From Owenia fusiformis (lineage: Eukaryota > Annelida > Polychaeta > Sabellida > Oweniidae): a stretch of 64,000 nt of DNA. The position numbers and the translations under genes are program-made. The notes under the pieces were generated by a model. It saw only the letters and a list, made by a program, of their open reading frames with translations. It did not search any database and was not told where the DNA came from. Every line of letters starts with the position of its first letter. Positions within the stretch are counted from its first letter, which is position 1. Shown in pieces: positions 1-64,000 of this stretch. The stretch is from positions 34,650,166 through 34,714,165 of the forward strand of contig CAIIXF020000011.1 in the NCBI GenBank assembly GCA_903813345.2, given 5' to 3'.

Positions 1-97
1 TGTGCCATTTTTGTGTCACCTGCACTAAATATACAATAAGACAATAACATGTTTATGTTAAAATCAGAGCTACTAAGTTTGATTTTTGTTTTATTAG

Positions 98-2997
98 CTA
101 ACCGACCAGTTGTATGTGGCCCTGTTGACACAGTTAGTGCTGCGATACAAGAGAATTTCATGATCAGTCAGCCATCTTGTTTTCACATCATCGAGACCAT
201 ATGTTCGGATAGAGATGATGATTTAGACTGCATAATTGAACCAGGAAATCCCCAATCTGAAGAGTATGAAGACAGTTTTGTATTAGAACCATTCCAGTTT
301 GGGAACTTTGAATGGTGCCTTGGCCTTCAGGAAAGTACTATGTTTGATAGGGAGAGAATCTCTCAGTTAAAGGTTAGTTTTCCACAGGTGTCTTATTTTA
401 ACAATTACCATCCCTATCTCTAACTCTATCATGCTAATGATATGTAATCCCCATGAAGGGTTGATACACTGTTACAGCTATTCAGAATTTGAAGTCAAAA
501 TTCAAATTCAAAAGTTAAAATTGTTACACTTTTTATATAACCAGGTGACCATTTTGTCATGTTTAAGTGCCACGTCTATAAAAGGTGCCTTCCCATATAA
601 GGAATGTCATATTAAGTCAAACCAGTAATACCATGTACCAAGAAATGCTTCAAAAGATTACATTCAAATTCAAACTCCCATGAAATGGCCATGGACATGA
701 AATTTAAGCCTGAAGTAAAACCATTTGCAATAGTCATGCACATAAGCTCATTAAGATGATGTACATTCTAACCTACTCAATGGATTTATTGGTGATTTTT
801 AGGGAAAGGTGACTTGTACAGAAAGGAACAGCATACAAAAGTATAGTGACAGTTACACAGTGCTGTTGAATATCCTTGATGTTAACGACAATACGCCTCA
901 GTTCTTGAATGAGCCATATGATTGGATGGTTGGTGAGCTGTCAATAGGGGACAAGTTTGTGGTTCAGGCAATAGATAGAGATGCGGGAAACAATGGCACT
1001 GTTGTGTATTCATTCAGTAAGTATGACTCAATATCAAGCCCTGTTGCAAAGGGAGGATTTACTTCTCAAAAATTCCAGGGGAGCTCATATTTGACAACTT
1101 TTGACAATGGTGGACAGACTTATAATATTCTAGTGTTTCAAATAACTAATTTATATTGTTATGTGCACTATAGATGGCAGTTATGATAAATGGACTCCCT
1201 TTCGATGCATCATTAGAAACATTTTGGGTCTGTGCTGCCATCTTTATGAACATTCTTTCTGTCGTAAAAGGCCTATGATTTGAAACATTAAACTCTTATG
1301 ATGTCTATTGAATGTTTATTTAATTTCTTTTATTTGCAAAGATGGCAGATAAATTGAATTACATATCAGTCAACTTTGTACTTGTAATTATCCTACCGAA
1401 CAAAGTTCAAGGAGGATACTGAAAAGCTTTTAGTCCATCTGTTTGTCTCCTGTCGGTCAGGAGCGCAGCGTGAGAAGAAATTTTCAAGATGACAGCTGAA
1501 TTTTTAAATGGCTGACATTTTGCGTAAAAACATAATTCAAATACCAGTGGACAGATTTGATTCAAATTCTATATGCTGATGCCAATATCTGCTAAAAAAA
1601 TTCAAGATGGTTGCTATTTTTTCAAAATGGCCAACATTTGGTGTTAAAGATGCATAAAAAACATAATCTTTGATAACTCAGTTACCAATGAATGGATTTG
1701 GTTCAAATTTTTTATGCTGATACTAAAGGACAAAGGAGCTCTGTTCAAGATGGCCGCAATATATCAAAACGTGTTCTGTTCGATGGGATTTGCTAATCTG
1801 TGGAGTTGCTGTTTTCTAGTTATTATTTGCATGTACCTTGAGTTAAATGTGGACTTTAGAAACCAATGTGTCAATGATAATGATAACATACCACTTAATA
1901 AAAGATATAGATGTAGTATTCTTGTCACTTTGGAATCTCTCAGGCACAACACCTTCATGTATTTCATAACATAAAAATACTTCCCATCAAGTCATTCTCC
2001 CTCCTCAAAATGTCACACTAATATATATAAGAAACCCTAAAATCTGTAAATAAAAATGACAAAATTCTGAAATGTTGCTCAAAAAGTTTTAAAAACTGAG
2101 ATGTTGCACTAGAAATAACAAAAAAAGTCCCAAGTCCTAAGTTTAAAAAGTCAAAGGAGAATGCCGTATGTCTTATCTATTCTATTTAATCAGGTGCAAT
2201 ATTTCGACTTTACCATTTCTGCCTTTTAAGGAAATCCTTAAGAGGTGCTTTGTTTTTTCCTAATTTTCATAATTCGTGATGTTTTACAATTGTCATGTTT
2301 GTGAGTTCATTTTCAACTGAGTGCATACCCTCCAATGATCAAGAGCTCATGAAAGTAATTTCAGAAAAAATATTGATGTTTTTCAAAAAAATAATACACA
2401 TCTCTTTTTCATGATTATCCAGATTTGGCAGTCATACAAGCCGAAGATAACACCCTAAATGATATAGGAAAAAATGAATCAATAAGATCGCGATGTACAT
2501 TCATTTTCGTGAAAAGTGTGCTTAGTAACTTACTTCTCATCACAATATTCAAAATTCATATGCAAAATTCATTTGCACCCAATGGAAAATTCATTTGCAC
2601 CCAGTTAAAAATTCATTTGCACCCAATTTAGAATATTGAAATCATGGACTTCATGTTAAAATTCAAAAAACTTCGATTATATCTTACAACTTTCATGGAA
2701 AAGGTAATATGAGCATTTTGCACTATGCTAAAAAAACCTTCAGACCACTGTTACTGTATGTTTATTGTAAATACATCAATTAACCTAATTAAAGTATCAA
2801 TATATACAACGAGAGATGATCGTTCCAGTTCCATGCTAATATAATATAGAATTCAATAACAAACTGTTATTTTTGCAGGTGAAACAAATAGTAATTATTT
2901 GATGGATCGATTTATGGTGAATTCTACAAATGGCAGTATTACACTGGTGAAAAGGCTAGATGCAACCCTGGGAACATCATACACCATCACGATACAG
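98..2997 (+). CDS. Adhesion GPCR exons 1-3: cadherin repeats 1-2
   Basis: Exons are 98-372, 803-1016 and 2879-2997. Exon 1 has no strict calcium motif but contains the acidic turn [10 protein letters not shown] and ends [10 protein letters not shown], the position of the usual DRE cadherin motif. Exon 2 completes that repeat with [10 protein letters not shown], a textbook DxNDN linker, and opens the next with [10 protein letters not shown]. Exon 3 supplies the [12 protein letters not shown] and [14 protein letters not shown] strands. Splice sites are clean: TTAAAG/GTTAGT, TTCA/GTAAGT and CAG/GTATGG. The following intron is about 25 kb and contains two antisense genes. Confidence 0.9.
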
Positions 2998-5900
2998 GTA
3001 TGGAGCTTTTTTGTTAGTATGATATAGGTGTCCGTGGTGGATATGGGGCCAGGGGAGGACCCCCTCCCATTGGTGGGCCCCAAAAAATAAATTTAGGGCC
3101 CAAAATCTGCTCCTTCCCACATAAATTAGGCAATTTACCAAATGAACTGGCATTATTGGGCATTATTTTTATTTAACTAATTATTGCTTACTTTTAAAAA
3201 ATTAGGCCCACATTTTCAGATTTTGGGGCCCAACAATTCAAAATAGGGGCCCAAAATTTTCAGGTCTGCCCCTGGGTGTGCAATTTAGTTTAGGAGGCCT
3301 CGGATTATTGTTAGGTAGATTGGCATAACTTATAAGGAATGGCCATGGCCTTCTTTGATGAGGTGAACCTATATTAAGAGAATACATGTATACTACCTTG
3401 TATACTACCTCAGTAGTCTCCCCAGAATTAAAGCAAGTGGGCGTAGCACCCACCTGAGATTTTGAAAAGAGCCTAGCACCCACCTGAAAATCCATTGCAC
3501 CCACTTAGAAATGGGAAAAATTATGAAAAATGGGCATATTTTCACTAAGTTTGGGCTGATTTGTGAATAAGAGAATTTTGCACCCACCTGAGAAAAAATC
3601 CTGGGGAGATCATTGCTACCTGGTTCGATAATGTGAGTCTATATTATTTAGGTGAGCCTAGTTTATTAAGGTGACCATTGTGAACCTTTTTTATTAAGGG
3701 AGCATTGTTTATTAAGAAAGCATTGTTTATTAAGTTGAACACAATTTATTAAGGTGAGCCTAGTGTATTAAGATGGGCACATTTCATTAAGATAGACATT
3801 GCTAATTTCTTTTTTGCACAAAATGACTGTTTGGACTGTAAAAGGTCAAATTGATTAACTAGTTTTTTAGCCAAGTTTCTAAATTGACTATGCCTTTCTA
3901 AAAATGAAACTGAAATGATAACATAAAATTGCATTGTGTTTCATGAAAATATCTTTATAAAATGGAAGTTGGGGACATTCGCCAGACCCATAATATGTGA
4001 AATTCATTCACACAAATAACTTATACTCTGCCTACCTTAATGTTTGTTAGACTTATATGAATATGTTTTTATAAAGTACATGTATGAGTTGATCGTGAAT
4101 TTGATTGGATTAAAAAATAGGTTAATTGTGATTAAGATGGTGTTTACTGTTCTGCATAACTGCATACATAGAATTTCAGAGAGACATATCACATGAACTT
4201 GGGTTATTTATTTACTACTTTATTTATTTTTCCTGTTTGTATTCTAAAATATGTGACAATAATGTTTACGAAGGAATTAAACTTAAATTACACGTATAAT
4301 GACAAAAAATAAAATTTTGGGGATTTTTCATATGTTATTTATTTCGCATTTATTAAAAATGCCATTCCGAAATGTCAATGATAAGACATTTCAAACAATA
4401 GTAATAACTTAATAAATATAAACATTTTTGTGGTATACATACCATACGTCATTATTTTACAAAATAATTTTGAATGTGCATAAACATTAACAGGACGTGT
4501 CTATGTATCAATATTTGTGGAAAAACATATTTGATTTTGTTTTGATCTTGTCCCCCTCCATACATTAAGATTATTTCATTTGATATTAGAACAAAAATAA
4601 ATATCTATAAAAAACTAACTATATTTTTCCACAACTTTTGACTTGTGTATTTAGATTTGTTCCTGTGTACTTTTAACCTGTCTGCACTTTATAGAGCATT
4701 TCTAAATAGGGTATTAGTATTACTCAACATTGTAACATAAAATTGTTGGCACGGAAACAATGTCTGGAGTTTTCAGTGTCACGTTTCCTGTTAAGCTTTA
4801 CAATTTGTTGAAAACATGTTTTTAAAGTCCTCTTTATTTCATTGAACATGTAATGTGAAATTTCTAGGTCTATATTGAACAGAAATTTTAATAATTTTTT
4901 CGTATTGATTTTTTGTGATCGTAGCCTGCGGGTTTCGTTTCAATTTTACCCTTTGTGCATTTTCATTTATGTTGTGTTATCTTAGAATGAAATTAGTTTG
5001 ATCAAAGTTATGTCACAAGTGCATTATTAAATATCTCTTTATATTAATACATATATTTTAGTTCATTTTTTATTACTTCATTTCTAATAAATAAATTATC
5101 ACTTTTAATTTACAAGATGTAGATAACATTTTAAATGTCTTTTGAGTCTTTATGTGAAGTCTCTTTCACCGGGTCCTAAGACATTACAAATAGATGGCTC
5201 TCACCGTGGCTCTATACTATGTAATGTTCCCGAAGATTTATCTCTGTAAGCCATGTCATGAATGGCTTCAGAGTAGGGCGTGTCTCCCTGGCAACCATAT
5301 TCTTAATCTCCCCGGCAACCATGTTGTTTTGGATTTTTCCAGAGGTCCCTATGTGAAATGAAGGCCATATGTATGCTTTAGTATATTCTTCAGTTGGAGA
5401 AGTGAGATTTCAATGATGTCATATCGTAGTGATGTCAGCTGACTCCACTTTTCATAGGTTCCAATGTTAAATCTAAATGCCATGCTTATTGTGGGTATTC
5501 TCATTTCTTCTCAGCTTAAGCCATCAGTTGATCTGGATAGTCGAAAGATGTTTGAGAGATGATGGTGGTGATGAGATTGCGTGTTTGTAGTTGGGTGACA
5601 AGACGCTTTAAATTCTTGCACACTGCATTGTTTTCTACAACATTGTTTCATAAAGGAATGTTCCTGAGTGTGTGTTAGATGTGCTGGTTCAGAACCTGCA
5701 AATAAAAATTATTAAATGATTATTTCTTGCAGAATAGCCAGAATTGTCTCAATACTATAATATTTAGGCTTCTGGATGTATAACTGCCTGTAATGTCACC
5801 ACCAACTGCCTAAATGTAATGTCACCACCGCGAAGTGGTGATATATTGTTTCAACCACCATTTTTTGTGACATCAACATCTGTCACAAAAATCTGTAACA

Positions 5901-8900
5901 AGTGTTACAGTTTTCCAAGTAGTGATATTTGTCACATTTTAAATAACCTCTGCTTATGTTTTATATTAAAAATCTTATTGTTAATTACATTCTCTAGGTT
6001 TTTTTGACTAGTTTTATTTTCTACTATAAATTTTTAAGTATTATTACTTTTGAATACAAATTATTTACATAGTACTTTGTATATTTATATTATTATCTTA
6101 TAATGGCAATTAATGTAAGCAAGATGAATTCAAAAAAATATTTATTTAATTTTAAAATAAAAAAAACAAAGTTCTCACTTACCCAACATGAATTGACAGA
6201 TCATATTTCTAACTTGTCTAATATTTCTTCTGCAACTATTATGTTGAGCCTCTTGGTGTTTATGAAACGGTCTTCCTTCTGTCATTTGCAACATAACAAT
6301 GATGAGACAAATTCCTCCGAAAATTATGACCTTCATATCTACCGGCAGCAGAGGTTTGTGCCTCGTGTGAAACTTATGACTCAAGTTGCGCAGAGTTACA
6401 TGTATCAGCCCAAATATAGGTCTCTTAAAGTGTATACGTGAATTTGTAATCTTATTATAGCTCTATTTGAATATATTGTTTTCAGAAGGTGTGTAGGATG
6501 TTCTAAATCAGAATAACAAGTGTGAAGAAAGGGGTCCTCTCAAAAATATTTTGAGTGCAAGTACACTCATTTTATTTCATCCAGAAATGCAAAATGAGTG
6601 CAAATGTCCTCAAATGTTCAAAGATTCAATTTGATTTCTTTATTACTTGTCTTCCTCATACTTTGGCAAGTGTCGGGGTAGAGATGACAAAGCCGTATAA
6701 ATGCTTTATTTTAAATAGAAATAGAGATTTCAAGTCAAATGATTTAACATGTTTAAATGATTTATTTCACTTACAGATTTGAATTCAGATGTTGTGAAGT
6801 ATAAAGTATAAGATGGGTGTCACCTGGGTGTGTACTTTGATATATTAAGAGTTTGGCCTAGATTTTGATATATTCCCCTCTCTGATATTTAAATTGTGTC
6901 AAAACAAGTTGTTTATGAAAAAGTTGGGCATTTCAACAATCCAAACTGATTGCCCTTGGGTGAAATGGCATGGTGTTAAATTTCAAATATTTTGCGAGTA
7001 GAGTGGAAAAAATAAAGAATGAAGTATTATGATATGGAGATATTAAACTAAACTCTGCAGAAATGATAGAAACTCTGGATTGTGAAATGTTAGAGGAGAA
7101 TGAATGGAATGAACTTAATTGAGATTTTTTTCTGAGACACTTGGACATTTGAATGTGATTTTATTTGTTCAAACAATAGATCTAGCTATTGTTGACTTTA
7201 AAGATGCCATAGAATTGAGATAGCACATTTAAATAGAACATGCTGCATGGAACTTGAAGGGCCATTTGATTATTTGATTAATTGGATAAAATAATTTCAA
7301 TTTCATTCTGATATTATGGAGTACTCTTGAAATATGTAGATTTCAAATTAAAAATATTCTTTTCTGTAAACTAAATGATCCAGCCTGGCCTATTTAGGAG
7401 TTTTTTTCTGTCCCTAATTTGAATTTTAAAGTTTAATGACATTTAGATCTAGATCCTTAAAGAGTTTTGCTTTGTCATGGTCTGTAAATATTATCTTTTT
7501 CAAACCGTTTTTTCTCTTAAATTGAATTCATTATCTTTATCTTTGATATCAGGTGTTGAGAATAAGAAATTGACACTATCAAATTGTCAATATTTTTGTG
7601 TCCCATATTTATTTTAGATTTTAATGACATTTATATCATTAATATTAAGATCCTTAACCATTTTGCTTTGTTATAATTTGTATCTTTATCGTGTCATATT
7701 TATCCTCCAATTGTTATTTTATTTTATCAGGATTGTATTTTCCTGTAACCTTTGATCTTTATTACCTGTTGAGATTTATGCATTATCAAATAGTCAATAT
7801 TTTTGTGTCCTATATTCTGATTTTAGAGTTAAATAATTTAAACATTTTGCATTGCTATTGGTGGATGTTGTAATTTGTTAATATGATCTTCTTTATCATA
7901 TAATTTTTATCCTTAAATAGTTTATTTTATCAGAATGATTTTTTGCTGGAATATTTGATCTTTAGCATCCCATGCTGAGATTTTGAAATTGACATTAATC
8001 TAATTAGAAAACGATCCAAAAAACAATAATTTTTCATATGACAAGGTAAAGTGTCTTATTTATCATAATATATAATTATTATTTTCATGTATATTTACAG
8101 AGCATGTGCCTCTTGTGTGATAAATTTTCATTGCCAAATTTTGGGTGTAAAAGTCCTCTGTTAATTTGATAAGAATTTATATAAGTGAAGACCCCATACC
8201 CTGATTCTTAATCAGAGACTCTTATTATAGCAGATAAGATAAGATCTTCATAAATTAGAAAAAGTTTTTTTCATCCTTTTATGCATCCTCCTAAGCAGGT
8301 ATCCAGAATCCGTACCTCCTTCTTCCCCCTGCTATAACCAATTTGGAAGCGCCCGATTAAACTGAATCACGTGATCTTATTATGCGCAATGACTTATACA
8401 TGATTTCTGTCACAGTTTTGCGACATCCAATCAGATTGCGAGTTCTTAATCGGGGAAAGGCTAACTGCTTATCGCAGGGGGTAAAAAGAAAGAATATATT
8501 CTGGATTTTGAAGCCCTGTGATCGGAGGATGCCTTTTATGAGGCTTTCAATGTGAAACATATACAAGCTTCTTATTTGCAGAAAATGTAATGGTGATTGA
8601 CAGACTACATATTTTAATTAGATATAGGCTATAGAATTATCTATAATTCAGAGAGGGCAAAGGAATACTCTAGCATAGGGTAGATGTACTCTATCTTTGA
8701 TATCCAGGCACCAAGATTGCCAGGGGTAGTTCAGTGCAAGGCTTCGAGAAATGGACTCTTCAAATGAGACAATCTTATGTTCATTGAGGCAATCACTCTT
8801 TTCATTGAGACAACTGATCTTTCCACTGAGACAACCCACTTTTCATTGAGGCAACCCCTTTATTTTTTGAGGCAACCAATCTACAGTATTGTGATTTTCA

Positions 8901-11900
8901 GGCAATTTGCAGTCAATTTTTATGTCACCAGCACAAGTTTTATGGTCTACAACTTTTTGTGGATGGTGTTCATCATTTGATGGTTGGTGGTTAATAATCG
9001 GCGGTCAGTTTTCAGTGTCTGTAACAAATGGAACAGTTTTCCCTGAATTTTTGCTATATTATATTTCAAGAAATAATTTGTCAAAATTTTCAGGGTGATA
9101 TCTGATGGAGCTCACATGAGCCCCCCCCCCCCCCTCCTAGCTCCCACTGCTACTGCACTTGGTAGTTATTTAGGTTAACCGGCTCTTCACATTGTTTTTA
9201 GCTCAAATAGTTTCAAAACACTTATATCTCCTATGGCCTTTAATGACATGACATGATGACTATAAGTAGGTTTGAGGTTGGAGTTTTGAAATAATCAAAG
9301 GACATTGTACTTTAGCTATTATTAGCTGATTAAGTTAATTTTATCTCTCGCTCTTCATTTTATTTTTATCTTCACATCTTGAGGTATCGTTTTATGACAC
9401 CTCCAAATGCTATCATGAACTTTGAGAAAGAGGCCAATGCCATCTTAAGAGACCATTGACACAATAGGATTTTCCAGTCAAGTCTAGGGACATTTCTCTT
9501 CAAAATTATATACTTACATGTACATGCTAGAGGCTTCATAATTGTTGGATCCAAAGTCTGTACTATCCAACACGCTTTAGATAAATCAGAATGAATCAGA
9601 GGATTCTAAATATGTCAAATAAAGTCATCTTCTGAGATTTGTATGTAATATTGTTGTAAGTATATAATTAAACCCACTGAATTCTTGGCCATCTATTGAC
9701 AGTCTTTTAGGCCATTAGATTAGAACACATTTGGGTCAGCCATCTTGAATCAGGGAAATTCCTCAATGCATCCTACCAATACATTATTTTAGGAAGATTC
9801 TCTGGTAGAATCAACAATAGGGATCAAATGACCATAACCAGGAATGAGACAGGTCAAGTGACTGCCTCACCAAAATTTGGCAGAACCTCAGTTTTGCCTC
9901 ATCAGTTTAAATTTGCCTCACCTATTAATGGATCATGGGTACACCTACAGCACACCAAAATTGACTCAATTTCAGAATCTTTTCAGCTTATATCATTCTT
10001 TGTCAAGCCTTGATATTGAAAACATAATTATCATATCATTGAATCTCTGTATTATGATTGGGCATTGTAATGTCATGTGATCAAAAATGTGGCGATATAG
10101 TTCTCACCTCCCTTAATATTTGGATTGTTAAATGACACATTGCCCTGCGTTGGTGTTTTTTGGGATGTGTCTAACACACTTTTGTAAATGTTTGTATTAA
10201 CTTGGCAGGTGGTGACATTTTGACAGTTAATAACTTGTTTTTATATTTGTTTTACCTATTTGATCATTTAATGTAGTACATATCAATAAAATAAACACAT
10301 TTTGTACATACTTGGTTAACACCCCTTTGAACAAAATTGGAAATTTGCCTCTTGTGAAAGGGTTGGTAGATCAATATCAATATCCTATTATTCAGATATA
10401 TGTAAGATAATTGTGTCTGGTAAATGGGATGTTGATGTTGATTTGCCATATTCGTAGAAATCAGAAAATAAACAAATAAAATAGCTCCCATCAAGTTATT
10501 CCAACATATACATGTGTATAGAACTAAATATTATCAAGGGGTTTCAGTCTTATTTTTAAATACTTAGTAATGGGTGTCCAAATATTGACAGATAAAAAGA
10601 AGTGAAGTTATAGTAACATTTGAAAATGTTGATTTATCATTCAGTTCGAAATCAACATTTTCCATTTTTTGCCAATGGAATCTTCATTCACCTCTTTCCC
10701 CTCAAAATATTTACTCTGTTCTTTCACAAATGTTGACATTTGGTTAAATATTTTTGAAACCAAAAAGTATTTTGACTTTGATAAAACAAAATTCAGGATG
10801 TTGCTTCAAAAATGTTTAAGATAGAATATATTAATAAATACAACAAACTAAGAACTGAACAATATTAAATCTTGTAGTAAAACATGCTAGTAACATAAAA
10901 AATATTCTTATATCACCAGCTAGAATCCGTAACACATGTGACAATATGAATGCCAGTCACAACAAATGGTAACTGTAACAATAAGTTACCATTCCTGGTG
11001 GTGACATAATAAAATTGAAAAATTAACTTTATGTCCTGCATTGCTAAATCACATTTTTAGTTTTTTATTTCATCAAAATACAACTGTACTTATTTTGTGT
11101 TGCAAAACGTAAAAAGAGCCATCTATTTAAAATTTTCAATGTTCTTCAATTGGCCAAATTGTCAATGTGCTATATAGATGGATAAATAGATGGCAGCATG
11201 TATGGGTGGATTATGGTTTAAACTTGGGATCAAAAGATTTGGTCGTTGTGACGGAGCATGGTATTTTTCATGGAAACACTAAGATAACTTCACAATCTAT
11301 TTTTTAACTCAAATGTTTTGTTTTACCAAAGACAATTACGCTCCATGCAATGGATATATCATTTGTGGGTAGCCTACACTTCTGTTTGAAGTGCAATAAA
11401 GCTAGGAGTAAAAGCTATTGAAAACGACGCTAGAGTATCATTATCCAAAATGTACTATTGCTTTTTTAAATTTTTATTGGTTCGATAAAGTGTCATGATA
11501 ATATTTGCATATGTTTTCAGCATAACTTTGAAGGTATAAATAAGATCTGGATGTATTGGGTCTTTTTAATTTTTTTTTTTTATAAAAAGTAATGTTTAAA
11601 TTCCTTGTCTGCTGTGATGGAGCAGTTTCAAATGTGAAATACTTTTCATACATTTATCTCTCAGAATACTTGCCATATAATTTATGAAAGAGATATGACA
11701 CCTTCACTCATCTAAAGTGTAGTTTTAAAAGATATATTATAAATCTTAAATTCTTACAGTATCTCGAATATTTAGTTGCGTCCCATGGGCTCAATCCTCA
11801 TTGAAATGATTGGTTTAATTGTGTATCAATTGTGAAAAGCTCGCCATCTATATGACCTTAATATCATCAAACAAACATAAGACTTATGACAAGGAAATGA

Positions 11901-14900
11901 AGACAAGGACACTATACAGGGACACTACACAGGGACACTGCACTAATAGTACTTTTCATAACACTGCCCATTCTTTATTGGTATAAAATAATTAAATAAG
12001 TGATTGACCGCACATCAAGCATCAAGCAAATGTATTTTTATTGGTGATTATTACTTGAATTCTTTCTATTAAATACAATATAATGAGTTCATAAAACTAA
12101 ACTATTTTAAGATATATATTTAATTTACCATGACAAGTGTTTGTCTGTGTTTGATTAAATTTTTTTTTTTATTATGGGTGGACATACAAACACATAAACA
12201 TATTATATGAATGAAACTGTTGTTAATTGCTACTGTTCATGAGTTATGAATGCTTTATATATTCACATTTATAAATATGATAAATCTTTGAAACGCATAA
12301 AATAAAAAGATTTAGATTTATTTAAGATGTTAATACATTTGTAATACACAAAAAATAGAATTATTCTCAGAATTCATGCATCTTGTCGATGAGTGTATTC
12401 TTTATTGGACTCTGATTTCACCTTAGTAACAACCTTTCTGACATATGAAAAACTTTGTAGTGCCACAATTTTTGGCTGATGTACTTGTGAGCTGATTTGA
12501 GACATCATACTTCAGTGTGTAGCAATATGTGCCACCAGAGGTTCCGCTACCACTACTTTTTCCTCCTCCCGAAGATTTACCACCCTCTCCTCCTCCTAAA
12601 GATTTACCACTTTTTCCTCCTCCCGAAGATTTACCACCCTCTCCTCCTCCTGAAGATTTACCACCTTTTCCTCCTCCCGAAGATTTACCACCTTTTCCTC
12701 CTCCCGAAGATTTACCACCTGTTCCTTCCGTAGTATCATTAATAAATTCATAACATGTAGCTGCAAAAAATAAAACATTAATTGTTTGAGAGAAATGCAA
12801 GAACTGCAAAGAAAAAATTCATTGTTCAAAGCTCTCTATCTATTACAGAGAGGGTAATTTATACAGAAGTCGGTTGACTATGTGCAGAGGAAGGGTATCT
12901 ACTAGGGACAGTTGTTCACTAGAGAGTGTTCACTAAGGCAGGGTTTATACTGTACTTAGTAAGTAAAGGGAAATTAAAGGTGTTTTATTTTATAGTGTAT
13001 ATTTTATAGGGGTTTTAAGTAATTCTATTATACTCACGGTCACATGCAAAAGAGTATTTCACATATGCAGCACAAGACCAAAAGTATCTGTTCTGAATAT
13101 ATCCTAGAAAATAAAGACATAAACAGACCATATATTTTGGGAAAAAATTTTTTTGGGTTATTGAATTTGATTAATATTTTTATCTATATAGTTTAGATCA
13201 GCTATGTCAGTTCTGCACTTTCGCAAAACATTTTGAAAAACAATTTTGTCACAGTTCAACATTTAATAGAAACGTTTAAGATTTTGAATAATGTATTATA
13301 CCATAAAATGTTTATTCACATAAAAATGTGAAAAATATGATCTACTCAATTATTGATAATCATAATCATGAAAATTACATTAAAAATTTCATCATGTGGA
13401 TCTATCTGAAAGTCTGGGTTTTCCACTAAAGAGATTCATTTAGTAACCCTAGGTTACTTAACCCTAAACAAAAATGTTCACACTTACAGTACCTGAAAAA
13501 AAGATACTTTTAATTTTGACATTTTGATGACCTCCGGAGACCATCTTCAGAAAGTTTTGCTTTTAAAATTCTTTTTTGGTAAGTGTGAGAAGATTTTCGA
13601 GTTGTCTGATAAGTATTATGATGATAATGAGGCTATCAATAACAATTACCTGCATTCGAGATAAATTGATCAATATCATTATAGCAAGCATCATTGTTCC
13701 AGCGAACAAGATGTGCACCCTCCATCTGGCATATTGCCTCTGCTTGACTCCATGTTGCTTCAAATGTATCATAAATCTTCACACAGCCAACCTTTAATAA
13801 AAATTGGTGTTTCATATTTCATTAATTATCGACAAAGCCAACCTTTAACTAAAATTGATGTTTCATATTTTTTCACACAGCCAACCTTTATGTTTGATGT
13901 TACAGGGTGTCTAAAAAAAACAGGACCGTAAGAAAGTTGAATAACTCGGTCAATTTTGCATATTTTGCCTTGAAATTTCAGAATTATTTAGTTCATTCAA
14001 TGTGAATTTTGTTGTGAAAGTTTGATAATAATATACTAATTGAGTCAAAAACTACAGCTCCTTACAAAACATGCCCCAAATGTGCAAATCTCATCTCTAT
14101 GCACAATTCAATCCGGCGAACAAAGTTGTTGATGATCCTCCTACACACATGCCTTTCTGAATAAACAAGTTTGTTCCAAGGACATTTGCTACTGGGGCTT
14201 ACATCCTCCTGATAAAGTGTTACAGCATCCATTGCATTCTGAACAATGCACTGCCTGGGTGGCAATGAGGAAACATGGAATCATCAGTCCCTTTTGGTTC
14301 GAAGGTGACTGGGGACTTGCTATCACCATGAACAAGGACCAGTAAGTTCTCACCAAGTTTTGGAAGTCACTAAGCACCAGAAGGGACATCTAAGGAGATA
14401 ATTAAGCAGTGGTTTCAACAAGCCAATACCACCCCAACACTGCAAATGATATGCTGAAATGGTTTAGGCAATGCTTTGGTGGTCAGCTCATCAGTTGCAG
14501 AACGCAAACCATATGGGCAGCTCATTTGCCTGATCTAAATCCCCCAAATTTTTATCTTTGAGGATTTCTCGAAGCCAATGTGCATACTGACAGGCCCCTA
14601 ACAATCTTAAGAGGGCAATAACTACCCCAATATTTATCATCCACATTAATGTGTATAGGTAGGGGTCATTAACAACTTTGTTCGCAGGATTCGTTTGTGC
14701 ATAGAGAGAAGTGCCCACTTTGAGCATGTTTTGGAAAGGACTGTAGTTTTTGACACAATTAACAGATTATCATCAAACTTTCAGAACAAAATCCACATTG
14801 AATGAACTAAATAATTCTAAACTTTTTTACGGTCCTGTTTTTTTTGGACACCCTGTAAGAACAATATATGCGATACTAAAATTGCTCCAACCATTGAGTA

Positions 14901-17900
14901 ATTGGAGCAATTTTAGCGTCTCATATATTGTTCTTAACACCAAAAAATTGATGTTTCATATATTTTCACACAGCCAACCTTTAACAAAAATTGATGTTTC
15001 AAATATTTTCACGCAGCCAACCTTTAACAAAAATTGATGTTTAATATATTTTCACGCAGCCAACCTTTAACAATAATTGATGTTTCATATATTTTCACGC
15101 AGCCAACCTTTAACAAAAATTTATGTTTTACATATTTTCACGCAGCCAACCTTTAACAAAAATTGGCATGCAGCCAATTAACCTGTAAAATATTCTTTAG
15201 TACATCTACACCCAACCTATAACAAATATTTGTATTAATTGTAAATTATCACTTTACCATACATCATTATATCTCATGCATGTATATATATTTTATGCGG
15301 AATAATATACTATATATATAGTATGTATGACGGTTAAAATTCATAAATGTAAATAGTTGCTTTTCTTGTCTATTTATTATCATATTAGAATCATAACAAA
15401 GACCTCGATTTTATGATTTATGTCAAATATATGACCTCAAATTTTATTCCGACCATTGCCAAAGACCTCAATTGTACGCGATTTCGGTCTTTTAACAATG
15501 AACAGAATAAAATATATTTAAGGAATAAAGACAGAGATTTTATGATTTATAGCGTAATATATGACCGAAAATTGAATTCCGTTCATTGTTAAAAGACCAA
15601 AATCGCGTAGCGATTGAGGTCTTTGGCAATGGCCAGAATAAAATTTTCGGTCATATATTACGCCATAAATCATAAAAAGAGGTATTTGTTGGGACTCTTA
15701 TATGATAAATAGACAAGAAACACAACTATTTGCAATCATAAATTTTAGTGGTCATACATACTCCAATATAGACCAGTAAATTAATTGTTCTTGGCCAGAA
15801 TAAAATTCGAGGTCATATATTTGACATACAGTAAAACCTGTATATCTGAACACCTGGCTAATCCGAACACCTTCCAATTTGAACACTTTTTTTCGGTCCC
15901 ATTTTTTCCTCCCATTGACTCCCATGTTAAAAAAACCTTGAAATCTGAACACCTCCTAATTTGAACAGTGAACAACCAGATTTGAAAAAGTGACCTGTCT
16001 AATCTGAACATTTTTATCAGAAATCAAATGTCTGGACATATCAATTAAAGCCACATATTGAGTCAATGTTATAGTTGTTATTTATCTTTACATATATACA
16101 AATGCAATCAAAGAACCAATTGTCCTAATAGACTAGATGCGAGTAGAAATGATCTTGATTTACGTCATTAAATATTCAAAATTCAGTCAAAGTGATGTCA
16201 TATTTGAAATCTACATGTAAAAATACATCTAAAAATATGGTTTCGAAAATTATTTATCAACTTTGAAAATTTAATCTTTTTTGAAAATGTGACTTCTAGT
16301 TCGGGTTGATTCCCCATAGACTCCATATTAAAAAATCACAAAAAGTGAAATATATTTTCTTGTATTAAACATATAACATTTTCTTTTACTGGACATACTT
16401 AAATTTGCATAACTATTCGATACATAAGGGCTATATGAAAATTGAACCACTAAAACAGATGTAATTTAAGTTAAAGGGAACTTTCTACTATACCCGCCAT
16501 GCTATCTGACCCGAGCGAGCCACTTGGTGGTGAAACTGGTAACTACCTACTCGCATTTGCGTTATTAACTTATTTAGTCTCAGTGACATCCCTAATTTGT
16601 GGAAAACAACAGGATGTTTTGGAAAGGTGTGAATACAGGAGTTAATTGGTTTATCCTATTAGAAAAGAACTGAATGTTTTATTTTTGGATTAAGAGAAAG
16701 GTGTGAATCAAGAAGATAATTGATTTATCATTATTGTAAATTACCTGGATGTTTTTGATTTGGATTAAGAGAAAGGTGAGAGTCTGGGAGATAATTGGTT
16801 TATCCTTATTGTTAATTAACTGGATGTTTTTGATTTGGATTATGAACAGGTCTTAAATGTTTTATATCCCATGGGTCTGTTATGATAGCTAAGATTCAAT
16901 CAGTAAATGTTTTATAATCACAAAGACAACACAGACGCCATTTGCAGACACGATTATCACGAGAAGGACAAAAATCCAACTTCGTAATATTTGCATACAT
17001 CTGACATCCTGAATGCCCTTGATATTTTGAAGGATTATACATCATCTCGAATGAACACTCATGAAAAATTATTTTTACTTGAAGAGGATATCTACTCAAA
17101 TATTGCTAATGCTAAAAGTGCGAAGAAACAAACAACAATGAAGGACTTTTTTCAAGCAAAAGTAAAGCAGTGCTATATAACCATAATATGGGATAAGCCA
17201 TTTGATAAGCATAAGATTTCGTACGAGACTATCATATACTTTTACAGTGTATTACAAAGTTTTTGCCAAAATATAAGAGTTATTTTTACTAAAATGATGA
17301 AATTGTTCAAAATATAAATAAAACATAGCATATAGGCTATAGGCCTATTGTAGAATTAACTCATCAACAACATGTATCGTTTTCTGACTTAGTATTAAGT
17401 GTTCAATATAGTGCACTGAACAATGAAAATCCCGCCCCCCCGACCAACAAAATCCTCGAAACTTGAACACCTGCCAATTTGAACGCTTTTGGCTGGTCCC
17501 ATGGGTGTTCAGATTAGACAGGTTTTACTGTAAATCATAAAATCATAAGATTTTGGTCTTTATTCCTGAATTCTAATATGATATGTGACGTCACACTAGC
17601 TAGGACAATTGATTTACTGGTCTTTATTGGAGTATTTATGACCACTTAAATTCATAAATGCAAATAGTTGTGTTTCTTGTCTGTTTATCATATTAGAATT
17701 GTAACAAAGACCTCAATTTTATGTTTAATGTCAAATATATGACCTCAAATTATATTCTGGCCATTGCCAAAGACCTCAATTTTCGGTCATATATTACGCC
17801 ATGAATCATAAAATCTCGGTCTTTATTCCTTAACTAACAAGCCAAAAGGGTTGCTCATGAACACCCAATGCAAGATATAGTAGAGTGATATAGGTTATTC

Positions 17901-20900
17901 CAAACTAGATTTTGTCTCAAAAATTGAAGTTTCTTTTTGAGCTGTCACACTGAGTAGTTCACTGTTTGCCACTACTTTGAGGCAGAATGTGGGTTACAGC
18001 ATGGGTACAAGGTGGGCAAATCAAATAGTTTTACAGAAAGATATCCCCCACCACATCAATACAAGTTCAAATAATTAACCAAAATTAATTGTTCAAATTG
18101 CCACAGGATGGTGAACGGTGAGCCCACACAGCTAATGTGACTGCTACTTTATGTAAGAAACTTAGTCAATATTCACCTGATTGCCACATCTGAGGCAGTT
18201 TGATCCAATATAGGTATATCCATTAGCACAACTACATCCTGTGAAAAGATATTAATATATCAGAATTATGTTACAATAATTTTTCATCTATTGCAATTAA
18301 ACACATAATTAATTTTAGCGCCCCAACTGACACAAAATTGAAATGGTTACTGGGAGATGAGGCATACATCTTTGGGGGGCACGAATATGGTGTTTTATTC
18401 GACTCTTTAGTAAAAAGCTTTTTAAATAAGATTTTAAGTAAATATTAACATACCTATGTTTTAATTCTTTTTAAGACTCATTTTAGTTTGATAAAATGTT
18501 GTTTTTAACCAACATGGCATTTTGGATATTTTCGATTAGATGCACCTTAATGTAAGAGTGCCACTGTTAAAAAAGTGTATATCTAAATAAATAAATAACC
18601 AAAAATTACGTTGTTCCAAAATAGTGCCTGGTTTTATAAAGGATATAACCCTTTTCAAGTGCTGGACTCTTTGAATAAGAGAATGACATTATATTAGAAG
18701 ATAGTCAGAGGGTGTTTGTATATGGGTCTTTTTCAAAAGTTCGTCACTTTCTTTGTTCCAGAAAATTGCCTTTAAAAGATAGTTTAAGTGGAAATTACGA
18801 AATAACACAGCAAAATGTAAAAAATCTAACGTGCGTGACGTTTTTGATGAAATCAACAGTTACTTTTGTAATACAGACGATAAAATACATTTAAGTCTCT
18901 CAAACTGTGTAAATGCATATGACAAAAAAATCGTTTGTCGATATTTCATGAATTTATGCATTTAAGGTTTCTCAGCTAATTTTCAATAAGCTAACGTGCG
19001 TGACGTTTTTAAATATCTGCGTTTTTCATCTGCTATCCTGAGTTTCTCATATAACATGATATATTAGGAATAAATATGTTTTCACCAATCTAAAGCTTTA
19101 AATAAAAGTTTTACCCTTGTAAGTTTTGTGTCATAAGGCATTAAGCAAGGTTTTTACTAAAAACTAACGTGCGTGATGAATTGATTGTGTTGACACGAAA
19201 TATGTTAAACTCAATAATAAGTGTACATCTTAGTGATAAAGTAACAGCAGTCGATTTCTTAGTGTATAATACATGTTATACCTTGTCAAACATCATACGT
19301 ATTATATTTTTAAACTGGCAAAATATGGATATCCGATTAATACAATGGTTTAGGACTTATTTCAACCACAGAAGTAAATTATTCTATAACGTACAGTATC
19401 TTGCTTCATGGTCATTCCATTTCCCCAGCAGGATACGTTACAATTAACATTAATAGCTTTCCTCAAATTATTTAGTTTGAAGAATGACATAGCGATATAT
19501 TGTTATGTGTATTCATTATTTTATTCAAGAAAATGTTTGCTTGAATTCTATGTGCGTGACGATTTTAAGTTGACACGATTTTAACAATAACAATAGTAAA
19601 ATGTAAATGTAATAACAATAATAACTATAACAATAATAACAATAGTAAAATGTAAATGTAGTAACAATAGTAAAACAATAGTAAAATAATAACAATAACA
19701 ATAGTAAAATGCTAATGGACTTCATGAGACCAACATATCTTGTAACTGGCACAAAACAATTACTTTGAAAATGTAACAACCACAAGGTTAACATTAAGAC
19801 GGTAATCTATCTACTTACAACTGACTACAATACAATACAGTTACATTTTAAATAGCACTGTTTGAATTTTATACATTTTATATCAAAACCAGTGGAAATT
19901 TAAGTTACTATTGACATTTGATCATCATGATGATCGGGATTTTAATTCAGGCTCCTCAGGTTTTGATTTTTCTTCCCTCACAAAAGTTTATCAAATTCTG
20001 ACAAATTGGAAAAAAGCCTTCCAAACTTAAATAAGGAGCGTGTAACTGATAACAAGAACAGTGAAATGTGACAACGTTTGTACACTTGAATGCTAAAATT
20101 GGACTATGAAAGTCATAAAGGTTCAATAATGTTCATCATAAATGTTCATTTGTCGGTGCCATGGTTCCACATTCTCTCAGTAAGTCAGAACCCATCTCTG
20201 CCCAGCTTCCTTGGCCTGGAAAGTAATGTCATAAAATATTGACTTCATTTTCATTTATGTTTTATGGCTATTTCATAACAGGAGAAATATAAGGCATCGT
20301 ACAGATCAGGAGTAATTGTTATCCAATTATTCAAATTACTGTGTACAAACCTGGTTCCAAAATTCACTTCTCCTTATTTACACATTTGTGGCACGTAAAG
20401 TGCATTTGGTCGATGTTTCCGTATCTCGCACATGACTCGTGGGCCCATCTCTTGCAGCTGGTACACATAATCTATAAGTAATGTACGGAACAATTAGGAA
20501 ATATCAGAATTTTAATTTTTGTGTCAAAGTAACCAATGCAGTAAAATTCCCTGTGTTATTTATATCATATAATGGACTTTCACGATGGAACTGTTGCTTG
20601 GAAATAAAAATTAAAGGATTATCAATATTGAGAATGTAACAATTACTTTACATACCCATTGTTCTCGTTTCTTTGGGTCCCTCATATCATTGTATTCAAA
20701 ATCACATTTCACACACTTGTTTTCATCGTTCTCTCTCAACACGGATCTCGGCTTTTCCTTCACACCTTGCTGTGCATCGTCTCTAGGCTCTCTAGACTGG
20801 GTTCTCGCATTTCGATCACGTTTTGTCTTGGCTTTTTTCACTGGTCTTGTATTCTCCTGATTTGTCAACTTTAGGCTTATATCACCTGACCAACCATTCA

Positions 20901-23900
20901 CCGCACATTCAGCTGTTGTTTCGCCTGTGGTACAAACCTTGCAGAAGCAAGAGTACTCTCTCGTTTGGACCACCTGTGGCATTATACCTCTGACAGCGTG
21001 GAACTTTCTTGTTCCCTTTAAAGTTTTTACATTTGTTCTGTTTGATCGAATCCTGTTTCTAACAGTTTCCTCTGAAGGAACATAGAAGAAGGTTCTCCTG
21101 TATTTTTCACAGCTTTCTTTGTTTTCTTTTTCTGGCTTCGTTTTTGTTTTTTCGAGAAAGTTACAGAGTTCATGAGCATTTCGAATGACTACTTCTCTTG
21201 CTTTCATTGCCCTCGATGCAGCACTTTTGCATACTGCACTTTCGCCATCGCTCGGACTCTTGCCGTGTCTGGAGCCAAAATAGTGTTTTTCTGTGATAAT
21301 ACCATAATCTTCAAGGCTATAGCTTGCATCGGCAAAGGATGTCTTGCATTTGTACTGTGAACTGCAACCATCGGTGAAGTGTATCATTCGTTTGACTTCA
21401 ACATCTCTGTTTTTCTTGAGATGGTCAATGGCCTTCTCAACAAAAACTCTAACAGCGTGAGAATCGTGCTTAAGATCGTTAGTGATGAATATCAAGGCCT
21501 CCGTCGTAATGTGATTTTTACATTGGGGACAATTATAGTATGTGACAATAGGGTGAATGGTGGCTTGCTCATGCTGCCAGTGAGCAGCCTGGGCCTCGTC
21601 CTGAAACACGCAAAGATAATTTTGAGCAAAGTCCATGCACATTACAAGCCAAAGAGGTGGCAGCTCCTCAATAAGCTTCGAAAATTGTGTACTTTGCCAT
21701 TTTGCCGCATAGAGATGTTCTGAATATGGCATCAAGTCGGATTCAAGGTCTTTCAACAACTCACTCATTTTTACAGTCTTCTTTACAAGTCCTTTCTTTG
21801 TTACATTTTCGCCTTTTTTGTTCTTGGATAAACAGTTTTGCCAGACGTTATAATTTATAGATTCATTGAGGTATGGCTCAATTGGCTTCAGTTGACTGGT
21901 CATCATAGTTTTGACCCCACATTCTTCACAGGAGCGCTGAACACATGTTAAGCTTTCTGCTGAACAAACTGTTGCTTTGCTTAGCTTATATTTATTTTGT
22001 ATTACTTTACCAAGGTGTTCATCCTTAATAGAATGATTGCGGACGAATGACTGTATGGCTTTGATTTTTAGTTCAACGTTAGCACAGTATTCACAGTTCT
22101 TTTGTTCTTCATAACGTTGTCTTCGTCTTTCTAATATTCTTCGTTTCTTTTGTGAGCTCATGTTTAACCTTTCCTGCCTTTTCTTCATCACCCAATATTC
22201 ACGTTTCTTCATTTGTGTCATCAGTTCATTAAAGCGATATGACAAATCTTATGAGTCTATATTCCAAGTGCTACATATGAGGTGTCAAATGACAAACATC
22301 TCCTAAGCTTATTCCATTGATACCTAGGGCTGTATTGAACGTCGAACGTGACGAAGCATCAAGTCCATAAACGCATTAATTTTACTATATTCGGGTTCTA
22401 CAAGCAACGTGTTTTTGTTGGGAACTGAATATATGTTGAAAGCAATACAAGTTATGGGGAAAATATGTCGAATTATACGAAATACTTACGTCTTCTGCTA
22501 GCCAAAATGGCCTCAGCCGGGACGAATCTAAATTGCGAATGGTCTATGTGGAACGAAACTGTAGCAATTTCTATCAATGCAATATCATTTATGGAATAAA
22601 TAGTCTAAATAGTCGATCAAAGATCATTTATATAATTCAAATAACCATGCATAAAGAATTTGTTTTCAGTGAAGTCGAGAAGAATTGAGTCCATCTGAAC
22701 CGACGCTCAATCACTTTGTCCATTGGTGTCAAACGTCACGCACGTTAGAATTTTGTTGTAGTTCTATTCTATTTTCTGCATACAATAATTGACGAAATTT
22801 TCTGAACTGTGAAACTGAGATTAGTAAAAGCAATAAAAATCAGTGCTTGGCACTCCTGACAAGACTATTGACATAACCATTAACATAAGGACAAGATGTA
22901 CATCTTTTATAACGTGCGTGATTGCTTGACACGAACACTTCTATCACATAAATTAAGCTATGGTGTCAAAAAACAGATTAATGACGAAAACAACCACAAT
23001 ATTTGCTGATTCCAGATGAATGTTCCCTTTCTTACATTTAGGTGTGTGTGAAAATCGTTTTATATCAACGAGAAATTTAAGTAATTCGTTAATGCGAGAG
23101 TATGACACGATAAAGGACTACATGCGTGGCGGATTAATGTGCGTAACGAAGTTTGACACCAATCTTCGAGCAACTTATAAAGACCATATTGCCGCTTCAG
23201 AGTTGAAACTTACCACTGGATCTATAACATCTCGTAAATGTGTAAATAAAATACAATTTCATTTACACATGTGATCGCGTATTTTGTATGAAAATAGGCT
23301 TTCTAACGTGCGTGACGAGTTTGACACGAAAAACGATAATGCACGCAACTGAGCATAAAAATTATTTTCCATATATACTTCATATAGCATTGAACACAAT
23401 GAGAGCTCGGTGTATCCTCTTTTCGAAAAAACACTCATCTGACTTTTTGTAAAAATAATCAGCCTGGAGCTCATGAATAACGTGCGTGATGGTGTTTGAC
23501 ACCATGCATCACGCACGTTAGTTCTAAATTGACATTGTCTTATTTTTCGAGTATGGTAGATTTATTATCTGAAAACAAAATGATTCACATAGATAACCTA
23601 TGTAGACTTGTGGCAACACATTTTTCCGCCTCATTTCCAGAAAGAAAGATCCAGGGGATGTATCTCTGATGTACCCCCCAAAATTGCTTAAAAACTGCAA
23701 AAACAGCTGGACACGAAGCCCAAAAAAGTGAATAACTTCAACAAATTTTAACATTTTCACCTGATATTATCCTCAGTATCTTTTTTACCTCTACTGAGTT
23801 GAATAAAATAATCGTTTTTGGCTATACTTCTCAAAATGTTGAGATATCGAGCATGTAATATTTGAACTTTTGAGTGACGAACTTTTGAAAAAGACCCATA

Positions 23901-26900
23901 TACTGTAAATTGTTTGGCTTAAAATTGACTCTTGCAAGTTGGGATCATTGGATCACTGGAGTCAAGACAATTACTTATGACCCTCAGAGCATAAGTAATT
24001 ATAGATTTCTGTTTATTATTAGAACATTATTTCATTGAAAAAATAGAGGGTAGAATGGCTAGCCTGCACAGTGCAATATTTCCACTAAATGTACATATAC
24101 AAATACTCACCACCACCTCCACAACTTGTGTCTATTCCAGCTGGGTTTGAACCAACAAAAATGTGATCTATAATAAGAGTTAGATAGGCTGGTGTCCATG
24201 TCATTGGATTTGACTCATATACCCGAGCTGGGTTATAATTCGACATCACCGCCACCTATAAAAAGTGCCTTGGGTAAGGGTTGTTGTATTTGAATAACAT
24301 AAACCATTAATAAGCATGAACTTTCAAGTTAGTAACACTTAATCCAGAAAGTTCTGAATACGTACTTCTTTTGAAATTTTAAATTGCCTATCCAGCCTGA
24401 TGTCTTTCCGACTAGGCCACAGGAGGTGCGCATATGTTTAAGGGGTTCTGTCTCTAAAACTTATAATTAGATGGGTGGGTGCTATTATAGTCGTTTTAGG
24501 ATTAGAAATAGGTATTGAGCCTTCTTGAATGCTTGTAATACAAATACACTACATAACAAACCTCTGTATCCATCTGTTGCTGTGTGGCCGTGGCAGCTGA
24601 TCCAAAATCATTTTGAAGTCTAACTACAATTATTGGTATATTAGCAGCCACTGGAATTGAAAGATACATCAAATGATTGAGAAGTTAATGTTGCAGTATA
24701 GTTCAACTTATATAGAGTGAGCATTATTTGCATAGAAAATACATTGACTGTAAAGGTAGATAATAACTGAAGAAAGTATTTTACTGCAATGACCTCTAAT
24801 ATAAATGATGACTAATTTAACAGTTATACAGAAGAAAATGTCCAGAGAAGAATTAAAGGTGACTAATAAAAAATTGAACATTGAAGAATTCGCCAAACAA
24901 AATACACATAATGATAAAGTTGTATGTTTTATTGCATATCAAAACATAATAAACTGAATATACTCACAAAGTTCTCGAGCCCTTAGTAGTGTATCCTCAT
25001 GTTTATGATGTGGATAAGTTGCACCATCAGTGGCGATACATAGAAATTTTTTATTATTAGGCCTGCCAAATGTTTCAAATTGGATTTTAGCTTCTTGTAG
25101 AGCAAGATACGTTCTTGTGTTTGAGTTCAACTTATCAGTAGATATAGCGGCAATTTGCGCATCTATGGCAATTTTAGTTCTGTGGTATTGTAAATCAACT
25201 GCCTTCACCACTGTTTTTCCAAACAGAATCACGCCAAAAAGTGAATTTTGTTGCAGTTCCCCAATGCCAGTGTATTCTTGGAGAAAGAAAGATGATGAAA
25301 TAAACCACAAAGGAAATAATGATACAGAATAATGCCATATATTTCTGATGGTCATATTTTCTTTATGTATAGGCTACATGCTATTTACCCTTAAAGTCAG
25401 CAGAAACGTTTGCTTTTGCATTGTATTCAAACTGACTGTCCTATGTGTCTTATATTATATATAAATACCTTCCAACCTGTTGACCATCATTTGGGCACCA
25501 TCTTTAAGGATTTGCCTGGATGCATCAGATATACTTTCGCTAAAGTCTGCTATATATATAACATCCAAACCACACTCTAGAATAGAATGAGTTGCACCAA
25601 TGTTAGAATACCAGTGTGTACCATTATAAACAATATCATTATTAATAACATTTGAAGTGGGCATGATGATTTGTTTTTTTTAAATTTTACTGAATTCAAT
25701 GAATAAAAATCTGTATCATGCATTCTGTACATTTTCATATTTTATACGAGTCAATCTTTATCTAAAACTTGTTCTCTCTTCCTGAGATAGTAAAGGTGTG
25801 TACTAATTTTGGTTTTCCTTGTAGATTTTAAACAGTTTTAATAATTAAAAAATCGATTTTTGTCACTCACGTGCTTTCGTGTCATGGTACAATCCGAGAA
25901 GAATAACACCAAAAAATACAGCACCTTTTTCAAACATCTAAACCAAATTAAGATGTTTAATCGATGTTAGCATATTTTACATCTTTCTTTGTCGTGATGT
26001 GAAATAAACGTAATCTGGCTTAAGTACTTCCGGCTTTACAAGTTTGAAAAGTTCAGTTTTACTTCAATTTACGCTCTATCATTGTATTGTATCGTTCGTA
26101 TCGTATCGCGAGGTCAGTATCGTAGATACGTATCGATATTAAATTTCTCGTATCGTGGTACCCCTAGTTACTATGTGTCAAATACACCAATATCTGATGA
26201 ATAATAAAATATAAAATAGTGCAATTTATTTTGAAAAGTTTGATACATTTATCAATTATAATATGTACCTTGTTTTCACTCGACATTTTCTTACTGAGAA
26301 TATAATCCAATTAAAATTCCAATATTTGTTAATACAGGTAATTATTCAAATATATAATTCAAGTATATTTTTCAGAATATTTTATAATCAAACTTACCTT
26401 TCTTTTACTTTAAAATATGTTCTGCACTTCTACGTTTCCTGAATTGTTCCCCAATTATAATACCTGAATACACCATATATATTTAATAGGAATGTTTTAT
26501 TGTTATTTATATGTTTATATTATGTCCACATTAATAATTCCTTTTAATGGCAATGGTCTTATTTATTCATAATAATGATATTTTGAATGAATTATGTTCA
26601 AGATAACACTAAAGGTCAAGGGAATCACAATAATTGAGATTCTCAGACAACAAATTCATCTTCAATTTCTAGGTGACATTTTGAGGTCAAGGTCATTTAA
26701 AGGTATACCTATTTCTTTTGAAGATTGGTAAAGTCTTCAAAGAGGAATCTATCCTGGTATAGAACTTAATTTTCACAAATTTTCTGAAATACATATTAGA
26801 GGCAACCAAAATTTTCAGAACGGTTGTGGTTACGCTAAAATCGTTCGTTTCATTAAGGAACCTCTAATCTAACCAAAATGAGGATTTAAGCAAAGATGTA

Positions 26901-29900
26901 TTGGGATTTCTTGTTGTTATGTCAATCGTGTTAAAGAAAAAATATGAATTGAAAAATACCATAAAGATACAAATAGATTTAATGTTACCCTCAACAGAAG
27001 AGGTTTTTTACTTCAATATGTAATAAAATTTGGTCTATTTGGAAATTGAATTGCTAAAATCATCATTTTCTCAGAAGAGTCAGGTTGGTTTAGCCTCAAC
27101 GAATAGAAATATGTTACTGGGGATATCTATAGCTTTTGGTTACCTCTATATTGAATCTTGTGTAAATTGTAGTCCAGTTGATGTTAATGCAGTCATTTTA
27201 AGTTTGTACAAATAATGAGATCAATCAGATACAATAAGAGATATATGTAATGTATTTTGTAAACACTTCAGTGTATTGATGCCAGATTTTACCATTTAAA
27301 AAATCTTGAACATAAATTTTTTATCAAAGAGCAATATTTTAAATTGCTGTGTAATGATGCCATACATCCAATTGACCGATTCATTCGTTATTATCGTCCA
27401 TTAAACAATCAGTTAATTGATTACAATATAACTATTTTTTCTAAAGGTTATGAAGTCATGCCCAACACAGCGTGTAAATATTGTTAAAGAACAAGAATCG
27501 GGTCAACGTTTTAATGAGCGGTTTCAAATTATATTCATTTTATTGTACGATGTAAGGTTGGGATGATATGTTTAAACCAAATGCTTTACATTATTGTTTT
27601 TAAATAGAAAAGTTATTGTGTTTTTATTATTATTTTATTTTTACAATTTCTTGATTGTTTTATTCAACTTGGGTCAGGTCAGCAGTATGAAAAGGATCAC
27701 AGAGATTTTGCAATTTTATATTAAACAATATCAAGTATCAATGTGTGTTCTATGTAATATATCAGTAAAAGCTATAGCTGTTTCACAACATCTATACCAG
27801 AAATTAAATAATTATTAAACAGTATCAGCCATCCCAAGAAAATTAAAAAGTGTTATTTGGACATTGGTATTCTCTATGCATGCTAATGAGTCAAAGGAAT
27901 CAAATCCCAAATACTACTTAGTTTGAATTTAAGGAATATAGTATTTCATAAAGTAGGTTAAAGGTATGCCATTCATGAAGGACTAAATAGTAGCGTTTAC
28001 TTTATTTTCGTGCAGTATATTGTGTACATACAGTACACGATGGTATTCGAATGATAGATTTTGAAGGAAAATATGATTAATAATACTCTTTTTATTTTTC
28101 TACAGATGCAGTAATTGTCATCAAATGTGCATCTTATTTCAGTTTTTTTTCACCTGAAGGCACCCAAAACCTGTCTTCTACTGCTAGCTAAAGTCAAAAT
28201 ACAAGATTTGAAGAGAATTGGCTATTTTAGAAATATGTCCATTATTTATTTCTAGGCTACTGACCTTGGGAGTCTGCCCCTACAAAATCTACTAACCTCT
28301 ACAGCTAAAATTAAAATGCACATCAAGAATATAACTGGTTATTTTGAAGATTTTTCCATTATTTTTTGTAGGCTACTGACCTTGGGAGTCCGCCCCTATC
28401 CTCTAAAGCTAACATTACAATAAAAATTCTGAATGTCAATGAGGCTCCCGTGTTCTCACACAGAGTCTATAATGCCTCAGTTGATGAGACGTTCCCAGGC
28501 GGGACAAGAGTTCAGGTAGATCCTGGAGTGACGCAGGATTATGCTAGCGATCCTGATAAGGACACTTTGCTTTACATCCTCACAGGTATGCAAAACCTCT
28601 GTAAGTGGAACACCTATGTGTCTAAATGGAACACCCTCATCTATAAAAAGTGTTCCACTAAGGAGGTGTTCATTTATCATTAAGTCAATTGGTCATGAGA
28701 CTTTAAAGTGTTTCACTTACAATGTAGGAGGTGTTTAACTTACTTTTTTCTAAACGATTATTTCTAAAAATCCAAAACTACTGTCCATATGTTTTAGCAT
28801 TAGCATTACTTTCTTTGAGATTTGAAAGAAAGAATAGACATTAACTACTAAGATCTCGATCTCTCAGTATTAAATACTTAAAAATGAAAATCTTTTGAGA
28901 AGAGCCCATAATGATGTGCAAACATATTTATTTTAATTTGCTACTTCATGGTCTATCTTGTAACTAATTGTATTTGATGCTTCTAAGAATGTGTTATTCA
29001 TAGGATTTGCAATTGATATGTCCACCAGATCATGTTTGACTTCATTCCTTTGTTGTGTTTTTATAGAATCCAATCCAGAATCGGCACTGCTATATTTCGT
29101 GATTGACCCCATGAGTGGAGGATTGTCAAAGACAAGTCGTAATTTGAGTGACTTTGCCGACACAGAGGTACAGCTGCATGTCCAAGTTGTGGAGATCAGT
29201 ACAGAGGTAAAGTGTTAAAATGTGCAAACTATAGTTTTAAACATTTTTGTCAGGTTGATTCAAAATTATTGAAAGATTGGAAAATATCTATTTTTAAAAA
29301 AGCATAAACATCCTTATGTATGTGATAGTACTGTGTACTAAGCTCATGGTCATTATGCTGTTATGAAATTTTCTGTTTCAGGAGCTCTTATATGATAATG
29401 CTACCATCAATATTAAGATTGAGGATGTTAACTCTGCCCCTGTGTGTGACGTGCCCAGCACACCATTCATTCTTAGCCCTATAGCTCCAGTAGACTCTAT
29501 GATTGGCCAAATTTCCTGCAACGATTCTGATGTGAAAAGCAATTTCAGAACTTTGACATATACATTAGGTAAGTGGGTTTTGTAATGATTTTGTCAATAA
29601 TTCTTCTAAATTAACTTTTACCTCAATGAATCTGACAAAACAACAACCAAATATCTGTTGTAGACACATTTAACACTTTGTAGATGTGATAGTTTTTTGA
29701 CACTCATCTTAGAAATTAAAAAACATTTAAGCAAACAAAAGATGTCAGCATCATCTTTAATCAGTGCACTAATATCACAAAAAATTGGTATTGATCAAAT
29801 ATTGGATATTCTCGATAAAATTGAAATTTTATAAATCAATCATTGCAAATTGTTATTATCATTTCAGTATAAGATTACCACAAAAAATAATTTCGATTTG

Positions 29901-32900
29901 AATATGTTATCATAGAAACATTTTTCTATTACAATATTGAGATTATGCTAGAAATAATGCATGTAGTTAAATAGTGAAACGTGTTTCTTCAGAATAGTTT
30001 TAATCAGTGATAATATTTCTCTTGATGGATCAAGAATGATGGATGGTCACAGATGAATTTAATATTCGGATGTGATGGACAAACTATTTGTAGGGCACCA
30101 GCATTTGCTGTGCCTAAAATTGTTTCAAATTAGATATATCATCTTCTTGAATGTAGTTGAATGTCTGTGAGGCTCTAATGCTTTCATAGGCATTTATATT
30201 TAAATGCAGAGCTGTATCTTAAAGATTCAATGTACATTTTGTGTTACTATCCCAATGACCAAAGTTTGATAGGGATATAAAGAAGCCCTCCATTTATCTG
30301 TCCATCTGTCTGTCGAAAGTAGTTGTATGCAAAAATATTTTTTCAAAATGGCTGCAAAATAGAAATGGTGGTAATTTTCAGGAGGAAGTGTTTAATACAA
30401 AATTAAAGGGTTGAGTATTACTGCATCGATTTTTTGAGAGCATATAAATATGATATCTCTGTTTAAGATAAGAATTTATGTTTTGGAACAATTTATTGAT
30501 TGTTTTAATTTGCTACTCCATACATTTTTTAGTTATTTATTGATGAAGAATATTCAAAAACAACAGGATTCTATGTTTAATTGTTTCTCTTTTAGAAAAT
30601 GAATATTTCTCCGTTGAATCAAATGGGCAGATACGGGTGAAACAAGCTGTTAATGTCAACATTGAGTCATACAGTCTTCAAGTTAGAGTGTCTGATCAGG
30701 CTGCTGAACCTCTGTCAACCACTGTCCAAGTACAAGTTGAAAGATCAAGTAAGTATAGTACATGGTAGTCAAATGTGTGTCAAGTAATACCTATGGTAGT
30801 CAAATATGTGTCAAGTAAGTGCATATGGTAGTCAAATGTGTATCAAGTAATACATATGGTAGTCAAATGTGTATCAAGTAATACATATGGTAGTCAAATG
30901 TGTATCAAGTAATACATATTGTAGTCAAATGTGTATCAAGTAATACATATTGTAGTCAAATGTGTATCAAGTAATACATATGGTAGTCAAATGTGTATCA
31001 AGTAAGTATATATTTTTACAGTGAACGGTTTCCTAAAGACTAACCTGTATTATTTGTTTGGAGCTTTCAAGACACAGCTGCTCCCTTCATCAGCATCATT
31101 TACTTCTGAAAAATGGCGGGAAAGCTCCAAGCAAATAATACAGGTTATAGGTCTTGAGGAATCCTTCACTGTAAACAATATAATCTAACCAATGAACATT
31201 TTCGGAACTAACTATATATGTATAGTCAAATGTAATAAAATATGTCTAAAGTATATGAAAACTTGTAAAGTGTCAGATAAAGTATACATGTAAATATTGC
31301 CTATTCATCCTGGTGTGGATAAACTACAAAATGAAAACCCCTCAACTAATGTGTTAGCCAGGAAGGTGTTGATAGAACATTGTGTATTGAAATTATTCAT
31401 TACTATTGTGACAGTTTACTTAAGAAGCCTGTTACATATTGTTATATACTGTTACATTTTAAATTGGCCTTAAGTAGATTGCTACTGAATATTAATCAAT
31501 TTCCAGTTTTTTTCATTGTTTTGAGGTCACGAGCTTTAAGACTTTTCAAATAAACTCACGATTACACTTTTAAGACATGCTGAAAATTTAAGCAAGATTC
31601 CTTAAAATCCGACAAAATGGGAGACCTAGTGTCATTACTTAGTGAACACCCTGTATAACCGTCTTCTGTAAGGTATGAAGATTATAACATATGATGAAGG
31701 TGTTTGCAATATTTTTTGTTTCAGGCACTGATGGGTTTGGAGTAAAATGTAGTGAAACTGACATAACATCAGAAATACAGGAAGACACATCAATTGGAAA
31801 ATGTAGAAGCCATGATATACTATGTGTAAACCCCTTAGAAATTGGCAAACCAACGGAAATTTCCATTAAAGCTGACAATATGAGTCCAACATTTACTGTA
31901 GATCAAACTGTTCAGAACACAGGGGCCAGATCTTTCAATATCTGCCTTGGTGTGAACCTAGATTACAATTCAAGGAAAACATATTCTGTAAGTTATTTTT
32001 TGTCTCTTTATTGTTGGACTTTTCACATGTTGTAGAAATCTCAGATTCAGTCCTGTATTTAGCTTGTGGTTAATGTTTAAAAAATAAGGACTATTTTTAA
32101 TTCTCAACATCATATCCACAATCTCTCCAGTTTTTCCTAAATAATCCTGATTTAACTGTTTTTATGCATTACATGTAAACATTAGACTGTTCTAATAGTA
32201 AAAGTAAAATTCAAATATTAATAACAATATTTTATAGTTGGAGCTAGTGTCAAGTAATGAGCTTGGAAGTGTTACCTTGGCGATAACCTACAACGTGTTG
32301 GATGTGAATGACCCCCCAGTATTCACCAAGGATGTGTACCAAGTCAGCGTCTCTGAAAAGGTTGACATTGGAGAAGAAATTCTACAAGTATCTGCTACAG
32401 ATAAAGATCTAGGAGATCAGCTGACATATTTGGCTGATCCAGGTAACATCCTTTGTTTAAATATTTCATGGCTTACATGGTGAGAATATGGAATTAAAGG
32501 TGCAACAATTAGTGCAGAGGGGCCATTCAACGATCATCGACCAGTGTCAAAATATATTTAAGTTTGGATACTTCATCAAAACTAACATATGTTTTTATTT
32601 TCTACTAAGAAACCCCCTCGATGAACTCTATTTCAGCTGATATTCCTCTTGAAACGTGGTGGATCTTAAAAATCTATAAGTTGGACTCCCTTTTATAGAA
32701 GCATTGAACTGAATTTACATTTCTTAATGCTGAAATTGATAGTTTATCCAAACATTTTAAGAAAATAGGTATGTCAAAGAAGATGTTAAGCCAAATGTTG
32801 CCCTGATCGCTCAGAAAAGGTAAAAAAAAATTGAATTTTCTCTACAGTCCTTGTTGCCCCTTTAAACACTTGTCAACAATAAGATGGACATTTATATTAA

Positions 32901-35900
32901 GAAATGGCGGCACTATATAAATGTATGCATACAATTCATATTTCAAGTAGCAGTTGTATTTTGTGATAATCATTTCAGAATTAATTTTGCCATAATTTCT
33001 GTATTTGGACCAATTTACTTCCCACTTCGCAAGTTTACAATCACTTAAATAAGCATACAGTATGAAATGATCATATTATCATTTGCATTATTTGTATTTT
33101 TCAATCACTGTATTATTCATTTATTGTATTTTTCAGTAATTATATTATTGAATGATTGTATTTTCAGAATCATTTTTGTTGGAACATCTGTACTTGAACC
33201 AATCCACTGGTCAGATCACCAGTTTACAATCACTCAGTAATTTCACGGAGGAGACCATCCAATTCAGCCTCAGTGTTGTTGACGGGAGCGAAGCAGGGTC
33301 AATGACACAAGTTGAGATTACAATAGTTGATATAAATGATTCTCCTGAATGTGAGGCCCAACAATTTCAAGTGAACTTGACGTCACAGATTGGGTATATT
33401 TTGGCCAGATTGACCTGTACTGATCCTGATATCAGAGCCACCTATAGGAACTTAACATACAACATTGTTGAAGCAGAAGAGAGGGAAGAGGATAAAGGTG
33501 ATTATTTACTTTAAATGGAATTAATGATTTTAAATGGATACATAGTTATGATTTTCTGACAATTTAACAAGACTGCATTTATATGGAAAATATAGGTAGT
33601 AATAATATGACGTATTAATTATGATTAAAGTAATAAATGGATCGTGGGGAAGGAAACTACTAAACTTATGCATAAACAATACATGGACATGTAAAAGTCT
33701 TAACAATAACAGTTTATGTCACACTTGACTGTATAGCACATTACTATATTTTTATCTATTTTAGAGTTTTTTGAAATCTTACCAAATGGAGACTTGGTTG
33801 TCTCTGAGCGACTGAGTGTCAACAAATCGCAATACCTCATCCAGTACTTCGCAACTGACCAGGGGGAGCCACCACTCAGAAGTCAATTAAAAAATATACT
33901 GATAAATGTCAACTGTGAGTACATAAGGGTTATGTACTGGGAGGTTTTGGATATGGGGTTTATCCAGAGGGAGATATGCATATCTACCTGAGGGACCGAA
34001 GGTAGATGTGCACATCTCACGACGGATGAACCCAATATCCAAACCGACCGTACATAACTACTTTATCCTATACCAAGTAGAGTTTTCAGGGGCATATGGC
34101 CATTTCAATAGTACAAAGTGTAAAAATAAACAAATCATTCATATGCAAAGTCATTTAATTGCATTACCGGAAGCGGGAAGATATGCACCGGAAGCGGGAA
34201 GATATGCACCAAAGCGGGAGATATGGCGGGAGATATGGAGGTTCTGGATATGGAAACCTCAAAATCAGGATACGGGATATATCTTACCAACTTATCTCCC
34301 TAAAACTCTACTTGGCATAGGATAAATATATTTATCTAGACCTTTTCTTAAATTGCTCTGAAATCTTGTTCAAGTCTCATTATGGTATTTTAAGAAAGCT
34401 GCATGATTTTCTAATTGTGCTATCTGCCAAAGCATTTCAGCTTCATCATTCAAGTTAGATTTCTGGTTGTGTCAAGAAATTATCAATTTGTACTTAAACT
34501 TTCATCCAAATCATTGTTTTTCGTACATGTAAAAGGGGACTTAGAAAAATGAGCCACTTATTTTGACCTTGGGAAAGCTTCTGGTAGATTACACGTAGGT
34601 GATCAAATTGATATATTCTTTCTTTAGCAATTTTTCAAACATTTCATACCCTTATAAAATCAAGATGCATGTGACATCTTTAAATAAATACAATACTTGG
34701 GATTATCAAGAAATGTCATGTTGTATATTAAAGTTGATAGAGAAAGTGATACATGTAGTTACATCCACATTTTTAGTGGTCAATCATCAACTATGTTATG
34801 TTATTTCCTTTTCAGTAATACCATCAGCCCCAGTTCTTCAGGTTGAGACTGTTAATGAGACAACATTGATTGCAAAATGGGACTTCTTCCCCCAGGACCA
34901 CAAGTCCCTGGTTGTAGAGTACACTCTATTTTTGAACAATGCCAGGATTAGTGTAGAGTCACATTTGACATCTAAGGCAATCACAGGACTTGAGGCCAAT
35001 ACTTCATATACTCTTATATTGATAGCCAAGACTGCAGGAGGAGACAATGTTCAATCAAATAGGGTGACAGCCTCTACCGATGCTAGTGAGTTGATGGGCT
35101 TTTGGCTTTTTAAGCATACTTTTTTTTTGATTAGTATTAAAGGACTTCAACCTGCCCTGGACAATCATAAAATAAAAATTCACATAAATTCAGATGTGTG
35201 TAATTGGCTCACGTTCTCTAGAATTACCAAAGTAAGGCATCAAATACTGTTTATAAAGACATTAACATGGCAAAAATGAAATATGGTATGGTATTATATA
35301 AGGTAATTCAATTTGTTTCATTTAGAGTTTGATGATTGTGCCAGTGCACCATGTCTTAATTTAGTTGTGCTTTTGCTTTTGTGCTATTTATAAGGTAATA
35401 TGATATTTTGCATTTAGGGTTTGATGACTGTGCCAGTGCACCATGTCTTAATGGGGCCAGCTGTGAGGATGGTATGAATACCTTCACATGTAGTTGTGCT
35501 TTTGGTTACCAGGGAACCACATGTGATTATTGTAAGTAAAATAAAATAATGGATCTGGATTGTTTGAGGTCTTTTAAGTAGAAAATAATTGAATCTGGTA
35601 GTGAGTAATTATGTCACCACCAAAAGTGGTGACATATTGTTATGGTCTCCGTTTTTTTTGCGACGGCGGTTGGTGGTTGGCGTCCGGCGGTTGGCGTCTG
35701 GCGGTTGGCGTCTGTAACAATTTCTTACAACTTCCTATAACTTAACAAATACTGTTTAGACTGACTTCAATTTTTTTCTAAATCATCTACATGTTCTCAG
35801 AAGTTCAAATCTGACTTTAGATTTGACATTTGACCTTCAATGACCTTCTCAAGGTCAAAAAGGTCTTTTTTCAACTTGCTTCACATTGACTAAATTTTTT

Positions 35901-38900
35901 TTCAAAATCATCTACATGTTCTCAGAAATTCAAATCTGACTTTAGATTTGACATTTGACCTTCAAATCTGACTTAAGATTTGACATTTGACCTTCAATGA
36001 CCTTCTCAAGGTCAAAAAGGTCTTTTTTCAACTTGCTTCACATTGACTAAATTTTTTTTCAAAATCATCTACATGTTCTCAGAAATTCAAATCTGACTTT
36101 AGATTTGACATTTGACCTTCAAATCTGACTTTAGATTTGACATTTGACCTTCAATGACCTTCTCAAGGTCAAAAAAGGTCAAAAAGGTCTGTTTTCAACT
36201 TGCATCAAATTGACTAAATTTTTTTTTCAAAATCATCAACATGTTCTCAGAAATTCAAATCTGACTTAAGATTTGACATTTGACCTTCGATGACCTTCTC
36301 AAGGTCAAAAAAGGTCAAAAAGGTCTGTTTTAAACTTGCTTCAAATTGACTAAAAAAATTTTTCAAAATCATCTACGTGTTCTCAGAAATTCAAATCTGA
36401 CTTTAGATTTGACTTAAGATTTGACATTTGACCTTCAATGACCTTCTCAAAGTCAAAAAAGGTCAAAAAGGTCTTTTTTCAACTTGCTTCAAATTGACTA
36501 AATTTTTTTTTCAAAATCACCTACATGTTCTCAGAAATTCAAATCTGACTTTAGATTTGACATTTGACCTTCAATGACCTTCTCAAGGTCAAAAAAGGTC
36601 AAAAAGGTCTGTTTTCAACTTGCTTCAAATTGACTAAATTTTTTTTTCAAAATCATCTACGTGTTCTCAGAAATTCAAATCTGACTTAAGATTTGACTTA
36701 AGATTTGACATTTGACCTTCAATGACCTTCTCAAGGTCAAAAAAGGTCAAAAAGTTCTGTTTTCAACTTGCTTCAAATTGACTAAAAAAAATTTTCAAAA
36801 TCATCTACGTGTTCTCAGAAATTCAAATCTGACTTTAGATTTGACTTAAGATTTGACATTTGACCTTCAATGACCTTCTCAATGTCAAAAAAGGTCAAAA
36901 AGATCTTTTTTCAACTTGCTTCAAATTGACTAAATTTTTTTTTCAAAATCATCTACATGTTCTCAGAAATTCAAATCTGACTTTAGATTTGACATTTGAC
37001 CTTCAATGACCTTCTCAATGTCAAAAAAGGTCAAAAAGGTATTTTTTCATCTTGCTTCAAATTGACTAAATTTTTTTTCAAAATCATCTACATGTTCTCA
37101 AAAATTCAAATATGACTTTAGATTTGACATTTGACCTTCAATGACCTTCTCAAGGTCAAAAAAGGTCAAAAAGGTCTTTTTTCAACTTGCTTCAAATTGA
37201 CTAATTTTTTTTTTCAGAATCATCTACATGTTCTCAGAAATTCAAATCTGACTTTAGATTTGACATTTGACCTTTAATGACCTTCTCAAGGTCAAAAAAG
37301 GTCAAAAAGGTCTGTTTTCAACTTGCTTCAAATTGACCAATTTTTTTTTTCAAAATCATCTACATCTTTTCAGAAGTTCAAATTTGACTTTACAAGTTCT
37401 CAGAAATTCAAATCTGACTTAAGTTTGAACTCATAATATTGTGAGCAACTAGGTGGTGACATTTTGTCATGTTAATGCCTTGTTTTTCTTGCTATACATG
37501 TATATATATATTTATCATATAATTATCAAGTCTAATAAAACCTTGAATCATTGTTGCTCCAAGGACTTTCTTAAGGAAGGTCAATGGTCGCACCATCCAA
37601 GCTATGTTAAGAATATCTTTAGAGTGTATCTATTATCATTTCAGTGAATCAAGCCCCAGAGTGTAATCAGACTAAAGTGAATGTAGGAGTGCTTGAATCT
37701 CTCCCTGGCCTGTTGAGTAGTAATTCTGATACTTGCCTACAAGACATCAATTTAGTGTGCAGTGATCCTGATGACACTATGACATGTGATTATGAAATCA
37801 TAGAAGTAGCCGAGGGGCTGTTAGATAATGACGAAGAATCTCCCTGGGTTATCCTAGGGGCTGAGACTCAGTGTCTGGCTCTGAGGCAGGGGGTGGGATT
37901 TGACAGAGAAATTGCCACCCCTAATAATGGCAGAGCTGCCCAGGTATGTTCTAGCTGTCGGTTCCTTTAGAAACTTTTTCATTAAAAGTGTCTGGAGTAA
38001 ATATTATTTATATAGCCCAGGATAAGCATGATATTCAAAATCTCACATAACAACACATGCCTCTTAGTATTATTTATCCTATCATAGCATATTTTACTAT
38101 GATTCTTTTTCTCCAAAACATTGGCCATACAAGTATTTACATTACACATGTTTCTACTTTGCAAAAAGTAACATAGATGTCAAACTATATAAAGTTGCAC
38201 AAATTGTTTTTATTTTTATTTTTTTTATTCATGTTGAAGACTCTAAGTACTTTATAAGTTGACAATGGCTGGTTGTGTTTAACATTTGTAACACTTATGA
38301 CATGAATATATATTTAATATTTATAGAATTAGAGAAGATAAATAACAATTAAAATTGATAATGTTTGTATCTTGTATTTTTAGTTACAAATCTATTGTAT
38401 AGAAGATAACGAATTTGGTAGTGATCGTGGGGCATCTTTTACGGTCAATTTCTACATTTATGACATCAATGATAATGCGCCAACATTTGTGAACCTAGAA
38501 GACACAGTTCAACGTGAGATAAATGAAACTGAAATTGGGAAGATTTTAGACGTCCAAGCATCAGATTTAGATTCAGGAAATAATTCCGTAGTTGAGTTCT
38601 CTTTAGGTGAGATTATTTTAGGATACTTTTGAAATTTCGAAAATTCAATTTATCTGGAAGAAACATTCTTCATCTAAAAGTGTGTAACCAGAGTTATTAA
38701 AACTGTCACATTGCAATTAAAAAAATGTTATAAAATAAAATAGAAAAAGCTTTCCTTATAGACTTGTATTTTTAGACATGCTTTACCCTGTGTTTTGAGC
38801 AATCTGTCCTCTTTGGGTGATATTTATACCTTATTATACATTTACTGTATTTGTTTGTTCATATAGCTAATCTGCCTGATGCATTTGCTGATGTGATAAC

Positions 38901-41900
38901 ATTAACATGGACTCCATCAAGAAGTGCAACTATCAGTAATACGAAACGATTTAATGCCACGGAGACACCAAACATTACATTCTCAGTTGTTGTAAGTATG
39001 TTTCGTTAACCTTTTGAAGGTCAACAGAGGTCAAATCTTATCATTGACCTTGAAACTTGAGTTTGTTATTATCTTGGATACAATACCAGAACATTTTTTT
39101 AAATTCACTGTTGTAAACCATGGAAACCAAAATATTGTAGCAAAATATGAATATAAGACTCATTTTAATTAAATGTTTAAATTATCTAATAGTATATTAT
39201 ACATTCAGGTTTTTGTACATTTTTTAAAATTCAAGAAGTAAAACTATATAATTTTTCAAAAAGTGTGATATTGTACTAGCATGACTTAAAATTTGTCGTT
39301 GGCTGGTGCCTGGCATGGAGAATATGCATCCAAAACACATGTAGCAGTACATGGGTTCAAGTTCAAAGAAATGGTACATATTGCTAAGAGTTGAATGGTT
39401 TTTGATATTGTATTTATTAGGCCACTGATAAAGGTACCCCACCACTTTCCTCCAACATTACACTCATACTAACCATCCAAGATGTTAACGAGCCACCTGT
39501 GTGTCAGCCATTTGCAAGCAGCATCTCTGTGAATTATACAGTGATATCTCAAAGCGATGTAATTGGTCAGGTTGAATGTTACGATGGTGACGCTGATTTA
39601 AAAAATCGGAGGATTTCATACAGTATAAATGAAGAAAATGGTAAGAGAGGAATATTTCTTACTTTAATTACTCTCTGGTAATTTCATTATATTTGTTTTA
39701 TAATATTAGTTGGAAATAATCGTTGTCACCCTGTTAAACTCACTTGAGTGGACTTAGAAAACATTTGAAGATAAATGTACATGTACGTGTTTTCAAAATT
39801 GCAAAAATTATATATAGCTTGCAAATAACTTTTTTTACAAAAGCTTTTGCTCTTTTATTTATGTTTCTGTACATCAATATATAACCTTGTATAACATTTA
39901 TTTAATATTTCAGTCCCCTTCAGTATGGATGAAAATGGAGGTATACTGTACAACAGAGATGATAGTAAGCCAGTGCCACTAAGCTACAGCTTCACTGTGA
40001 CAGTGTCAGACAATGGGGAGGTTCCTCTCTCCTTAGAGCTACCTGTACAGATTTCTATGTTAGGTAACAATACAATTGTTTCATTTTACTTTTTCATTTA
40101 TATTATTATTTTAACCTTAAAATGTTGGCCATTTTTGTGATCATGTAGATGTATATGTTTGACTCTGGCGTGGTATTTGAGGTGTGTCATGATTTTGAAC
40201 TAGAAGCAAATTTTCCAATATTCCAAAGTGCTTTTTGAAATCACTAAAAATAATACAAAACTAACAAATAAAATATTTGAGACGACAACATTTCTAGTGT
40301 CAAAGTTTATTTAACATAGAACATAATTTTGATTTTCAGCTGACCCAGACATTGTAATGTACCTTGTGTCTTACCATATGAAGTTAGAGGCCTGGATGGG
40401 CAATGTCCTTGACCTCCAAAGTGAGGCTTCCACACAGTTGAAGCTGTCTCTGGATTCTGCATTCTCTGCAAGACTAGCTGCTATACCTGGATACAAGGGG
40501 CTTAGTGCTGTAGCATTGTCAAGAAGAGACAAGTAAGTTAGCATTAGATATAACAATGTATAGGATTTTGGTAAATAAGGGAAAAACATGTGTGATAAAA
40601 TTACCTTCAGTTACTCTTTTGAAAATCTTTTGAGAAATTGAGATACATGGAATTTGGTCAACAGTTTGATGTTGTTCCAAAGTGCCAGAAATTCCATTTC
40701 TCTGTCAGATATTTTTTCAAAGAAATGAATTATAATTTTATATAAATGTCTAGAATGCAAATACTTAGATTGTGTACATCCAAATACTCAGTTATGTGAA
40801 AAATTCATTGAGAATTTGTAATGATCCAATTTCTATATCACATTCAAAAAGCAATCATGTAATAAGTTTGATTTTATGCAATAAAAGTTTTACTTTCATT
40901 TCAGTGGTAATATTACAGTGCATAGTGAACTGTATGTGGATATAAGTAGAAATGGGGAGAATGTAATATTAATCACCATTAATGAGACAGTAGCTGCTGG
41001 TACACTGGGAAATTACTCATTAAATCCTGATTATCTTCAGATATCTTCTCCTTCAGGTAATCAGTTTAATTATTTTTTATGCCATCAGTTAATATCTTTT
41101 TGGTGTTCGTTGCCAAAATTGCCAATGTTGAGGGCGACTAAAATAAGATATAAAAGATCCAGAGTTTATATTTTTGTTGGCATAATATTTTCAACTTTCA
41201 TCTATATTTGCAAGTACAGTAAAACCTTGTATATGGAACACCCTCTTGATTAGGTTATAAATGTTATTACCATTTACAGATGTCTCGTTGCTATTCAATC
41301 TTGAACAAACTGAGGGGTTAGAAAACTTCAATGGAACAACTGTGTCGTTTGTTTGCCAAGCCAAAGTCACACAAGGGTCATATGTCCCAGAATTCCAATG
41401 GTATCTTGATAACAAGCGTGTGATTGGTGGAACAGGTCGGGTACGAGTCGTGGACAGTTCTGAGACTTCAGATGATGGATTATACGTTTCTGAGCTGAGA
41501 TTTAATCCTGTTAAGCAGCTGGATTCTGGTAATTGATTTGAAATGTCTGTGATTAATTTAATGATTGAGTGATTGATTGATCAAGTATAAAAGTATGAAC
41601 CTATATTAACATATCAGATACAGCCTCTATCTTGCATTCTGCCTTAGCTTACTCTGTTATATAAGTAATTTATCTTCATGATCACCAAATAATTGGTGTT
41701 TTGTTCAATATGTTTTTAATACATTTCAGCCATTTTCAGCTTTTGACAGTTTCTTAACTCCTTTGAGATGTCAAATTTTGTTCCTGATAACAAAATTTCT
41801 TGTGTTTCTTTTCATGTGTCACATTTGTTTCCTCTGTCAATTCAAAATATGAAAATGGACTTTTTTATAGTATCCCATATTTAAAGTTATACCAACCCAT

Positions 41901-44900
41901 AGCCGGCTTTGGCCAAGGGGGTTCACTTTTTAAAACATTTTAGGGGAGGGGAGGGTTTACAATGGCTCAAAACCACTTGAAAATACTCAGAATGCCCGAA
42001 TGCCCCCCCCCCCCTCCCCCTGGCTACAGGCTTGAACCATTTATAAATTTGACAACATGTGACAACAAGTCACTGGTCACATTTGTCTTTTTGCACTCCA
42101 CTTTAGGTGAAACACTAACCATACTATCAACCTTTGACTAACCCTAGCTGCTAAGACTCTAATCTAGCTGTTAACAAAGCTGTCTAGCTGTTAACAAAAG
42201 CTGTCTAGCTGTTAACAAAAGCTGTCTAGCTGCTAACAAAGCTGTCTAGCTGTTAACAAACGCTGTCTAACTGCTAACAAAGCTGTCTAGCTGTTAACAA
42301 AAGCTGTCTAGCTGCTAACAATAACTGCTTACATACTTCAACATTTCAAGGTATTGTATGCCAGAAGTGTGTTTTCCAATTATAAAATACATGTACTCTT
42401 GTTCAAAACCTCTTTAGAGCCTGGCATTCACGGTGTTGGTATTTCATTTTGTCATATTTTCTATTCAGGCAATATTACATGCAAGGCTGTAGTTTCAACT
42501 CAGAATATACAACTCGAGGACTCAGAGACCATTAGCATGGCAATCCTGTCCCCTCCCTCTATTGACCTTACCCCAAGGACAGTGACCATCGGGGAAGGGG
42601 CTGATACAATTCTATCCTGTGTTGCTGGGGGAGCTCAAAGCGCTCATCCCTTAGCAACACAAGCACCATCTATTGAGTGGATTGTGCCAGAGAATGTCAC
42701 TTGTAAGTACCACGATTACTGATTACCTATTGACGTACATGTATTGTCATCTCGATTTTTTGTGAATGGCATACAGCAGTTGGCATCCAGTGTCAGTAAC
42801 AATGCCATGCAACATATGTTAAATGTATATGTTAAATAAGTTAAATATTTAATATCAAATATATATGTTAAATGTATATGTTAAATATATGTTCAAATGC
42901 CATAGAAAATGAACAAGATTCTGTGTTTGAGTATTCAAAATACACAGATAGATATAAAGTATTGCAATAGAGTATAAGTTGAAGTAAAGGATATTTTATC
43001 ATAATTATTGAAATCATAATTGTTTAGATGTCCCATAAGCCCATGTAGGGTTGCCTATTTGTAAAATACGTCAGGCTTGAATATGTAAGTTTTGTAACCA
43101 GGTGTAACCACTTGCAATAACTGACAAATTGGTTGCATTTTGTCACATTAACACCTTGTTGGTCTTTTATTGAGATATTTCCATTTCAGTTGCTGTGGAT
43201 GAAGTGAGTTCCACTGAACAGAAGATTCTGTTAAGAGCTTTAAAGGAGGAGACTCAAGTCACCTGCAATGTGTCAAACCCAGCTGGGTCAAGAATAGAGA
43301 CTTCTATAATAAGCATCTTATCACTAGGTAAGTTTAAGTTAACCTAACAGTAGATTGCCAGTTTTAAATTATTTGCTGTTATTGTGTTATCTACAAATTG
43401 ACATTTTACACTTTTTGCTAAGATTTCAAGCAATTTTGACCTGGGTCAAGAGACGTCAGGATAAAGCCAGGAATTTTAAGTGTGTGAAATGTGGAAAAGC
43501 TAGATTAAAATACTACATGTATTCTGTCACTGTGAACGTGTTATTTGTATCTTTTTCAATTTTACTAATTTGAAAGCATTGTGGAAACCCTGTACAATTG
43601 TAAGCATGTTTAAATTCCAGGTACAGTGCAAAACATATATCACTGATCATTTCAAAAATAATTGTTCTTTATTTTAGTGTCTTCTGATAGAAGTCAGTAC
43701 TGCGACACACAAACAGATAGAATTGGTGTGACATGGGGTGTGACACTAGCTGGTATGACAGACATACAGTCTTGTCTGTCACCGCAAATAGGTAAATACA
43801 TGTCTTGATAAATATTTTCAGTGACAATGTCTAAGTATTAATAAAATTCCAAATATTGACAAAATGTAATTGAATAGAAATGGGGTGAATACAATACCAA
43901 AGTGACACTGTCATATTACTATACTACAGTACATACTCTCAACTTGTTCATAGTCCTTTCATAGGCATTATTTTTTATCCCATCAAACGAAGTTTAAAGG
44001 GGATATAGAAAAGCCATTCGTCCGTCTGTTCGTCCATCCCTCCGTTCGTGTGTCCGGGCAATAACTCAAATACCGGTTGACGGATTTCATTCAAATTTTA
44101 CAGGCTTATGTCTTATTGGTGTAGGACCTCTGCTTGAGAAGAAATTTTCAGTATGGTCACTCAATTCAAAATGGCCCCTTCCTCTCACACTTCACCTCCA
44201 TATCTGTTGATGAATTAAACTGGCCGATTATGAAAAACCTTGATGTAGGACAACACTGTATTAAAATGATTTTCACTTTTCTGTAGGTCTCTGTAGAAGA
44301 ACCTGTGTTAAAGATGCTAATGGTAATGCTAAATGGGGCCAACCTGTGTATATTGACTGTATTCAGCCGGACCTAAGCCAACTTGTTACACTGGTATGTA
44401 CATGTATGGTGTTTTATGTAACTATTCTGCTATGTACCATCATTTGACGATAGTGTCTATCATATGTTTTAGATTTACATCAAATATATGCAATATATAT
44501 AAAAGATATCTGATCTAAAACAGGATTTATTGAAGATACAGGGAGACATTTCCAATTTCATTAAAATTGAAAAGGGGGACGTCCACTTTTCTCCAGGGAT
44601 TATCCTGGAATGTCTGCTTTTTAAATTGTGTCAATTTGAGGTATACAAAATCTTATATTGAAGTAATAATTGAATTTTCAGGGTGCAGAAATATATTATA
44701 ATATTAGAATAATTTATGGTAAAGAATTGAGAATTAAATTGAATTGAATTGAATTGAATTTACATGTCTAGTGTTTATTTTTGCAGGTGACTCAGAATGA
44801 GGAAGGTGTAGGAGCTATATCAGTAGATGAAGTAGTTGATGATCTTGAAGTCATTACCAAACAGCAGGTAATATTCCTAGCAGTCTCAAATCTGTGCCCC

Positions 44901-47900
44901 TTCTCAGATCTTTTGTCCTCTCTTCGATCTTTAGTCCTCTTTAAATGTCGATTCATCACATATCTATCTTTTCATATCTTGGACTCTCCAACAAATTTGT
45001 GGTCCAATCAGTTTTCCGGTCTTATTCAGATCTTTAAGCATCCTTGAATATTCTCAGATTAGATCCAGCCTAAGATCTGTAATCATCTAATCATACATCA
45101 TACCTAGGTCATTTACCAGTTTTAGTAAATGCTTTTTCTTTTGAAGGTGAAAGATGAGACATTTCTCACATCCGGTGACCTTGAAGCATCTGCCAAGGTC
45201 ATAGACTACATAGCCAAGGCAAAGGTTAATAAGCGAGGTGGGGACAAAGTTCAAACCCAGAAATTCCTCAACAGTGTTAGTAATATTATTAGTGATGAAA
45301 CAAAAAATCAATGGGTTGATGTCAATACAGCTGGATCTGGAGCAGCGGGCGTCATGAAGTCAGTCGACGATTATATTCAGAAAGAGGCTGAAGCTCTTAC
45401 GATTGGAGAAACACTAGTGCTGAAAACAGACAATATTGGTATGTCTTATATTTTGTGTAATCATATTTCGTTATTTCAACTTGCCAATTGTGTTTTTTCA
45501 ATTTCAATCCTCATCATGCCATGTTATTAATGCAGCATCCTTGCTATGCCTAAATGTTTTTCAAAAATTTTTATATCCACGTTTCGTCAACTGTAATTCT
45601 TTGCACTCTGAATTGTACTTTAAACTGTTCTTCAGATGCTGAGTTAAAGAAGATCAGTACTACATCAGGGGAGAGTTTTGAATTCCCCCAAGCAGGTTCC
45701 GACACTTCACAGTGGGTGCTAGATTCAAGCAACAAGTTCTCTATTGATAGCTCTACACTCAATAATCTCTATGGTAGGTGTAGACCTGTCTCCTTAATTA
45801 CAAGTCTAGCAGTTTTTTGTTTCATGTCACTGTAGGTCAATTTTATTAGTTTCATTTTCAGCACACATTGTAATGTTTCTGCCAAAGCTACTATATTAAC
45901 TTGACTGTTTATTTATTTTTGAATAAAGTGATACCAATGGAAATATTAGAGGGAAAAACTTTGAACATTTACCTTTTTACTAATATTTATATTTTCTGAA
46001 CATAGATATTACTGGTATTATGCAAAAATCAACCTTGCTACTTAAACAATTTTTAACATGTTTTTTGGTATTTCATATCTTCCAGATCTCTTTACTTGTT
46101 TTTGCAGGGGCTGAAAATGTGAGTGCTTCTTGCCTCTACCATAAATCCATGAACTCCCTTTTGGGTACGGAAGACCCCTTGAAACAGAACACATCATCAG
46201 ATGGGCAAATCATCAACTCCAAAGTTCTCACTGTATCACTGAATCCTGTACCAACAAAGAAATTGAGTCCACCGATTGTTTTAACATTTGGTCATCAAGC
46301 GCAGCAACTTGAAGGACCAGAATGTAGTTACTGGGATTTTAATTTGGAGTAAGCCCACTAGCAATATTGTTATACTTTTGGAAATGTGGGAACCTCATTA
46401 TTTCATTTATATTTAATCTAAGACCTAGTCTCATTGGACTAATCGTTGAAAGTAAAATTTCGTATATTGTTTATTTGGATATGTCAGTACTATGAAGTGG
46501 TGACATATTGTTATGGCATTCATTTTTGTGACTGGTTGACATTAGGTGTCTGTAACAAATTTTCACAATAGCACAGATTGTGACATTTTGTCATGCTAAT
46601 GCCTTGTATTGAATTGTAATATATATTATGTTACATGTCCACGAATACATTTCAGAGATACTATGAATGGAGGCTGGTCATCAGATGGGTGTGAGGTTGT
46701 GTCCACTAGTGATGATATTACAGTATGTGAGTGTGATCATCTCACCAACTTTGCTGTCCTTATGAGTCCAGTTGCATCTAATGTGGTAGGTTAACATTAA
46801 TCTATCATGTAACCTCAACAAATAATAAGGGCAGACCTGTATTTAATTTAAGAAATGTTTGGTTTAATGAAGGGCCTCAGACCTGAAACCAAGAGGATAG
46901 GAAGTAGTACTTGTTGGTCAGTGTCTTTTAAAGGACATTTTGCATTTTACAATCAGGCTGTGTCATATGAATTTCAAACTTGTGGTCACAGTTTGATTAT
47001 GAAACTGTTGCCCTGGTTTTCCTAAATATCATGAATAAATCAGCTTACCCTCATCAAATATACAATATACTGAAAAGAGCACTCGTTCAGAAAATGAGGG
47101 GTCGTGGGTTCGATTCCCACTGGGGAGGACTTACTTTTCAGCCTTAGCATAGGATTTTATACTTTTTACCTGAACCAATATCATACCATATACACAGTAT
47201 TGTATATATTGTGCCATATTATTTTTATTCCAGACAAGTGAATCATGGAAGATTCTTGGTATCATATCCATAGTGGGTTGCAGTTTATCTATAGGAGGGA
47301 TGGTTGTTACCATTATTCTCTACGTCATCTTCTGGAGGTTCCTGAAGTCCGACCGCTCTGTGATTCTCATCAACTTATGCGTGTCTCTCATCATTGCTAA
47401 TGTGCTGTTTCTCACAGCCATTGACAGAACAGAAAATAAGGTATGATCTTGAATTCCCATTTTGTGTTTTAACATGGGAAGAGTTTGGCATCAGTTTGAG
47501 TGTGTTATTTGTAAAAAAGACTGTTAGTTACTTATCCAGATAATCTTGTAAAACGCTCTTGGTGAGTGGAAATGTACCATGTTTAAGTAGTTCAGTACTG
47601 TTTTGCAATAACAATGAGATTAGGACAATAAAGATACAAGATTAGTGAATCTGGAGTAAGTTAGCACTGATGTGCTGAGTTGTGGCCTCAGAAAACAATT
47701 CTTGATTAAAAAGTAGTTAATTAAATATCAATTACAATACATTTTCTTATCCAGATTTTTTGTTGTACTGGACCTACCTTAATGTGCTTTTATATTACAG
47801 GCTTTGTGTACAGCAATAGCAGCGTTACTCCACTATTTCTACTTGGCAGTGTTTGTCTTTATGCTCATGGAGGGAGTCGAACTCTACATTCTCATCATCA

Positions 47901-50900
47901 AAGTGTTCACGTCAGGCAGGAGTAGAGCCAAGTGGTACATCATCACGGGATATTTTGTCCCCGCTGTTGTAGTGGGCGTGTCTCTTGGTGTCACAAAGCT
48001 GGAGGGTTATGGCACTGACCAATAGTAAGATTATTTCTGATGTCTACTCCCTCGGTTGCAGTCTTGCCATTAGAATTTGAAACACTCCTCCACATCCATC
48101 TACATATCTTTCATCAATAATCAGTCACCCAAAGCAATGATTATTTGTAAAATACAATTTTCTTTTTTGACTATTCATTTTACTAAGTATGTAATAAATT
48201 GATCCTGTTCTTTCTTCTTTATTAAACATTATATACATGTATATCTGAATTGTATAACATCTGGTTCACCTAAAATTACCAATCTGATATTTAACACATT
48301 TTTAGATAATTTACCAAAATAGTCATTATTACACCTAACTTTAAGGTTGTTTTAAATGTAATATAAGTGTTCTTTTCGTGATTTCAGTTGCTGGCTGTCC
48401 ATTGACAAAGGTGTAATATTTGCATTTGTTGGCCCAGCACTTGGTGTGGTTATGGTCAACTTTGTATTCTTAATACTAGTGTTCAGAGGCATGTTTGGCA
48501 GAAAGAGATCAACACAGAAAAAAACGAACATTGAAAAATTCTCGTAAGTTACTACTGGAATATCAAACTTATTAAAGATACAACTCATCAGCCTCATTAT
48601 CCCACTGAAAGAAGTTGGAGAGGGATATAGAGAAGCTGGCCCTCCATCCATACATCCATTCGTCCATTAGTCAATACTTGTTGACGGATTTGGTTCAAAT
48701 TTAATTGGCTTATGCCTTGGGTGTAGGACCTCTACTCAATAGGGAATTTTCAATATGGCCACTCAATTCAAAATGGCCGACATTTTTCATAAAAAAATGT
48801 AGATGATAACTTATTTAATATAACGACCAAAGAATTTCTACTATAAGTTTTTCCAATCGGCAAGATATTGAACAGCAGCATTATCAAAAGTTTGCAACTA
48901 TGGTAACAGCTACAGTGTATTTGTATCATTAATAACAAGTTTTTCATGTTACATTTCCAGGTCAGGTGTATGGAGCCTGTGTATTCTACTTCCCATACTT
49001 GGCCTTACTTGGCTCTTTGGTGTCTTCTCTATAAATGAGGAAACAATTATCTTCCAGTATCTCTTTGCAATATTTAACTCTTTACAGGTAAGCAAGATTT
49101 CCTTTTGTTTTTATATTATCTGGGAGATATTAAGAAAGATTTCTCAGAGAAGGATGAAATTACAATTAGCCCTATCACCAAGTTTTTGTCATACATGTAT
49201 TTAGAATTTCACTTCATTACAAGCAATTTCTATTAAAGCTCATATTTATTGATTTCAATGATCTGTATCAGTTAGATATTATTATTATTTTCGTATGCAG
49301 ATTTTGTTATCATGAAATGCATGATGGATGGTAAATGTTACCACTTGTGTTCCAGGGTTTCTTTATATTTCTATTCCACTGTCTAGTCAGTCCACAAGTG
49401 CGTGATGCCATCAGAGGGAGATGGACCCGCTACCAGAGCCGTCGTGCCACACAGTCATCCTTGATAAAATCTACGGTAAATATACTAATTCATTCCTGGC
49501 ATGCTTATTTGAAGTCATTTCCAGTTTTGCTGATGGGGTTAATTCAAGGGTCTAGAAGTGAGCTCCCCAAATTGAAGCATATTCTTGCATACAGTTGCAA
49601 TTTGAACGTTCTTAATCTAACATGTTTAAATTTAATACACCTATCCTAGAATCACCCCACAAATTTTGAAAAATTTAGGAAAATCAAATTTAAAAAAATG
49701 ATGATAGACATTCCTATTCACTACATTCCATCCTAATTCCTTCCTTCTCCTCTATATTCCACATTTCAAAATGTGACTACATAGTATGTTTCTCACTTAT
49801 AGAAGTCTCAAAGTAGTAGCTCAGAAAACAGGGGACATAGCATAAGTGAAATCAACACAAGATTCAAAAACAGCACTATGGATGACAGCAGCTATACCAA
49901 TAATAACGCAGAGGCCCAAGCTAAAGCCCTGGAGGATAAACTTAATGAGGGACCTGGCTCTGTTCCTAATGGCAACAGGCCTGAACCAGAGGGGGCAATG
50001 TCTGACTCACCCCATAGGTCAAGGTCATCAACAAGGTCAGTGATGTTTAGATATCAGGAATGATGTGAATCTAAATTATGAAATTAACAGATATTTCTTA
50101 TAATCATGGTTTAATATTCTTAAGATAAATGAGATGAATTAGATATGCATAAAAATATGCAATTTTAATGTCCATTGCAACAAAGGAAGTAATGCTATCA
50201 GAGGGAGATGTTATTTTAACATCAATATGAAGATTGGAAAAATGGAAGTCTATTATATGTTTTCACAAAAATAAATATTTTGACTTGACTTGATATTTTG
50301 ATTGATTTTTCCATAGATCTAAGAAATCGATGCAATCAGAGGGAGATACTGGTGACCAGGATGTGACTGCAATGGTCAATGAGATGATTAACATTGCTAA
50401 AGAGGAGGAATACAAAGACACTCTCAGAGCAAAATCTGCTAGTAAAATACAGGCACAATATGAAGTAAGTGAGAATGTTACATCTCAATATTGTTAATCC
50501 AAGCATTAATTCTTTTAGTTCATGTCACAATGCTATCATAAATAGTAGAAATGTTATGATCTCGAATTGTGATAATGGTACTTGAATAGGGGGAGAGGGA
50601 TAGTAAACATTCTTCTCACATAAGATCATGATTTAGGATAATTGGGGTTTGCTTTCCTTATGACTGGTGTACTCTTAGATGTTTTTATGTCACCACCAGA
50701 AATGGTGACATATTGTAATAGTCTCCAACTTTTTTGTCTACAGTGTTTGGTGGTTGGTATTTTGGTCAGCGTCTGTGACATTTTGCATGTTAATGCCTTG
50801 TTTGGAAATTCCAGTCAGGATTCAAATCGACAATTTTGGCCCAAAATTACTTGAAAGTGCTCAAAATGGTAAAAACTGCATGACTGCATACCAGAGTGGG

Positions 50901-53900
50901 GTTGCTCAACCCCCTTGGCTACATTTACCAAGAACTATTAATTCCCAAGATAAAATTGTGTGAAAATAAACGAAAAAAAGATCAGACACTTGATAATAAC
51001 TATGAATTTATTTATTCATTAACGATATCAATTAACAATATATTTATTTGTTTAATTACAAAGTAAAAAACTTTTACTCCATAAAAATGGATCTAGAATA
51101 CTGTAGGACCATTCTTGGTTTGTTTTAGCCCCATCTCGAAATATGAAATACTCCAGCCGTCATTACATTTAACTATTAAAGGTGTCACTGGCAACTGTTT
51201 GTATGTAAAATCTAGACATTTTCAAAAAAACTCCCATGGAAGTCCATGGGTAAGTGAATTGGTGTGTATGCATAGTTTATCATTTTGAGATTTGTAGCAT
51301 TTAACACAGCAAGATAATTTAAACCCTTTTCACCATCCAAAATTGAAGTGACGATTACGCCATCATCTTCCTGTTTCGAATTGGGAGTTGCAATAAACCA
51401 TGGCTCCATTGGGTAGTGATTTGGTTTATGCCATATAAGGTCATTTTTAGAGTTGCATACACTCTTCTTTCCAATAGTCCAATTGCCATAATGGACACCA
51501 TCTGATTTATATGCTGTCCCCCAAAAGTAACAATAATTCTTCATTCGGAAGTCTTCATTGATAGTAGGGAAGTCCAGATGATCCAGCGCCTTGTTTAGAG
51601 GTGATGTACTTAGTTTTGGTTGGACGTCCACTTGTCCTGTTTTTAGGTTAAGGTAATAGCGCACGATCTGTCCATTTGCAACAATTGCATTTCTTTTATC
51701 AACATTTAGCATATTGTCCAAAGTAAGACCCGTCATTTGATCGAAATTTGGTAATTGTGTAGCATCCGCGACAATGGTTGTAGAGTTCACTTCATATGAG
51801 TTGATACTGTGTAGGAACAATCCTTTAGCATTAATGTCATGTGTTTTCAGCTCAGTTACCTTACCCGTGGCTAATTCAACAACTTTAATGTACATTGGGT
51901 TGTCATGGTGACATTGGAAAGCTTCTTTCATCTCAAAAGTCCCAGAGAAAGCAAAGTGGAACAATTCAAAATAGCAAGTCCCCTCAAAGAATAAAACATA
52001 CTTTTCTGTTAGCCCAAAAGAATGCATATATGGAATCTGGGAAGTGCCGATTTTCCAGCTGGTTAATAAGCGGGGTTGGATGTCATTTCCCAAACGAATC
52101 ACATTGAAGGTGCTTTGACCGACTGGATTAAGCTTAATGTAATATGTGATCAAGTTATCCTGAGTGCCCTCAAATAAAGGATGGGCTGAACTGAGACTAG
52201 GGACCGCCATTTTATTTGCATCCATCATCATGTCCAATAAGGTTTTCTCATCTTCGCCTACTAAAGGAGCGAGGTGTTTTACGAGGGTGAGATTGTTTAT
52301 GTTGATCGTATACAGGTTCCACATATCGTTAAGGATCAAATAATTAGTATCACTGGAGAGTTGTTTTGTGAGAGCTTTCACATTGACTACATTATTGTCC
52401 ATACCTTTCATCATGCGCTTTACTCTCGTTAAAGCATTTTCTGGTGGCACTGTGTCTCCAAATAGGGTATAGGGGGCAATAGTGTTCAATTTGACCGAAT
52501 CCCTGTAGTAACCAGTCTGCTGTAGTTTAGTCGAGAATGTAACAGATTTTCCATCACCAGCAAATTTCCAAGAGCTTAGCTTGCCAAATCCATCAAATGC
52601 ATGGTTCACCCTTTTATTACCCATCTCAAACTTGCCAGGTCCATTCCTCACCTAACAAAAAATAGAATATCAGTTTAGCACTTCTGTCTAATGAATCTCA
52701 AAAGCTGTCTGTTTGCTCTTTCGTTCATCATTTCGTACACATGACAGGGTGAATAAAATATTACGTTTTCAATCACATTTGGTGCAAATAATATCGGCTG
52801 ATGCATTTCGGGCAAATTAGCTCTTCTCAAGGTATTTTCAATATGCTCATTCGATTCAAAAAGGTGTGCATTTTTGAAATATATTCTTTGATAATTATCA
52901 GATTTGATTAAAACTTCATGGGCTCCACCTAATGGATGAATATTAGATTTCACATCTTCATCTACAGTATGAACACTTTTTTGCACTCAGTAATGTAAAT
53001 ACAAAGCCTTACTGCACATGCACAATCAATAGACAACTAACTAATATGTGTAAAAACTTACCAAAGTACCTTTGATCCACTTTGGTATCCCACCTGGCAA
53101 TTCAAATCTCAGCTTCACATCCTCAACCTCTTTCGTCAAACTAGTGAATAGCAATTCATAACCTTTTGAATCTTCTTCTTTCGTTACATTGGAAACAGTT
53201 TGAGCGATTGCAAAGAAAGCTACTAAGATGCTTAATCGGAACATGATGAACATATTCTGTTGGTGTAACGACTGGTCTCCTTTGGACTTCTTTTATACTC
53301 CACTTGCTTGCAATACATAGATCACTCAGTTATAAGGTAATAACCCGGGGGTAATAACTGGGACTACTTTACACAATTTACAGGGTGATCCCAAAAAACT
53401 GCAACCTTAATGTTGTTTTATATTGCCAAATAACCATGTATCAATGTAATGCCTTGGTCACATTTGCTCCAATTTTCACTACAGCGCCTGGCCGATTGAG
53501 TATTTTGTACAAAATTGAATACAATATTGAACAAAACACTCAATCAGCCAGGCGCCGGCCGATGGATCGGAGCAAATGTGACCATGGCATAACTGAGGCT
53601 CAAGCTCTTGACATGGTTGATGCTCAAAAATGACGGGTCCCCCTGAACGTATTTGCACTCATGTGGAGCTGTAGCTATACAGCTATTGTGCGTATTTCTA
53701 TAGGCAAGGTTATTTTAGTATAGTCTTGACAAGAGTCATGGTGTTACTTTTGATGAGTAATGTATTACTAGTAATCTAGATTTTGTAAGTTTGAGATTAT
53801 ACCAGTCAGCCTTGAAAATCTAATATCACTATTTTTACTCATGTCAATACAAGATCACTCTTGCCTTATGCCTTTTGAGTAAAATATTCACTCAAGTGAA

Positions 53901-56560
53901 CATTCTCTTATTAGCTTAGCCTGTATTCGCAAATGCAACTAACACCTGTCGGCTACCGGATTAACTTGCTATTTTATGGGCAACACATCTAAATATGAAT
54001 AGTACCTGCCACTTAATTCCGTTCATATTTAAATGAGTTGGTCATAAAATAGTAGGTTAATCTGGTAGATGACAGGCATTAGTTGCTTTCGCTCATTCAT
54101 AAGATATCCCCAAAGGTATCCATTGCTACTTAATCTCTCCTATTGTTATGTCACCATCAGAAGTGGTGACATCCTTTAAACAAGCCTAATTTTCAAGATA
54201 TTCAATTTTGGTGACCAAAATAAGCCTGAAAACAATGGACCACATGGATGCTTCCCTATGGGAAAATAACATGGAATATGCCATTTTCAAAATTGCATTG
54301 CTATATAATTCCCCCTTTCAGTTGTTACTGGCATTCTTGGTGTGTTCTGTTACACTTTTTGGTCCTTTCCCTTTGGCACAAATGAAAACATATATATTAT
54401 TAGTACTGTATTTACAATACTTTGTAGGGCTATTTACATATAGAGTTGCCTGATCTGATGGAGCAGCCAGGTTGTTAAATAATTTTCCAAATATGCATGA
54501 ACATTTCTTTATATCATTATTCTTTAAGCCCAATTGCTCGTATTTCAATTTTATCACTAAACATTGCATAATTCTGCAAATATTACAAAATTTGCATCAC
54601 AGTTCTTAATTTATTAACCCTTTATTAAATAAGATGCTTTGTTGATTGAAGTAGTTGCATGGACATAGTTAATGATATTCGGTGTTCTATAGCACAATTC
54701 TAAGAATGATTTTCACATTTTCTTGTTAGGAGTGGATTTAATCTTGACATATTTGTTAATTTTTTTATTTATTTGTGTTGTAAATGAATAATGCATCCTT
54801 TAAGTTATCCAAAGTTGCATGAGACACTACAGTATTGTGTTTTTTATATAGTCAGTTTATTTCATCATTTCAATTGTTATGCAGAATGGCTTGCCAGTCG
54901 CCTTCATGGCATTATAGTCTAGTTAAAATGTTATGTATGCATGCAAATTAAATGCTATAGTAATGTTCATTTGTTTATGCAAATTGAATGCTATTGTAAT
55001 TTATTAACATGTAAATGAAGATTGAATAATAAAGTTATATACATAATTCAAACATGACCGTGCTCTATTCGAATTTCTCAACCGATCAGAATGCAGCATA
55101 GCCAATATAGAACGTTCTCTAATTCTCCATAGATGCACGACCATGCTCTATTCAATCTGCAATTTGCATTGTTTTGAGTGACGTCACATCTCAGCTGCAC
55201 ATCCGGGGCTCTGTCCGGGGATAGCTGTTCTTTTTTACTCCCTCCGTAACTACTGTAACTATATTTTATCAACACCCCATGTTTGCATACACCGTATAAA
55301 ATCTAAAACGGGGAGTAAAATAGAACAGCCCAAACAAATTCTAAAATTTTTCCGGCCGACTTCAGAATCTTGACAGCATGCGTATTCTTCCTTCATGCCC
55401 GTTCCACAGACACGGCTTTTACTAATTTTTATGTTTGAATCAAATTCAGCACTCGTTGGACAGAATGTTAGTACAAATGCACTCACCTTCGGTTCGTGCT
55501 TTGTACAACATTCTGTCCAACTCGTGCTGAATTTCACCATATTGAATGGCCTATCATTATTTATTCCTTAAATATATAAAATTTGAATAGTACAGTCTAA
55601 AGATTAAATGCTATAGTAATGTACATGTACATGCAGTTTGAATGCTAAGCCTGATAATGATATAATGTATGTAATGCAAGTAATGAATAGACTAGATGAT
55701 ATGAGTAGAAATATCTTTTCTTGTAATGGAATTTTACTGGACATATTTTAATTTATATAACTAACAGATGCAATAATATGAAAATTGAAACTGATTAGTA
55801 TTGAAGTTTAGGGGAACTTTCAAATACCCAGCCATGTTATATACCCAGAATTAGCCACACGGTGGTGAAACTGGGAACTTCCTACTTGCATCTAGGTTAT
55901 TTTCAGTCACCAAAAGATCTAAAAAACCTGTCTAAGTGAACACCTCTCTCTCTAGTGAACACCTGTCTCTAGTGGAAACCTGTCCCCCACACATACTCTA
56001 TCCAGAGTCTACGGAGTACTGTATATAGAACTCTCTCTGTAGTGAACTACTAACAGCACTGAACATTTTTTCTCAGCAAAAAAATGTTCAATATACACAG
56101 GTTTTACTGTATTGACATTTCAATGTTCATTTTACAAATATTTCATAATATTTATGTAATGTTCTCTTTATTTTTTTCTAGGCCAAGATGGCAGGGAAGA
56201 ATCTAGAGAGTGTTGAGGAAGCAAATGATCCAAACAGCAAAAGGAAGAAGGTGAGATATGTTTATGAAATATTTAATGTTTCAAATGAATACTCTGGAGG
56301 CCCTTTATTTTAAAAAATACTTCAAAATGCATAGTGGGCTTGAACACGTTTAATTTCAAGTGAAAACCTACTATTTTAAGAAAATCTTATATATTTATAT
56401 AAAGGTGTACATTGCTTTAAAATAAGATTACCTGAATCTGTGAATGTAAAATGTGAATTAGATGATGACACTGCCCCATTTAATATTAATATTATGGTTT
56501 CTTACAACAAAGGAGGGAGATGGTAGTGACATGCCGTACAGTGGTAAACATTCTGCTTAA
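98..56560 (+). CDS. Adhesion GPCR with cadherin, FN3, EGF, SEA, Ig, HRM and GAIN domains (39 exons, 5' incomplete)
   Basis: This is a cell-surface receptor of the adhesion GPCR class. I joined 39 exons by GT-AG sites and frame; the exon lengths total 7052 nt and, with one base missing from the first codon, give exactly 2350 codons plus TAA. Domains by residue in this window: cadherin repeats 1-7 (about 1-751), FN3 (751-841), EGF (841-879), cadherin repeats 8-10 (879-1218), SEA-like (1218-1333), two Ig (1333-1540), hormone-receptor domain (1540-1613), GAIN/GPS (1614-1907), 7TM (1908-2160) and cytoplasmic tail. The first exon starts at phase 1, so the signal peptide and probably more repeats lie upstream. 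CELSR receptors combine cadherins with HRM, and vertebrate ADGRF receptors combine SEA, Ig and GAIN; this gene mixes both themes. Ligand and coupling cannot be read from the sequence. Exon boundaries are inferred without transcripts. Confidence 0.93.
1017..2878. other. Intron 2 of the receptor, no gene seen
   Basis: AT-rich intron. It contains one copy of a dispersed repeat (about 1395-1760) recognised by GATTTGGTTCAAATTTT and TTCAAGATGG words. A possible exon-like stretch after an AG at about 2422 was examined and not supported. Confidence 0.5.
1395..1760 (+). repeat. Dispersed repeat copy 1 (GGATAT...TCAAGATGG family)
   Basis: The stretch shares a series of short blocks with 30265-30420, 43975-44215 and 48595-48800: a GGATA(C/T)AGA-like start, CTGT/CCATC pyrimidine words, 'acggatttggttcaaatttt', 'ggcttatg', then 'ttcaagatggc'. 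All four copies lie in the same orientation. It has no coding capacity that I can see. Confidence 0.6.
2998..5060. repeat. Repeat-bearing start of the 25-kb receptor intron
   Basis: No gene is seen. At 3040-3290 lies a GGGCCC/GGGGCCCA-rich dispersed repeat, and at 3410-3610 a stretch with several 'gcacccacctgag' words. At 3640-3800 lies a loose tandem of 'tttattaag' units of about 18-20 bp. The rest is plain AT-rich sequence. Confidence 0.5.
5069..5074 (-). terminator. Candidate poly(A) signal for the insulin-like gene
   Basis: AATAAA on the minus strand, about 440 nt after the stop codon. The stretch between stop and signal (about 5150-5510) is clearly less AT-rich than the intron around it, as expected of an exonic 3' UTR. 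Confidence 0.4.
5511..6336 (-). CDS. Insulin-family peptide precursor (two exons), nested in the receptor intron
   Basis: Exon 1 is complement 6336-6183 and exon 2 complement 5695-5511; the donor G/GTAAGT and acceptor TTTATTTGCAG/G are good. The 112-residue product has a signal peptide ([21 protein letters not shown]). The B-chain motif is C-x11-C ([14 protein letters not shown], residues 35-47), with hydrophobic residues at the insulin Leu/Val positions. The A-chain motif is CC-x3-C-x8-C ([15 protein letters not shown]). The intron falls between B and A in phase 1, the conserved position in insulin-superfamily genes. The connecting segment is only about 20 residues, with no dibasic processing site, as in IGFs. 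After the last cysteine comes an unusual 28-residue tail with five consecutive His. Six cysteines lie in the mature part, so the extra pair seen in many molluscan insulins is absent. It would be a secreted ligand of an insulin- or relaxin-type receptor. Expression is unproven. Confidence 0.85.
5800..5905. repeat. Copy of the GTCACCACC hairpin-headed repeat
   Basis: It contains 'atgtcaccaccgcgaagtgg' followed by 'tgatatattgtt', the head of a dispersed family also seen at 8920-9050, 10940-11020 (reverse side), 35611, 46485, 50683 and 54148. This copy lies in the intron of the insulin-like gene. Confidence 0.6.
6334..6340 (-). promoter_or_regulatory. Likely 5'-UTR splice acceptor two bases before the insulin-like start codon
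   Basis: On the minus strand the sequence CTCTGCTGCCGGTAG ends two bases before ATGAAG. A pyrimidine-rich AG here fits the 5'-UTR intron commonly present in insulin-family genes. It favours the inner ATG over an in-frame ATG 48 nt upstream, and that inner ATG gives the cleaner signal peptide. Confidence 0.5.
7425..8010. repeat. Three diverged tandem units of about 200 bp
   Basis: Units start near 7428, 7618 and 7827. Each contains 'gatccttaa', 'attttgcttt/attgc', 'tttatca', 'ttgatctt' and 'gtcaatatttttgtgtcc(c)' in the same order, with heavy divergence. Confidence 0.5.
8277..8539. mobile_element. Palindromic MITE-like element
   Basis: The left arm 'ttttatgcatcctcc' followed by AATCC...CCCCCTGC is matched in reverse by the right arm 'gcagggggtaaaaag' to 'ggaggatgccttttat'. 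The element is about 260 bp with imperfect arms and no coding capacity. Confidence 0.55.
12401..12406 (-). terminator. Poly(A) signal of the VWA-lectin gene
   Basis: AATAAA on the minus strand 17 nt after the stop codon. A second one lies at 12317-12322. Confidence 0.6.
12423..13791 (-). CDS. C-type lectin exons of the VWA-lectin gene
   Basis: Exon 7 gives [20 protein letters not shown] then [11 protein letters not shown], the classic CTLD opening (Cys, TW, A, C, GAHLV). Exon 8 gives [16 protein letters not shown]. Exon 9 has TCYEF, then the 9-residue repeats, then [14 protein letters not shown], where FICQK is the usual CTLD ending. Canonical EPN/QPD sugar-binding and WND motifs are not seen, so classical calcium-dependent sugar binding is doubtful. 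Confidence 0.87.
12423..25937 (-). CDS. Secreted VWA-EGF-C-type lectin protein (9 exons), nested in the receptor intron
   Basis: Exons on the complement are 25937-25871, 25576-25469, 25276-24968, 24650-24562, 24255-24111, 18238-18177, 13791-13650, 13103-13038 and 12760-12423. They total 1326 nt, exactly 442 codons with stop, and all phases fit. The 441-residue product has a signal peptide ([19 protein letters not shown]), a VWA domain with MIDAS motif DFSES at residues 33-37 and a later ATDG, a short cysteine-rich EGF-like segment ([17 protein letters not shown]), and a C-type lectin domain interrupted by a Gly-Ser-Lys repeat. It is probably an extracellular matrix, adhesion or recognition protein; ligand unknown. 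No transmembrane segment is seen. A DNA transposon, a Tigger and a mariner sit in its introns. Confidence 0.88.
12545..12724 (-). repeat. 27-bp coding minisatellite (GGKSSGGGK) in the lectin domain
   Basis: About six 27-bp units encode GGKSSGGGK and variants ([18 protein letters not shown]) inside the last exon. The insert is flexible, basic and Ser-rich, and lies in a CTLD loop between two cysteines. The repeat is in frame, so copy-number change would not break the protein. Confidence 0.9.
13903..14855 (+). mobile_element. Decayed mariner-like (IS630-Tc1-mariner) element
   Basis: The ends CAGGGTGTC(T/C)AAAAAAAACA and GGACCGTA are inverted at both termini, with similar subterminal stretches about 150 bp long. 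A TA lies on each side, at 13901-13902 and 14856-14857. On the + strand the interior reads [16 protein letters not shown], then [14 protein letters not shown], a stop, and [15 protein letters not shown]. This matches the mariner region that in intact elements reads like W-x-x-x-S-P-D-L-x-P-x-D-F-x-L-W-G-x-L. It carries stops and frame breaks, so it is inactive. Confidence 0.85.
14856..14936. repeat. Near-perfect 81-bp hairpin
   Basis: The arms TAAGAACAATATATG...ACTAAAATTGCTCCAA (14856-14890) and their reverse complement (14902-14936) surround an 11-nt loop. It lies directly next to the mariner and is probably a tiny MITE. Confidence 0.7.
15320..15828. mobile_element. Palindromic repeat (GGTCATATATTTGACAT family), left part
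   Basis: Inverted arms share 'gtatgtatgac', 'aaatagttg', 'cttgtctattta', 'aaagacctc' and 'atatatgacc'. Copies in both orientations occur here and at 17533-17840. The Tigger element inserted at a TA inside this repeat separates the two parts. Confidence 0.6.
15829..17530 (+). mobile_element. Tigger/pogo-type DNA transposon, internally deleted
   Basis: The ends CAGTAAAACCTGTATATCTG and its inverted partner at 17511-17530 match the pogo/Tigger terminal style, with TA on both sides (15827-15828, 17531-17532). The 1.7-kb length is too short for a full transposase plus flanks. A partial open frame at 16991-17317 ends in an acidic-basic tail ([13 protein letters not shown]), like the end of a CENP-B/pogo transposase. 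The element is non-autonomous. Confidence 0.75.
17533..17840. mobile_element. Palindromic repeat (GGTCATATATTTGACAT family), right part
   Basis: Continues the repeat that the Tigger element interrupted: 'actggtctttattggagtat', 'caaagacctcaattttatg' and 'ggccattgccaaagacctca' are matched in 15320-15828 in direct and inverted form. Confidence 0.6.
18828..19561. promoter_or_regulatory. Subterminal GTGCGTGACG array, transposase 3' side
   Basis: Copies of (A)ACGTGCGTGA(C/T)G begin at 18828, 18993, 19166 and 19550; the last two are followed by TTGACACGA. The regular presence near the terminal repeat suggests transposase binding sites. Confidence 0.75.
20364..22221 (-). CDS. DDE-like transposase with C-terminal PHD finger (two coding exons)
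   Basis: Exons are complement 22221-20656 and 20471-20364, giving 557 codons plus stop. The start is the first ATG of the main exon ([12 protein letters not shown]); an in-frame stop lies just upstream. The N-terminus is a basic helix ([15 protein letters not shown]), followed by CEYC and CVQRSCEEC cysteine pairs. The catalytic-like core has [10 protein letters not shown] (Asp), [11 protein letters not shown] (Asp) and [15 protein letters not shown] (Asp/Glu). After a basic linker, [12 protein letters not shown] and, across the intron, [15 protein letters not shown] and FTCHKC complete a C4HC3 PHD zinc finger. I cannot name the superfamily. A 5'-UTR exon ending with a GTAAGT donor at 22500 is likely. 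Confidence 0.85.
22734..23519. promoter_or_regulatory. Subterminal GTGCGTGACG array, promoter side of the transposase
   Basis: Copies lie at 22734 (reverse), 22911, 23136 (variant), 23305, 23479 and 23507 (reverse). Most are paired with TTGACACGAA or GTTTGACACC. The last two form a 41-bp inverted pair around TGTTTGACACCATG. The array overlaps the probable transposase promoter, so binding could also be autoregulatory. Confidence 0.75.
24111..25937 (-). CDS. Signal peptide and VWA exons of the VWA-lectin gene
   Basis: Exons 1-5. Exon 2 opens [16 protein letters not shown], a standard VWA first strand with MIDAS DxSxS. Exon 3 holds [11 protein letters not shown] and [12 protein letters not shown] (later MIDAS Thr/Asp region) with a helix [16 protein letters not shown] between. 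Exon 4 gives [13 protein letters not shown], and exon 5 closes the domain and enters the Cys-Gly hinge SCGGG. Introns are short, in contrast to the next one (5.9 kb), which carries the 5.2-kb transposon. Confidence 0.88.
26000..28177. other. Receptor intron upstream of the VWA-lectin start, no gene seen
   Basis: This holds the presumed promoter of the minus-strand VWA-lectin gene. A loose (TATCGTATCG)-type repeat at 26085-26160 is the only structure I see. No exon is supported on either strand. Confidence 0.4.
28178..28371 (+). pseudogene. Tandem decoy copies of the start of receptor exon 4
   Basis: At 28256 TTTCTAG/GCTACTGACCTTGGGAGTC repeats the true acceptor and exon start at 28372 (TTTTGTAG/GCTACTGACCTTGGGAGTC), 116 bp upstream. 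A still older copy of the exon interior ('agctaaagtcaaaatacaag') lies at about 28190. The decoy stays open for a while but lacks a matching donor. Confidence 0.85.
28372..30748 (+). CDS. Adhesion GPCR exons 4-7: cadherin repeats 2 (end), 3 and 4
   Basis: Exons are 28372-28585, 29067-29206, 29382-29568 and 30596-30748. Exon 4 begins ATDLGSPPL, the conserved end of a cadherin repeat, in phase 0. That exactly matches the phase at 2997, so the 25-kb intron is spliced across. The linkers LNVNEAPVF and EDVNSAPVC start repeats 3 and 4, and repeat 4 ends [17 protein letters not shown]. The start of exon 4 is preceded by partial tandem copies of itself (28178-28371). The intron after exon 7 opens with a 31-bp minisatellite. 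Confidence 0.9.
30265..30420 (+). repeat. Dispersed repeat copy 2
   Basis: 'gatagggatataaagaagcc' followed by 'catctgtctgtc' and 'caaaatggctgcaaaat', the same family as at 1395-1760. Confidence 0.6.
30745..31008 (+). repeat. 31-bp minisatellite starting at the exon 7 splice donor
   Basis: About eight copies of a unit like ATACATATGGTAGTCAAATG plus TGTATCAAGTA. The real donor is ATCAA/GTAAGTATA at 30749. At least two later units restore the full CAAGTAAGT donor consensus (near 30803 and 31000). Confidence 0.85.
31016..31175. mobile_element. Short MITE with about 53-bp inverted ends
   Basis: 'tttacagtgaa' through 'aacctgtattatttg' and 'ttggagcttt' on the left recur inverted on the right, ending 'ccttcactgtaaa'. 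It is 160 bp long and lies directly after the minisatellite. Confidence 0.75.
31725..33914 (+). CDS. Adhesion GPCR exons 8-11: cadherin repeats 5-7
   Basis: Exons are 31725-31987, 32238-32442, 33168-33497 and 33765-33914. Repeat 5 is a divergent cadherin fold with paired cysteines ([18 protein letters not shown]) that lacks a DRE motif. Repeat 6 opens [14 protein letters not shown] and holds SATDKDLGD. Repeat 7 opens VDINDSPEC with [15 protein letters not shown] and ends [10 protein letters not shown]. The repeat order resembles the block in exons 14-18. A palindromic MITE begins 14 nt after the exon 11 donor. Confidence 0.9.
32979..33052 (+). pseudogene. Decayed copy of the start of receptor exon 10
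   Basis: 'catttcagaatt' and then 'ctgtatttggaccaattta' and 'agtttacaatcact' align base by base, with substitutions, to exon 10 (33168-33240). The copy has an early in-frame stop and no donor. It lies 189 bp upstream of the real exon. Confidence 0.8.
33929..34059. mobile_element. Palindromic MITE directly after the exon 11 donor
   Basis: 'gttatgtactgggagg' and 'tttggatatggggtttatcc' recur inverted, ending 'cgaccgtacataac'. The central loop is 'ctgagggaccgaagg'. Confidence 0.75.
34063..34325. mobile_element. MITE with TTATCCTATACCAAGTAGAG ends
   Basis: The inverted ends are 'ttatcctataccaagtagag' plus 'ttttcaggg' at 34063 and the reverse at 34297-34325. A short internal tandem 'accggaagcgggaagatatg' is present. 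It abuts the previous palindrome. Confidence 0.75.
34816..35085 (+). CDS. Adhesion GPCR exon 12: fibronectin type III domain
   Basis: One phase 1-1 exon encodes a complete FN3 module: [20 protein letters not shown] at the start, the Y-T-L-F strand, [14 protein letters not shown] in the middle (the hallmark L-x-P/A-x-T-x-Y turn) and [14 protein letters not shown] at the end. A symmetrical-phase single-exon domain is the usual sign of exon shuffling. It interrupts the cadherin series together with the EGF exon that follows. Confidence 0.9.
35326..35384 (+). pseudogene. Internally deleted duplicate of the EGF exon start
   Basis: TTTAG/AGTTTGATGATTGTGCCAG and on to CTTAAT is 92 bp upstream of the real exon (35418) and nearly identical. 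It then jumps to TTAGTTGTGCTTTTG, corresponding to a later part of the exon. The intron tail 'ataaggtaat...catttag' is duplicated too. Confidence 0.9.
35418..35531 (+). CDS. Adhesion GPCR exon 13: EGF-like domain
   Basis: A phase 1-1 exon of 114 bp encodes a six-cysteine EGF module, [17 protein letters not shown] followed by [15 protein letters not shown]. It resembles the Notch/fibulin type: the DDC start recalls calcium-binding EGFs, although the upstream D-x-D/N-E part is incomplete. The first 36 nt of this exon and its intron tail are duplicated 92 bp upstream. A roughly 1.9-kb AGGTCA-rich repeat fills most of the next intron. Confidence 0.92.
35611..37482 (+). repeat. Long repeat with eleven AGGTCA-rich tandem units, headed by a GTCACCACC hairpin
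   Basis: The head is ATGTCACCACCAAAAGTGGT plus GACATATTGTTATGG, and the tail is 'gacattttgtcatgttaatg' plus 'ccttg'. Between them, units of about 125-155 bp contain 'gacatttgaccttcaatgac', 'cttctcaaggtcaaaa' and 'aggtcaaaaaggtct'. The 'ctcaaggtc/ctcaatgtc' core occurs about eleven times. It fills the intron between the EGF exon and cadherin repeat 8. Confidence 0.9.
37645..40063 (+). CDS. Adhesion GPCR exons 14-18: cadherin repeats 8-10
   Basis: Exons are 37645-37943, 38384-38606, 38867-38991, 39421-39640 and 39914-40063. Repeat 8 resembles repeat 1, with [15 protein letters not shown] and [12 protein letters not shown]. Repeat 9 opens [10 protein letters not shown] and ends ATDKGTPPL. Repeat 10 opens [12 protein letters not shown], carries [16 protein letters not shown] and ends [12 protein letters not shown]. 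The exon organisation is close to that of the earlier blocks, consistent with duplication of a three-repeat unit. Confidence 0.9.
40340..41056 (+). CDS. Adhesion GPCR exons 19-20: SEA-like domain
   Basis: Exons are 40340-40532 and 40905-41056, joined in phase 2. The order fits an SEA fold: [21 protein letters not shown] (long helix and turn), [20 protein letters not shown] (beta pair), then [14 protein letters not shown] (second helix). SEA domains occur just before Ig domains in vertebrate ADGRF receptors and often self-cleave at a G-S-V/I motif. I do not see a clear GSxxV site, so cleavage is doubtful. Assignment is by pattern only. Confidence 0.65.
41217..41255. repeat. Fragment of a Tigger/pogo terminal repeat
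   Basis: TACAGTAAAACCTTGTATAT plus GGAACACCC resembles the end of the element at 15829. No second end is seen. It lies 25-63 bp before the first Ig exon. Confidence 0.5.
41280..43327 (+). CDS. Adhesion GPCR exons 21-23: two immunoglobulin-like domains
   Basis: Exons are 41280-41528, 42469-42702 and 43190-43327. The first Ig has [10 protein letters not shown] (first Cys), [10 protein letters not shown] (core Trp) and [15 protein letters not shown] (second Cys, D-x-G-x-Y/I-x-C). The second has [23 protein letters not shown] and [15 protein letters not shown]. Each carries the Cys-Trp-Cys triad. Two tandem Ig domains after SEA parallel the order in ADGRF5-like receptors. Confidence 0.87.
42161..42322. 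repeat. Minisatellite of about 24 bp
   Basis: Around seven to eight copies of AGCTGTCTAGCTGTTAACAA with small variants lie in the intron between the first Ig exon and the second. Confidence 0.85.
43678..44393 (+). CDS. Adhesion GPCR exons 24-25: hormone-receptor (HRM) domain
   Basis: Exons are 43678-43791 and 44287-44393. The cysteine-rich module runs [20 protein letters not shown], then [16 protein letters not shown] and [14 protein letters not shown]. The YC, T-x2-G-V-T-W and W-G-x-P x-x-x-x-x-C positions match HRM domains that precede GAIN in CELSR and BAI receptors. A dispersed repeat copy lies in the intron between the two exons. Confidence 0.85.
43975..44215 (+). repeat. Dispersed repeat copy 3
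   Basis: 'aaaggggatatagaaaagcc', 'cgtccgtctgttcgtcc', 'gttgacggatttcattcaaa' and 'ggcttatg' match copies at 1395, 30265 and 48595 in the same orientation. Confidence 0.65.
44736..44760. repeat. (GAATT)n microsatellite
   Basis: About five GAATT units lie shortly before exon 26. Confidence 0.8.
44787..46785 (+). CDS. Adhesion GPCR exons 26-30: GAIN domain and GPS autoproteolysis site
   Basis: Exons are 44787-44867, 45147-45438, 45636-45773, 46108-46348 and 46656-46785. The helical subdomain A ([19 protein letters not shown] and following) leads to the beta-rich subdomain B. The GPS reads CSYWDF, then GGWSSDGC, then [13 protein letters not shown]. The catalytic triad H-L-T is intact, so cleavage between Leu and Thr is expected. 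The tethered agonist would then begin TNFAVLMSP. All four GPS cysteines and both tryptophans are present. Confidence 0.95.
46485..46605 (+). repeat. Short copy of the GTCACCACC hairpin-headed repeat
   Basis: The head 'gaagtggtgacatattgtta' and tail 'tgacattttgtcatgctaat' plus 'gccttg' frame about 120 bp. This is a minimal member of the family at 35611. Confidence 0.7.
47071..47130 (+). repeat. tRNA-like SINE fragment
   Basis: 'gggttcgattcccac' is a strong tRNA B-box/T-arm word, preceded by 'gcactcgttcagaaaatgag'. No proper cloverleaf or A box is present, so this is not a tRNA gene; a tRNA-derived SINE remnant is likely. Confidence 0.4.
47234..49475 (+). CDS. Adhesion GPCR exons 31-35: seven-transmembrane domain
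   Basis: Exons are 47234-47440, 47801-48024, 48388-48543, 48961-49087 and 49356-49475. TM1 is [19 protein letters not shown], and TM2 is [21 protein letters not shown]3 has the class B2 signature [10 protein letters not shown] after HYFYL, with its disulphide Cys in ALCTAIAAL. The second extracellular loop has [18 protein letters not shown]6 carries [11 protein letters not shown] and TM7 [21 protein letters not shown]. These are diagnostic of adhesion-family receptors. Confidence 0.96.
48595..48800 (+). repeat. Dispersed repeat copy 4
   Basis: 'gagagggatatagagaagct', 'catccattcgtccattag', 'ttgacggatttggttcaaat', 'ggcttatgcc' and 'ttcaaaatggccgacatttt' match the other three copies. Confidence 0.65.
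49803..56560 (+). CDS. Adhesion GPCR exons 36-39: cytoplasmic tail and stop codon
   Basis: Exons are 49803-50035, 50317-50464, 56182-56250 and 56513-56560. The tail is hydrophilic and rich in Ser, Arg, Asn and Glu ([22 protein letters not shown]), then a short charged helix ([18 protein letters not shown]). The last exon encodes [15 protein letters not shown] before TAA. No PDZ-ligand terminus is evident. The 5.7-kb intron between exons 37 and 38 contains the antisense carotenoid oxygenase gene. Exons 38 and 39 are short and less certain. Confidence 0.75.
50683..50805 (+). repeat. Short copy of the GTCACCACC hairpin-headed repeat
   Basis: The head 'atgtcaccaccagaaatggt' and tail 'tgacattttgcatgttaatg' plus 'ccttg' lie about 100 bp apart. 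Confidence 0.7.
51007..51014 (-). terminator. Candidate poly(A) signals of the carotenoid oxygenase gene
   Basis: AATAAA words on the minus strand lie about 200 nt after the stop codon. Confidence 0.45.
51212..53253 (-). CDS. Carotenoid oxygenase (BCO/RPE65 family) with signal peptide, nested in the receptor intron
   Basis: Exons are complement 53253-53062 and 52651-51212, joined in phase 0, giving 543 residues. The family uses a four-histidine Fe(II) centre to cleave or isomerise carotenoids and retinoids. All four ligands are visible: SAHPLFE (H221), YMHSFG (H274), [10 protein letters not shown] (H345) and MDFHGSFF (H536). Their spacing is close to RPE65. Also present are [29 protein letters not shown] and the EPWFIATP glutamate. 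Unlike the cytosolic vertebrate enzymes, it starts with a strong signal peptide ([18 protein letters not shown]) followed by an N-glycosylation site (NVT), so it is probably secreted or in the secretory pathway. The substrate cannot be told from the sequence. Confidence 0.93.
53290..53297 (-). promoter_or_regulatory. TATA box of the carotenoid oxygenase gene
   Basis: TATAAAAG on the minus strand lies 37 nt before the start codon. With the usual TATA-to-start distance the 5' UTR would be only about 10 nt. It supports an independent promoter inside the receptor intron and the chosen first exon. Confidence 0.7.
53449..53590. mobile_element. Palindromic MITE
   Basis: The arms 'atgccttggtcacatttgct' plus 'cc' and 'ggagcaaatgtgaccatggc' plus 'at' are inverted, with inner arms 'gcgcctggccgattga' and 'caatcagccaggcgc'. 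It lies about 150 bp upstream of the TATA box of the oxygenase gene. Confidence 0.75.
53925..54097. mobile_element. Palindromic MITE
   Basis: 'attcgcaaatgcaactaaca' plus 'cctgtc' and 'ggattaacttgctattttat' recur inverted, ending 'gacaggcattagttgctttc'. Confidence 0.65.
55443..55533. mobile_element. Palindromic MITE
   Basis: 'attcagcactcgttggacag' plus 'aatgtt' and 'gtacaaatgcac' recur inverted, ending 'ctgtccaactcgtgctgaat'. Confidence 0.75.
55680..56109. mobile_element. Deletion derivative of the Tigger/pogo element
   Basis: It shares ordered blocks with 16131-16580: 'gactagatg', 'gagtagaaat', 'tttactggacata', 'gggaactttc', 'ccacacggtggtgaaactgg' and 'cttgcat'. It ends CACAGGTTTTACTG followed by TA. 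Nearby 'gtgaacacctgtctctagtg' words are typical of the terminal region. It has no coding capacity and lies just before receptor exon 38. Confidence 0.7.
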
Positions 56561-56597
56561 GATTTGAATATTCAAATGTTTCCAATTTTGACATTTT

Positions 56598-56614
56598 AAT
56601 AAATATTCAATAAA
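56598..56614 (+). terminator. Two polyadenylation signals of the adhesion GPCR
   Basis: AATAAA occurs at 56598-56603 and 56609-56614, 38-50 nt after the predicted stop codon. This supports the chosen last exon. The implied 3' UTR is very short. Confidence 0.6.
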
Positions 56615-56765
56615 AATGTATTATATTAGAAAATCAACTCTTTTGCACTGATCCTAAACTGGTTGTGGTAAAAATATAACTGATGTTCAGTCCCATGGAC
56701 AAATTTACCAAAATATGCCTATTTAGATTTTTAAAATGCTAATTTTGAACAAATTTTTCATCTTT

Positions 56766-57570
56766 TACCCTACTATCACACCAAACTAGTTCTCACTACA
56801 TTCTCGAAAACGGGCTTCAACTGTGTATGAACGGACTGGACCTACTAAGAACCGTTTGGGATCTATTTACAAACTTCATCGAACGTACTCGAACGGGTAG
56901 GTCCTTTAGAACTTAGACAATGCTCAAAATGTTCTTGTGGTCGTCACGTTCTACAATTAGAACGAGTGAAAACGTACTAACGACGAGCTGGACGTACTAC
57001 GAACGGAACTGTCGTACTTCACTCCTACTAGGGACGTTTTAACAACGAGTTGAACTGTCTGAGGACGTGTTTAGAACGAGGTAGAACTTATTGCAAACGG
57101 GTTTAAACTGATTAAGAACGTATTTAACACTGCTTATGAACGAGTTAGCAAAAATATAGCTATCACACCAAACAAGTTGCCACTGCGTTCTCCAAAACTG
57201 GTTTTAAACTGTGTGCGAACGGAATGAACGTAGCTGCAACTTTCTAAGGTCTATTTACGAACTTTATGAACATTCTCAGACGGGAATGTGATTTTAGAAT
57301 TTTGAATCGATTCAAAATTCGATGGCGACCATGCCGTTCTGTAATCAGGTCATGTTGACCTTCTAGACTAAGGGCTACGGCGTTGCACACCGACGTGGTG
57401 CGACCTGAACGAACTGCGAACGAGATGGACGTATTGAAAACTGTTTAAGAATGAAGAAGCTAATTATTTCAGACATATTTCCCGACCACAGCCAGATTGA
57501 GCCCGTTTTACGACTTTTTCGTAGGACTGGCAAGAACGGGTAAGAACTAGTTTGGTGTGATAGGGGGGTA
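56766..57570. mobile_element. 805-bp MITE rich in GAACG words
   Basis: The inverted ends share CTATCACACCAAACTAGTTC. The end sequence recurs inside at about 57162 ('ctatcacaccaaacaagttg'), so the element contains an older nested or duplicated copy. The body is full of GAACG/ACGAAC words and has higher GC than its surroundings. No transposase. Confidence 0.8.
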
Positions 57571-58357
57571 AGATCAAAATAAATTGGCAAGTTAGTCAGT
57601 CATCAATATTTTATTATGGATTCATAGGAAAGTGATTAAGATGTCAAAATCTAACACATTGAATTCCTCCATACAATAGTGGTTCAGTCCAAGGAGGCAT
57701 GTTGCATGTTTATATTTTTCTCAGCTTTTATCATATTCTCTGTATTTTATTCCAAAATAGAACGTCAACCTCATAATTTTTTTTTTTATTATTTAAATCA
57801 TCCAAAACTCAGCGCTTGCTTAAAAACATGATGGGCATACATGTTTGGGCATTTAACATAATTGCTTAATATATATTAGTTAAAGATTCATTACATTTCA
57901 ATTTAAAAAGCTTTCAAACACATTTCTGATCTTCAAAATTTTAGTTATTCATATGTAGAGTACCCTCAGCTAGATTTGTCAGTACAAAAATTGGCCTTGA
58001 GACCTAGAAATAATATGTCAAAGAAAACTACTCTTACTTAGGAACATGTGTATTTTATTAAGCTTCTACCCACACAATGTTTTGGTTTTATAGGAGATAT
58101 GCATTTCATGTGGTCTATCAAAATTGATTATGATTTAATGTGAACATTTTGAGATAACCCTGAGTGGTGCGCAATTGGATCAATTGCTTGACTTATGGAC
58201 CAACAGACTGACACTTAGTCACATAGGCTAATTGTATGTGCTAAAAAGGACGTTTTGGCCTACATCCAATTTAAATCAGTTAGCTGTAATTATTAAAATT
58301 GTTATATTGACCAGAATTGAGATTCTTGGAAGAACATTGTAGCTTATGAAATAATTA

Positions 58358-59399
58358 CTACTCATATCGTTCCTTTAAATCTTTAAATGGTTCCATCAAT
58401 TCCTCATATATGTCATCCTCATATGTCATGAATGATTTCAAGTTTTCTGGTAGTTTATTTTTGTCAATTAAATCCTCAATAGCGGCCGTATAGCTATGAC
58501 CTGGTTTTCTGATTTCAGAAAATATACATTGTCTGGCATATTTCTGTAAACTTGGTAACTTTTTTGCTTCCATAATTGAAAATAATGATTCTCTATCCAC
58601 TTTCTGTCCTCTGTCCTTTGTTAGATCCTCTAACAAAGTCCTGATATGTTCCTGATCTGAGTAATTGCCGATAGCATGAAATGCCAGCAGTATAATAAAG
58701 CAAATGTCATTATGGTGTTCAGCAGCAATGTCAAATGCAGAAATGTCAATATCTGCACCATGGTCAATGAGATTGTACATACTTTCCTCACAGTTGCTGG
58801 ACTCTGCGGTGCGAAGTAATGGTGTGAAACCTTCCTCATCTTCTTCATTCACATCCGCACCATGTTTGATCAGAACACCAATACACTCGTGTCCATGTAA
58901 TCTTGCCGCATGCATAAGGGCTGTCCATCCTTCATTATCTTTCACATCGGTCGAAGCACCATGCTTAAGCAATTCACATACAGGATCTTTACAGCCATTC
59001 CCTGCAGCAATCATAAGGGCAGTTAGACCTTTATGGTCAACATCATTTATGTCAGTGATTTTGTCAATAGTCATACGGATGTATCCAACATTATCTTCAT
59101 AAGCAGCATGCATTATAGCAGTACGACCATCATTATCTTCTATAGTGATATCTGCGCCTTTATCCAGTAATAACGCAGCTATTTCAGTACGGCCTTTCGG
59201 ATCTAGCATCATACAATTCATCAAAGCTGTCATTCCTCGGTAACCAATGGCATTGACATCTGCTCCATGTTCTACCAATATAGGCGCACAGTTCACACTA
59301 TTATACCTGGCAGCTTCCATAAGTGCTGTAGAACCAGTTATTGGTGAAGTTGTGTTTGGGTCAGCACCAGCAGTCAATGCTTCATTCATTAATTCTACA
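58358..59399 (-). CDS. Ankyrin-repeat/SOCS-box (ASB-like) protein, main coding block
   Basis: 343 codons from MNEALTAGADPN to the stop. About seven ankyrin repeats are visible by their GxTALMxAA and HGADVN motifs (GSTALMEAARYN, GMTALMNCM, GRTAIMHAAYED, GLTALMIAAGNG, GWTALMHAARLH, GFTPLLRTAE). The C-terminal stretch LPSLQKYARQCIFSEI, then KLPENLKSFMTYED, matches a SOCS box (elongin-binding BC box and Cullin box). It would act as a substrate adaptor of a cullin E3 ligase in the cytoplasm. In this assembly the first 25 codons are 3.6 kb away, beyond a retrotransposon insertion, so this allele is probably broken. It converges tail to tail with the receptor gene. Confidence 0.85.
59388..59399. repeat. 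Target-site duplication, left copy
   Basis: ATTAATTCTACA here and at 63034-63045 are identical 12-mers that bracket the retrotransposon, the mark of its insertion into the ASB-like coding sequence. Confidence 0.9.
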
Positions 59400-59401
59400 A
59401 T

Positions 59402-62400
59402 GGAATTGACATTATTGGACTTTGTGAAGTTGGAAACTTAACCCAAGAGGTAATTAATTCTGAGTATTCTATTGATGGTCATTCTCATGTATACTTAAAC
59501 AAGAATCGAGGACTTCTGATATATGTTAAAGATGACATACCTTTTAAAGTAAGATATGACCTCATGAATGATCAGGGTGATTCCTTATGGATTGAGTTAA
59601 CCATTAACTATAAATCTTACCTTTATGCAATATATTATAGATCACCTTCTCAGTCTCAAAATGATGCAAATGATTTTTGTAATCGGTTTACAGCTTCATG
59701 TAATCTGGCACTTGATAATAACCCTGAATCAATTTTTATCAATGGAGATTTCAATGCGAGATGTAAAGAATGGTGGGCCTTGGATAATGAAAACACTACA
59801 GGAAAATTTTTATTTGAATGTATCGAGGAACTTGGACTTGTGCAACTCATTGATGAACCGACTCGTATAACAAACATCAGCAGATCATGTATAGATTTAC
59901 TCATCTCAAATAACCCTGACATCATTACAAATACTTATGTCTCTCCTCCAATTGGCAACACAGACCATTGTTCAATAAACACCGAGTGCTTTCTTGGTAA
60001 TCAAAAAAATCGCCCGTATTCAAGGAAAATATGGAAATATGATGAGGCAGACATTAACTTAGTTAACAATGCAATCCGTGCGGCAAATTTTGATCATTTA
60101 ATAGACACTACCAACAACTTTGATTACCTTATCAAAATATTTTCTGGAAGTCTACTTGCAATTTTCACAGACCTCATTCCAAACTCAGAAATTGTTGTAA
60201 AATCAACTAACAAGTCATGGTTCACAAGTGACATTAAAACATTAATTAATAAAAGAAATAAATTGCATTATAAGTATAGAAAAACTCATAATGACATGTA
60301 CCTTCAAAAATATACAGATCAATGTAAACTGGTAAATGAGGCTATAAGTGAGGCAAAAGAGGCAATGGAATCAAGATTGTACCAAAAATTAACAACTCAT
60401 AGATATGGAAGTAAGGGGTACTGGTCAATTATTAGTAGGCTCCTAGGCAAATCAAAAAATAGTAAAATACCCCTCCTCAACGATGCCAATGGTAATAATT
60501 ACACTGATAGTTGCGACAAAGCAAATTTATTGTTATCACATTTTATTGACAAATACCATAATAATTATAATCATGGAAATGAACCATTTATTCCAAGAAC
60601 CGATATAACATTTGACCTGCTCTCTACCAATGACAGAGAAGTCTATAACATTCTACTCGGCTTAAATATTAATAAAGCCACTGGCCCTGACATGTTGAGT
60701 AATAGAATGCTAAAAATGGCAGCACCATCACTTTCACCTATTTTATCAAAACTGCTTAACAAAATGTTTACTTTGAATCAATATCCTCAACTATGGAAGG
60801 TCGGTCATATTGTAGCTATTCATAAAAACAAAGATAAAACAGATGTGAAAAATTATCGCCCAATAACACTCCTGTCTTGTATTTCTAAAGTCGCCGAGCG
60901 CATTATTTTTAAAAGACTCTTTGATCATCTCATTTCGCACAATTTATTTTACAATCTTCAAAGTGGTTTCCTGCCAGGACATAACACACAGGCACAACTT
61001 CTAAGTATTATTGACCACATAACAAATGAAATTGAAAATGGGGCTAATGTAAGAGGGATATATCTTGATATTTCGGCTGCATTTGATTCAATGCCCCATG
61101 GGCTACTATTAGGAAAATTGAAAATGTTTGGTTTTGGTCCGAATATCCTGGAATTGATGAAATCATATTTACTACACAGACAAGTGAAGGTGGTATTAGA
61201 TGGTCATGAGTCAAACTTATCTGAAAAGGGTTATATCAATTCCGGAGTTCCTCAAGGCTCGATCCTGGGGCCCCTCTTATTTTTGATCTATATCAATGAT
61301 TTACCTGACAATTTGAATTCAAAATGTTTCATCTACGCAGATGATACCTCAATTTACCAGTCATTCACAGCTGAAACAGCAACTGAAATGAACAATGCCC
61401 TACAGGAGGATCTCAACCATATTTTTCAATGGTCTGAAGTATGGAAATTAAATTTTAAAGCTTCTAAAAGCAAAGATTTGACCTTTTCCAATCCAAAGAA
61501 ACGTGAAATTTTGACCATAGATCTTTCTCTCGGAAACGACATTATACCAAGAGTAAACAGCCATAAGCACTTAGGCTTAATCCTAGACAGAAATCTCACT
61601 TTTGACCTTCACATAACTGAACTTGGTGCAAGAATAGACAAACTTTTAAATCCACTGAAAGCGCTCTGTCAGAAAATAAATGGAAAACATCTCGAAACAA
61701 TCTTTAAATCTTTTATCCTGCCACTTTTTGACTATGGTGATATTTTATATGGGTGTGCAAACACAACAAAATTACAGTTATTAGATCGACTTTACTATAA
61801 AGCCGCTTGCATTTGTTCAGGTACTCTACATGGGACTTCGACAATTAAAGTGTTGAATAATTTAAATTGGCCAACATTAACAAAGAGGCGTCAATATCAC
61901 AGAAGCATTTTCATGTATAGGGCACATAACAATATGCAGCCCTCTTATGTTCTTAACATATTTGAGCCTCTCAAAAGAAACCATGCTTATGGTCTAAGAA
62001 ATCAACTGAGCTACACAATTCCTAATAAATCCTCATTTTCTAATAGATCTTGCATATCAAAAACACTGACTGAATGGAATAAGCTTTCACCTGAAATAAG
62101 AAATTTACCTACCCTTAGTATATTCAAATCCAGACTTAAAATAGATCTATTCAATGACGATGTTACAAATTCATCAGATCTCTCCGTTTCAAGAAAACAA
62201 GAAATAATTTTCAATAGAGTGCGCTGTGATCTCATTTTTAAGGCTCACCTTTACGCTCACAATTTCACTAATATAAACTCCCCCATTTGCCAGTGTGGAA
62301 TGGATGGTGAAACAACCAATCACGTAATTTTTCACTGTAATCTAAGATCAACATTTTGGACAGAATTTGAAAATGAATTAAAAAATATGAACATAGAATA

Positions 62401-62407
62401 TTCTTAG
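59402..62407 (+). CDS. Endonuclease-reverse transcriptase of the retrotransposon (5'-truncated)
   Basis: The apurinic-type endonuclease part has AIYYRSPSQS, FINGDFNARCKEWW and GNTDHCSI. The reverse transcriptase has the KNYRPITLLSC, GVPQGSILGPLLFLIYINDL and CFIYADDTSIYQS blocks with the YADD catalytic site. Near the end lies a Cys-His cluster, CQCGMDGETTNHVIFHC. The frame is open for about 1000 codons. It stops at 62407 only because of an inserted palindrome; the natural end continues after 62726 (see next entry). The endonuclease is missing its N-terminus, so the copy is not autonomous. Confidence 0.92.
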   Translation, partial: GIDIIGLCEVGNLTQEVINSEYSIDGHSHVYLNKNRGLLIYVKDDIPFKVRYDLMNDQGDSLWIELTINYKSYLYAIYYRSPSQSQNDANDFCNRFTASCNLALDNNPESIFINGDFNARCKEWWALDNENTTGKFLFECIEELGLVQLIDEPTRITNISRSCIDLLISNNPDIITNTYVSPPIGNTDHCSINTECFLGNQKNRPYSRKIWKYDEADINLVNNAIRAANFDHLIDTTNNFDYLIKIFSGSLLAIFTDLIPNSEIVVKSTNKSWFTSDIKTLINKRNKLHYKYRKTHNDMYLQKYTDQCKLVNEAISEAKEAMESRLYQKLTTHRYGSKGYWSIISRLLGKSKNSKIPLLNDANGNNYTDSCDKANLLLSHFIDKYHNNYNHGNEPFIPRTDITFDLLSTNDREVYNILLGLNINKATGPDMLSNRMLKMAAPSLSPILSKLLNKMFTLNQYPQLWKVGHIVAIHKNKDKTDVKNYRPITLLSCISKVAERIIFKRLFDHLISHNLFYNLQSGFLPGHNTQAQLLSIIDHITNEIENGANVRGIYLDISAAFDSMPHGLLLGKLKMFGFGPNILELMKSYLLHRQVKVVLDGHESNLSEKGYINSGVPQGSILGPLLFLIYINDLPDNLNSKCFIYADDTSIYQSFTAETATEMNNALQEDLNHIFQWSEVWKLNFKASKSKDLTFSNPKKREILTIDLSLGNDIIPRVNSHKHLGLILDRNLTFDLHITELGARIDKLLNPLKALCQKINGKHLETIFKSFILPLFDYGDILYGCANTTKLQLLDRLYYKAACICSGTLHGTSTIKVLNNLNWPTLTKRRQYHRSIFMYRAHNNMQPSYVLNIFEPLKRNHAYGLRNQLSYTIPNKSSFSNRSCISKTLTEWNKLSPEIRNLPTLSIFKSRLKIDLFNDDVTNSSDLSVSRKQEIIFNRVRCDLIFKAHLYAHNFTNINSPICQCGMDGETTNHVIFHCNLRSTFWTEFENELKNMNIEYS

Positions 62408-62410
62408 AGG

Positions 62411-62725
62411 TTATGTCACTATGACGTGAAATATGCCTGAGTTCTCCCAATATAGGCCGACCTTGGGAGGTTCTATATTTGGGCAAGAACGAAGGCATAT
62501 TTCACGTCATAGTGACATAACTGATGTATTACATGCCTTTGTTCCCATGGTTTACTTTGTATCAATGACGTGACGTCATGATATTATCATGGTTATTAAA
62601 GAAATCTAATATCAAAACGAGGTAAGCGGGCTATATCGGGGTAATCGGGCAATATCGGTGGATATAGCTCGCTAACTTTCCCATTGACTTCCATACAAAT
62701 GCTTCGCTAGGTATGTAATACTACT
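62411..62725. mobile_element. Palindromic insertion(s) within the reverse transcriptase frame
   Basis: A 113-bp hairpin has arms GTTATGTCACTATGACGTGA and its inverse (about 62411-62523). A second stretch follows with 'gtattacatgcct' and its inverse 'aggtatgtaata' (about 62525-62725). Exact borders and target duplication are unclear, so there may be two nested MITEs. Confidence 0.65.
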
Positions 62726-62851
62726 AAATATAGATCACAACGAGACAAACTCTCCCTTATCCTCAATGGCGATAAAAGGCTACCTAAGGCTGTAAACTTA
62801 AGTATCCTCAAATGTAGTGCCATCTTTTTTGAACGATGTAAAAATGTCTAG
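62726..62851 (+). pseudogene. Detached C-terminal end of the reverse transcriptase frame
   Basis: In the frame of SQRDKLSLILNGDKRLPKAV and then NLSILKCSAIFFERCKNV the sequence runs to TAG at 62849-62851. It reads as the natural end of such elements' proteins and is followed by a 3' UTR and the A-rich tail. The palindromic insertion separates it from the main frame. Confidence 0.7.
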
Positions 62852-63035
62852 GTCACCCCCACCACTGTAACCCTCCACAAATACAACCCCTATTTTAATA
62901 ATTGATTGAATACTGTTAATTGATTTTCATCATATAACGTGGCTGATAATGCTGATGCCCAGCCACAAGCACATGTGCATTTGTTTACTGTATTCTTTGT
63001 ATAAATATATAAATAAATAAAAAAAAATAAAAAAT

Positions 63036-63110
63036 TAATTCTACATCATCAAATATTGCAGCATCAAGTAAATTAACATTAACGTCTTCATTTTCTTGGT
63101 TCTCTGCCAT
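63036..63110 (-). CDS. Separated N-terminal 25 codons of the ASB-like gene
   Basis: ATG followed by 24 codons (MAENQENEDVNVNLLDAAIF, then DDVEL) runs up to the 12-bp target duplication. Removing the insertion and one copy of the duplication joins this in frame to MNEALTAG at 59389, giving 368 residues whose first part reads as the start of an ankyrin domain. A CTAACAG acceptor lies just upstream of the ATG, so a 5'-UTR intron is possible. Confidence 0.85.
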
Positions 63111-64000
63111 TATTCTCTGTTAGATTATAGTCATAGATATGTGCTTATTTCTCATAATTGCCAAGCACAAACAAAGTATCAGGAAGTACTATAGATTCCA
63201 TTTAAAAGTACATCCTGACCTGAGCCTCATTTTGAAATCATAAAGGCCAAAGCCTCGTTTTGAATATAATTTATGTTCATGATATGAATGGGATTTAAAC
63301 TGCAGCACATGGCCTATGTACAGTTGTATTTGTACATTAAGATATATTACATGCATTAACTTTTATGTGGATTTAGTATTGATGAATGCTAGTAAATCAA
63401 AATAAGTTGATGTAAATTCACAAATGGTTGCTAAATGTAGTATATTATTAGAATTGTAGCTTGATTGGGTACTCTTAAAGGGTGACGCATATCGCATATC
63501 ATTTAGCAAATCGAACGCTCGTTTCTGGTGTTGCTCACCATTTAGTATAAAAGGCTCAATCCCAGAATAATACTCAAGGGTTCAAAGGCTCGAGGTCGTT
63601 GTGTCAACACCTCTAACTTTTATATAACATTGGTACAGTATAGATCGTCACACATTTATAAAAGGGAGATTTTCATTTTATACGGGAAGCTTATCGGAAC
63701 CCTTTAAAGCATATTGTTCATTTGCTTTTTCCTTGCCATTCAATCTATCTGTATGCAGGCATGCTATAGGCGTAGCCAGGGGTGTGATCACACCCTACCC
63801 CCCTCATAACCAAGCAAAATAAATCATGATAAAGAGGAAGAAAAGAGCTTTAAAATGCTTTTTATTTAAAGCTTCTAGCTCAATTTTGAGAGAAGTTGCA
63901 TTAATTTTTGTAAAATCCAAAATAAATCATATTTTTGGGCTTGTTTATGCCACAATCCCACCCCACCCCCCCCCCCCCCACCCAAAAAAAAGAGAACCGA
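63111..64000. other. Upstream flank of the ASB-like gene, no gene seen
   Basis: It would contain the ASB-like promoter. No exon is supported on either strand. A poly-C tract at about 63960-63980 resembles those at 9121 and 42003. Confidence 0.4.

Follow-up and report, generated by a model that had tools for sequence, protein, structure and literature searches.

Gene model and predicted precursor

The window analyzed here, a 64,000-nucleotide stretch of a chromosome-scale contig (C11) of Owenia fusiformis, carries, at contig positions 34655676-34656501, a candidate insulin-family gene of two coding exons on the minus strand. Exon 1 (6336-6183) opens with an ATG at 6336 and holds a signal-like start, the B-chain region and the first base of a split codon; exon 2 (5695-5511) encodes the remaining C domain, the A-chain and a 28-residue tail, ending in a stop codon at 5513-5511. 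The intervening GT...AG intron (6182-5696; 487 nt, 25.5% GC) has the donor GG|GTAAGT, as seen in the spliced translation, and the 3' end TTTTTATTTGCAG; with 154 coding nt in exon 1, it lies in phase 1. Scored with a rough generic weight matrix, the donor is among the best 0.8% of the window's 6799 GT sites and the acceptor among the best 3.8% of its 6660 AG sites. Candidate polyadenylation hexamers, identified by pattern match only, lie on the minus strand approximately 400 nt past the stop (ATTAAA from 5109 and AATAAA from 5074; span 5069..5109). Searches with Rfam at gathering score and a tRNA scan found nothing.

The spliced product comprises 112 amino acids. Residues 1-21 (6274..6336, minus strand) form a predicted signal peptide, with a mean hydropathy of 3.26 over the best nine residues (hydropathy test only; presumed cleavage point) and one additional cysteine. 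The scaffold cysteines are residues 35, 47, 70, 71, 75 and 84. The B-chain core, C-x11-C (Cys35-Cys47; 6196..6234, minus), was identified from the spliced translation, with residue tests against insulin-like peptides of the same genome as further evidence, and the A-chain core, CC-x3-C-x8-C (Cys70-Cys84; 5598..5642, minus), from its cysteine pattern; in the spliced translation, a 28-residue C-terminal extension containing SHHHHH follows (5514..5597, minus). Every sequence statement of the original prediction was thus reproduced, including the two-exon model with consensus splice sites, the phase-1 intron between the chains, the signal-like start and both cysteine spacings. In the B chain the usual CG is absent, and with it the near-invariant glycine. 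The 22-residue B-to-A connector contains no dibasic pair and lacks the convertase sites that flank the C peptide in the two-chain insulin and relaxin subfamilies, and for want of such a site we infer a single-chain hormone.

Plus-strand surroundings of the candidate

Three plus-strand exons precede the candidate in the window: a signal-peptide-like exon (ORF 40-423; no Pfam match), a cadherin-like exon recognized by eye (ORF 803-1186; no Pfam match), and a second cadherin-like exon (ORF 2860-3027; Pfam cadherin E 0.0018, 19.1 bits, cut-off 28.8). Farther along the same strand, ORFs and Pfam matches delineate an adhesion-GPCR-type gene (28372..49649) with exons of cadherin-like, FN3, Ig-like, GAIN and 7TM type, its GAIN/7TM end lying at 45-49 kb. 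These receptor domains first raised the suspicion of a sponge origin, which was given up once the carotenoid oxygenase proved to match Owenia. Matches above the Pfam cut-offs are 7tm_2 (E 2.3e-33), GAIN (E 5.9e-8) and fn3_2 (E 3.3e-7); the cadherin-type and Ig matches in this interval fall below theirs. The original prediction had placed the candidate antisense in a receptor intron. It is indeed flanked on both sides by plus-strand cadherin-like exons, at about 2860-3027 and from 28372 onward; the exons at 40-3027 and 28372..49649 may belong to one putative host gene. Other minus-strand exons are also present in the gap between 3027 and 28372.

Chance expectation and codon usage

The frequency of the pattern was assessed against an order-4 Markov model trained on the window itself rather than on real genome sequence. 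Among 25,278 windows simulated under this model, 530 scaffold pairs with a phase-1 intron were found, 106 of them also with a signal-like start. Adding a consensus donor to signal and scaffold left three matches, two of which also had a pyrimidine-rich acceptor; adding four core hydrophobics instead left six, and the combination of signal, donor and four core hydrophobics never occurred. In a looser search, admitting any phase or a single exon and CC-x3/4-C and counting windows, signal and scaffold occurred together in 229 of 17,375 windows; a donor was present as well in 5, and donor plus core in none. Open frames of 51 and 60 codons are jointly about 0.3% likely in this sequence. By itself the A-chain DNA pattern is no rarity: when the window was shuffled 100 times, 19 of the shuffles contained it. 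The combined pattern is rare, in agreement with the earlier judgment that it is very unlikely by chance, and chance is a poor explanation of the candidate gene.

Codon usage gives no support: the two exon scores were equalled by 78% and 82% of stop-free controls, in a low-power test with 1684 training codons. In a comparison using a near-identical training set, the candidate scored below four insulin-like genes of its own genome.

Searches against known peptides

C. elegans beta-type insulins are single-chain, short-connector peptides. The nematode model Ins_beta (PF03488) was the only insulin-type Pfam model to respond to the 112-residue product, at 17.1 bits, under the curated cut-off of 21, and the Insulin model (PF00049) listed neither product nor locus; the profile search proposed with the original prediction thus returned no match to an insulin family above cut-off. 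In an exon-by-exon genome search with PF00049, two insulin-like loci of the same genome, L013 (21.2) and L015 (18.9), also fell below the 23-bit cut-off. Genome-wide, the candidate was the best of four listed PF03488 matches (17.5 bits, E 2.49; covering 5598-5666). The other three (L028-L030) were rejected, the frames around each match containing no insulin scaffold.

For residue-level comparison we used 11 known peptides entered by hand, ten of them for position-specific scores. Against the 11, hhalign aligned the A chain only, with a probability of 27%. Against the ten known chains, the A chain reached p 0.014-0.020 and both chains together p 0.055-0.059; the B chain was at random level (p 0.46). 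Compared singly over both chains, five of seven known non-Owenia peptides gave p > 0.1, with insulin at 0.003 and DILP5 at 0.008. The weight originally placed on the B-chain core residues was therefore too strong, given this random-level score and the missing CG.

A PDB sequence search yielded six matches up to E 10 (best E 0.23), none named insulin, and no homologue was listed among 5.8 billion proteins in a search of 62-196 aa proteins sharing words. Within that scope, the description of the gene as unannotated stands. When five insulin-like peptides of the same genome were included in a profile search, annotated proteins came back for only two, so the candidate's absence from the database says little about it. 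Literature searches, covering titles and the opening parts of abstracts, listed nothing on this peptide, and both "insulin" and "relaxin" are missing from the main text of a study of Owenia nerves (PMC10880339).

Comparison with insulin-like genes of the same genome

After the weak result against known peptides, we chose the insulin-like genes of O. fusiformis itself as a yardstick. A PF00049 profile search of the genome gave seven exon matches at six other loci. Five peptides served for comparison (L017, L016/P0036, L015/P0037, L012 and L013), and a truncated A-chain fragment occupies a separate locus (L014). At all five loci with both exons found, the best-scoring splice was in phase 1, the score at L012 being weak. 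Two of these hand-built models agree with annotation. The L015 model contains all 152 residues of annotated P0037, and the L016 model contains residues 31-217 of annotated P0036, which starts in a further upstream exon that places 30 residues outside the model.

Like these genes, the candidate has a B-chain exon, a phase-1 intron, an A-chain exon and the six shared cysteines, which MAFFT aligned unaided. Unlike the candidate, all five carry the B-chain CG, and each of their connectors, 52-68 residues long, contains KR at least once; L012, L015 and L016 have extra cysteines ahead of the B chain and within the A chain. With BLOSUM62 scoring and chain windows placed by hand, the summed non-cysteine score against the five peptides was equalled by none of 20,000 shuffles of the candidate residues, and the best single match by a fraction of 0.0005. 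Against one million pairs of random scaffolds, the best match was equalled by 4.4e-4 and the summed score by 1.7e-5, a value that rests on only 730 simulated A motifs, one of which attains the A sum. Treated in the same manner, L013 scored against the other four gave 1.9e-5 (summed) and 7e-4 (best match). The best-match statistic for the B chain alone was weak against random scaffolds (0.067). The closest peptides by residue score were L012 (21) and L013 (17); the approximately 30 alignable columns are too few for a family tree. In a whole-genome search at E <= 0.001, the candidate's own two exons were the only matches, and no close paralogue was found.

Placement within the insulin superfamily

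The vertebrate-type relaxin B-chain receptor motif is R-x3-R-x2-I/V; the candidate B chain has R at the first place and Q at the second. The candidate's six cysteines are spaced as in the superfamily scaffold (B chain C-x11-C, A chain CC-x3-C-x8-C), its signal peptide is recognized by the hydropathy test only, and its residue likeness beyond the cysteines is present against the five own-genome peptides and weak or absent against the ten known ones. Published accounts (PMC8286064; PMC11863921) give a phase-1 C-domain intron as a hallmark of insulin genes, and the candidate has one there, separating B from A. The insulin-superfamily reading of the original prediction is thus supported, chiefly by the comparison with insulin-like genes of the same genome.

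Several known systems resemble the candidate in part. Relaxin/Dilp8-type precursors, as described in PMC11863921, share the single phase-1 intron between the chains and a B chain shortly after the signal peptide. The O. fusiformis relaxin-like peptide of that report has a Gly-Ile motif in its A chain; the candidate differs in lacking this motif, and also has no dibasic site. Since Gly-Ile is present in L013 (LLGICD), L013 is the likelier counterpart of the published peptide. The further phase-2 intron reported for Dilp7-type genes between signal peptide and B chain (PMC11863921) has no equivalent in the candidate, whose model puts the two in a single open exon. Like the candidate, IGF and other single-chain members (PMC8286064) lack a convertase site between the chains and carry a C-terminal extension after the A chain; their sequence similarity to the candidate is very low, and the late phase-0 intron reported for IGF genes (PMC8286064) is not in the candidate model. 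Arthropod gonadulin, described as keeping the six insulin cysteine positions while being too different for easy recognition (PMC7357564), is comparable by that description only.

Interpretation and rival explanations

The locus combines two intact exons and strong splice sites with a phase-1 intron at the conserved position; its product has the six-cysteine scaffold and resembles insulin-like peptides of its own genome at the residue level. We consider it very likely, on the strength of these sequence features, that this is a real, divergent insulin-superfamily gene. One rival is that the elements, namely a hydrophobic start, a pair of cysteines, donor and acceptor sites and a CC-x3-C-x8-C frame, follow one another by accident in AT-rich non-coding DNA. 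The occurrence of the A-chain pattern in 19/100 shuffles, the unsupportive codon usage, the random B-chain score against known chains and the lack of a listed homologue among 5.8 billion proteins all fit such an assembly, but the joint pattern with core hydrophobics arose in 0 of 25,278 and 0 of 17,375 windows simulated from the window's own composition, and the residue match to own-genome peptides (1.7e-5 on the 730 simulated A motifs) also argues against it, making it improbable.

A decaying pseudogene, of true family descent with expression lost, would account for the missing B-chain glycine and convertase sites and the low codon score, and the truncated fragment L014 suggests that family remnants exist in this genome. 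An old unconstrained copy would, however, be expected to lose at least one of the features that are intact here despite strong divergence and with no close paralogue found: the full set of six scaffold cysteines, the reading frames of the two exons, the signal-like start and the two splice sites. We give this explanation a lower probability still. The lowest goes to a real secreted cysteine-rich peptide outside the superfamily whose cysteine spacing is convergent; the weak profile scores and the same missing glycine and convertase sites are compatible with it, whereas a phase-1 intron at the superfamily position and non-cysteine similarity to five own insulin-like peptides speak against it.

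The candidate most likely adds a further member to the large, known insulin superfamily, and its product is probably a secreted single-chain relative of insulin, judging from the translated sequence. The precursor would enter the secretory pathway and drop approximately 21 residues; the usual three disulphides would form (Cys70-Cys75, Cys35-Cys71 and Cys47-Cys84); and the hormone would most likely remain one chain with its 28-residue C-terminal tail, as in IGF and in the C. elegans peptides with short connectors. Once secreted, it would be a ligand for either an insulin-receptor-type kinase or an LGR3/RXFP-type receptor. More speculatively, and with rather less probability than not, oweniid annelids may have a fast-diverging lineage of single-chain insulin-like peptides that lost both convertase processing and the CG turn of the B chain, and this gene would be its first known member; if so, it may use a receptor or secretory route unlike that of the KR-processed peptides of this genome.

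Because insulin-family ligands are short, two-exon and poorly conserved, they can slip through automatic annotation, and tallies of ligands versus receptors in such animals become unreliable as a result. O. fusiformis is part of the clade that is sister to all other annelids (PMC8111721), so an extra ligand here bears on the number of insulin-type peptides in early annelids. The approach, which gauges a more diverged member against profile matches from its own genome, is reusable in other genomes.

Gene model of the candidate

The spliced translation of the candidate insulin-family gene matched the two-exon model of the original prediction base by base. A phase-1 GT-AG intron of 487 nt separates exon 1 (6336-6183, minus strand) from exon 2 (5695-5511, minus strand). 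The product comprises a signal-like start of 21 residues, a short N-terminal piece with the B core (26), a connector (22), an A core (15) and a tail (28). Scored on a rough generic matrix against all such sites of the window, the donor falls within the best 0.8% (GT) and the acceptor within the best 3.8% (AG). The locus is probably a genuine gene of the insulin superfamily, and a divergent one.

Expected frequency of chance matches

The A-chain DNA pattern on its own was present in 19 of 100 shuffles. As a null for chance, we used 25,278 simulated 64-kb windows with the order-4 composition of the window itself. Counted as matches, these contained 530 scaffold pairs split by a phase-1 intron; a signal-like start was present in 106 of them, and a consensus donor as well in three. 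Six matches had the signal and four core hydrophobics, and none combined signal, donor and core. A wider search of 17,375 windows, permitting any phase or a single exon and CC-x3/4-C, returned 229 with signal and scaffold, five with the donor added, and none with donor and core. In an initial set of 400 simulated windows, scaffold and signal occurred together in one, and together with the donor in none.

Insulin-like genes of the same genome

The PF00049 profile gave seven exon matches at six loci in the O. fusiformis genome, four of them above cut-off. The five loci with both exons readable served as a yardstick: L017, a canonical insulin (GIVDKCCRIGCDFPTLESYC); L012, L015 and L016, which carry extra cysteines; and L013, of relaxin-like type (CGRNVPKLIIIAC and DQCCRNGCKLNQLLGIC). 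With phase left free, phase 1 gave the best donor and acceptor score at all five, the L012 splice being weak (score 1.5, 6.1-kb intron). Annotation bore out our hand-built models of L015, which contains all of the annotated protein P0037, and of L016, which contains residues 31-217 of P0036, the first 30 residues of that protein coming from elsewhere. L012, L015 and L016 have in common an additional A-chain cysteine (CECC) and a TCN cysteine ahead of the B chain, and probably form four disulphides each. At the sixth locus (L010/L014; G000:C2:20075000-20084999, near 5790, reverse strand), the A-chain fragment KRGIIEKCCKQACSLDS runs into a stop before the last cysteine and looks like the remnant of an insulin-like gene.

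Residue similarity beyond the cysteines

Compared with ten known chains, the candidate scored at random for its B chain (p 0.46) and weakly positive for its A chain (p 0.014-0.020), with p 0.055-0.059 for both jointly. Against seven known peptides taken singly, A and B together gave p 0.003 for insulin, 0.008 for DILP5 and more than 0.1 for the other five. Against the five own peptides, a test chosen after the weak known-chain result and scored in part on the hydrophobic pattern already spotted in the original prediction, the best match had p 0.0005 and none of 20,000 shuffles reached the summed score. The B chain exceeded its shuffles in all five comparisons (p 0.006-0.030) and the A chain in four (p 0.001-0.05; L015, 0.09).

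Simulated sequence also supplied random scaffolds, 730 A motifs and 67,685 B motifs, from which one million pairs were drawn. The candidate's scores against the own peptides were reached by a fraction of 1.7e-5 of pairs for the sum and 4.4e-4 for the best match. With the chains taken apart, 1 of the 730 A motifs attained the A sum and 0.34% of the B motifs attained the B sum; the best B match was ordinary (6.7%). By its residues, the candidate appears about as insulin-like as L013, the most diverged accepted member, because L013 gives 1.9e-5 (sum) and 7e-4 (best match) against the other four own peptides in the same test; those four score stronger.

Profile, codon and database searches

In Pfam, Ins_beta scored 17.1 bits, short of its cut-off of 21. 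Genome-wide, the candidate was the best of the four Ins_beta matches listed, but with an E value of 2.49. In hhalign against known peptides, only the A chain aligned, with a probability of 27%. Codon usage gave no support, at a low power set by the small training set of 1684 codons: the scores of the two candidate exons were equalled or exceeded by 78% and 82% of control stretches free of stops, and the score per codon was -0.19, against -0.09 to 0.08 for four own insulin-like genes.

A search of the 112-residue product against 5.8 billion proteins, limited to those of 62-196 aa and thus open to escape by a fused gene model, found five candidates with words in common and none at E <= 10. A control profile of the candidate and the five own peptides drew 282 candidates and listed two proteins, P0036 and P0037, both from O. 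fusiformis and matching L016 and L015. The other three own genes (L012, L013 and L017) had no protein among those listed: either they are missing from the O. fusiformis annotation, as may be the case, or the search overlooks them. The empty search for the candidate is limited in meaning because the control listed just two of the five own peptides; its description as unannotated is supported within the range of that search. As far as could be searched, the candidate is absent from protein sets. In the annotated 498-Mb O. fusiformis assembly, where the window spans 34650166-34714165 of contig C11, its own two exons were the sole matches at E <= 0.001.

Predicted processing and family placement

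The precursor would enter the secretory pathway via its signal peptide, and pairing as in the insulin family would give disulphides Cys70-75, Cys35-71 and Cys47-84. The connectors of the five own peptides span 52-68 residues, and every one contains KR at least once, whereas that of the candidate has 22 residues and no dibasic pair. Because of this connector, the product would most simply be read as one chain extended at its C-terminus, likewise the arrangement of IGF. A small exon inside the 487-nt intron could add a convertase site; the gene model needs none. An insulin-receptor kinase is expected in O. fusiformis. LGR3- and LGR4-type receptors are described from the species in PMC11863921.

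The cysteines and the intron agree with the insulin superfamily, in which we would place the candidate. We assign no subfamily because the short connector without a dibasic pair does not fit two-chain processing, the gene model departs from the Dilp7 intron, and the vertebrate relaxin B-chain motif is absent. The published O. fusiformis relaxin-like peptide is reported to carry a Gly-Ile motif in its A chain (PMC11863921); this motif is present in L013 and missing from the candidate, which argues that the latter is probably a different peptide.

Genomic surroundings

The candidate had been described as antisense within a receptor intron. It does lie on the strand opposite to receptor-type exons, inside a 25-kb gap between them; that these exons form one receptor gene, with the candidate nested in it, is plausible. 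On the plus strand, a signal-like start ORF of the putative host gene (40-423) is followed by cadherin-like ORFs at 803 and 2860, called partly by eye. Beyond the gap, the same strand continues to about 49 kb with cadherin-like, FN3, Ig-like, GAIN and 7TM sequence; FN3, GAIN and 7TM exceeded Pfam cut-offs, whereas the cadherin and Ig calls fell below them and depend partly on inspection by eye. Alternatively, a short cadherin gene may stop at about 3 kb, in which case the gap would be intergenic. The gap also holds, on the minus strand, C-type-lectin-like exons with a glycine/serine/lysine repeat (12423-13818; Lectin_C at 16.5 bits in one piece, below cut-off, and no match in the other) and, at 24.9-25.4 kb, an exon whose VWA match passes the Pfam cut-off.

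Just upstream of the window, in L003 (421-7298, plus strand), a second signal-like exon precedes cadherin-like ORFs that by eye resemble those at window 40-3027; the two sets are perhaps tandem cadherin-type genes. L003 also holds a single cysteine-rich open frame of 249 residues (8811-9560, minus strand), in which a lustrin-type repeat matched weakly (E 9.7e-6, barely below cut-off).

Other open frames and genes in the window

A carotenoid oxygenase gene (51212-53292, minus strand) has a 479-residue exon 91% identical to the annotated O. fusiformis protein P0001 on contig C1. This copy on C11 may be unannotated too, since nothing closer than P0001 was found among the 35 proteins listed. A cysteine-rich open frame of 545 residues (20611-22248, minus strand), with no Pfam domain above cut-off, is perhaps of mobile-element origin. 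A LINE-like open frame of 1004 residues (59393-62407, plus strand) has endonuclease and reverse-transcriptase domains; taken from stop to stop, it shares sequence with the end of an ankyrin-repeat-like ORF on the opposite strand (58358-59437, by eye).
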